From: Paracoccaceae bacterium
GTDB lineage: Bacteria > Pseudomonadota > Alphaproteobacteria > Rhodobacterales > Rhodobacteraceae
DNA: 37,564 bases
Direction: 5' to 3'
Assembly (NCBI GenBank): GCA_019090795.1
Contig: JAHRVG010000069.1
Coordinates: 1 to 37,564 of the forward strand
Shown: positions 1 through 37,564 of the stretch, one piece after another
How positions within the stretch are numbered: the first letter of the stretch is position 1
Layout of the letters: every line of letters begins with the position of its first letter
Notes under the pieces: model-generated
The model's input: only the letters and a program-made list of their open reading frames with translations
Told to the model about the DNA's origin: nothing
Databases searched by the model: none
Program-made: the position numbers and the translations under genes

Positions 1-299
1 AGAAACGACATGTCTCCGTGATGGCTGGGTTCATAGATTTTATGGACCAATGGCGGGGCCAGACCGTCGCGCCCGCCAGCATTATCGCCGTGGCAGGCGG
101 CGCATTTTACTTCAAAGGCATTTTTACCGGTTTGGGCGGTGGCGCTCAGGCTTGAGGGCAGCTTAACTTGCACCAATGCGCCGCCCTTCATAGCCTGAAC
201 ATTGTTGCTAACGGCTGCCGGTTCATCCATGTACCAAACAACACCGACCACCGCGACAGCCAACGTCACCGCCAACACCAGCCTTTTTCTATTTTCCAT
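1..299 (-). CDS. Membrane-anchored c-type cytochrome (3' end outside window)
   Basis: The gene starts at ATG 299 on the minus strand and runs off the window at base 1, so only the first 99 residues are visible. Residues about 7-23 form one hydrophobic segment after a short basic N-terminus (ENRKR), which fits an uncleaved anchor or signal. A heme c motif CAACH follows at residues 66-70, with GDNAGGRDGLAPPLV after it, typical of small class I cytochromes c. The protein should sit on the periplasmic face of the inner membrane and carry electrons. Its partner cannot be named from this fragment. It is divergent from the RND efflux genes and shares their upstream region. Heme binding is sure; the specific role is unknown. 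Confidence 0.85.
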   Translation of the reverse strand, partial: MENRKRLVLAVTLAVAVVGVVWYMDEPAAVSNNVQAMKGGALVQVKLPSSLSATAQTGKNAFEVKCAACHGDNAGGRDGLAPPLVHKIYEPSHHGDMSF

Positions 300-445
300 G
301 TAACTCTTCTTTCACCAGCCCTATTTCCCCCCGTTTGCTGCCTTCCCCCACGGGAAGGTCAAGTATTTGTTAGCGCAATTACCTCACAAAAGGTTGTGCG
401 AGTGTAACTTCGAGGGTTTACAGGATACCATTCATTTGCTAGTTC

Positions 446-465
446 ACATTCAATTAAATGAATGT
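446..465. promoter_or_regulatory. Palindromic operator, TetR-type in appearance
   Basis: The 20-bp element has half-sites ACATTCA and TGAATGT around a 6-bp AT centre; 9 of 10 base pairs match. A further copy of CATTCATTT lies at 429-437 and pairs with AAATGAATG at 456-464. The element sits 97-116 bp before the RND adaptor start, in the region shared with the divergent cytochrome gene. RND pump operons are commonly controlled by TetR-family repressors with such operators. No regulator gene is in the window, so the family assignment is inference. Confidence 0.5.
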
Positions 466-561
466 AAGTAAGTTGCAAACCCGAAACAAACTCCTGCTAG
501 TGTTAGACGCCCACAAAAAATCCGGATAGTATTGCACCAAACGGGCCAAAGGACATCCGCT

Positions 562-1521
562 ATGAAAATCCTGCTACCTCTTATCTTCGCTTTTTTTGGG
601 GCCACCGTACAGGCTGAGGTTCTGACCCTGAGCCCACAACCAATCACCGAATGGAAAGCCGTATTCGGCGTTGTGGAAACCCGCAACCGGGTACCAGCGC
701 GGGCGCGGATTGGCGGGACAATTCAATCGCTTGACGTATCCGAGGGAGACATTGTCAGCGCGGGCCAGCGCGTTGCCCTGATCACTGACAGCAAACTGGA
801 TTTCCAGCTTGCTGCAATGGATTCACAAATTCAAACGCTAGAGACCCGGCTTAAAACTGCGCAAACCGACTTTGAGCGTGGCGAAGAGTTATTCGGGCGT
901 GGCGTGATCACCAAACAGAATTTGGACCAGTTAACGACACAGATGCATGTCCTATTGGGGGAAATCCGAACTCTGGAATCAAACCGTTCCGTCATTGCCC
1001 AGCGTGTCACCGATGGCGAAGTATTGGCACCCGAAGCAGGGGTCGTTCTTTCTGTACCAACCTCTAAAGGTTCGGTCGCCACCCCCGGTGAAGGCATTGC
1101 AATCATCGGCGGCGGGGGTGTTTTCTTGCGCCTGTCAGTACCTGAACGCCATGCTTTGGCCCTGATCGAGGGCGAGACCATTGATATTGGCGAGGGAAAA
1201 ACAGGCTTGCTGGCGAAAGTATTCCCGCAAATTCAGGGCGGCCGCGTTTTGGCAGATGTAGAGGTCGAGGACCTTGACGACCGTTTCATCGGCCGCCGGG
1301 TTCCTGTGCGCCTGCCAGTGAGCGAACGTCTGGCGCTAATGGTACCGCAATCTGCGGTAAAACTGTTTGGTGGCATTGATTTTGTGCTTATCGACATTGA
1401 CGGTGCCCCGCTATACCGCGCCGTAGTGCTGGGGGCGGAACTGGAACGTGACGGGCAGGTCTGGTTCGAGGTGCTGACCGGCCTGAATACAGGCGACAAA
1501 GTGGTGACTGATCATGAGTGA
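562..1521 (+). CDS. RND efflux periplasmic adaptor (membrane fusion protein)
   Basis: This 319-residue protein is the periplasmic adaptor of a tripartite efflux pump and should bridge the inner-membrane permease to an outer-membrane channel. The start at ATG 562 is chosen because AAAGGA lies just upstream and the N-terminus MKILLPLIFAFFGATVQA is a clean signal peptide; an upstream in-frame start would bury it. Residues about 45-75 and 155-185 form the lipoyl-like halves around a coiled-coil hairpin (about 75-145, LDFQLAAMDSQ... to ...RSVIAQRV). The C-terminal part is beta-barrel like. The gene overlaps the permease start by 8 bp (ATGAGTGA), so the two are translationally coupled. No TolC-like channel gene is adjacent. 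Substrate is not predictable. Confidence 0.9.
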   Translation: MKILLPLIFAFFGATVQAEVLTLSPQPITEWKAVFGVVETRNRVPARARIGGTIQSLDVSEGDIVSAGQRVALITDSKLDFQLAAMDSQIQTLETRLKTAQTDFERGEELFGRGVITKQNLDQLTTQMHVLLGEIRTLESNRSVIAQRVTDGEVLAPEAGVVLSVPTSKGSVATPGEGIAIIGGGGVFLRLSVPERHALALIEGETIDIGEGKTGLLAKVFPQIQGGRVLADVEVEDLDDRFIGRRVPVRLPVSERLALMVPQSAVKLFGGIDFVLIDIDGAPLYRAVVLGAELERDGQVWFEVLTGLNTGDKVVTDHE

Positions 1522-4500
1522 CCCCAAAACAGAGACCGAAGCGCTCGGCATTGCCGGGCTTTTGACGCGCGCCTTCATTCGCTCGCCACTCACTCCGCTG
1601 TTCCTGCTGGCATCACTTGCCGTTGGTATGCTGGCGCTAGTCAGCTTGCCGCGCGAAGAGGAACCGCAGATTTCTGTGCCTTTGGTGGACATCCACATTC
1701 AAGCCGCAGGCCTCAAGGCCGAAGACGCAGTCAAACTGATCACCGAACCGATGGAAAGCATCGTTAACGGCATTGATCAGGTCGAGCATGTTTACTCCTC
1801 CACCCGCGACAATCAGGTGATGGTGACAGCGCGTTTCGACGTTGGCGTTGATTCGGAAGCTGCAATCCTGCGGGTGCATGACAAAATCCGCGCCAATATC
1901 GACCGCATTCCAGTGGGCATCCCCGAACCGCTGATCATTGGCCGTGGTATCAATGACGTGGCGATCGTAACATTGACGTTCTCGCCCGTTGCAGGTCAGG
2001 ATATGATGAATGCCAACGACCTGACCCGCATTGTTCGCGAGGTAGATTCCCAACTGGCCAAAATCGACGACGTAGGCCGCACTTATATGGTGGGCGAAAC
2101 CGGCGAGGCCCTGCGCGTTGCCCCCGACCCTGAACGCCTCGCGCTGTTTGGCGTGACCCTGCAACAACTGGTCGGCAAGGTGCAGGGTGCCAACACCGCC
2201 TCGCCTGCCGGAACCCTGCGCGATGGCGGCGAACAGATCGGTTTGATCCTTGGTGGGACCCTGTCCACGCCTGACGAAATCGCCAACCTGAAACTCACCT
2301 CCCGCGATGGTCGCCCGATTTATGTGCGCGATGTGGCTGACGTCAGCTTTGTTACGGATATGGACGAGGTCCATGTCGCCACCTTGCATCGCGCGGGTGA
2401 CGACGGCATTACCCGCATGCCCGCCGTCACGCTGGCCGTTGCCAAACGCGCCGGTGCAAATGCGGTAATTGTGGCGGAGGAAATAATTCATAAAATCAAC
2501 GACCTTAAAGGTAACCTAATTCCTGACAGCATCACCGTAGCCGTGACCCGCGATTACGGCGAAACCGCCGAGGAAAAGGCCAACGAGTTGCTCTATCATC
2601 TGGGGCTCGCCACAATTTCCATAATTATTCTCGTACTAATCGCGATTGGTTGGCGTGAGGCAATGGTGGTCGCTGTGGTGATTCCAATGACCATCCTCCT
2701 CACCCTTTTCGCCGCGTGGTTGATGGGCTACACCCTGAACCGTGTGTCCCTGTTCGCGCTGATCTTTTCCATTGGTATTCTGGTGGATGACGCCATTGTG
2801 GTGATTGAGAACATCGCCCGCCACTGGGGCCTGAACAAAGGAAATAAGGGGCGCGTTTCAGCCGCCATCGCTGCTGTGGCCGAGGTCGGAAACCCCACCA
2901 TCATCGCCACCCTCACCGTGGTGGTCGCCCTGTTGCCGATGCTGTTTGTTTCGGGCCTGATGGGGCCATACATGAGCCCGATCCCTGCCAATGCTTCCGC
3001 TGCTATGATCTTTTCCTTTTTTATAGCAGTCATGGTAACGCCCTGGCTGATGTTGAAAGTCGCGGGCAAAGCGGATTTACACCATGATTCTGACGCCCAT
3101 ACCGGTGGCCCATTGGGTAAATTCTACACCGCCATCGCCAGCCCCTTGTTGCGCAGCAAGGCCGTCAGCGGGGTTTTCCTGTTTCTGGTAATCACCCTGT
3201 CTTTCGCCTCTCTAGGGGCGATATACACCCGTGATGTAACGGTAAAATTGTTACCACTGGACAACAAATCCACACTCTCGATTGTCATCGACCTGCCCGA
3301 AGGGGCCTCGGTCGAAGCAACAGATGGCGTCGCCCAACAGGCCGCGCGCGTGGCCCTTGGCCTGCCAGAGGTTATATCGGTACAAACCTATGCCGGCACC
3401 GCCGCACCCTTTGATTTCAACGGCTTGGTCCGCCACTATTTCTTGCGCCAGTCCCCGGAACTGGGCGACGTTCAAATCAACCTGCACTCCAAAGAGGAAC
3501 GTACCCGCACCAGCCACGAAATCGCGCTGGAACTGCGGGCCTTGCTATCAAAACTTGACGTGCCGCCGGGCACCAACATCAAAACGGTTGAGCCCCCCCC
3601 CGGCCCGCCGGTCATAGCCACCCTGCTGGCCGAGGTCTACGGCCCTGATGCCCAAACCCGCCGCGCCAGTGCGCGCAAAATCCGCGAAGCCTTTGAGGCT
3701 GTACCCTATGTGGTTGACGTGGACGACAGCTTTGGCAGCCGCCCCCGCCGGATGCGGGCAGAACTGTCTTCGGACGATCTGGAATTCTATCGCGTACAGG
3801 AAAGTGATGCGCTCGACACCCTGCGGCTGTTGAACAGTGAGATCACCGTTGGTTATTCGCACCGCGGCAAAGGCCGCCAGCCGATTCCCATCGTGGTCGG
3901 GCGCGACCGCTCTGACCGTGTGATCGACGAGCGCCTGCTCGCCACCCCCGTGCCTGCAAACGTGCTGCCCGGTGATCGCGGGGTCGTCGAACTCGGCGAT
4001 GTGGTCCGGATCATTGAGGAAAGGGCCTCCTACCCCATTTTCCGCCACAACGGCCGCTATGCCGAAATGGTAATGGGCGAAATGGCTGGTCAATATGAGG
4101 CCCCCCTCTATGGCATGATCGCTGTGGGCGAGGAGTTGGACAAAATGGACTGGCAGGGCGTGGAAAAACCAGAAATCCGCCTGAACGGCCAACCGAATGA
4201 TGAATCCGGTCCCGTCCTGTTGTGGGACGGAGAATGGGAGGTCACATGGGTTACTTTCCGCGATATGGGCTCCGCCTTTGCCGTCGCCCTGCTGGGGATT
4301 TACATCCTTGTGGTCGCGCAATTCGGCTCCTTTCGGTTACCGATCGTTATTCTAACACCGGTTCCGTTAACCTTCCTTGGCATCATATTCGGCCATTGGA
4401 TTTTCAACGCCCCGTTTTCTGCGACCTCGATGATCGGCTTCATCGCTCTGGCCGGCATTATTGTGCGCAACTCGATCTTGCTGGTTGATTTCATCCGCCA

Positions 4501-4723
4501 CGAAGGCGGCGGCAAAGTCGACCTCGACATCCTGATCGCCGCCGGGGCCACAAGGTTCAAACCGATCCTTCTAACCGCCATAGCCGCGATGATCGGAGCC
4601 GCCGTGATCCTGACCGATCCAATTTTTCAAGGGCTGGCTATTTCGCTGCTGTTCGGTTTGGCAACCTCAACGGCGCTAACGGTGCTGGTTATTCCGGCGA
4701 TTTATCGGGTGTTCAAGATGTAG
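1514..4723 (+). CDS. RND family efflux permease (AcrB/HAE-like)
   Basis: The 1069-residue length matches RND pumps, proton-driven trimeric inner-membrane exporters. An N-terminal transmembrane helix (about 25-45) precedes a large periplasmic domain. A helix cluster at about 350-540 contains the motif GILVDDAIVVIENI near residue 421, which carries the paired acidic residues of helix 4 used in proton relay. A second periplasmic domain and a second cluster of helices (about 920-1065) follow, giving the usual two-repeat layout. It is coupled to the adaptor gene by an 8-bp overlap. The long LPLDNKSTLSIVIDLPEG stretch after TM7 resembles the less characterised RND branch often labelled as acriflavin resistance protein. 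Substrate class (drug or other) cannot be read from the sequence. Confidence 0.93.
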   Translation: MSDPKTETEALGIAGLLTRAFIRSPLTPLFLLASLAVGMLALVSLPREEEPQISVPLVDIHIQAAGLKAEDAVKLITEPMESIVNGIDQVEHVYSSTRDNQVMVTARFDVGVDSEAAILRVHDKIRANIDRIPVGIPEPLIIGRGINDVAIVTLTFSPVAGQDMMNANDLTRIVREVDSQLAKIDDVGRTYMVGETGEALRVAPDPERLALFGVTLQQLVGKVQGANTASPAGTLRDGGEQIGLILGGTLSTPDEIANLKLTSRDGRPIYVRDVADVSFVTDMDEVHVATLHRAGDDGITRMPAVTLAVAKRAGANAVIVAEEIIHKINDLKGNLIPDSITVAVTRDYGETAEEKANELLYHLGLATISIIILVLIAIGWREAMVVAVVIPMTILLTLFAAWLMGYTLNRVSLFALIFSIGILVDDAIVVIENIARHWGLNKGNKGRVSAAIAAVAEVGNPTIIATLTVVVALLPMLFVSGLMGPYMSPIPANASAAMIFSFFIAVMVTPWLMLKVAGKADLHHDSDAHTGGPLGKFYTAIASPLLRSKAVSGVFLFLVITLSFASLGAIYTRDVTVKLLPLDNKSTLSIVIDLPEGASVEATDGVAQQAARVALGLPEVISVQTYAGTAAPFDFNGLVRHYFLRQSPELGDVQINLHSKEERTRTSHEIALELRALLSKLDVPPGTNIKTVEPPPGPPVIATLLAEVYGPDAQTRRASARKIREAFEAVPYVVDVDDSFGSRPRRMRAELSSDDLEFYRVQESDALDTLRLLNSEITVGYSHRGKGRQPIPIVVGRDRSDRVIDERLLATPVPANVLPGDRGVVELGDVVRIIEERASYPIFRHNGRYAEMVMGEMAGQYEAPLYGMIAVGEELDKMDWQGVEKPEIRLNGQPNDESGPVLLWDGEWEVTWVTFRDMGSAFAVALLGIYILVVAQFGSFRLPIVILTPVPLTFLGIIFGHWIFNAPFSATSMIGFIALAGIIVRNSILLVDFIRHEGGGKVDLDILIAAGATRFKPILLTAIAAMIGAAVILTDPIFQGLAISLLFGLATSTALTVLVIPAIYRVFKM

Positions 4724-4756
4724 CGGAAAATATCCGACTAACAGACGGGACAGGGT

Positions 4757-6766
4757 TCAATCAAATTCCGCACCCGGTAGCCAGACCGAAAAACGGGTGC
4801 CCTGGCCCAGTTCGCTGTTTGCTCTTATATTGCCACCAGCGCGCGACACCAGCTTTTGGCTGATTGAGAGCCCCAGCCCAGTGCCCTCGGCCTGTTTTGT
4901 GGTGAAAAACGGATCGAACACGTTTTTCAACACATCCGGGGCCATGCCAACGCCGCTGTCGATGACCCGAATAAGAACGCCTTTGCTACCCTCTACGTCT
5001 TGATTTCGCGTCACCAGTTGCAGTTCGCCCCCATCGGGCATGGCGTGGATTGCGTTGACGATCAGATTGATCAACACCTGTTGCAGTTCCGTTCGGTTCA
5101 TTGCCACTGCGCGGTCAGTGCTCAGCTTTAGGGTCAGTTTGATGTCCACCTTGTTCAACAGATGCTGTACCAATGGAATTGAATCGTGAATCACCTCGTC
5201 GGGCACATGGTAATCGACAACACCGGCGTATTCTTCTGGCCGCGCAAACTGCAACAGCTTGTTGACCAGAATATTAACGCTGTGGACCTGTTCATAAATC
5301 AGGCTAAACTCCGTTTTTAGCCCTTCAGCCTCAGCCCCGATTTCCTGCGAGATCACGTCAAGATTGCCTTGAATAACGGCAATCGGGTTGTTGATTTCAT
5401 GGGCGATCCCGGCTGTAATCTCGCCAATCGCCGCCAGTTTTTCCGACACCAGCAACTGTTTGGTCGTGGCTTCTAACCGCTGGTTGGCCTCGCGCAATTC
5501 GCGTGTACGGTTCTCCACCCGGCGGTTCAGATCCTCGCCCCATTCGCGCAATCGGCGGTCACGTTCCTGCAATTGTTCGAGCAGATCATCCAGATGCCCG
5601 GCGACGCGACCGATTTCTTCCTGCCCTCCAAGCACCCCGGTACGTGCCCCCAAATCGCCGCCTTCCACTTGGGTGATCGTATCCCCCATTTGCTCAAGTG
5701 GTCTGATAATGCCGCGTGCCCAACGCAGGAAAATCGGCAGGGACAACACCAAAATGGCCACAAACCCAATAACTATGAACCAAAAGGTACGCAATTTGGC
5801 AGAACGAAAAGGAGTATCCAGAAAGCCAACGTAAAGCATGCCAACGCGTTTGCCATAGCTATCAATGATGGGTTCATAGGCCGAGATATACCAGTCATTC
5901 ACCACAAAAGCGCGATCCAACCAAACTTCACCCTCCCCTAGAACACTGGCACGCACGACGGCAGAAACACGGGTGCCCAAGGCGCGGACGTTCTCAAACA
6001 ACCGCACGTTGGTGCTGATGCGCACGTCCTCCAGAAACAGGGTTGCCGTGCCTCGGCTGCCCTCGGTCAGGCTTGCGGCAGGGTAAACCAGATCGTTGAT
6101 TGTGTCGATAAAACCAAGGTTCCGGTTCAACAGAACCCCGCCCACAAGCACCCCGTTTTTCACCGGAGAGGCCGTGTGGATCACCATACCGCGGGTCTCA
6201 TCCGTGCGCTCTGTAGGCACAGCGGCCTCGGTTGGCACCAGCCTGGTTTTGGCCTGTGTGACCAATGTGGAAGAGAATGCCGCCAGATCAGCAGCCGTGA
6301 AAATGTCGATTTCAGTGGAGCGTTTCCCCGACTGTGCTTGCTTTACCACCGGCCATTTCCGGATATCTATGTCACTGAGCACCACTGGCGAAGACAACAA
6401 AACACCGTTATCAGTCATAAAGTACAAGAAATCCAGCCCCAGACCTTGCCGTTTGGCATCCAGCAAAGCCAGAATTTTACCTTGGCTACCCTCTCGCACT
6501 GTTGCTTCAAACACTGCGGATTCCCCCAACGCCTGCACCTGCTCACTGCTGCGTTCCAGAATGCGGCTCATGTATTGGTGCGCGATGGTCAGCTCGCCGT
6601 TCACCTTGGCAATCAACAGCCGATCAAAACGGGCAGACCAGTTGGTGACAATCGCCCCCAAAAACAGTGGCATGACCAGCAGCATCGGCACCAATGCGAT
6701 CATCAGCAGGCGGGCACGGACCGAGCGGAAATAGCCTATAATTGCAGGTTTGGGGGTCTCAGCCAT
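4757..6766 (-). CDS. Membrane-bound sensor histidine kinase
   Basis: A sensor kinase of 669 residues, taking ATG 6766 as start because it overlaps the response regulator stop by 8 bp (ATGGCTGA); a longer reading to 6850 would run into the regulator. Two membrane helices (about 21-41 and 328-348) bracket a roughly 285-residue periplasmic domain of Cache type. HAMP (about 349-402) and a coiled coil (about 400-440) follow. The phosphoacceptor region GIAHEINNP has His at about 456. The ATPase domain shows NLIVNAIHAMP (N box), DSGVGM (G1), FDPFFTTK (F box) and GTGLGLSI (G2). It must phosphorylate the regulator encoded just upstream. Because the pair ends the fdh run, a formate, redox or C1-related signal is a fair guess, but the ligand is unknown. 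Confidence 0.93.
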   Translation of the reverse strand: MAETPKPAIIGYFRSVRARLLMIALVPMLLVMPLFLGAIVTNWSARFDRLLIAKVNGELTIAHQYMSRILERSSEQVQALGESAVFEATVREGSQGKILALLDAKRQGLGLDFLYFMTDNGVLLSSPVVLSDIDIRKWPVVKQAQSGKRSTEIDIFTAADLAAFSSTLVTQAKTRLVPTEAAVPTERTDETRGMVIHTASPVKNGVLVGGVLLNRNLGFIDTINDLVYPAASLTEGSRGTATLFLEDVRISTNVRLFENVRALGTRVSAVVRASVLGEGEVWLDRAFVVNDWYISAYEPIIDSYGKRVGMLYVGFLDTPFRSAKLRTFWFIVIGFVAILVLSLPIFLRWARGIIRPLEQMGDTITQVEGGDLGARTGVLGGQEEIGRVAGHLDDLLEQLQERDRRLREWGEDLNRRVENRTRELREANQRLEATTKQLLVSEKLAAIGEITAGIAHEINNPIAVIQGNLDVISQEIGAEAEGLKTEFSLIYEQVHSVNILVNKLLQFARPEEYAGVVDYHVPDEVIHDSIPLVQHLLNKVDIKLTLKLSTDRAVAMNRTELQQVLINLIVNAIHAMPDGGELQLVTRNQDVEGSKGVLIRVIDSGVGMAPDVLKNVFDPFFTTKQAEGTGLGLSISQKLVSRAGGNIRANSELGQGTRFSVWLPGAEFD

Positions 6767-8141
6767 CCCACATCGCGCATTTTCTGTCGATGGTTTTGCG
6801 TGACACCCCAAGGCGACGCGCCGCTTCGGCACGGTTTCCATCGCAGGCATCCAGCACCGTCAAGATATGGCGCTTTTCAACCAGTTGCAGGCTGTCCACT
6901 GCCTCTGGGCTGATCTCGTCGCCGGTGCCTGCGAACTCTGGCGGGAACTCCCCTAGGATCAGCGAGCGCTCGATCAGATTGCGCAATTCGCGCACGTTGC
7001 CCGGCCAATCATAACAGGCCAGATTAAGCAAAACCTGCTCATCCAGCACCAAGGGCGGCACGCCCAATTCATGAGAAATCTTTAGCATAAACATCGCCGC
7101 CAAGTCACCGATATCGCTGATCCGCTGGCGCAAACTGGGCATTTGGATATTCAGCACATTGATGCGGTGGTACAGGTCTTCGCGGAAACGCCCCTCTTGC
7201 ACCGCCACAGGCAAATCGGCGTTGGTCGCAAAAATAAAGCGCAGGTTCAGTGGTATTTCACGTTCCGATCCGAACGGGCGAATGCGCATCTCTTCGATCA
7301 CCCGAAGCAGGGTGGCTTGAACCGGCAAGGGCAATTCTACGATCTCGTCCAGAAACAGCGTGCCTCCGCTAGCATAGAGCAGCAGGCCGTCTTGCCGCAC
7401 ACTGGGGTCAGCAGCCACGCCTTTAACATTGCCGAACAGCTCGTTCGCGATCAGTTCGGGTGAAATCGCGGCGCAGTTTACCGGTACGAAAGGTTTATCG
7501 GCGCGATCCGACATGGCATGTAAGGCCCGTGCAGCGATCTCTTTGCCGGTGCCGCTGTCACCTGTAAATAACACGGCAGTTGGCAGCGGCGCGGCGCGTT
7601 CCATCATTTCCCTCACACCGGCAATTTCCTGAGAGGGGCCGAGCAAACGACCCCGCCCAGACGTGGCATCGGCAGAAAGTTCGTATTTCAGCAGAAAGTT
7701 TTCACGGCGCAGATGCAGGCGATCTATACTGCGGGCCACCGCATTGAGGATTTGATTAGAGCGGAATGGTTTGAGCACGAAATCCACAGCCCCGGCACGC
7801 AACGCCTGAATAGCGGTTTCCAGATCGGCAAAGGCGGTAATCAGGATGGCATCAGCGAAAAAGCCGACGCTACGCTGTTCGCGCAACCAATCCAGCCCGC
7901 TTTTGCCCGGCATCACATTGTCTAGGATCACAATGTCAAAATGGTTGGCATCCAGCAGCTTTGAGGCCTCTTCGCAGTTGGCCGCCTGTTCCACCCGTTT
8001 GCAGCGCGGGCGCAGGATCTTGACCAAGAAGTTACGCATCCCCGGCTCGTCATCCACCACAAGGATCGAGGCCAGCCCCAGCCCCGCGCCAAATTCGCTA
8101 TCCTTGGCGCGCAGCGGAGTTTGCAGTTCGGCTTTATTCAT
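6759..8141 (-). CDS. NtrC-family response regulator lacking the GAFTGA motif (HupR-like)
   Basis: This 460-residue regulator has a receiver domain (about 24-140: acidic pair D30/D31, phosphorylation site D74 in VILDNVMPG, K124), an AAA+ domain (Walker A GDSGTGKE at 194-201; Walker B TLFLDE at 261-266) and a C-terminal Fis-type helix-turn-helix (about 425-456, NRAEAARRLGVSRKTI). In the AAA+ domain the sigma-54 contact loop, normally KGAFTGA, reads KGVAADP (residues 240-246). Regulators with this loss, such as HupR and the NtrC of Rhodobacter capsulatus, work without RpoN. The gene follows the CCG iron-sulfur gene by 92 bp and is coupled to the kinase gene. It probably controls the fdh island. 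Start ATG 8141 is taken because the next Met lies inside the receiver domain. Confidence 0.93.
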   Translation of the reverse strand: MNKAELQTPLRAKDSEFGAGLGLASILVVDDEPGMRNFLVKILRPRCKRVEQAANCEEASKLLDANHFDIVILDNVMPGKSGLDWLREQRSVGFFADAILITAFADLETAIQALRAGAVDFVLKPFRSNQILNAVARSIDRLHLRRENFLLKYELSADATSGRGRLLGPSQEIAGVREMMERAAPLPTAVLFTGDSGTGKEIAARALHAMSDRADKPFVPVNCAAISPELIANELFGNVKGVAADPSVRQDGLLLYASGGTLFLDEIVELPLPVQATLLRVIEEMRIRPFGSEREIPLNLRFIFATNADLPVAVQEGRFREDLYHRINVLNIQMPSLRQRISDIGDLAAMFMLKISHELGVPPLVLDEQVLLNLACYDWPGNVRELRNLIERSLILGEFPPEFAGTGDEISPEAVDSLQLVEKRHILTVLDACDGNRAEAARRLGVSRKTIDRKCAMWDG

Positions 8142-8155
8142 CTTACCCGATTCAT

Positions 8156-8173
8156 TCAGCCATTTCTGGCTGA
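8156..8173 (-). other. Intercistronic hairpin before the response regulator
   Basis: TCAGCCA and TGGCTGA form a perfect 7-bp stem. Read on the minus strand the loop is GAAA, a stable GNRA tetraloop. It lies in the 92-bp gap between the CCG iron-sulfur gene and the response regulator, 14 bases before the regulator start. There is no T-tract, so it is more likely an mRNA processing, stability or translation element than a terminator. Confidence 0.45.
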
Positions 8174-8233
8174 CGATCCCTTGCTAGCAATTGGGTTACT
8201 CACAGGGCATCGTGCGCTTTTGCCGGTAAGATT

Positions 8234-9514
8234 TCAACCTTGCTTTTCCGGAGACTCGTCCAAGGTTTCCGCAACCAGCTCGCTCAACCCGATAACTTCG
8301 AGATCCATGTCATAGGCATCCAAACCATCTTCGAACACCGCGCGGCAGTTGCCACACGGAACCACTACGGCCTCAAGATCTTTGACCCCGTTCAGTTGCT
8401 CAACCTTGCGCGAAAACGCTGCTGTTTTCAACTCTTCCGCGCGCGGGTTGGCGGATACGCCCCCCCCTCCACCACAACAGTAGTTGGTAATACCAGCACC
8501 CTTCATCTCGACGAAGTCGGAGCAGGACTCATCCAAGAGCCGACGCGGTTCTTTCAACAGGCCACCGCGGCGGATGATCTGGCAAGGGTCGTGCAATGTC
8601 ATACGGCGGGTGTCTTTGCCACCCGCTGGTATGCGCCCTTCGCGGCGTAACTGATCCAGCAGCTCGATGATGTGGACGACCTCAAATTTGAACTGGCGGC
8701 CCATCATATTTGGGCCTGCCCAGCGGATCGCACCGTAAGCGTGGCCACATTCCGGGCTAATGACGTGTTTAACCTCAAGCGCCTCGGCTGCATCGACAAC
8801 GCGGGTGACGATCTCTTTGGCCAGCGGCCCGGATCCAATTTGCACACCTGTGTTTGTCGCCTCATAGGCAACCGACGAAATGGTCCAGGTCAGGCCCGCC
8901 TTTTTGAACAGCTTGGCATAGGCTCCCAGAACCTCGGGATAGCCCATGATTTCCATCGACGAGAAAATCGCCATGTAATCAGCACCCTGTTTATCGACCT
9001 CGATTTTGATGCCGGTGGCCTCTTCCTGGTGCTTGATCTGTGCCGTTAGTGCCTTGATGGTGATCCCCATCGGACTGCTCGTTTTCTTCACAAACTCCGC
9101 TGCCCTTTGTAATCCTTCGGGTACGATACCCGCCGCTGCATAGCCTTCGCGCATTTTGCGGATGGTGCCTGCGATGTCGATGCCCATTGGGCAGACCAGC
9201 GTGCAACGGGCACACATGTTGCAGCTGTCATAAACCAGCGGTTCCCATTCACGCAGCTCTTCTTCGGTCACTGGCGAAGGGGCCAGCCCCAGCATCTTTT
9301 TCAGCGATGAAAACGGGGCTTTATCGCGTTTGTAGGCCCGTTCCATTGGGCGTAATTTATAGGTTGGCGTATACTTGGGGTCGCCTGTGCTCAGGTAAAA
9401 CTGGCAGGCCTCGGCACATTCGCCGCAATGCACGCACGCCTCAAAAAACGAAGCTGCCTCGGCGTCTGTGTGCTCCAGAAACTTAGCGACAGCGATATCG
9501 GAATTGGCACTCAT
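8234..9514 (-). CDS. HdrD/DsrK-like CCG-domain iron-sulfur protein
   Basis: A cytoplasmic-type iron-sulfur protein of 426 residues. Two N-terminal [4Fe-4S] motifs are visible: C27, C30, C33, C37 (CVHCGECAEAC) and CNMCARCTLVC near residue 96. The C-terminal part has the cysteine-rich CCG signature: HDPC, then NYCCGGGGG, then VPCGNC, as in subunits HdrB/HdrD of heterodisulfide reductase, DsrK and GlpC. In those families the CCG site binds a non-cubane cluster that acts on disulfides or passes electrons. The start overlaps the stop of the NarI-like gene by 4 bp (ATGA), so the two form an HdrDE/DsrMK-like membrane module. Its position right behind fdhABC implies exchange of electrons between formate oxidation and an unknown thiol/disulfide or quinone partner; the partner is inference. 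Confidence 0.88.
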   Translation of the reverse strand: MSANSDIAVAKFLEHTDAEAASFFEACVHCGECAEACQFYLSTGDPKYTPTYKLRPMERAYKRDKAPFSSLKKMLGLAPSPVTEEELREWEPLVYDSCNMCARCTLVCPMGIDIAGTIRKMREGYAAAGIVPEGLQRAAEFVKKTSSPMGITIKALTAQIKHQEEATGIKIEVDKQGADYMAIFSSMEIMGYPEVLGAYAKLFKKAGLTWTISSVAYEATNTGVQIGSGPLAKEIVTRVVDAAEALEVKHVISPECGHAYGAIRWAGPNMMGRQFKFEVVHIIELLDQLRREGRIPAGGKDTRRMTLHDPCQIIRRGGLLKEPRRLLDESCSDFVEMKGAGITNYCCGGGGGVSANPRAEELKTAAFSRKVEQLNGVKDLEAVVVPCGNCRAVFEDGLDAYDMDLEVIGLSELVAETLDESPEKQG

Positions 9515-10155
9515 AGGTTCATCCCCTTACGGCCATAGGTCGCGCCGGTGTTGCCCCGCGACAAAAAGAAGGTAAAGGCGTGCATCAGGCGGCTGAAAGG
9601 AAAATAGATCAGCCAGACGTCCACCAACAGCATGTGCAAACCGCGCAGGAAGCTTTGGGATTCCTGCAAGGCAAAACACCCCGACAGCATCACCAGAAAC
9701 GTTAGCCACGTACCGATGTGATCGTCCCAGTCGGAAATCAGTCGCATCACCGGATCGGAAATCCGGCGCACCCAAAGCATGATCAGCCCGGCAAACGCGA
9801 TTTCTGCCGCAACGATAAAGCCCCAGCGCGGCATTTCCGGCAGGTTCACATTGATAAGGCGGTCCTGAATAAACGCAATGTGGGGGGCCGCGAACAGTAC
9901 CAGCACTAGCAGGGCAAGGTGGAAACCATAGCCTGCAATGATGTGCAGTGCGGTTCGGCGCGCAAATATCCCGCGCGGAAAGAAATGGCGCAGGTTGCCG
10001 ACCACAAAGCCCATGACGGCAGAGCCTTTGGGGGGGGATATGTCTTTCTTGCGACCAATGCGGATAATCCCGATTACCCGCCACAAAGCACCCAGCACGA
10101 AAATTGCGGACGCCAAAATAAACAACGGGCCTTCAACGAATTCAACAAAGCTCAT
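9511..10155 (-). CDS. NarI/DsrM-like membrane cytochrome b subunit
   Basis: This 214-residue integral membrane protein shows about five hydrophobic segments (for example 8-28, 68-88, 108-128, 150-170). Histidines lie in or next to helices (RHFFPRG, TALHIIAGYGFHLA, LHMLL, LMHAF) and could bind b-type hemes. The layout resembles NarI (nitrate reductase gamma) and the DsrM/HdrE/HmeC cytochromes that pair with CCG iron-sulfur proteins. No nitrate reductase catalytic genes are nearby, so the common name nitrate reductase gamma subunit would mislead. It overlaps fdhC by 4 bp upstream and the CCG gene by 4 bp downstream. Likely role: quinone-linked electron transfer between the membrane pool and the CCG subunit. 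Confidence 0.82.
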   Translation of the reverse strand: MSFVEFVEGPLFILASAIFVLGALWRVIGIIRIGRKKDISPPKGSAVMGFVVGNLRHFFPRGIFARRTALHIIAGYGFHLALLVLVLFAAPHIAFIQDRLINVNLPEMPRWGFIVAAEIAFAGLIMLWVRRISDPVMRLISDWDDHIGTWLTFLVMLSGCFALQESQSFLRGLHMLLVDVWLIYFPFSRLMHAFTFFLSRGNTGATYGRKGMNL

Positions 10156-11252
10156 GATGCATCCTCCGATGCCGGTTTTCCGGTTACTTCCTCATACCAC
10201 AGGTCATGATGTTCCTTGGCCCAGTTCTCATCGACTTCGCCCTTGAGCATCGAGTCGATTGAGCCTTCCATTCCGATTGTGCCCACATAGATATGGCCAA
10301 TGGCCACAGAAATAAGCGCCACCGCGCCAACCCCATGCAGGATAGTTGAGAGTTGCAGCAGTCGCAGGTCAGCGACCAACCACGGGAATTCCAGCGCAAT
10401 GCCGGTGATACTGATGACAGTGCCAATTAGCACGACCATCCAGAACCACGATTTTTCACCAAAGTTGAACTGCGAAGAACTGACATGACCACCAAACAAG
10501 CCGCCGAGCTTGAAAATCCATTTAAAATCCACAAGTTGAAAGAAATTGCCGCGCACAAACTTAATGAACATCCATACTAGCGCAATGATAAACAGCGGGC
10601 CGAACAGGTTGTGGCCTTGCAACGAGGCGCTTGTCAAAATCGAGTTCACCTCTTTTCCCAGATAGGGGGCAATAGCCAGCCGACCCAGTAGAATTATCAG
10701 GCCGGTGAATGCCAGAAGGATAAAGACGCAAGCCATAAACCAATGGGCGACACGCTGGGTCAGGGTGAAACGCGGCAGGGTTTTGCCGGACCGACCCGCA
10801 GAAATGGTCATTTTGCCGATGACCAGATGAAACACCAACAAGATCCCGATTACCCCGACGGGAAACCAACCGGCATATTTGCGGATATAGTTTTCGCGCA
10901 ACAACCGCCACTGCTGGCCGGTAGTTGTCATCGCCTGACCGGATTCGATTGCCGCCACAACATCCGCAGGATCACCGCCACGGTAAGCCCGCCAATAGTC
11001 GGACTGCGATTGCGCCCCCAGTGTATTAGGGGGGCCAGGGTCGGGACCAAATAGCGGCCCGCCTTCGGGTGCTGGGACATCACTGCCCGAAGGCAAAACC
11101 ACCTCGCCGCGTTGCCGTGCCATTATATTTTCAAGCGCTTGCGCCGCCTTTGCGTTCGCTTCGGAATTCGGGGCCGTTGTTTGTGCATGCGCAACGCCTA
11201 CGTTCAGCAGGCTCGCGAACAATACAAGGGCAAGTATCTGGCGCATCATCAT
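10152..11252 (-). CDS. fdhC: Formate dehydrogenase gamma subunit (cytochrome b556)
   Basis: A 366-residue membrane subunit that carries electrons from FdhB to quinone. It starts with a signal-like segment (about 1-23, ending AHA-Q). A hydrophilic, Pro/Gly-rich stretch of about 110 residues precedes four main membrane helices (about 127-147, 166-190, 215-237, 262-285, and a further one near 305-328). Histidines such as those in RVAHWFMA, SLQGHNLFG, LHGVGAVA and IGHIYVG are candidates for heme ligands, as in FdnI/FdoI. The N-terminal extension is longer than in E. coli FdnI (about 217 residues) but usual for the alphaproteobacterial type. It sits 93 bp after fdhB, a gap that holds a strong hairpin, and overlaps the NarI-like gene by 4 bp. 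Confidence 0.92.
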   Translation of the reverse strand: MMMRQILALVLFASLLNVGVAHAQTTAPNSEANAKAAQALENIMARQRGEVVLPSGSDVPAPEGGPLFGPDPGPPNTLGAQSQSDYWRAYRGGDPADVVAAIESGQAMTTTGQQWRLLRENYIRKYAGWFPVGVIGILLVFHLVIGKMTISAGRSGKTLPRFTLTQRVAHWFMACVFILLAFTGLIILLGRLAIAPYLGKEVNSILTSASLQGHNLFGPLFIIALVWMFIKFVRGNFFQLVDFKWIFKLGGLFGGHVSSSQFNFGEKSWFWMVVLIGTVISITGIALEFPWLVADLRLLQLSTILHGVGAVALISVAIGHIYVGTIGMEGSIDSMLKGEVDENWAKEHHDLWYEEVTGKPASEDAS

Positions 11253-11280
11253 CTGATTGGCTCATATAGAATAGGGGGGT

Positions 11281-11307
11281 ACAGGGCGGTTAGGATAACC
11301 GCCCTGT
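11281..11307 (-). other. Strong intercistronic hairpin between fdhB and fdhC
   Basis: ACAGGGCGGTT and AACCGCCCTGT form a perfect 11-bp, GC-rich stem with a 5-base loop. It lies within the 93-bp gap between fdhB (stop 11346) and fdhC (start 11252). The downstream bases on the minus strand are C-rich, not T-rich, so a standard Rho-independent terminator is unlikely. It could protect the fdhAB message or lower fdhC output. Confidence 0.6.
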
Positions 11308-11345
11308 AGTATGGTTAAATTCAGGACCATAGCCCTGCCAGAGTC

Positions 11346-11942
11346 TTAGTTTCCGGCTTTCTGGTTGTAAGCCGTTCCCCAGCCCCAAGCGCCAGAGCCA
11401 AAGCCGCGCGCAACAACGCGCTCGCGGTAGATGCCGGAAACAACGTCCCCGTCACCTGCCAGCAGAGCCTTGGTTGCGCACATTTCCGCACACAATGGCA
11501 ACTTACCTTCGGCAATACGGTTACGACCGTATTTCTGGAACTCGGCTTGTGAGTGATCCTCTTCAGGGCCACCCGCACAGAAGGTACATTTGTCCATCTT
11601 ACCGCGCGACCCAAAGTTTCCAGCCTGCGGATACTGTGGCGCACCGAACGGGCATGCGTAGAAACAGTAGCCACACCCGATGCACAAATCCTTGCTGTGC
11701 AAGACGATGCCATCGGCTGTTTGATAGAAACAGTCAGTTGGGCAAACGGCCATACACGGTGCGTCAGAGCAGTGCATACAAGCGATAGAAACCGAACGTT
11801 CACCCGGGCTGCCGTCACCGATGGTGACAACTTTACGCCGGTTGATGCCCCATGGGACTTCATGTTCGTTTTTACACGCCGTTACGCAGGCATTACATTC
11901 GATGCAACGTTCTGCATCACAGAGAAATTTTACTCGTGCCAT
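11346..11942 (-). CDS. fdhB: Formate dehydrogenase beta subunit (4 x [4Fe-4S])
   Basis: This 198-residue protein is the electron-transfer subunit of formate dehydrogenase. Four ferredoxin-type cysteine groups are visible: CDAERCIECNACVTAC, CMHCSDAPCMAVCP, CIGCGYCFYACP and CTFCAGG...CAEMCATKAL. This is the pattern of FdnH/FdoH-like subunits, here without the long C-terminal membrane anchor of the E. coli proteins. The start at ATG 11942 is chosen because AAGGAG lies at good distance upstream; an upstream in-frame ATG would overlap fdhA. It has no signal peptide, so export would be with the TAT-bearing FdhA. It lies 11 bases after the fdhA stop. Confidence 0.95.
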   Translation of the reverse strand: MARVKFLCDAERCIECNACVTACKNEHEVPWGINRRKVVTIGDGSPGERSVSIACMHCSDAPCMAVCPTDCFYQTADGIVLHSKDLCIGCGYCFYACPFGAPQYPQAGNFGSRGKMDKCTFCAGGPEEDHSQAEFQKYGRNRIAEGKLPLCAEMCATKALLAGDGDVVSGIYRERVVARGFGSGAWGWGTAYNQKAGN

Positions 11943-11953
11943 GTCTACGCTCC

Positions 11954-14848
11954 TTATGCTGCTGTGATTTTGCAAAGAGACGCCTTAGTCTCTTGCATTT
12001 GGGTGACGCTGTCATAGCCATAGGTCATCGCGGTGTTGGCGGATTCACCAAGCACATAGGGATCAGCGCCCTCGGGGTATTTATCCCTCAGGTCTTTGCC
12101 CTCAAAATGACCACCAAAGTGGAACGGCATAAAGGCAACACCTTCGCCAACGCGTTCCGTGACCATGGCCGCAACCTTGACCTTGGCACCTTCAGGCCCT
12201 TCGACCCAGACTTGCTGGCCATCCCGAATACCAATGTTATTGGCATCGCGGGTGTTCACCTCGACAAACATCTCTTGTTGCAGTTCTGCCAACCAAGGAT
12301 TGGAACGACTCTCGTCACCCCCGCCCTCGTATTCAACCAGACGACCGGATGTCAGGATCATTGGATAATCCTTGCTAAAGTCAACTTTCTGGATCGATTC
12401 ATACATGGTTGGCAAACGATAGGCCTGCTTATCCGCGTATGTTGGATAGTCTGCAACCAGATCACGCCGGTTGGTATAGAGCGGCTCGCGGTGTACGGGA
12501 ACCGGATCGGGGAATGTCCAGACAACGGCCCGCGCTTTGGCGTTACCGAATGGTGCACATTCATGGGCAATCGCCACCCGCTGGATACCGCCCGAGAGGT
12601 CGGTTTTCCAGTTGGTTTTGGGTCCTGCCACGGCGTCGATGGATGCACGTTCCTCGGCGGTCAGCTCATTATCCCAACCCAGATCCATCAGCATCTGCAT
12701 TGTGAACTCAGGATAACCATCCTGAATGTCGCTGTCTTTGGAGTAAACACCCTCAGCCAACAGGTTCTCACCATTGCGTTCCACTCCAAAACGGGCGCGG
12801 AAGGTCAGGCCACCTTTGGATACGGCTTTCGACATATCATAAAGGTTTGGCGTACCCGGATGACCCATTTCAGCGGTTCCCCAACAGGGCCAAGGCATAC
12901 CGTAGTATTCGCCATCATTCGGGCCACCAATGGCCTGAAGGGTGGTGCGGTCAAAGGTGTGCTGGTTGGCCATGTGCGATTTGATCCGCTCTGGCGAACA
13001 ACCGGTGTAACCGATGGTCCACATACCGCCGTTGAATTCGCGGGTAATATCCTCGATGTTCGGTTCATCCTCGGCGTCCATGCCGATGTTGCGGAAGAAA
13101 CGATCCGCCCAACCGAACTTCTTGGCAAATTTCGCCATGATGACGTGATCTGGCAGCGATTCAAACACTGGATCAACCACTTTATCACGCCACTGGAACG
13201 ACCGGTTGGACGCTGTCAACGAACCGCGACACTCAAACTGGGTAGAGGCAGGCAGCAGATAAACGCCATCGGTGCGATCATGTAGAACAGCGGAAACAGT
13301 TGGATACGGGTCAACCACGACAAGCATGTCGAGTTTCTCCATCGCCGTTTTCATTTCCTTACCGCGGGTCTGAGAGTTGGGCGCGTGGCCCCACAGAACC
13401 ATGGCCCGAACGTTGTCGGGCTGGTCAATGTTGTCCTTGTCTTCCAGAACGCCATCAATCCAGCGCGATACCGGAATGCCCTTGAGGTTCATCAACGACT
13501 TTTCTTTGCCATCTTTGCCTTTCAGGTTGTCAAAACGGGATTTCATCCAATCCAGATCTTCACCCCAAACACGTGACCAGTGCGCCCATGCACCAGCCGA
13601 GAGGCCATAATAGCCGGGCAGAGAGTGGGACAGCACGCACATATCGGTAGCGCCTTGCACGTTGTCGTGACCACGGAAGATGTTTGTACCACCGCCGGAT
13701 GTACCCATGTTGCCAAGGGCCAGCTGCAAGATGCAGTAAGCGCGGGTGTTGTTGTTACCCGTGGTGTGCTGTGTCCCCCCCATACACCAAATCAAGGTGC
13801 CTGGACGGTTGTTGGCCATGGTACGGGCAACCCGTTCCATTTGCGCACCCGGAACACCGGTTACGCGCTCGACTTCTTCTGGGTTCCAGTTTTTGACCTC
13901 GGCGCGGATTTCGTCCATACCGTACACGCGTGTACGGATGAATTCCTTGTCTTCCCAGCCGTTTTCAAAGATGTGCCACAAGAAGCCCCAGATCAGGGCA
14001 ACATCAGAACCCGGACGGATACGGACGAACTCATCCGCATGGGCTGCGGTACGTGTGAAACGTGGGTCGCAAACGATCAGAGAGGCGTTGTTCTGCTCTT
14101 TTGCTTTCATCAGGTGAAGCAGGGAAACAGGGTGCGCCTCGGCGGGGTTTCCGCCGATTACCAGGATCGCTTTGGAGTTGTGGATGTCGTTATAACTGTT
14201 GGTCATGGCGCCGTAGCCCCATGTGTTGGCAACGCCCGCAACAGTGGTCGAGTGACAAATCCGCGCCTGATGGTCCACGTTGTTGGAGCCCCAATAGGCA
14301 GCAAATTTGCGGAACAGGTAGGCCTGTTCATTGCTGTGCTTAGCGGAACCCAGCCAGTAAACGCTGTCCGGTCCGCTTTCGTCGCGGATGGTGTTCATCT
14401 TGTCGCCGATCTCGTCGATCGCTTGTTCCCAGGAAATGCGTTTCCACTCTCCGCCTTCTTTTTTCATCGGGTACTTCAGGCGGCGTTCGCCATGGGCATG
14501 TTCCCGCACCGAGGCACCTTTGGCACATTGGCCGCCCAGATTGAACGGGCTGTCATAGCCCGGCTCCTGGCCGACCCACACACCGTTATCCACCTCAGCG
14601 ATGATCGAGCAGCCCACCGAACAGTGGGTGCAAACTGATTTAATGGTATCAATAGCACCGTTCACGGCTGTAGCCGCAGATGCTTTGGTAACTGTCCCAC
14701 CGGTTGCCGTGATCGCGGCTAGGCCGCCAATGGCCAGACCTGATCCGCGTAAAAATGCACGCCGATCAACCGATTTTTCTGAAATAGTAGACAGGAGGCT
14801 TGTCCGCTGGGGGCGTCGCGCAACCCCGTTGGTTTTTTTCCTGAGCAT
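11954..14848 (-). CDS. fdhA: Formate dehydrogenase catalytic alpha subunit, cysteine type, TAT-exported
   Basis: The 964-residue catalytic subunit oxidises formate to CO2 at a molybdenum or tungsten bis-pterin site. A twin-arginine signal is at RRAFLRG (R29, R30) followed by a hydrophobic stretch to about residue 60, so the enzyme acts in the periplasm. A [4Fe-4S] site is formed by C73, C76, C80 and C108. The metal ligand is C198 in ARICHS, where E. coli FdnG has selenocysteine; the codon is TGT and no in-frame TGA is used. The downstream region carries the DMSO-reductase-fold domains and a C-terminal pterin-binding part (TSGRLVEYEGGG). The tupABC tungstate genes 7.7 kb away make tungsten plausible, but the sequence alone does not decide Mo or W. 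No fdhD gene is in the window. Confidence 0.96.
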   Translation of the reverse strand: MLRKKTNGVARRPQRTSLLSTISEKSVDRRAFLRGSGLAIGGLAAITATGGTVTKASAATAVNGAIDTIKSVCTHCSVGCSIIAEVDNGVWVGQEPGYDSPFNLGGQCAKGASVREHAHGERRLKYPMKKEGGEWKRISWEQAIDEIGDKMNTIRDESGPDSVYWLGSAKHSNEQAYLFRKFAAYWGSNNVDHQARICHSTTVAGVANTWGYGAMTNSYNDIHNSKAILVIGGNPAEAHPVSLLHLMKAKEQNNASLIVCDPRFTRTAAHADEFVRIRPGSDVALIWGFLWHIFENGWEDKEFIRTRVYGMDEIRAEVKNWNPEEVERVTGVPGAQMERVARTMANNRPGTLIWCMGGTQHTTGNNNTRAYCILQLALGNMGTSGGGTNIFRGHDNVQGATDMCVLSHSLPGYYGLSAGAWAHWSRVWGEDLDWMKSRFDNLKGKDGKEKSLMNLKGIPVSRWIDGVLEDKDNIDQPDNVRAMVLWGHAPNSQTRGKEMKTAMEKLDMLVVVDPYPTVSAVLHDRTDGVYLLPASTQFECRGSLTASNRSFQWRDKVVDPVFESLPDHVIMAKFAKKFGWADRFFRNIGMDAEDEPNIEDITREFNGGMWTIGYTGCSPERIKSHMANQHTFDRTTLQAIGGPNDGEYYGMPWPCWGTAEMGHPGTPNLYDMSKAVSKGGLTFRARFGVERNGENLLAEGVYSKDSDIQDGYPEFTMQMLMDLGWDNELTAEERASIDAVAGPKTNWKTDLSGGIQRVAIAHECAPFGNAKARAVVWTFPDPVPVHREPLYTNRRDLVADYPTYADKQAYRLPTMYESIQKVDFSKDYPMILTSGRLVEYEGGGDESRSNPWLAELQQEMFVEVNTRDANNIGIRDGQQVWVEGPEGAKVKVAAMVTERVGEGVAFMPFHFGGHFEGKDLRDKYPEGADPYVLGESANTAMTYGYDSVTQMQETKASLCKITAA

Positions 14849-14867
14849 GGTTATCTCCCTTGCTGTT

Positions 14868-14884
14868 AACCGGTTTTTCCGGTT
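14868..14884 (-). other. Small hairpin in the fdhA leader
   Basis: AACCGG and CCGGTT pair around a 5-base loop (6-bp stem). The element is 20 bases before the fdhA start and 9 bases before its ribosome binding site (GGGAG at 14855-14859). Its place suggests a role in translation or mRNA stability, but the stem is short. Confidence 0.3.
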
Positions 14885-14948
14885 TTTACTGGGTTAATAT
14901 ATTAGAACCGCCGGGCCTATCGCTACCGTTGGTTCCGCTGAATACACC

Positions 14949-15137
14949 TTAAAACTTGGCGCTGTCGAAATAGGCACGGGTATGTGCCGTATCGCGCAAA
15001 CCGCTGCCGGTCTCTTCTGGTACTGCGGCTGCCGCCTCAGTTCCTGATACGGCCACAACTGCAAGTGCCGCAGGTGCCGATGCGCCCGCCAGTTTTAGAA
15101 AATCACGCCGACTGGCGGTTTCTTTTTCCTTGGTCAT
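14949..15137 (-). CDS. Formate dehydrogenase region TAT-target small protein
   Basis: This 62-residue protein consists mainly of a twin-arginine signal: TASRRDFLKLAGASAPAALAVVAVSG (RR at 10-11), then a short polar tail ending in RAYFDSAKF. It matches the small family known from many fdh loci as formate dehydrogenase region TAT target (TIGR02811). Its function is not established. It lies between the TorD-like chaperone gene and fdhA. After signal removal only about 25 residues would remain, so it may act as a peptide subunit, as a decoy for the chaperone, or as an exported helper of the enzyme; these are inferences. Confidence 0.85.
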   Translation of the reverse strand: MTKEKETASRRDFLKLAGASAPAALAVVAVSGTEAAAAVPEETGSGLRDTAHTRAYFDSAKF

Positions 15138-15160
15138 CAGTTCTCCTCCCTTCTAAATGG

Positions 15161-15174
15161 CCCATACGGGCCGG
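15161..15174 (-). other. Small intercistronic hairpin after the TorD-like gene
   Basis: GGCCC and GGGCC pair around the loop ATAC (5-bp stem). It sits in the 47-bp gap between the TorD-like chaperone gene and the TAT-peptide gene. There is no T-tract. It is recorded because three other gaps of this operon also hold hairpins. Confidence 0.25.
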
Positions 15175-15184
15175 TTATCGCAGG

Positions 15185-15793
15185 TTAACCCGCATTCATC
15201 CGAAACGCTTCGCGCTCGATCTCGAGAAACGCACTCCCGGCAGCCCCTACAGATGCGTAAAAGACGGAATTCTTCGCGCCCTCCAGATCGGTAAAAAAGT
15301 GGCTGGCCCATGAGGCGATGTGTTTGTTAAAAAATGCAGTCTGGCGATCAAGGGGCACCAGTGCGCCAAAGCGCCCGGCAATCATGCCCGCCATCATCTC
15401 AAACAGGCTGGCGATATTATCCTCGGGTTCAAAGACGTTTTTCTCGCGCTCGATCCGCAAGCCCGCCATCTCCTTGCGCAGCGCCGCCAGTGGTTTCTCA
15501 TTGAGGAAACCAGTCAGATAAAAGCTGGCATAGGGCAGTAACTCGCCGCGCCCCAATCCAATGAACAGCGCGTTAAATTCGCTCTCGACGGCAGAGGGTT
15601 TGCTAATGGTCGCAACTCGGGCCATCGCGTTGATTGCCGCGCCCAAATCGCTGTCGTCTCCGCTCAGCGAGGCCGTCTGTTTCAACAACTCTTTGGACGG
15701 CGGCCCAGACAACAGCGCGCCCAAAAACCCGTAGAAATCCGCGCGCAATTTATCTTCGTCACTTGTTTGCATCTCTGTCGCCGTTACTGTCAT
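15185..15793 (-). CDS. TorD/DmsD-family molecular chaperone for formate dehydrogenase
   Basis: The 202-residue protein is mostly helical and has no signal or membrane segment. Features of the TorD/DmsD/NarJ superfamily are visible: an N-terminal LRADFYGFLGALLSGPPSKELL segment, ELLPYASFYLTGFLNEKPLAALRKEM, and the E-P-E-D type motif (FEPEDNIASLFEMMAGMI) that contacts TAT signals and cofactor-free enzyme. Such chaperones bind the TAT leader and guard cofactor insertion before export. The gene lies directly upstream of the TAT peptide and fdhA in the same direction, so FdhA is the likely client. It starts at ATG 15793, 15 bp after DUF3306. Confidence 0.88.
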   Translation of the reverse strand: MTVTATEMQTSDEDKLRADFYGFLGALLSGPPSKELLKQTASLSGDDSDLGAAINAMARVATISKPSAVESEFNALFIGLGRGELLPYASFYLTGFLNEKPLAALRKEMAGLRIEREKNVFEPEDNIASLFEMMAGMIAGRFGALVPLDRQTAFFNKHIASWASHFFTDLEGAKNSVFYASVGAAGSAFLEIEREAFRMNAG

Positions 15794-15808
15794 CTGGTTC
15801 CAATTACC

Positions 15809-16393
15809 CTAATTCGCGAATGCAAACCGCATCCGGTGTTTCACCCCGGTTGGGGGCGTTTCCTGTTGTGGGCCCTGTTCTGGCTCCGAGCCTAGCTCAA
15901 CCTCCGACCCGTTACCTTGATCTTCCGCAAGCATTTCACCCACAGTCTGCTCTTGGGGCGCGTCTTGGACATCTTCGTCGGCCGCTTCTTGCTGCTTTGC
16001 CATCTCTTCCACATGGGCCAGCATTCCCTTGCCGACCTGATAGACTGTCTGGACAGACTCAAGCGCGCTGGTGGCAAGGGTGAAATCTTCGCCGTAATCC
16101 ACCAGATTATCGACATTCGCCAACACCGGATTGCTGAGCCACAGCTTGCGCAAGGCACGGCGGCGCAGGCGTTCGGGAACAGTGGCCTTCATAAAACCGC
16201 TAAAATCATCGCCAAGGCCCATTTCGTCAGGGTCTTGCAAATCCAGCTCGGCCAATATTTCCGCGTCCGTCTTTTCCTCTAGCGCGGCGCGCTCCTCGCA
16301 AACAACAGCTGCCACTTGCGCGCGTTCATCCGCCTCGGCCTCTGCCAGCACAGCGGCCTTGCGGCGCGCCCACATATCCATGCGCCCGCTCAA
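15809..16393 (-). CDS. DUF3306 domain protein
   Basis: A 194-residue acidic protein without signal or membrane helix. The N-terminus WARRKAAVLAEAEADERA and the central LWLSNPVLANVDNLVDYGEDFT motif are typical of DUF3306, a family found beside formate dehydrogenase genes. The C-terminal third is low-complexity, rich in Glu and Gln, and likely disordered. No function is established. It overlaps the upstream DUF3305 gene by 4 bp (ATGA), so the two should be made together. Context supports a role in formate dehydrogenase assembly or regulation. Confidence 0.85.
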   Translation of the reverse strand: MSGRMDMWARRKAAVLAEAEADERAQVAAVVCEERAALEEKTDAEILAELDLQDPDEMGLGDDFSGFMKATVPERLRRRALRKLWLSNPVLANVDNLVDYGEDFTLATSALESVQTVYQVGKGMLAHVEEMAKQQEAADEDVQDAPQEQTVGEMLAEDQGNGSEVELGSEPEQGPQQETPPTGVKHRMRFAFAN

Positions 16394-16956
16394 TGGATTG
16401 GCTCGTTCTTGGGGCGGGTCGGGGAGCGGTACACATCACTCATTTGCGAAATACGGGCATCGCCAATACCGTCCTCTACCCGATCAATCCGCTTTTTGTC
16501 ACGCTTGCGCTTAACAAAGCGTTCTTCCTCATAATGGGCATCCACAAATTCACGCACCCACGCAATCAACGGTTCTGACATTGGCACCAGATCAACGATT
16601 TCCTCGCCGCTGTCAGCATAATCCTGCGCATCATAGGGCGAGGCCGTGGCCAGCAGAACCTCGACAGCGTGTGGTGCATCAGGATCAGTCGCCTCGCGCA
16701 GCACCACATAGATTGAGGGCACCCGCGTCGACAGGCCGGTCAGATAGGCTTCGGCATCTGTGCGCCATAGTTCGAGATCAACCGTCGCCGCGTGGTATTC
16801 CACCGCATCCCCGTCACGGCGCAATTCGCGCCAGCTCTCTTGCGCAGCCCCCGGCATTATCGCAACCGCCTGCCAATGCCACTTGGCCCAGCGGGTAACG
16901 CCCGGTGTCTTGCGAACCACAATGCCCAATGGCATGGAGATACTGCGGGATTGCAT
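16390..16956 (-). CDS. DUF3305 domain protein
   Basis: This 188-residue cytoplasmic protein opens with MPLGIVVRKTPGVTRWAKWHWQAVAIMPGA, the recognisable start of DUF3305, followed by YHAATVDLELWRTDAEAYLTGL and SVYVVLRE-like segments (here PSIYVVLREA). A start at M8 (base 16935) is equally possible. The charged C-terminal tail (EERFVKRKRDKKRIDRVEDG) may be flexible. It is the first gene of the minus-strand fdh run and is transcribed from the divergent region that contains the paired palindromes. Function is unknown; its pairing with DUF3306 in fdh loci is a known pattern. Confidence 0.85.
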   Translation of the reverse strand: MQSRSISMPLGIVVRKTPGVTRWAKWHWQAVAIMPGAAQESWRELRRDGDAVEYHAATVDLELWRTDAEAYLTGLSTRVPSIYVVLREATDPDAPHAVEVLLATASPYDAQDYADSGEEIVDLVPMSEPLIAWVREFVDAHYEEERFVKRKRDKKRIDRVEDGIGDARISQMSDVYRSPTRPKNEPIH

Positions 16957-17065
16957 ATTCTTGATCTACCCTCGGCTCAGTTAGCCCCAGAGTGCGTCCA
17001 ATCACGGCTTGCGCCAAGTAATTCTTAACAAAAACGCTGTTTTTCTCATTTTCTCCACCAGCAAC

Positions 17066-17080
17066 TGGACAATTCGTCCA
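17066..17080. promoter_or_regulatory. Palindromic operator candidate, site 1
   Basis: TGGACAATTCGTCCA is an odd-length near-palindrome with 6 of 7 base pairs matching. It shares the arms GGAC/GTCC with site 2. Its centre (17073) is 41 bp from the centre of site 2, close to four helical turns. It lies between the divergent DUF3305 gene and the small gene at 17135, so a regulator bound here could act on both arms of the fdh island. Confidence 0.6.
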
Positions 17081-17107
17081 CTCCATTCCTTGAGGTTTTG
17101 TGGGGTG

Positions 17108-17120
17108 GGACAAATTGTCC
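17108..17120. promoter_or_regulatory. Palindromic operator candidate, site 2
   Basis: GGACAAATTGTCC is a perfect 13-bp palindrome centred at 17114. It ends 14 bp before the proposed GTG start of the small plus-strand gene and would overlap its leader or promoter, so binding here could repress it. Confidence 0.6.
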
Positions 17121-17134
17121 ATGTATCTAATTCT

Positions 17135-17293
17135 GTGTATTTTACTCACCCATTTAACAACCCTGAATTTCGAATCACTCCCCCCCAAGAAGCCGCTTTT
17201 GAAAAAGCTTTACGCGACGGGGATTTGGCGCGTATGACAGAAAGGGAATCAGCGAGGCGGGCCGCCGCCATTCTGAGAGCCATCAAAGGATAA
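17135..17293 (+). CDS. Short hypothetical protein ahead of the multi-cluster ferredoxin
   Basis: A 52-residue reading frame starting at GTG 17135 and ending 2 bp before the ferredoxin gene. The C-terminal part, PPQEAAFEKALRDGDLARMTERESARRAAAILRAIKG, is helical, charged and coding-like, while the sequence before 17135 is AT-rich and looks non-coding. A TTG start at 17009 would extend it to 94 residues but would place both palindromes inside the gene. I do not recognise a family. Tight spacing with the next gene suggests co-translation. Confidence 0.6.
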   Translation: MYFTHPFNNPEFRITPPQEAAFEKALRDGDLARMTERESARRAAAILRAIKG

Positions 17294-17295
17294 AC

Positions 17296-19254
17296 ATGCC
17301 TAAACGACTGATATTATGTGATTGTTCTGGCAGCCAGACGATTGACAAAAAGGCCTTATCGGACAATTGCGGGTTGGCATGTTCGCGGGTTTACTCCGAC
17401 TTATGCACCACAGAAATCGGCGAGGCGGCGCGCGAAATTGGCAAAGGGGATGCCCTGATTGCCTGCCTTCAAGAGCAACAATTGTTTGAAGAAACTGGCG
17501 AGGAAATCGGGACGGCCCCCGCCGGGTTCGTCGATATACGAGACCGCGCCGGATGGTCTGATGATGGCGCAAAAAGCGCTCCTAAAATGGCGGCGCTGAT
17601 CAGTGACAGCCTGCTGAATGCCCCCGCAGCCAAGGCGCTGGATATCTATTCGGAGGGGCGTTGCCTGATCCTTGGCACTGCCGAAATCGCCCTGCCTGCA
17701 GCACAGCAGCTGGCCGAAGTTCTGAGCGTCACAGTCTTGCTGAAAGCCGCGCTGGACCCGCCACTGGATCGCAGTTTCGACGTCGTTGTCGGACAGTTGC
17801 GACAGGCCAGTGGCACGCTCGGAAATTTCAGCCTGAGCATCGACGCCCTGCAACAATTTGCAACGGGCGGGCGCGGCGCACCTGCTTTGAGCGCGCCGCG
17901 CGATAACGCACAATCTGACTGCGATATCATTCTGGATCTGCGCGGCGGCACCGCCTTATTCCCTGCCCCCCAAAAACGCGATGGATACCTGCGTTGTGAC
18001 CCCGGTGATCCCCGTGCCGTAGCAGCCGCAATTTTTGAAGCAGCACAGTTTGTTGGCAGCTTTGAGAAGCCGTTTTACATTCGCCTTGAGGAGCATCTTT
18101 GCGCCCATTCCCGTGCAGAAATCACTGGCTGTTCCAAATGCCTCGACATCTGCCCGACCTCAGCCATTTCACCAAATGGTGAGCATGTTTCAATTGATCC
18201 GGCGATCTGCGCGGGCTGTGGCTCCTGCGCGGCACTTTGCCCCTCAGGTGCGATCACCTATGACGCCCCGCCAACCGCTTTTATCTTCAAACGTATTGAA
18301 AACCTTACAAAAACCTATCTCAAGGCAGGTGGCAAAGCGCCTCGGCTGCTGGTGCATGACAATGACTTCGGCAGCGAAATGATCTCCCTCTCGGCGCGTT
18401 TTGGCAGCGGCTTGCCCAGCAATGTGATCCCGATGGAAATCAACGCCCTTTCCAGTTTTGGTCATGCAGAAATGCTGGCAGCCCTAGCCTGCGGTTTCAC
18501 ACAAGTAGACATATTGTTAAGTCCGAAAACCGAACGCGAAACGCTGGAAAACGAAAGCGCCCTTGCAATGGCAATTTCAGGCGATGGACGGATTCGTCTG
18601 CTGGATATTGGCGACCCTGATGCACTGTCGCAAATGCTGTTTGATCACACGGAAATACCGCGCAAGATCGAACCAATTCTGCCCATCGGCAACCGCCGTC
18701 AAATTGCCAGATTGGCGGCAATTTCCCTAAACGACACACGCGATGCCCCCCTCCCCTTGCCTGCAAATGCCCCTTACGGCGCTGTCATTGTCGACACGGA
18801 TGCCTGCACTCTCTGCCTGTCCTGCGCAGCACTTTGCCCCACCGGCGCACTGGCGGATAACCCCGACAAACCGCAACTGCGTTTCACCGAGGATGCCTGT
18901 TTACAATGTGGACTTTGCACCCGCGTTTGCCCGGAAAATGCCATCACCCTGAAACCACAATTCGATTTATCGGATCAGGTATTTCACCAGCAAGTCATGC
19001 ATGAGGAAGAACCCTTTGCCTGCATCGAGTGCGGTGCCTTGTTTGGGGTGAAATCCACAGTCGACAAAATCACCGAAAAACTGGCAGGCAAGCACCCGAT
19101 GTTCGCCACCAGCGATGCCGCCAAAATGATCCAGATGTGCGACCATTGCCGCGTTGCTGCACAATACAAAGTCTCTGACAACCCGTTTCAGGGTGGAGAG
19201 CGCCCGCGCGTTGTGACGACCGAAGATTATTTTGGCAAACGCAAGGATCACTGA
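17296..19254 (+). CDS. Large multi-cluster 4Fe-4S protein of the formate dehydrogenase island
   Basis: The 652-residue soluble protein has a modular layout. The N-terminus carries C8, C10, C25, C29 and C37. Two [4Fe-4S] motifs occur at 279-286 (CSKCLDIC, with C269 or the following Cys-Pro group) and 305-315 (CAGCGSCAALC), then two more at 504-514 (CTLCLSCAALC) and 535-545 (CLQCGLCTRVC). Between the pairs, residues about 348-410 form a domain that recalls the MvhD/HdrA-associated fold but lacks its cysteines. The C-terminus has two CxxC pairs (C576/C579 and C615/C618) that could bind zinc or a cluster. No signal peptide is seen, so it acts in the cytoplasm. Its role is unknown; a redox donor to a maturation or reductase system is likely. 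Confidence 0.85.
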   Translation: MPKRLILCDCSGSQTIDKKALSDNCGLACSRVYSDLCTTEIGEAAREIGKGDALIACLQEQQLFEETGEEIGTAPAGFVDIRDRAGWSDDGAKSAPKMAALISDSLLNAPAAKALDIYSEGRCLILGTAEIALPAAQQLAEVLSVTVLLKAALDPPLDRSFDVVVGQLRQASGTLGNFSLSIDALQQFATGGRGAPALSAPRDNAQSDCDIILDLRGGTALFPAPQKRDGYLRCDPGDPRAVAAAIFEAAQFVGSFEKPFYIRLEEHLCAHSRAEITGCSKCLDICPTSAISPNGEHVSIDPAICAGCGSCAALCPSGAITYDAPPTAFIFKRIENLTKTYLKAGGKAPRLLVHDNDFGSEMISLSARFGSGLPSNVIPMEINALSSFGHAEMLAALACGFTQVDILLSPKTERETLENESALAMAISGDGRIRLLDIGDPDALSQMLFDHTEIPRKIEPILPIGNRRQIARLAAISLNDTRDAPLPLPANAPYGAVIVDTDACTLCLSCAALCPTGALADNPDKPQLRFTEDACLQCGLCTRVCPENAITLKPQFDLSDQVFHQQVMHEEEPFACIECGALFGVKSTVDKITEKLAGKHPMFATSDAAKMIQMCDHCRVAAQYKVSDNPFQGGERPRVVTTEDYFGKRKDH

Positions 19255-19988
19255 TGCACAATCGGTGCCCCCAGATCAGCGGGTTCAATCGTCGCTACAA
19301 AAGCGAGGATGGAATCGAGTTCATCAACGCTGATTTCCAGCGGCACGATCATAGGCGGCAGGTGATCCGCAAAGGCTGGGGTAACACCGGTAATCTGGGT
19401 GAACGACGGATGCGGGCGCAGGGTAAAGAACGCCTCGAAGCGATGCTGCCAATCGGGAAACGTGCGCATCAGGGCAAAGGACGGCGTCGAGCCAACGCCA
19501 TTCATCCGGTTCTTGGGACCAATCACATGGCAACGCCCGCAATTTCGAAACGACAAGGCCTCACCGGCGACAATATCTCCAGTAAACGTGACCTCCGGTA
19601 CCACTTTGGCAAGGTTCGCGGCCCCGGTGAACACCTGCACCCCCTCGTGCCTGAAAGCCGTAATCGTACGCTGGCCGATTTCAGAGCCAAGCCAATCCAC
19701 AAGGCGCGCAGCCTTTGGCCCCTCAACCATTTTTTTGACATAGAAAACCTGATCACCGCGCAAAATGACCGGCAGGCCATCGCCCGACCCGAGGCGCACA
19801 TCCGCTTCGCTCGCCTTGACCAGATCAATACCCACCGCAGTTTTCAGCGAAAAACGGGGCAGCAAATACTTCATCAAACCGCTTTCAACCAACACGGGAG
19901 CAACCGCCAGACGCAGTTTTCGATCTTGCGCAACCGCGCCACCAGCCCAGACGAAAGCCAGCAAAAGAGGCACTATCCAGCGTTTCAT
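19248..19988 (-). CDS. Shortened TupA-like binding domain fused to cytochrome c
   Basis: A 246-residue periplasmic protein with a signal peptide (about 1-21, ending AVA-Q). Residues about 24-80 resemble the start of TupA, the tungstate-binding protein encoded at 22552 (compare LRLAVAPVLVESGLMKYLLP with IRLAVTTSFHNSGLSDVLLP). Residues about 90-125 (GPKAARLVDWLGSEIGQRTITAF...VFTG) resemble the last helices of such binding proteins; the middle of the fold is missing. A cytochrome c follows: CGRCH near residue 149 and a candidate Met ligand in PPMIVPLEIS, then a helix typical of the cytochrome c end. It is convergent with the ferredoxin gene (7-bp overlap). Heme binding is clear. Loss of tungstate binding is likely because TTS...NSG is not kept. 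Function is unknown. Confidence 0.85.
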   Translation of the reverse strand: MKRWIVPLLLAFVWAGGAVAQDRKLRLAVAPVLVESGLMKYLLPRFSLKTAVGIDLVKASEADVRLGSGDGLPVILRGDQVFYVKKMVEGPKAARLVDWLGSEIGQRTITAFRHEGVQVFTGAANLAKVVPEVTFTGDIVAGEALSFRNCGRCHVIGPKNRMNGVGSTPSFALMRTFPDWQHRFEAFFTLRPHPSFTQITGVTPAFADHLPPMIVPLEISVDELDSILAFVATIEPADLGAPIVHQ

Positions 19989-20061
19989 TTCCCACCCTTT
20001 GTTGTTTCAGCAAACCTAAAGGGCTGGCAATTCCCCCGTCAATCCCTTTGAAAGGAAGATC

Positions 20062-20262
20062 ATGAGTGAAGACTTTAACATGAGCATGCGCAAGTTTCTC
20101 AAACAGGTGGGTGTCACCTCGCAGCAAGCCATTGAGGGTGCGATGCGGGACGCCGGAACCGACGCTACCACTGGCAAGCAATATGAGGCCAAAGTGGTAC
20201 TAACCATTGACGGGATCGCGCTTGAACATATTGTAAGCGGCAAAATCAGTGGAATGGAATAA
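20062..20262 (+). CDS. DUF6494-like small protein
   Basis: This 66-residue protein (MSEDFNMSMRKFLKQVGVTSQQAIEGAMRDAGTD...) has an N-terminal helical part and a short strand-rich C-terminus (AKVVLTIDGIALEHIVSGKI). It fits the small family DUF6494 found next to ApbC-type ATPases in alphaproteobacteria. AAAGGAAG lies at good distance before ATG 20062. The stop codon is directly followed by the apbC start, so the two are likely translated together and may interact. No function is known. Confidence 0.8.
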   Translation: MSEDFNMSMRKFLKQVGVTSQQAIEGAMRDAGTDATTGKQYEAKVVLTIDGIALEHIVSGKISGME

Positions 20263-21330
20263 ATGACAGTCAGCAGAGCAAACGTATTGGCCGCCTTGGG
20301 CCAGATTACGGATCCCAAAAGCGGCGGCGACATCGTTCAGGCAGGGCTGGTAAAGGCGCTGATGATTGAGGGCGGTGCCGTACGGTTTGTAATCGAGATA
20401 GATCCCGCGGCCAGCACCGTGATGGAACCGGTGCGTGCCGATGCCGAAGCCGCTATCAGGGCGCTCGACGGGGTAGACACCGTCTCTGCCGTGCTGACGG
20501 CGCATAGTGCGACCAAAGCCCCCCCTGACCTGAAATCCCATGGCAAGCCCAAACCACAGGGACCGCAAAAAATCCCCGGCGTCGAGAAAATCATCGCCAT
20601 TGCATCCGGGAAGGGCGGGGTCGGGAAATCCACTGTTTCCGCCAATCTGGCCGTTGCATTGGCCGCCGAGGGCCTGCGCGTTGGCCTGCTGGATGCCGAT
20701 GTATTCGGCCCTTCACAACCCCGCATGATGGGGGTGTCCGGAAGGCCGTCATCGCCAGACGGAAAAACCATTTTACCGCTGCGAAATCATGGTGTTACCG
20801 TCATGTCCATGGGCCTGATGACCCGCGAGGACGAGGCCGTTGTCTGGCGCGGACCAATGTTGATGGGGGCTTTGCAGCAAATGCTAAATCAGGTGCAGTG
20901 GGGTGCTTTGGATGTACTTCTTGTAGATCTGCCGCCGGGCACTGGTGATGTGCAAATGACGCTGGCGCAAAAGGCCGAGGTAGACGGCGCAATCATCGTT
21001 TCCACGCCACAGGACGTGGCGCTGATTGATGCGCGCAAAGGCATTGATATGTTCCGAAAACTGGGTACGCCGATCCTAGGGATGATCGAAAATATGTCTA
21101 CACACATCTGTTCCAATTGCGGTCATGAGGAGCACACTTTTGGCCATGGCGGCGTTGCAGCCGAAGCCGCAAAAATGGAGGTGCCGCTGCTTGCCGAGCT
21201 GCCGTTGCACGTGGATATTCGTCTTGCAGCCGACGGCGGAGCACCGATTGTTGTGTCCAAACCGGATTCCGCCCAAGCACAATCGTTTCGCAGCTTGGCG
21301 CGCCGCCTGATCAATGATGGCATCCTATGA
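20263..21330 (+). CDS. apbC: ApbC/Mrp-type P-loop ATPase (iron-sulfur cluster carrier)
   Basis: The 355-residue protein has an N-terminal MIP18/DUF59-like domain (about 5-80), a linker rich in Lys and Pro, and a deviant Walker A P-loop GKGGVGKST (116-124) of the Mrp/NBP35 family. Other nucleotide-binding segments (LLDADVFGPSQ, DLPPGTGDVQMTL) follow. The C-terminal CSNCGHEE motif carries the two cysteines that hold a bridging [4Fe-4S] cluster between subunits. Family members assemble or transfer iron-sulfur clusters. Placement between fdh-linked genes suggests that it serves the several iron-sulfur proteins of the island, but it could be the general housekeeping copy. It overlaps the next gene by 4 bp. 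Confidence 0.93.
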   Translation: MTVSRANVLAALGQITDPKSGGDIVQAGLVKALMIEGGAVRFVIEIDPAASTVMEPVRADAEAAIRALDGVDTVSAVLTAHSATKAPPDLKSHGKPKPQGPQKIPGVEKIIAIASGKGGVGKSTVSANLAVALAAEGLRVGLLDADVFGPSQPRMMGVSGRPSSPDGKTILPLRNHGVTVMSMGLMTREDEAVVWRGPMLMGALQQMLNQVQWGALDVLLVDLPPGTGDVQMTLAQKAEVDGAIIVSTPQDVALIDARKGIDMFRKLGTPILGMIENMSTHICSNCGHEEHTFGHGGVAAEAAKMEVPLLAELPLHVDIRLAADGGAPIVVSKPDSAQAQSFRSLARRLINDGIL

Positions 21331-22046
21331 CCGACACCCCTTTTGACACCGCCGAACCGCTAAGCTTACCCCCCCTGTTTCAGGGGCAGGCGGTAAGTGG
21401 AGCAACCGACCCGTTTGAAAAGGCTTGCGCGCTGGCAGCTTTGGGTTGTAATTCAGGCATGCTGGTCCACAGCGTCACCCCCGACCGGCTGCGCGCCGCC
21501 ATCGTATTTGCGCCGGAAATCCCGCTAGAGCAGGCGATGGCGATGTTTTGCACTTGCGGTGTCGGCTTTCAAAATGCGCTTGGTGCGCTGGCGCCGCCAG
21601 AGGTAGCGGTGTATCTGAAATGGCAGGGCGATATCGTGATTAACGGCGGCACTTCGGGTCGTATTCGGGCGGCGGCTTCTAGCACTGATCCTGCCGCTGA
21701 ACCGGATTGGCTGGTGATCGGGCTGGATTTATTATTGTTACCGGAAACCGAGGCTGATGCGGGAGAAACACCGGATCAAACCTCGCTTTATCAGGAGGGC
21801 TGCGGTGATATTTCCCCACTGCGCCTGTTAGAAAGCTGGGCACGCCACACGCTGGTCTGGGTGAACCGTTTTGGCGACGATGGCGCGACACCGCTGCACA
21901 CGGAATGGCGCGGAATTGCCCATGGCATCGGCCAAGAGACCCCTGCAGGCACCTTCATGGGCGTTGACGAAAACTTTGGCATGTTGCTGCGGCAGGGCGA
22001 AAACACCCGCCTAATCCCGCTCACCTCCCTTTTGGAAAACGGATGA
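21327..22046 (+). CDS. Biotin/lipoate ligase-family protein
   Basis: A 239-residue protein of the biotin/lipoate A/B protein ligase fold. Residues about 10-130 show the shortened ligase core (LPPLFQGQAVSGATDPFEKACALAALGC... and VYLKWQGDIVINGGTSGRIRAA, where the GRIRAA segment replaces the substrate lysine region of standard ligases). A C-terminal domain (about 175-239, WRGIAHGIGQ...GTFMGVDENFGMLLR) matches the DUF4444 type. The classical GRGRxGR motif of BirA is not kept, so normal biotin ligation is doubtful. It overlaps apbC by 4 bp and is followed 4 bp later by the DUF6505-like gene. Its part in the formate dehydrogenase island is unknown. Confidence 0.78.
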   Translation: MTDTPFDTAEPLSLPPLFQGQAVSGATDPFEKACALAALGCNSGMLVHSVTPDRLRAAIVFAPEIPLEQAMAMFCTCGVGFQNALGALAPPEVAVYLKWQGDIVINGGTSGRIRAAASSTDPAAEPDWLVIGLDLLLLPETEADAGETPDQTSLYQEGCGDISPLRLLESWARHTLVWVNRFGDDGATPLHTEWRGIAHGIGQETPAGTFMGVDENFGMLLRQGENTRLIPLTSLLENG

Positions 22047-22050
22047 CCCT

Positions 22051-22530
22051 ATGAAACTGGCCCGCGCAATCCACTTCGACGAAAGCGACACGCAAGTGTT
22101 TCACAAACCTGCGCGCACGGGCGAGTGGGCAATCAGCGGTGGTTTTGAATTTTCGAACTGGGCAGAAGCCGACCTGAATGGCAAAGCCCGCCAAGCCTTC
22201 GCCAATGGCTGGCTAGGAGTGGAAACCTTTGGCCGCGTGACCTTTGTCGCAGCGACCCAGATAGAGCCTGCCGAGCTGGAGGTACTGGCCGACACATTGG
22301 CCCAGCATTTCGTGACCATCTACGGCGCGCCCTCCCTGGAACAGGCGCGGGTGGTGGCGTTGGATGAACTGAAGCACATGGTGGAACTGTGCGATGAGCA
22401 GGACGCCAACACCCTGTTGGCCGTACAGCGCGAATTGACCGATGCAGGCGTTAAGGAATCCTTTCGCATGATCAAAAGCCCCGATGCCGAACTGGAAATG
22501 CTGGCGGTGCATGCGGATTTGGAAGAATAG
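22051..22530 (+). CDS. DUF6505-like protein
   Basis: This 159-residue soluble acidic protein starts MKLARAIHFDESDTQVFHKPARTGEWAISGGFEFSNW. It matches what I know of DUF6505, found in Rhodobacterales beside the ligase-family gene. The second half is helical (LDELKHMVELCDEQDANTLLAVQRELTDAGVKESF). No catalytic motif, signal or membrane segment is visible. It is the last gene of the plus-strand group and converges with tupA. The family assignment is from memory and moderately sure; function is unknown. Confidence 0.72.
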   Translation: MKLARAIHFDESDTQVFHKPARTGEWAISGGFEFSNWAEADLNGKARQAFANGWLGVETFGRVTFVAATQIEPAELEVLADTLAQHFVTIYGAPSLEQARVVALDELKHMVELCDEQDANTLLAVQRELTDAGVKESFRMIKSPDAELEMLAVHADLEE

Positions 22531-22551
22531 GAACCCTAAAAGGGAAACACT

Positions 22552-23361
22552 TTACTTGGCGTTAAAGGTAAAAAGCAACTCACCGCCTATTTTGTAGTCA
22601 GAAATCAGCTTTTCCGCCTTTGGACCCGCCAACCAGTTCTCCAGCTTCACCGCCAATTCCTTTTTCACATGCGGGTGCAGCTCTGGGTTCACCGGCAGAT
22701 AGGCGTATTGATTGAACAGCACTGGATCACCGGAAAACAGCAATGTCAGATCTCCCTTGTTGCCGAATTTCAGCCAGCTGGCGCGATCTGCCATAATGTA
22801 GGCATTCATACCGCTAGCGGTGTTGAGCGATGCCCCCATTCCCGCACCAACCGCGCGATACCACCCTTGTGTCGGCACATCCCCAACACCCTTTACGCCC
22901 TGCCAAAGCATCGCCTCTTTCTTGTGCGTGCCACTATCATCACCCCGGCTTACAAACGAGGCCTTGGCCCCAGCAATTTTCTGTAACGCCTCAACGGCTG
23001 TTTTTACGCCCGCAATGCCCGCCGGATCAGCACTTGGGCCGATCAGTACAAAATCGTTAAACATGATTTCCCGGCGATGAGTACCGAAACCACCCTCCAG
23101 AAACGCCAGTTCTGCCTTGCGAGAATGCACCAATATCGCATCCACATCCCCAGCCTTGCCCAGACGCAGCGCCTGTCCAGTACCCACTACCAGCAGCTTC
23201 ACCTCCAGATCAAGGTCGGCCTTGATCTCGGGCAGCAAAACATCAGACAGGCCAGAATTGTGGAACGAGGTCGTCACCGCCAGTCTGATGTCGTCGGCCA
23301 TAGCGATCTGGCCGTACACAAGGATCGCCAAAACGGCGGCGAGAGTTTTTTTCAGGTTCAT
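22552..23361 (-). CDS. tupA: Tungstate ABC transporter substrate-binding protein
   Basis: The 269-residue periplasmic protein has a signal peptide (about 1-22, ending AMA-D). Tungstate-binding TupA features are visible: TTSFHNSGLSDVLLP (residues about 29-43, normally TTS-T-x-x-SGL), VGTGQALRLGKAGDVDAILVHS, FNDFVLIGP and FVSRGDDSGTHKKE, the segments that surround the oxyanion. TupA binds tungstate with high selectivity over molybdate; the same fold serves WtpA and ModA, so molybdate cannot be excluded from sequence alone. The start overlaps the tupC stop by 4 bp. The gene order tupB-tupC-tupA in one direction forms a complete importer. Confidence 0.93.
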   Translation of the reverse strand: MNLKKTLAAVLAILVYGQIAMADDIRLAVTTSFHNSGLSDVLLPEIKADLDLEVKLLVVGTGQALRLGKAGDVDAILVHSRKAELAFLEGGFGTHRREIMFNDFVLIGPSADPAGIAGVKTAVEALQKIAGAKASFVSRGDDSGTHKKEAMLWQGVKGVGDVPTQGWYRAVGAGMGASLNTASGMNAYIMADRASWLKFGNKGDLTLLFSGDPVLFNQYAYLPVNPELHPHVKKELAVKLENWLAGPKAEKLISDYKIGGELLFTFNAK

Positions 23362-24158
23362 TCAACAATGTCTCCGCTGATAAACGCCGCCGCTTGCGGT
23401 GTTGTCGGCCCGCTAAAAAAGGCAGTCGCGGGGCCGGTTTCATGAACGCAGCCTCCATACATAAACACAACATCGCTGGCCAGACGTCGCGCCTGCCCCA
23501 TGTCATGCGTTGCCATGACAAGGCGGGTTCCCTCCGCCTGCGCTTGGCGTAATATGGTTTCGATTTCGCGGGTGGCACGGCCATCTAGGTTGGCACAAGG
23601 TTCATCCAGAAACAATATATCCGGCCCACTGATCAGGGCGCGCGCCAGTGACAGCTTTTGTTTTTCCCCCCCTGACAAAACCGGAGCCGGACGATCCAGC
23701 GCATGCCCCAACCCGACCCGTTCAGCCCAATCCGTGGCCTTGGTGCGGGCAGTTTTTTTATCCACCCCGCGCAGACGCAGCGGATAGGCAATGCTGTCGA
23801 CAACAATGCGGCGCATCATGATCGGGGTTTGAAATACATACGACTGGCGCACCCGTGCCTGCGCATCAGGCAAGCCACAGGTAACGGTGCCACCGGAAAT
23901 GCGCTGAAGGCCATGCATTAGCCGCAACAACGTCGTTTTGCCCGACCCATTTGGCCCCATCACAATGGTAAATCCCTGCGGCCCTATGGTCAGGTTAATC
24001 GGCCCGACAATGGTTTTGCCCCGGATTTTCGCGATAGCCCCCGTCAGGGTAAGCGGCAAAATTGTATTGTGCACAGTTTTTTGCGCCGTTTCTGATTGAA
24101 GCAATAAACTGCGTTCCCAGTTGGCTTTCCGCGGGGGAAAAGGTTGGTTTCGTTGCAT
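23358..24158 (-). CDS. tupC: Tungstate ABC transporter ATP-binding protein
   Basis: An ABC ATPase of 266 residues with Walker A GPNGSGKTT (about 72-80), signature LSGGEKQ, Walker B LFLDEP and the switch histidine in MATHD. It powers the TupB permease. The start is uncertain: ATG 24158 gives a 30-residue lead that relatives do not usually have, while GTG 24074 would start at VHNTILPLTLTGA, a typical family N-terminus. The 184-bp gap to tupB is unusually wide for such an operon and holds only a weak inverted repeat (24251-24282). Confidence 0.92.
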   Translation of the reverse strand: MQRNQPFPPRKANWERSLLLQSETAQKTVHNTILPLTLTGAIAKIRGKTIVGPINLTIGPQGFTIVMGPNGSGKTTLLRLMHGLQRISGGTVTCGLPDAQARVRQSYVFQTPIMMRRIVVDSIAYPLRLRGVDKKTARTKATDWAERVGLGHALDRPAPVLSGGEKQKLSLARALISGPDILFLDEPCANLDGRATREIETILRQAQAEGTRLVMATHDMGQARRLASDVVFMYGGCVHETGPATAFFSGPTTPQAAAFISGDIVE

Positions 24159-24342
24159 GTTTGCCGCCCAACACTACGAACGGGATATGGCAAAGCCAAG
24201 TAAAATTATCGCTGCCCCGACTATTAGCAGGCATACCTTTGATAACGGGTCAGACTGTCCCGCCAGATTTTCAATCAGTCTGGAATGGCGTCAAAATGTC
24301 CGGCTGTGGCATTGGCCCATAGCACTGGAAAACCGAATCACT

Positions 24343-25047
24343 TTACCAAACGCTGGCCCGTTCGGTTCGTGACAGACTGTGAATTGTCAGGTTCACCAGC
24401 ACCGCCAGCGCGATCAAAACAAACCCCAATCCCATGGCAAAGGCAAAGTTACCCTTGCCGGTTTCCAGCGAAATCGCGGTGGTCAGCACACGGGTGGAAT
24501 GGTCGATATTGCCCCCCACAATCATGATTGCACCCACCTCTCCGATGCCTCGACCAAAGCCTGCCAGCATCGCCGTCAGCAGCGCGCGCCGTCCGTCCCA
24601 CAGCAGCGCCGCAATACGCTGGCGGCGGGTCGCACTCAGTGAGATTAGCAGATCATGGTATTCCGCCCATAAATCACGGATGGTCTGGTGCGAAATAGAG
24701 GCAATCAGCGGTGTAATAATGATTACTTGCGCAATTATCATCGCCGTTGGCGTAAACAGTAAGTCCAGCACGCCAAACGGCCCGGCACGCGACAACAGCA
24801 TGTAAACGACCAACCCGACCACCACGGGCGGCAAGCCCATCAGCGCATTCAACACAGCGATTGTATGACGGCGGAAGCGAAACCGGTTCACCACCAGCCA
24901 TGCCCCCAGCGGCAAACCAATAGCCGAGGCGATGACAACCGCGCTCAGCGTAACCCGCAGGGAAAGGGCAACGATTTCCAGCAAATCGGGATCCAGCGAA
25001 AAGATCAGACGCCCAGCCTCGGCCAAACCTTGGGTGATTTCATTCAT
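24343..25047 (-). CDS. tupB: Tungstate ABC transporter permease
   Basis: A membrane protein of 234 residues with about five to six hydrophobic helices (for example 20-45, 60-80, 90-110, 185-205). The EAA-type cytoplasmic loop (EYHDLLISLSATRRQRIAALLWDGRRALLTAMLAGFGRGIGEVGAIMIVGGN) couples to TupC. The pattern and length fit TupB. ATG 25047 is preferred over a TTG 12 bp upstream because MNEITQGLAEAGRLIF is the usual start region. It is the first gene of the operon; upstream lies a perfect inverted repeat at 25103-25121. Confidence 0.92.
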   Translation of the reverse strand: MNEITQGLAEAGRLIFSLDPDLLEIVALSLRVTLSAVVIASAIGLPLGAWLVVNRFRFRRHTIAVLNALMGLPPVVVGLVVYMLLSRAGPFGVLDLLFTPTAMIIAQVIIITPLIASISHQTIRDLWAEYHDLLISLSATRRQRIAALLWDGRRALLTAMLAGFGRGIGEVGAIMIVGGNIDHSTRVLTTAISLETGKGNFAFAMGLGFVLIALAVLVNLTIHSLSRTERASVW

Positions 25048-25102
25048 GGGCGGGCACAATCAAACAGCGGTGGATTATCAAAGGTCATTACAACAGATTA
25101 TC

Positions 25103-25121
25103 GAGTTGCCTTTCGCAACTC
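25103..25121. promoter_or_regulatory. Inverted repeat in the tupB/MFS divergent region
   Basis: GAGTTGC and GCAACTC are perfect 7-bp arms around CTTTC. The element lies 56 bp before tupB and 69 bp before the MFS gene, between divergent genes, so a terminator makes no sense there. It may be the operator of a tungstate/molybdate or other regulator. It does not match the classical ModE site. No regulator gene is adjacent. Confidence 0.45.
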
Positions 25122-25190
25122 AATATTTTGTTTCCACCCAAAGCAATCACAGTCCTTTCAATTGAGCCAAGCCTGTCCTAGACCTGCGTC

Positions 25191-26390
25191 ATGAACCTGA
25201 TCGCCCTGCGCTCCCCTGAATTTCGGCTCTACTTCGGCAGCGCCGTCTGTGCCGTGAATGGCATGTGGATTCTGCGCATCATCATTGGCTGGCTGTCCTG
25301 GGATATTTCGGGTTCCGCCACATTTGTGGGCACCGTCGCCGCCGCGTCCTTGCTGCCAACCGTCTTTTTTGGCCCGTTTTTCGGGGTGCTGGTGGATCGG
25401 GCAAATGTCATTCGAGCAGCTTTTTTCACCAATATCGGTATGACTGCCTGTGTTGCAGCCCTACTTTTGTTGCAGGTAAACGGCCTGATCACACCACTGA
25501 GCCTGATTGCCGTCGCCAGTGCTCTGGGCACCGTCACCGCGGCACATCATCCGGTACGCCTCTCGCTGGGGCCGCGTTTGGTGCGGGCAGAATATGTCAG
25601 CTCGGTCGTCGCTTTGGCGGCGCTCAATTTCAACCTCGCCCGATTGCTCAGCCCGGCCCTTGGTGGTTTGCTGATTGAACGATTGGGGGCTACAGCGGCC
25701 ATTGTCGTCACGCTGGTGGCCTTCATCCCTAACCTGGCAATCCTGCCCCGCCTGAATCCGCGCGAAAAGGGGATTAAGCCGGAAAAAGAACGGTTTCTTC
25801 AAGCTTTTGTTCTGGGCTTGCAATACCTTTGGCACCGTCCGGCATTGCGCCTTGTTATCTTGGCTACCGCAGTTTTCTCCATCGCGATCCGCGGCGTGCT
25901 GGATATTCTGCCAATCATCGCAGATGGTGTGTTTGGCCTCGGTGCGATCGGGCTAGGCCAACTCGGCTCTGCTGTTGGCGCAGGTGCCTTATGCGCAGCT
26001 TTCATCAAGACCTTTGGCCGGATTACGGGCCCGGCGGCAACCAGCGCCCTGTCGCCGCTAAATACCGCCGCCGCAGTCACGGGAATCCTTGCAACGGGGC
26101 TGCTTGGTACCACCGACAACTGGGGTTTGGCCTTGTTTGCTGCCGTCATCATGGGTTTTAGCGGCACCCATTTGGGCGTCGGGATGCAATCTCTTATCCA
26201 AGCAGACCTGCCCGACGATATGCGCGGGCGGGTGATGAGCATTTGGGTTGTCGTTGGCCTTGGTGGGGCCGCGACAGGCGCAATCGGCGTTGGCACCTTC
26301 GCCGAGATCATCGGCCTGCCCGCCGCTGCAATCACTACCTCTGCACTTGGGCTTGCGGCGATAATTTTTATCTTTATCCGCAGTCGATAG
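25191..26390 (+). CDS. MFS transporter
   Basis: The 399-residue protein has about 12 hydrophobic helices and the MFS loop motif variant GPFFGVLVDRANVIRA after helix 2 (about 63-78), as in the EntS-like MFS_3 exporters. A second, weaker version appears in the C-terminal half. It is an inner-membrane secondary carrier; the substrate cannot be predicted. It is divergent from tupB and convergent with nrdJ. A functional link with tungstate is not supported by the sequence. Confidence 0.85.
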   Translation: MNLIALRSPEFRLYFGSAVCAVNGMWILRIIIGWLSWDISGSATFVGTVAAASLLPTVFFGPFFGVLVDRANVIRAAFFTNIGMTACVAALLLLQVNGLITPLSLIAVASALGTVTAAHHPVRLSLGPRLVRAEYVSSVVALAALNFNLARLLSPALGGLLIERLGATAAIVVTLVAFIPNLAILPRLNPREKGIKPEKERFLQAFVLGLQYLWHRPALRLVILATAVFSIAIRGVLDILPIIADGVFGLGAIGLGQLGSAVGAGALCAAFIKTFGRITGPAATSALSPLNTAAAVTGILATGLLGTTDNWGLALFAAVIMGFSGTHLGVGMQSLIQADLPDDMRGRVMSIWVVVGLGGAATGAIGVGTFAEIIGLPAAAITTSALGLAAIIFIFIRSR

Positions 26391-26407
26391 CGCACCTGCC
26401 AAAAAAA

Positions 26408-26440
26408 GGAGGGAGGCGCTGCCCCCCTCAGTCTGTTTTC
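26408..26440 (+). terminator. Terminator of the MFS gene
   Basis: Bases 26409-26417 and 26421-26429 form a 9-bp GC-rich stem with one mismatch and a 3-base loop, followed by TCTGTTTT. It is 18 bp after the MFS stop codon. Confidence 0.55.
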
Positions 26441-26490
26441 AGGCTCTCGTTTTTAACCGCTCGGTTAGTTGCCTGCGGCCTGAACCATTG

Positions 26491-26516
26491 ACGGCGCGGG
26501 ATTGCCCCCGCGCCGT
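26491..26516. terminator. Hairpin after nrdJ (likely terminator between convergent genes)
   Basis: ACGGCGCGGG and CCCGCGCCGT form a perfect 10-bp stem with a 6-base loop. It lies 5 bp beyond the nrdJ stop codon. T-tracts are poor on both sides, so it may act as a 3' mRNA stabiliser or a Rho-assisted terminator. Confidence 0.55.
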
Positions 26517-26521
26517 TATTC

Positions 26522-29500
26522 CTAACTACACCCGCTGGTCGCCCCGCAAGTGTTGCACTTCATACAGGTGCCATTGCGCACCAGTGTGTAATTTCCGCAA
26601 TCGCCACAGGCATCGCCCTCATAGCCTTGCATCTTGGCTTTGACGCGCTCGTCCATTTTGGGTGGCATCGGCGCTGCGGTTGAAACCTCAGAGAACCCAC
26701 TGACCATAGCGCTACTACTAACGGTTTGCGTATCGCCCGAGAACAGCCCAGACTGCCCACCTTGCAGCACCATCAGGTTTTGTGGCATCCGGTGACGATG
26801 AAAGCCCGGTGACACCACCTGCTTTAGCATCGCCATTGCATCCTCGGATGCGGGGGTAATATTACTGCCCTCTTCCTCACCAAGACCCAATTCATCAAAG
26901 TGATTGCCCTTTGGTTGTACATGCGCAAGGTCCGTGCGATCCAAATAGCTGACCGCCAGTTCGCGGAAAATGTAATCCAGAATAGAGGTGGCGTTCTTGA
27001 TGCTATCGTTACCCTGCACCATGCCCGCCGGTTCAAAGCGTGTGAAGGTAAAGGCATCGACAAATTCATCCAGCGGCACTCCGTATTGCAGACCCACAGA
27101 AACCGCGATGGCAAAATTGTTCATCATGGCGCGGAAACCGGCACCTTCTTTGTGCATGTCGATGAAAATTTCACCGATGGAACCATCTTCATATTCACCG
27201 GTGCGCAGGTAAACCTTGTGACCGCCCACAGTGGCCTTTTGCGTGTAGCCCTTGCGGCGATCCGGCAGCTTTTCGCGGTCCCGACGGCGCACTTCCCGGA
27301 TGACGATTTTCTCGACAATTTTTTCGGCCAGTACCTGCGCACGCTCACCCGCTGGGGCCTCGCTCAAGGTCTCCTCAAGGTCGTCATCTTCGTCAATCAG
27401 TGCTGATGACAGCGGCTGTGACAGCTTTGAACCGTCGCGATACAGCGCATTCGCTTTAACGCCCAAAGACCAACTCAGCTCATAGGCACGCTGGCACTCC
27501 TCAATTGTGGCATCGTTTGGCATGTTGATGGTCTTGGAAATCGCGCCGGAAATAAATGACTGTGCAGCGGCCATCATGGTGATGTGGCTGTCCACAGACA
27601 GATAGCGCTTGCCGGTTTTGCCGCAAGCATTGGCGCAATCGAAAACGTTGAGGTGCTCCTCTTTCAGGTGCGGTGCACCTTCCAGTGTCATGGCACCACA
27701 AACATGATTGTTTGCGGCCTCAACCTGACCCTTGGAAAATCCGAGATGGGTCAGCAAATCAAAAGCCGGATCATACAACTGCGCCTCTGGAATACCCAAG
27801 GTGCCCTTGCAAAACTCTTCGCCCAGCGTCCACTGGTTGAACACAAAGCGGATATCAAAAGCTGTCGGAAGCGCTTCCTCGATCTTTTGCAACTCCTCTG
27901 GCCCAAAACCGTGGCCTGTCAAAACAGTGTGATTGATGCCCGGCGCATTGCCCATAGAGCCGTGACCCACCGCATAAGCGATGATTTCCTCGGCCTGTGC
28001 GGAACCATAGCCCAACACTTTCAGCGCTGCGGGAACCGATTGATTGATAATCTTGAAATAACCACCGCCAGCCAGCTTTTTGAACTTCACCAGCGCGAAA
28101 TCCGGCTCAATCCCTGTGGTGTCACAATCCATCACCAGTCCGATTGTGCCAGTAGGTGCCACAACAGAAACTTGCGCGTTGCGATAACCGTGCTGTTCTC
28201 CGAGTGTAACAGCCTCTTCCCAAACCGCTTTCGCCAGCTCTACCAGCGTCAGATCAGGGCAGTTGACCTGATCCAGCGGTACAGGCAGAACGTCCAGCCC
28301 CTCGTAGCCATCAGTTGCCCCAAAGGCCGCCCGCTTGTGATTACGCATCACACGCAGCATGTTGTCGGCGTTCTTGGCATAGCCATCAAAGGCACCCAGT
28401 TCTTTGGCCATCTCAGCAGAGGTCGCGTAAGAAACGCCAGTCATCACCGCCGTCAAAGCCCCACACAAGACGCGGGCCTCGGCGCTGTCGTAACCATAGC
28501 CCATATTCATCAGCAGACCGCCGATATTGGCATAGCCCAGACCCAGCGTGCGGAACTTGTAAGAAAGGGTCGCAATTTGGGGTGACGGGAATTGCGCCAT
28601 CAGAACGGACACTTCCAGTGTCATGGTCCATAGGCGGATCGCGTGCACGTAATCCACAGCCTGAAACGCGCCATCTTTGAAGAATTTCAGCAAGTTCATC
28701 GAGGCCAGATTACAGGCGGTATCATCCAGAAACATGTATTCAGAACAAGGATTGGAGCCGCGTATATCGCCATCAGCAGGACAGGTGTGCCACTGGTTAA
28801 TAGTGTCGTGATACTGCACGCCTGGATCCGCACAAGCCCAAGCGGCATGGCCGATATCTTCCCACAATTCACGCGCTGAAACGGTTTTCGCAACCGCACC
28901 GTCGGTGCGCTTCAACAACTCCCACGGCTCGTCATTTTCCGCCGCTTTCAGGAAATCATTGGTCACGCGCACAGAGTTGTTGGAGTTCTGGCCCGACACC
29001 GTCAGATAGGCCTCGGAATCCCAATCAGTATCATAGGTCGGAAATTCGATATTGGTGAAACCCTGTTTGGCATATTGCAAAACGCGGTTTACATAGGTTT
29101 CGGGGATCATCACCTTTTTGGCGGATCGGATCGCGGTTTTCAGGCTTGCGTTTTTCTTAGGATCAAACGCGGCTTCGCCATCGCCATCCCAATTACGGAT
29201 TGCACCGAAAATATCGTTCAGTTTTTGCTCATGCAACTTGGAACCCGCCACAAGAGAAGCGACCTTTTGCTCTTCCCGAACTTTCCAGTTGATGAATTCC
29301 TCAATATCCGGGTGATCCATATCGCAGATCACCATCTTGGCCGCACGCCGTGTGGTGCCACCGGATTTGATCGCTCCCGCCGCGCGGTCGCCGATTTTCA
29401 GGAAAGACATCAAGCCGGAGGATTTACCACCGCCGCCAAGTGATTCATTGCTGCCGCGCAAGGAAGAAAAGTTAGTGCCAGTGCCGGAGCCGTATTTAAA

Positions 29501-30166
29501 CAGACGTGCCTCGCGAACCCACAGGTCCATGATGCCGCCTTCATTTACCAGATCATCCGCAACCGACTGTATGAAACAGGCATGGGGTTGCGGGTGTTCA
29601 TAGGCGGATTTGGATTTCACCAGCTTGCCGGTTTTATAATCCACATAATGGTGGCCCTGGCCTGGCCCGTCGATTCCATAAGCCCAGTGCAGGCCGGTGT
29701 TAAACCACTGCGGTGAATTGGGCGCAGCCATCTGGTTGGCCAGCATGAAACGCATTTCATCAAAATAGGCACGAGCATCTGATTCGGTGTCAAACATGCC
29801 ACCTTTCCAGCCCCAATAAGCCCAAGCCCCCGCCAGACGGTCAAAAACCTGCTTGGAGGATGTTTCACCTTGATAGGTTTCGCCGTTGGCGATCAGCGCC
29901 TTGGTATCGGGAACAGAACGCCAAAGAAACTCGGGAACACCCTTTTCCTTGACCTTTTTCAGCTGAGTGGGAACGCCTGCTTTCCGAAAGTATTTCTGTG
30001 CAATCACATCCGCCGCAACTTGCGACCAGTTGACGGGAACCTCGACGAATTCCAGCGAGAAAACCACCGTCCCATCAGGGTTGCGGATTTCAGATGTGGT
30101 TTTGTGAAATTCAATGCTCCCGTAAGCATCTTGATTCTCTTGTGTGAATCGACGTTCAATCTTCAT
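26522..30166 (-). CDS. nrdJ: Vitamin B12-dependent class II ribonucleotide reductase
   Basis: The 1214-residue enzyme reduces ribonucleotides to deoxyribonucleotides with adenosylcobalamin as radical source and works with or without oxygen. The catalytic NPCSE motif is at 472-476 (N472, thiyl-radical C474, E476), and the redox pair is probably C197 and C485. Residues about 1025-1110 form a TSCPD-type domain ([16 protein letters not shown]). The C-terminus carries CxxC groups ([15 protein letters not shown]) for reductant docking or zinc. The length is standard for alphaproteobacteria. Upstream bases 30265-30311 contain two NrdR-box-like sites. Start ATG 30166 has GGGGCAGGA just upstream. Confidence 0.97.
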
Positions 30167-30264
30167 TCCTGCCCCAGTTCAATAGAGTCCACGAAAAACG
30201 GCTGAACGGTTGATCCATCCTTGCAATTCTTCATTATGTTTATTTTCTCACCTTCTCGACAGGG

Positions 30265-30280
30265 CCACTATATGTGGTAG
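30265..30280. promoter_or_regulatory. NrdR-box-like site 1 upstream of nrdJ
   Basis: The bases CCACTATATGTGGTAG match 11 of 16 positions of the NrdR consensus as I remember it (acaCwAtATaTwGtgt), including the fixed C and G. The second site starts exactly 31 bp further, the usual spacing of paired NrdR boxes. It lies 99 bp upstream of the nrdJ start. Confidence 0.55.
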
Positions 30281-30295
30281 CCCCGCTGAATACCC

Positions 30296-30311
30296 ACACA
30301 AATTGTACCAG
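30296..30311. promoter_or_regulatory. NrdR-box-like site 2 upstream of nrdJ
   Basis: ACACAAATTGTACCAG matches about 9 of 16 consensus positions, mainly in the first half. The 31-bp phase with site 1 is the main support. NrdR would repress nrdJ when dATP is high. Confidence 0.4.
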
Positions 30312-30377
30312 CTTTAGGCTTGGGTCAACGAAAATATTTAGTAAGTGTTCAAATTTTCAGGGTTGACGCAAGCAGAG

Positions 30378-30388
30378 ACACAATTGTG
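30378..30388. promoter_or_regulatory. Perfect 10-bp palindrome in the 520-bp nrdJ-tRNA gap
   Basis: CACAATTGTG is a perfect palindrome at 30379-30388. The gap 30167-30687 otherwise holds the NrdR-like boxes and a doubtful reading frame at 30399-30638. It might be a further regulator site, but a 10-bp palindrome in AT-rich DNA can arise by chance. Confidence 0.25.
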
Positions 30389-30398
30389 CTCGCTGTCT

Positions 30399-30638
30399 TT
30401 ATATGCCCGCTTGAAACGAGCATTCCGACCAACCCCGCCCAAAGACCCGATAATTTTCTATTAAGGCCGGTTCTGGCCCAGCCGCAAAGGCCATAGAATC
30501 AAAAGTTAACATGTAATAAATGTTATGCATTCCCTTTGGTACCCGACCAATCGGTAAGCCATTTTTCAACCAAACGGAATACAACATACCATCGGTGTAA
30601 AAATGATCTTTGTGTCGGTTTAGGGTATGCAATGGCAT
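30399..30638 (-). CDS. Doubtful small hypothetical protein
   Basis: A 79-residue frame with an internal region that reads like protein (DGMLYSVWLKNGLPIGRVPKGMHNIYYMLTF). It has no clear ribosome binding site, its base composition is more AT-rich than that of the neighbours, and I recognise no family. It lies between tRNA-Pro and nrdJ, in the same direction. It may be a chance frame or a lineage-specific gene. Confidence 0.22.
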   Translation of the reverse strand: MPLHTLNRHKDHFYTDGMLYSVWLKNGLPIGRVPKGMHNIYYMLTFDSMAFAAGPEPALIENYRVFGRGWSECSFQAGI

Positions 30639-30687
30639 ACAAAATACACCTGATAACGGAGTAGGAATGCATTTTTAGAGATTTCAC

Positions 30688-30764
30688 TGGTCGGGGCGGC
30701 GAGATTCGAACTCACGACCCCCTGTACCCAAAACAGGTGCGCTACCAGACTGCGCCACGCCCCG
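30688..30764 (-). tRNA. tRNA-Pro (anticodon TGG), CCA encoded
   Basis: The minus strand folds into a full cloverleaf: acceptor CGGGGCG/CGCCCCG, D arm GCGC...GCGC, anticodon stem CCTGT/ACAGG with loop TTTGGGT (anticodon TGG), and T arm GTGAG-TTCGAAT-CTCGC. The discriminator is A, and the CCA end is encoded (30688-30690). Total length is 77 nucleotides. Confidence 0.97.
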
Positions 30765-30850
30765 ATCAGTGGAGGCGGTTTACAACCAAGAACGTGGATT
30801 GAAAACCCCAAAAACAACACCTGCAAAGAATTGCTTTATCCGTGAACAAA

Positions 30851-30876
30851 GTATGCGCCTTGATCAAGGCGCATAC
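30851..30876 (-). terminator. Rho-independent terminator of the cold-shock/DUF192 pair
   Basis: The 26 bases are a perfect palindrome: an 11-bp stem (GTATGCGCCTT paired with AAGGCGCATAC) and loop GATC. It begins 1 bp after the DUF192 stop codon and is followed on the minus strand by TTTGTTC. Confidence 0.75.
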
Positions 30877-30877
30877 C

Positions 30878-31384
30878 TTATTCGCAAGGCCAAACAGCGC
30901 TGTCCTGATCAAAAGCTGCATGGCGCATCTGTGCACCCTCCGCTATTCCGAGTCGCCGCGTCAGGCCAGCATTCACTTCCAGAACCGCAAGAATATCCTT
31001 GCCGCCGGGAATCGCTTCGAGGCTATGCGGAGTGGCGTTTTCATGCACTTTGGTCACAAGGCCGGTTTGATCCAGAAACACCATATCCAAAGGTATCAGG
31101 GTGTTTTTCATCCAGAACGAAACTTTTGAAGGTTCTGGATAGATAAAAAGCATACCGGAAAATCGGGGCATCTGGGTGCGGAACATTAACCCCATCGCCC
31201 GTTCGTCAAAGGTATCGGCCAGCTCTATCGCGAATCGTGCTTTGCCACCCACCCAACGCAGATCAGCGAAATCGGCGGAACATGGGCCGACCGCTGCTGA
31301 AACGGTAAAACTCACGCAGGAAAGGAATCCGGCGAATGCTGCTCTAGTCAGATTGCGCTGCGAAATCCCAAGCGCGCACTTCAA
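30878..31384 (-). CDS. Exported DUF192 protein
   Basis: DUF192 proteins are small secreted or periplasmic proteins of unknown role. The core is visible: FAIELADTFDERAMGLMFRTQMPRFSGMLFIYPEPSKVSFWMKNTLIPLDMVFLDQTGLV, with the invariant FWMKNT...PLDM motif. The start is uncertain. TTG 31384 gives MKCALGISQRNLTRAAFAGFLSCVSFTVSAA, a convincing signal peptide, and overlaps the cold-shock gene by 41 bp. GTG 31315 would cut the signal short, and an ATG at 31513 would add 43 unlikely residues. It forms an operon with the cold-shock gene and ends at a strong terminator. Confidence 0.82.
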   Translation of the reverse strand: MKCALGISQRNLTRAAFAGFLSCVSFTVSAAVGPCSADFADLRWVGGKARFAIELADTFDERAMGLMFRTQMPRFSGMLFIYPEPSKVSFWMKNTLIPLDMVFLDQTGLVTKVHENATPHSLEAIPGGKDILAVLEVNAGLTRRLGIAEGAQMRHAAFDQDSAVWPCE

Positions 31385-31862
31385 CAGCCATCTGGCCCCT
31401 CGGGCCGTCGGCTGTGCGAACGCACAAGGCCTCTCCCTGTACCAGCTCAGACATCCCGTAAGCACGCAAAACCTCCATATGCACAAAAACATCATCTGTG
31501 TTTTCGAATACATTTACAAAACCGAAACCTTTGACCTTGTCAAACCACTTTACCCGGGCCGGTGTCAAAGGCTGTGATGTGTCCAGCTTGTCAAAGTCGA
31601 TTCCCAAATCCTGCACACCGCGCAGAATTGTAACGGGGTCGATTTCTGGGATGTCCATCGAAACGATCTCTGTCGCTTGCAACCCGCGCTGGCTTTGCGC
31701 GACTTCGACCTCTATGCGCGTTCCCTCAACTACGGAGCTGTGCCCGTAGTTGCGTAAAACGTTTGCGTGCAGCAAAACATCGTGTCCACCCTCATCATCC
31801 GAGATGAAGCCGAAACCCTTATTACCGTCGAACCATTTAACGCTGCCTGACTTGGTTGCCAT
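31344..31862 (-). CDS. Double cold-shock-domain protein
   Basis: A 172-residue protein with two cold-shock domains. Domain 1 (about 1-70) shows SGSVKWFDGNKGFGFISDDEGGHDVLLH with RNP1 (KGFGFI) and RNP2 (DVLLH). Domain 2 (about 100-170) shows RVKWFDKVKGFGFVNVFENTDDVFVH. The domains are joined by a 30-residue linker. Such double-domain proteins are common in Rhodobacterales and bind single-stranded RNA or DNA. Start ATG 31862 (MATKSGSVKW) is the usual family start; an in-frame start 36 bp upstream adds 12 residues without support. Confidence 0.93.
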   Translation of the reverse strand: MATKSGSVKWFDGNKGFGFISDDEGGHDVLLHANVLRNYGHSSVVEGTRIEVEVAQSQRGLQATEIVSMDIPEIDPVTILRGVQDLGIDFDKLDTSQPLTPARVKWFDKVKGFGFVNVFENTDDVFVHMEVLRAYGMSELVQGEALCVRTADGPRGQMAVEVRAWDFAAQSD

Positions 31863-32004
31863 ACATGCCTCCACCACTTGAGGTAACTTTATGAACAAGT
31901 GCTGAGAATCTCAAGATAAACCAGCCGCAATATGCGAAATTTTTCCAATAACTGGGGCAAATAGGCCTCAGCCTCCTAGAAAATAGAAGGTATAACATGA
32001 GTGA

Positions 32005-32029
32005 AACCGCGTGACCGCAATCACGGGTT
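32005..32029 (-). terminator. Weak terminator-like hairpin at the pdxH end
   Basis: AACCCGTGA pairs with TCACGCGGTT with one bulged base. The stem includes the pdxH stop codon (32021-32023). Only a short T-run (GGTTTC) follows, so this is a weak candidate. Confidence 0.3.
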
Positions 32030-32644
32030 GAGTCTAGACACGTGCCAAGCAGCCGTTATATCACTCCGCCGCCAGACAAATCTGTCATGTAGTCGGTGAC
32101 TGCCATCGGCCCAAAATTCGATTTCGCTCGGAATTAACCGGTAGCCACCCCAAAATGGTGGGCGCTCTGGGTTTATCCCTTTAGAAGCCGCGATCTTTGC
32201 CACCTCTGCCATCAAATGCGTACGCGAGGACAGGGGTTCGGATTGCTGGGAAGCCCATGCGCCAAGGCGGCTCTTGAGCGAACGTGATTTGTAATAGGCG
32301 TCCGCCTGTGGTCCATCCTCACAGCTTATTTCACCGCGCACACGAATCTGGCGGCGCAGGGATTTCCAGTGCATCACAAAGGCCGCTTTTCCCGCATTGT
32401 CCAACTCGCCAGCTTTGCAGCTATTGTAGTTTGTATAGAACACAAATGCGGCTGGCTCTATCTCCTTGAGCAGCACCATACGGGCGTTCGGCAAACCATC
32501 GGCATCAACCGTTGCCAGCGCAATGGCGTTAGCGTCATTGGGCTCGGATTTCATGGCTTCATCCAGCCAGCCCTGGGCTATGACAAACGGATCATCACCC
32601 GTAAAAATACCGCTACGGCGGTCATTTTCATCAACAGGTTTCAT
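32021..32644 (-). CDS. pdxH: Pyridoxamine 5'-phosphate oxidase
   Basis: The 207-residue flavoenzyme makes pyridoxal 5'-phosphate from pyridoxamine or pyridoxine phosphate with FMN and oxygen. Family segments are visible: [62 protein letters not shown] (FMN contact), [16 protein letters not shown] and the C-terminal [17 protein letters not shown]. Start ATG 32644 is chosen because AAAGGA precedes it and relatives begin shortly before the SGIFTGDDP segment; a TTG at 32674 is possible. It is divergent from fabI. Confidence 0.95.
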
Positions 32645-32903
32645 TTCGGGAATCCTTTGAGCGAGCCAATCCAACTATTCATCAACCCATTGGGCAGGGC
32701 CAGTATGGACCTCTCATTCCCCGCGTCCAGCCCATTCAACCCCATCCCAACAATATTTTCATACGGTGTAAAAAATCGTAGCCCTTCTATTGAAATTGGG
32801 AAGTGCCCCCCAGCGGCCCGGAAACCTATGCATGATCCCCTTGCGGGGCAACACCGCTTGCCATAAACCCTAATGGATTAAGAAAACCAATGGGGACAGG
32901 GCA

Positions 32904-33722
32904 ATGACCACCGGAGTAATGCAAGGCAAACGCGGGCTTATTATGGGTGTCGCGAATAACAAATCCATCGCTTGGGGCATTGCGTTGGCCTGTCACGAAC
33001 AGGGCGCAGAACTGGCATTTTCCTATCAGGGCGAGGCTTTAGGAAAACGGGTGAAACCACTGGCTGAAAGCATCGGTTCGGATCTGGTGCTGGCATGTGA
33101 TGTCACTGACGCCGCTTCCATGGACACCCTATTTGCCACCCTTGAAGAAAAATGGGGCAAACTGGATTTTGTCGTCCATGCTATCGGCTTTTCCGACAAG
33201 AACGAATTGCGCGGGCGTTACGTTGAGACCAGCGCTGAAAACTTCCGCATGACCATGGATATTTCAGTCTACTCCTTTACCGCCGTCGCCCAGCGCGCCG
33301 AAAAAATGATGCCAGACGGGGGGGCTTTGCTGACCCTCACTTATTATGGCGCCGAAATGGTAATGCCGCATTACAACGTGATGGGTATTGCTAAGGCTGG
33401 GCTGGAAGCATCCGTTAAATACCTGGCCATGGATTTAGGCCCGAAAAACATCCGCGTTAACGCCCTTTCCGCGGGCCCAATTAAAACCCTTGCTGCATCG
33501 GGCATTGGCGATTTCCGGTATATCCTGAAATGGAACGAGCTAAATTCACCCCTGCGCCGCAATGTGACCACGACCGACGTGGGGAAATCCGGTATGTACC
33601 TGTGTTCTGACCTGTCCTCCGGTGTGACCGGTGAAAACCACCACGTAGATGCGGGTTATCATGTCGTCGGCATGAAGGCCGAAGACGCCCCAGACATCGA
33701 CGTGGTTACAGGACGAAAATAA
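32904..33722 (+). CDS. fabI: Enoyl-ACP reductase (NADH), FabI type
   Basis: A 272-residue short-chain dehydrogenase that carries out the last reduction of each fatty acid elongation cycle. The FabI form of the nucleotide site is GVANNKSIAWGIA (15-27). The catalytic pair is Y157 and K164 (Y-x6-K), with the conserved Y147/Y148 before it. AGPIKTLAASGIGDF is the substrate-binding loop that closes over inhibitors of the triclosan type in this family. GGGGACAGGG precedes the start. The LysE gene starts 2 bp after the stop. Confidence 0.97.
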   Translation: MTTGVMQGKRGLIMGVANNKSIAWGIALACHEQGAELAFSYQGEALGKRVKPLAESIGSDLVLACDVTDAASMDTLFATLEEKWGKLDFVVHAIGFSDKNELRGRYVETSAENFRMTMDISVYSFTAVAQRAEKMMPDGGALLTLTYYGAEMVMPHYNVMGIAKAGLEASVKYLAMDLGPKNIRVNALSAGPIKTLAASGIGDFRYILKWNELNSPLRRNVTTTDVGKSGMYLCSDLSSGVTGENHHVDAGYHVVGMKAEDAPDIDVVTGRK

Positions 33723-33724
33723 TA

Positions 33725-34336
33725 ATGGGCTGGGCACTCGCAACTTTCATGCTAGCAAGTCTGGTGGCGGTTGCCAGCCCCGGCCCCGCCTTTATTGCGA
33801 TTTCCCACGCTGCTCTAAACCGTTCCAAACACGAGGCATTCGTCCTTGGCCTTGGCCTTGCCAGTATCGCCACTTTCTGGTGCGCACTGGCTTTGTTCGG
33901 GCTGAGCGCGGTGTTTTTCTATCTGCCATGGCTTTACAGCGCGATGAAGCTGGCGGGCGGTGCTTATCTGATTTTTCTGGCCTTCAAAATCTGGCGCGGC
34001 GCAACAAATCAACTATCTGAAACACCAAATCAGCCAAAACATGGCATGCGGGCCTTTATCAGTGGGTGTACAATTAACCTGACCAACCCAAAAGCGGTGC
34101 TTTTTGCTGGTGCCGTGCTCATGGCTATTTTTCCGTCAGACATGACGCTGGCGCAAAAGCTGTTGATCTTGTCAATTCTGATCACCATCGAAATCAGCTT
34201 TTATAGCAGCCTCGTTTTCTGGCTCAGCCGACCCGCTGCCCGCAATGCCTATCTTAACCTGAAGCGCTGGACCGACCGCTCTGCAGCGGCTGTTCTGGGT
34301 GCTTTAGGCATCACCTTCCTTCTCTCACGCCCATAG
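33725..34336 (+). CDS. LysE/RhtB-family exporter
   Basis: This 203-residue membrane protein has about six hydrophobic helices and the LysE N-terminal signature [29 protein letters not shown] (about 17-45), as well as [12 protein letters not shown] in the middle. Members export amino acids or related small molecules. The substrate is unknown. It follows fabI by 2 bp and precedes gpt by 10 bp, so a shared transcript is likely. Confidence 0.9.
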
Positions 34337-34346
34337 GAGCCGCCCA

Positions 34347-34850
34347 ATGTCTGACCGCCTACCCCACGAAAAAGGTTTCCACATCAGTTGGGACCAAATC
34401 CACCGTGACAGCCGCGCGCTTGCTTGGCGTCTTGACGGCAATGGTCCGGATGACGGCACATGGAAAGCCATCATTGCGGTAACACGCGGTGGAATGGCCC
34501 CCGCTATGATCATCGCGCGGGAACTCGACATTCGCACGGTCGATACCATCAGCGTGAAATCCTATGACCATCAGGAGCGCTCCGAGGCCAAAGTGCTAAA
34601 AGCCCCCGATGCGGAACTGATCGGAGACGGCACCGGCATCCTGATTATCGACGATCTGGTGGACAGCGGCAAAACCCTAAAGCTGGTGCGCGAAATGTAT
34701 CCCAAGGCGCATTTCGCCACCGTTTACGCCAAACCGGAAGGCCACCCAATGGTGGACACCTTTATTACCGAAGTTTCCCAAGACACCTGGATTTTCTTTC
34801 CGTGGGACATGGCGCTGCAATACGTTGAGCCTTATCGCGGGATTGACTAG
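34347..34850 (+). CDS. gpt: Xanthine (guanine) phosphoribosyltransferase
   Basis: The 167-residue purine salvage enzyme converts xanthine, guanine or hypoxanthine with PRPP to the nucleotide. The PRPP-binding motif [14 protein letters not shown] lies near 97-110, preceded by [20 protein letters not shown] (about 44-63), which is typical of Gpt. The C-terminal part, [20 protein letters not shown], closes the base pocket. The next gene starts directly after its stop codon (TAG-ATG, no gap). Confidence 0.93.
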
Positions 34851-36002
34851 ATGACACGCAATTCTGATCTGTCTCCGCAGACAAAGGCCGCGCAGGCCTT
34901 GCATATGCTGGATCGGGAATCCGGTGCGGTTGTGCCAGCAATGCACAGCGCCTCGACCTTTGCGCGCGACGAAAACTACGAACTGCGTGATGGATTTGTG
35001 TACAGCCGCTACGGATCGCCCACCACGCGACAGGGCGAGGATGTAATCGCTGCGCTAGAGGATGCTGATGAAACCCTGCTGTTTAACTCCGGCATGTCCG
35101 CAACTGTTGCGGTGGTTGAAGCATTGCCGGTGGGTGCCCATGTTGTCGCCCAATCCATGATGTATCACGTTGGTTTAAACTGGTTGCAACGACAGGCTGC
35201 ACGCGGCGTGATCGGGCTTGATGCCTTTGAGGCTGGCAACCTACAAGCGTTGAAAGCTGCCATCAAACCGGGCAAAACAAAACTGGTATGGATCGAAACC
35301 CCAGCCAATGGCGACTGGTCTGTCACTGATATCGTCGCCGCTGCTGACATGGCGCATGCCGCAGGCGCTATTTTGATGTGTGACAGCACTGCCGCGCCGC
35401 CCTGCACCACGCGACCTTTGGAGCTGGGGGCGGATATCTCTTTCCATTCCGCCACCAAATACCTCAACGGCCATTCCGACCTGACCGCAGGCGTTTTATC
35501 TGCCCGTTCTGCCCTGCCAGTCTGGGAGGAAATTCGCAATGTGCGGGGTTTTCAAGGCACCACCCTGCCCGGTTTTGAGGCGTGGTTGCTCATTCGCGGG
35601 CTACGCACGCTCTACATCCGCTACAAGACAGCCAGCGATAATGCAATGCAGTTGGCACAGCATTTCGAGGGGGCTGACGCTATTGATTGCGTGCTCTATC
35701 CCGGCCTGCCCAGCCACGCAGGCCACGCAATCGCAGCGCGCCAAATGACGGGCGGTTACGGCGGCATGATGTCCTTGCTGGTTGCAGGCCCAAAGGGGCG
35801 CGCGCTGGCCATCGCCAAAGCCTGCAAGGTTTTCATCCCCGCCACTTCTCTGGGGGGCGTCGAAAGCCTGATTGAACACCGCATGACTGTTTCCGGTGAG
35901 GGTTATGGCATCCCCGAAAATTTGCTGCGCCTATCAATCGGGATTGAACACGTTGATGATCTGATCGCTGATCTGGAACAGGCCATTGCGCAAACCGCGT
36001 GA
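34851..36002 (+). CDS. Transsulfuration-type PLP enzyme (cystathionine beta-lyase-like)
   Basis: A 383-residue enzyme of the Cys/Met metabolism PLP family. The schiff-base lysine is K203 in HSATKYLNGHSD, the PLP ring contact is D178, and YSRYGSPTTR (51-60) gives the phosphate-binding Tyr/Arg of the neighbouring subunit. The family covers cystathionine beta-lyase, gamma-synthase and methionine gamma-lyase; short-range sequence does not separate them. Context with gpt is not informative. The length is normal. Confidence 0.87.
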   Translation: MTRNSDLSPQTKAAQALHMLDRESGAVVPAMHSASTFARDENYELRDGFVYSRYGSPTTRQGEDVIAALEDADETLLFNSGMSATVAVVEALPVGAHVVAQSMMYHVGLNWLQRQAARGVIGLDAFEAGNLQALKAAIKPGKTKLVWIETPANGDWSVTDIVAAADMAHAAGAILMCDSTAAPPCTTRPLELGADISFHSATKYLNGHSDLTAGVLSARSALPVWEEIRNVRGFQGTTLPGFEAWLLIRGLRTLYIRYKTASDNAMQLAQHFEGADAIDCVLYPGLPSHAGHAIAARQMTGGYGGMMSLLVAGPKGRALAIAKACKVFIPATSLGGVESLIEHRMTVSGEGYGIPENLLRLSIGIEHVDDLIADLEQAIAQTA

Positions 36003-36019
36003 TGGAATACTTAGAAAAA

Positions 36020-36820
36020 CTAAGCCAGCAGGAAACGCTCGATAACGGGGTTCACAAGATCAGGACGGCTGAGCGGAGCCATATGCCCACCTTGGGCTAC
36101 TGTTTCAACTTTCCAACTCGTTGAATTCCGCAACAGATCAACAATCTCGCGGATCGGCCGCACTGTAGTAGGGTCATACATTACCAAAGTCTGCGCATGA
36201 ATTCCGGAAACCAAAGTTTGCAATTCCAGTGTCTCGGCCATCATGCCCTCCCATTCATGACTATTTGACTTCAAAGCTTTGGCAAAAATCCCCCGGTGTT
36301 CCAGACTGGTTCCCTCCCATGTACCATCGCCGCCCCAATAATCGGCAAAATACTCTGCAGCACTCATCCAGTCGTCGCGGGCTCCGTGGTATTTGATAAT
36401 ATCGCGCAACTTAACAGCCTCGGCAAAAGCATCCTCGCGTTTATTGTCCCGCAACAGGAAGAACGGGTTGGGTTCGAAAAGCACAAGTTTCCTGACGCAG
36501 GTTCCCAACTGCAATGCGGCCTTCATTGCAATCACGCCACCAAAAGAATGTCCGACCAAACACACATCTTCACATTCGGGCGGAATTGCCGTCATTATCA
36601 GGTCAAGCTGATCGTCAAGCGTTTGGGGTTTGCTGTCAGACCAAGGGGGTGTCTTGCCATAGCCGAATAAATTGACCGCCCTTACCGTAAAATTCGGCGA
36701 CAGGCAGTCCATTAGTTTGCGCCATTGTCGTGCCCCCGAAACACTTGAGTGGAGCAAAATTACCAACGGTCCGCTTCCTGCCTCCAAGTAATCCACAACA
36801 AAGTCTGGCAATTTCTTCAC
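36020..36820 (-). CDS. Alpha/beta hydrolase
   Basis: A 266-residue alpha/beta hydrolase. The oxyanion segment LLHSSVSGARQW (22-33), the nucleophile elbow GHSFGG (Ser92) and the catalytic His in AQGGHMAPLSRPD (near 248) are visible; an acid in the LVMYDPTTVRPI segment completes the triad. No signal peptide is present. The substrate is unknown. It follows gapR by 16 bp with AGGAG before the start. Confidence 0.88.
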   Translation of the reverse strand: MKKLPDFVVDYLEAGSGPLVILLHSSVSGARQWRKLMDCLSPNFTVRAVNLFGYGKTPPWSDSKPQTLDDQLDLIMTAIPPECEDVCLVGHSFGGVIAMKAALQLGTCVRKLVLFEPNPFFLLRDNKREDAFAEAVKLRDIIKYHGARDDWMSAAEYFADYWGGDGTWEGTSLEHRGIFAKALKSNSHEWEGMMAETLELQTLVSGIHAQTLVMYDPTTVRPIREIVDLLRNSTSWKVETVAQGGHMAPLSRPDLVNPVIERFLLA

Positions 36821-36836
36821 TCCTGTTCAGGTTGGG

Positions 36837-37112
36837 CTACATCCCGAGCGCTTCTTTGTACATTTCCAGAACCGCTTCTTCCTCGGAAATCTCGGCGGGG
36901 TCTTTTTTGCGCAGGGCCACAATCTTGCGCAATACCTTGGTGTCATAGCCACGCGACTTGGCCTCGGCCATCACCTCTTTTTGCTGCTCCGCGATGTCCT
37001 TTTTCTCCGCTTCCAGCCGCTCGAAACGTTCCACGAATGCGCGCAATTCGCCAGCTGCCACGCGGTAGGTGTTGTCGCCGGGGTTCGGGGTGTGTTCTGT
37101 TTCGTCGTTCAT
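36837..37112 (-). CDS. gapR: GapR-family nucleoid-associated protein (DUF2312)
   Basis: This 91-residue protein shows the DUF2312 core [57 protein letters not shown]. The family was characterised in Caulobacter as GapR, which clamps overtwisted DNA ahead of replication and transcription. The coiled-coil helix at about 20-60 and the [10 protein letters not shown] helix are kept. It supports an alphaproteobacterial origin. Confidence 0.92.
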
Positions 37113-37235
37113 GATGCTCGTCTCGTTAAATTATCGGTGTTTGTCTGATTACCCCTCCCGCGCCTGCGCCGCAAGGCCGCGCTTGTCGCAATTGCTTGCT
37201 TGCTGTAAACAGCCCGCAAAACGAAAGGTATCCCC

Positions 37236-37448
37236 ATGGATTATCTGGTCATCCCCGGTGCAATCATCGCCCTTATCGGCATCGCAGGCCTTGCTTATTG
37301 CATCATTCAGGCCAACAAACTGCGCACGTCGGGACTAGAAGGCGAAGAGCTGGTCGGCAAGTTGCGCGCCCTGATTCCCATCAATCTGGCGTCTGTATTC
37401 ACCGCCACGATCGGGTTGGCCGCAGTGGTGATCGGAATGCTTTTATAA
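37236..37448 (+). CDS. Small hypothetical membrane protein
   Basis: A 70-residue protein with two hydrophobic helices (about 4-24 and 47-69) around a charged loop (ANKLRTSGLEGEELVGKLRALIP). CGAAAGG lies before the start. I recognise no family. Both the layout and the small size suggest an inner-membrane protein. Its end overlaps the convergent partial hydrolase gene by 6 bp. Confidence 0.75.
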   Translation: MDYLVIPGAIIALIGIAGLAYCIIQANKLRTSGLEGEELVGKLRALIPINLASVFTATIGLAAVVIGMLL

Positions 37449-37564
37449 GGCTGCATCCACAGCAGTAATGGCCGCCCTGATCAGGGCCAGCTGTTGGGGT
37501 TCCGAAAACCGGTGATCTGCCCCTTTGACCAGTGTCAGCTGCATATCTGCACAATCCGCATGAT
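37443..37564 (-). CDS. Alpha/beta hydrolase, C-terminal fragment (cut by window end)
   Basis: Only the last 40 residues are in the window: ...HADCADMQLTLVKGADHRFSEPQQLALIRAAITAVDAAL. The segment LVKGADHRFS carries the catalytic histidine (DHR) of alpha/beta hydrolases of the ABHD10/BD-FAE type, and the following helix is the usual C-terminus. The start lies beyond base 37564. Confidence 0.75.
   Translation of the reverse strand, partial: HADCADMQLTLVKGADHRFSEPQQLALIRAAITAVDAAL

Follow-up and report, generated by a model that had tools for sequence, protein, structure and literature searches.

Two described systems resemble the protein analyzed here. One is TupA, the two-lobe tungstate-binding protein (NCBIfam NF041772; PDB 5my5, 3lr1, and 3muq), with which it shares the fold of lobe 1, the sequences at both ends, and residues G37, P44, F46, W99, and F120. 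Unlike TupA, it has no second lobe and neither the TTS nor the GDxSGTH motif, a cytochrome c has been added, and in most loci the tup genes are not nearby. The other is XoxGJ (cytochrome cGJ): according to PMC8498564, the electron acceptor of XoxF in Methylacidiphilum is the cytochrome XoxG fused to the binding protein XoxJ. In both systems a single chain appears to join a binding-protein fold to a cytochrome c, and its gene accompanies those of a periplasmic dehydrogenase (for the formate dehydrogenase, Fdh, considered here, export is suggested by a twin-arginine-like leader); in each, some cytochromes carry the binding-protein part and others do not. XoxJ goes with a quinoprotein methanol dehydrogenase, whereas here a single TupA-type lobe goes with a W/Mo Fdh. 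The likeness to XoxGJ appears to be one of architecture by description; the lobe has its closest relatives among TupA proteins. A search of the open PMC literature, a scope outside which most subscription journals fall, found no paper on the fusion of this lobe to a cytochrome.

The window, i.e., the whole stretch of DNA analyzed, comprises 37,564 nucleotides from a Paracoccaceae bacterium (contig JAHRVG010000069.1). The fusion gene and its neighbors are:

10152..11252, minus strand, Fdh gamma subunit, cytochrome b (PF01292)
11346..11975, minus strand, Fdh beta subunit (4Fe-4S), start uncertain; assigned from cysteine motifs and place, present in 94 of 106 loci
11954..14848, minus strand, Fdh alpha subunit (FdhA) with a twin-arginine-like leader read from the sequence; TIGR01591, E 2.6e-144, below the curated cutoff
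15185..15793, minus strand, TorD/NarJ-type chaperone (PF02613)
15809..16393, minus strand, DUF3306 protein (Pfam PF11748)
16390..16956, minus strand, DUF3305 protein of the Fdh cluster (Pfam PF11749)
17296..19254, plus strand, polyferredoxin-like 4Fe-4S protein; 7-bp tail-to-tail overlap with the fusion gene
19248..19988, minus strand, fusion gene, 246 amino acids plus stop (open reading frame and translation)
20062..20262, plus strand, DUF6494 protein (PF20104), divergent from the fusion gene and 73 bp from it
20263..21330, plus strand, Mrp/NUBPL-type ATPase (PF10609)
21327..22046, plus strand, LplA/BirA-like ligase (PF16917)
22051..22530, plus strand, DUF6505 protein (PF20115)
22552..23361, minus strand, TupA, full two-lobe, the comparison protein; NF041772, E 1.2e-55, below cutoff
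23358..24158, minus strand, TupC-like ABC ATPase, from position and conservation with tupA and tupB
24343..25059, minus strand, TupB-like permease; NF041773, E 3.1e-50, below cutoff

The fusion protein consists, in this order, of a signal-peptide-like start, a TupA lobe 1 of about 105 residues, and a one-heme cytochrome c domain, an arrangement that is well supported. The parts of the protein are:

19926..19988, minus strand, predicted signal peptide, residues 1-21; hydrophobic helix 5-18, then AVAQ, in the model
19611..19925, minus strand, TupA lobe-1 domain, residues 22-126, from the two-block TupA match, AlphaFold, Foldseek, and PDB profile matches
19893..19901, minus strand, residues 30-32, the place of the TupA TTS oxyanion motif, which is lost
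19842..19862, minus strand, residues 43-49, LPRFSLK, with P44, R45, and K49
19260..19580, minus strand, one-heme cytochrome c domain, residues 137-243, from Pfam Cytochrom_C and stand-alone occurrence
19527..19541, minus strand, heme-attachment motif CGRCH, residues 150-154; C150, C153, and H154 in 89/89
19401..19412, minus strand, residues 193-196, HPSF here; H193 invariant, position 196 Phe, Val, or Tyr

A similar N-terminal start was visible by eye in the 20 relatives displayed, with a putative cleavage site; together with the helix in the model, this start suggests that the protein is exported to the periplasm. A scan of positions 19900-20150 for promoters and terminators found none. In the full-length model the placement of the two domains relative to each other is uncertain (pTM 0.65). 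For the family alignment (A1), 101 of the 106 loci with a cytochrome match passed the start rule; the five left out were two two-domain loci lacking an ATG in range (L094 and L135), two heme-only loci (L164 and L165), and a duplicate row for the window. After an 85% identity filter, 88 relatives remained, which with the window protein make 89 members; the two nearest relatives are 57-71% identical to the fusion protein. A further alignment (A3) holds 84 of these 89 rows, five long-lobe rows having been left out.

The N-terminal domain matches both ends of TupA, as the preliminary description had claimed. BLASTP against the window TupA aligned fusion residues 1-76 with an E value of 7e-4, a match that is partly signal peptide, and residues 47-121 to the TupA C-terminus with an E value of 0.002. 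The family profile matched 80 of 80 distinct TupAs in two blocks, at the N-terminus and the C-terminus of TupA (E 3e-18 to 4e-5). In this set (84 loci, 80 distinct), a TupA search supplied Rhodobacteraceae TupAs of the near type (30) and of the far type (20), while the remainder were mostly retrieved with the fusion profile and are biased towards it; 29 of the 30 near-type sequences form alignment A2, with one left out. Between the two matched blocks the TupAs have 121 to 168 residues (median 159). In the window TupA, residues 71-230 are replaced by about 16 residues in the fusion protein, so the middle of the fold is indeed gone, and the second lobe is absent from the predicted structural elements. 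The NCBIfam model for TupA (NF041772) matched window residues 92-125 weakly, on model positions 230-263 of 266 (E 0.018); at E<=0.01 it matched 16 of the 89 family members, with a best E value of 1.7e-5.

In a profile search of 177,635 PDB sequences with the N-terminal domain, the top four matches were TupA or TupA-related chains (3muq, 5my5, 3cvg, and 3lr1); one maltose-binding chain (E 0.24) and two unrelated chains (E 0.015 and 0.088) also matched. For comparison, the best PDB relatives of the window TupA family are 3muq, 3lr1, and 5my5. The AlphaFold model of the lobe domain alone had a pLDDT of 96.6 and a pTM of 0.87, and its best Foldseek match in the PDB, the sole one at E<=0.001, was TupA 5my5. 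At 11.9 over 249 columns the rmsd of this match is high, probably an effect of aligning across the lobe that is missing. A profile-profile comparison (probability 90) aligned the N-terminal part only, signal peptide included. On the 80/80 two-block match and the specificity of the PDB matches, a chance similarity of the lobe to TupA was rejected. We also considered a generic domain of the LysR type or of another binding protein and set it aside: Foldseek ranked such folds below TupA 5my5 and 3muq (they rank above TupA 3lr1 and 3kn3), and by sequence profile the binding proteins matched are TupA-related, bar the maltose-binding chain. Profiles and fold search therefore place the domain in TupA and not in an unrelated fold. 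These sequence and fold comparisons give good support to its identity as a TupA-type lobe 1, with the roughly 160 residues of lobe 2 missing.

The TTS motif is present in 80/80 TupAs and 0/89 fusion proteins, which bears out its reported loss, and GDxSGTH in 69/80 TupAs and 0/89 fusion proteins; we take both to be the anion-binding motifs of TupA. With lobe 2 and these motifs absent, the lobe should not bind tungstate in the manner of TupA. Four residues of the lobe, P44, R45, K49, and W99, are invariant in 89/89 members. The equivalent of R45 is an arginine in just 6/80 TupAs and that of K49 a lysine in 24/80; being rare in TupAs and invariant in the fusion proteins, both appear to have been fixed anew.

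A cytochrome c domain with CGRCH follows the lobe, as described before, and CxRCH is found in 89/89 members. Pfam Cytochrom_C (PF00034) matched 43/89 members at E<=0.01 (best 2.2e-5); the window protein scored 14.9 bits against a gathering score of 21.3. The presumed distal heme ligand of class I cytochromes is a Met at the place of position 196, which in the family is Phe (85 members), Val (3), or Tyr (1), and never Met (0), while H193 is invariant in 89/89. Nine more distant cytochromes share CXXCH, and in 9/9 of these a PHxxM pairs the same His with a retained Met. Invariance alone therefore leaves H193 unproven as a ligand. In the 14 heme-only relatives, read by eye, the His is kept and the Met is absent at that place. 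In four of the 89 members CXXCH is followed by no Met whatsoever, and no invariant Met is found elsewhere in the family; Met ligation therefore cannot be general. Going by the alignments, the family-specific trait appears to be the loss of the Met, with H193 just a candidate ligand, and the heme would be either H193-ligated or five-coordinate. The same heme domain also occurs as a stand-alone short cytochrome c in Fdh loci of other Alphaproteobacteria (e.g., G293/L196 and G304/L202), where CXXCH, TPSF, and PH are shared and the TupA lobe is absent; the L196 cytochrome lies in the same locus, and the L202 cytochrome beside Fdh and tup genes.

According to the preliminary description, the fusion arose from tupA. 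Descent from the tupA of the window is not supported and was rejected: the window TupA ranks 79th of 80 by similarity to the lobe, and in the tree the fusion lobes form their own clade, separated from the type of the window TupA by a branch with support 0.996. A lobe-profile search of the window's own genome matched the fusion protein alone and not the local TupA, which makes for a weak direct link to that TupA. The word "remnant", used for the lobe, proved misleading. Median dN/dS in 23 close pairs (lobe 0.13, heme domain 0.019) shows the lobe to be under purifying selection, and thus no decaying remnant. A pseudogene was likewise rejected, as none of the 77 placed matches contains an internal stop. 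In 416 pairs from distant genera, dN/dS reached medians of 0.63 (lobe) and 0.42 (heme domain) and a maximum of 1.48 for the lobe; these values are saturated and were set aside.

Both domains were found together in 74 of 198 Rhodobacteraceae genomes (74 of the 197 genera sampled). Family searches with the fusion protein and TupA scored every candidate in the genomes covered; in the class and phylum searches, the best 7 and the best 6, respectively, of up to 84 first-look candidates per genome were scored, and counts from these are "at least" values. The placement in an Fdh locus noted earlier is general: of 106 loci with a match, the 104 with both domains all sit in the Fdh/polyferredoxin/Mrp cluster, two of them being contig fragments in which the Mrp side alone is visible, and the overlap with the polyferredoxin gene is exactly 7 bp in 73/99 loci. 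Of a constant association with fdhA and tupABC, the Fdh part holds and the tup neighborhood does not, as tupA is nearby in 28/106 loci, about a quarter. Occurrence away from Fdh was not seen for the two-domain protein at these 104 loci, and it does occur for heme-only relatives (L164, L165, L201, and L203). The L201 relative has a xanthine-dehydrogenase-type Mo enzyme encoded about 2-5 kb away.

With the best four FdhA candidates per genome scored, FdhA was found at E<=1e-200 in at least 71 of the 74 two-domain genomes. Among the other three, one locus (G069/L097) shows a partial FdhA, and the other two contigs stop before its place. Of at least 97 FdhA-positive genomes, 26 are without the fusion, 24 having no match at all and two a heme-only protein elsewhere; in five of the 24, the sole FdhA is a more distant one (58-61% identical). 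The gene for TupA is present somewhere in 74/74 two-domain genomes and in all 97 FdhA-positive genomes, fusion present or not. In 10 of 18 fusion-less loci examined, the polyferredoxin and Mrp frames are 3-274 bp apart (658 bp in one), versus 1008 bp in the window; the short gap indicates that the fusion gene is simply absent and that the locus persists without it.

We tentatively favor a role of the fusion protein beside Fdh in the periplasm, as a redox partner or an accessory that docks through the lobe; redox partner and docking protein were among the roles suggested in the preliminary description. In such a scheme, an exported one-heme cytochrome c would belong to the periplasmic, membrane-anchored W/Mo Fdh and join its electron transfer. 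Removal of lobe 2 and the anion motifs would have left a small folded module, which most likely would dock the cytochrome on a partner, either Fdh or a membrane redox protein. We infer periplasmic location, docking, and electron transfer with Fdh from the identity of the lobe, the loss of its motifs, the conservation of the locus, the co-occurrence with FdhA and tupA across genomes, purifying selection on both domains, and the XoxGJ precedent, all of which speak for a role with Fdh. Against it stand the 26 FdhA-positive genomes without the fusion and the heme-only relatives away from Fdh. Fdh also has its own outlet to quinone through cytochrome b, which leaves no obvious need for a cytochrome c, and at least one relative (G293/L196) has the cytochrome without the lobe, which is thus dispensable there. 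The missing Met ligand fits a sensing heme just as well as an electron carrier. A bolder version is doubtful, if possible: a single lobe repurposed for partner recognition would plug a Met-less heme cytochrome c into a tungsten Fdh, which could then pass electrons straight to a periplasmic cytochrome as well as to quinone; this would be a second, independent invention of the "binding protein plus cytochrome" partner of lanthanide methanol dehydrogenase.

The lobe would be a case of a two-lobe binding protein cut to one lobe and selected for a job other than transport. If it docks the cytochrome on Fdh, formate oxidation in marine bacteria would have a second electron outlet, and the parallel to methanol dehydrogenase would suggest a general route from binding proteins to redox-partner modules.

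It is unlikely, though it deserves weighing, that the protein is a maturation or activation factor of Fdh, in which the lobe would hold the partly assembled FdhA while the heme senses or sets the redox state during assembly. Accessory genes crowd the locus (TorD, DUF3305, DUF3306, the Mrp ATPase, and the LplA-like ligase), and in the window only 73 bp separate the fusion gene from the divergent DUF6494-Mrp-LplA-DUF6505 genes. PMC12997753 proposes that XoxJ/MxaJ binds the apo-enzyme. However, the heme domain, which also exists alone, is the better conserved half (mean pairwise identity 56% vs 38% for the lobe), and the accessory cluster is kept in the 10 of 18 fusion-less FdhA-positive loci described above.

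We regard it as quite unlikely that the lobe does no more than aid the folding or solubility of an ordinary cytochrome c with a partner other than Fdh, the gene order being inherited as part of a large cluster. The heme-only forms inside and outside the locus, some near other genes such as those beside L201, and the faster evolution of the lobe fit an appendage, but the residues invariant in 89/89, among them an arginine (R45) shared with so few TupAs, do not, nor do the position kept in 104/104 two-domain loci and the exact 7-bp overlap. A sensor or regulator, in which the Met-less heme would detect a small ligand or the redox state and the lobe relay the signal, e.g., by docking on the TupB permease to tune tungstate uptake, would agree with the TupA-derived lobe, the Met-less position 196 (four members having no later Met at all), and tupA in every two-domain genome, but it is improbable because tupA accompanies every FdhA-positive genome, so that Fdh explains the link, tupA is nearby in few loci, the lobe is distant from the local TupA, and a single lobe of a binding protein lacks half of the usual permease contact.

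Where names were visible, members of the family were mostly annotated as "hypothetical protein" (4/5 plasmid records).

The 246-residue product of the fusion gene joins a TupA-like lobe to a one-heme cytochrome c. Its parts, and the genes discussed with it, are as follows.

19248-19988, minus strand: fusion gene, encoding 246 residues
Residues 5-18, then AVAQ, minus strand: signal-peptide-like start, a hydrophobic helix in the AlphaFold model
Residues 22-126, minus strand: lobe domain, followed by a linker
Residues 137-243, minus strand: heme domain, with CGRCH at 150-154
20062-22530, plus strand, diverging from the fusion gene: DUF6494, Mrp-type ATPase, LplA-like ligase and DUF6505
Formate dehydrogenase (Fdh): FdhA with a Tat-like leader, 4Fe-4S beta and cytochrome b gamma

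We regard this architecture as almost certain. The AlphaFold model of the whole protein had a pLDDT of 91.9 and a pTM of 0.65. Tests with the single sequence were weak: in BLASTP, the local TupA (22552-23361, minus strand) matched residues 1-76 at E 7e-4 and, with its own C-terminus, residues 47-121 at E 0.002, the NCBIfam TupA model matched at E 0.018, and Pfam Cytochrom_C reached 14.9 bits, under its cut-off. The domain identities were settled by the families of relatives (89 members after an 85% identity filter, including the window protein).

The lobe profile matched all 80 distinct TupAs of the comparison set in two blocks, separated by 121-168 TupA residues (median 159). The local TupA has its two blocks at residues 24-70 and 231-267; in place of residues 71-230, the fusion protein has about 16 residues. 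A full-length family profile, used before the lobe profile, caught both ends of genes from other families (e.g., in genomes G254 and G488), which later inspection of the loci proved to be TupAs. Modelled alone, the lobe had a pLDDT of 96.6 and a pTM of 0.87. Its top PDB match in Foldseek was the TupA 5my5 (E 4.9e-4, probability 1.00, TM 0.69 by query length), followed by 3muq and, with lower scores, LysR effector domains; with the lobe sequence profile, the top four of 177,635 PDB sequences were TupA or TupA-related. We therefore identify the N-terminal domain as lobe 1 of TupA; both methods place it there, not in an unrelated fold. The preliminary description, which had the first and last parts of TupA joined to a CGRCH cytochrome c domain with the middle of the fold and the TTS motif lost, was correct on each of these points. 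The fusion protein fails as a member of TupA: the second lobe is absent, and TTS and GDxSGTH, which we take to be the anion-binding motifs, were found in none of the 89 members versus 80 and 69 of the 80 TupAs, respectively.

The same description had the protein arise from tupA; descent from the tupA of this locus was not borne out by the phylogeny. The 89 lobes formed one clade (support 0.90) in a tree built on 86 aligned columns, and a branch with support 0.996 parted this clade from the window TupA type, leaving the lobes on the side of other TupA types. Because the alignment is short, the branches are long and the rooting is arbitrary, we conclude from the tree only that the neighbouring tupA does not emerge as the parent of the lobe. 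P44, R45, K49 and W99 are invariant in all 89 members; P44 and W99 are inherited from TupA, and the positions of R45 and K49 hold R in only 6 and K in 24 of the 80 TupAs. Across 23 close, non-independent pairs, the lobe had a median dN/dS of 0.13, with no value above 1, and the heme domain one of 0.019. Such conservation and selection fit a domain that performs a function in its own right.

Apart from the CXXCH histidine, H193 is the sole invariant histidine of the 89 members. Their heme domains have no invariant methionine (M162 is present in 67 of 89), and four lack any Met downstream of CXXCH. The third position after H193 is Phe in 85, Val in three, Tyr in one and Met in none; read by eye, 14 relatives without the lobe (heme-only) share the His and are missing the Met. 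PHxxM is present in nine of nine more distant cytochromes; one-heme cytochromes of this type occur at loci L187, L185 and L260-L263, among others. Class I cytochromes usually have a Met of this kind as distal heme ligand. Judged from sequence, the branch that includes the fusion family has lost the Met of PHxxM, which would leave the heme His/His-ligated through H193 or five-coordinate. The conservation of the His is not decisive for ligation, because this His also accompanies the Met in the more distant cytochromes. Cytochromes c of the branch without Met may form a functional group of their own.

The fusion is real, conserved and mostly unannotated. In a single draw of 198 Rhodobacteraceae genomes from 197 genera, 76 had matches at E<=1e-5; G004 and G054 have the heme domain only, leaving both domains in 74. 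Thirty loci came from scanning named genome contigs, including Ruegeria, Sulfitobacter and Tateyamaria. Two wider draws, in which the first 6-7 candidates per genome were scored, give lower bounds: among 385 genomes of the class, full-length proteins occurred in at least five Rhodobacteraceae genomes and in at least two (G561, G484) from a single further family, with heme-only relatives in other families; 398 genomes of the phylum, some shared with the class draw, yielded at least seven full-length matches, all Rhodobacteraceae.

We compared 106 loci with cytochrome matches (75 stretches of other genomes, 30 named contigs and the window). Genes for polyferredoxin, DUF3305 and DUF3306 were present in 102, TorD in 101, FdhA in 99, Mrp in 100, LplA-like in 101 and DUF6505 in 99, in a single gene order; the four loci without polyferredoxin were two contig fragments, still with Mrp/LplA/DUF6505, and two heme-only proteins. 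Both full-length loci of the other family (L206, L207) lie in the same Fdh cluster. The preliminary interpretation holds in part: its tie to formate dehydrogenase is upheld by these loci, and tupA is no constant neighbour, being found in only 28 of 106. At the genome level, FdhA (E<=1e-200) occurred in at least 97 of the 198 Rhodobacteraceae genomes, and tupA in all 97 of these, in 41 of 101 others and in all 74 two-domain genomes; tungstate supply therefore goes with Fdh. The fusion accompanies Fdh only part of the time: 26 of the 97 genomes lack it (five with a more distant FdhA only). In 10 of 18 loci fetched from the 24 no-match genomes, polyferredoxin and Mrp were close and the fusion gene was simply missing; G293 has the same locus with a cytochrome lacking the lobe.

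The CXXCH motif, a start resembling a signal peptide and the neighbouring Fdh genes lead us to infer that the fusion protein would exchange electrons with membrane-anchored Fdh in the periplasm, the direction of flow likewise being conjectural. The lobe would best be read as a docking surface, because the ligand motifs are lost, selection is kept and an arginine is newly fixed. We propose this function tentatively. The nearest precedent is XoxG/XoxJ. According to published work, XoxF-dependent growth requires XoxJ, a periplasmic binding protein (PMC7391723); it has been proposed that XoxJ binds methanol dehydrogenase in its immature form (PMC12997753); and in Methylacidiphilum XoxJ is fused to the cytochrome XoxG, the fusion being the electron acceptor of the enzyme (PMC8498564). 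XoxGJ, like the fusion protein, unites binding protein and cytochrome in one chain; our protein has only one half of a binding protein, presumably from a different lineage. It is a new variant of a known partner arrangement and, if the proposed function is true, an independent parallel to XoxG/XoxJ. Among the rival readings, a maturation factor is unlikely, the lobe as an appendage on an unrelated cytochrome slightly less likely still, and a sensor or uptake regulator the least likely.

The fusion gene is oriented opposite to both neighbours. In 73 of 99 loci its tail-to-tail overlap with the polyferredoxin gene measures exactly 7 bp (19248-19254 in the window), a constancy unusual for two opposed genes, and in the window 73 bp divide it from the divergent DUF6494. 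Mrp, LplA-like and DUF6505 travel with the Fdh locus (the counts exclude DUF6494); a ligase of lipoate/biotin type together with an Fe-S ATPase suggests an undescribed Fdh accessory pathway. DUF3305 (16390-16956) is similar to positions 221-371 of NF011058 (E 8e-25), the tail of MobA-DUF3305 fusions, which hints that it helps to handle the molybdopterin cofactor; the association of DUF3305/DUF3306 with fdhGHI operons is described in earlier work (PMC4464133). A nitrate-reductase-gamma-like cytochrome b gene (9511-10155) follows the Fdh genes, with its like in at least four of the 106 loci, many of whose stretches end before its place.

In L202 (G304), L197 (G499) and L199 (G576), a stand-alone cytochrome lies within 2 kb of a full tupA; both halves of the fusion are close neighbours in these other Alphaproteobacteria. 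In L201, a 2Fe-2S and molybdopterin protein pair of xanthine dehydrogenase type is found some 2-5 kb from a heme-only relative (9341-9721; whole span 9341-14272), so other Mo enzymes may be served by short cytochromes of this family.
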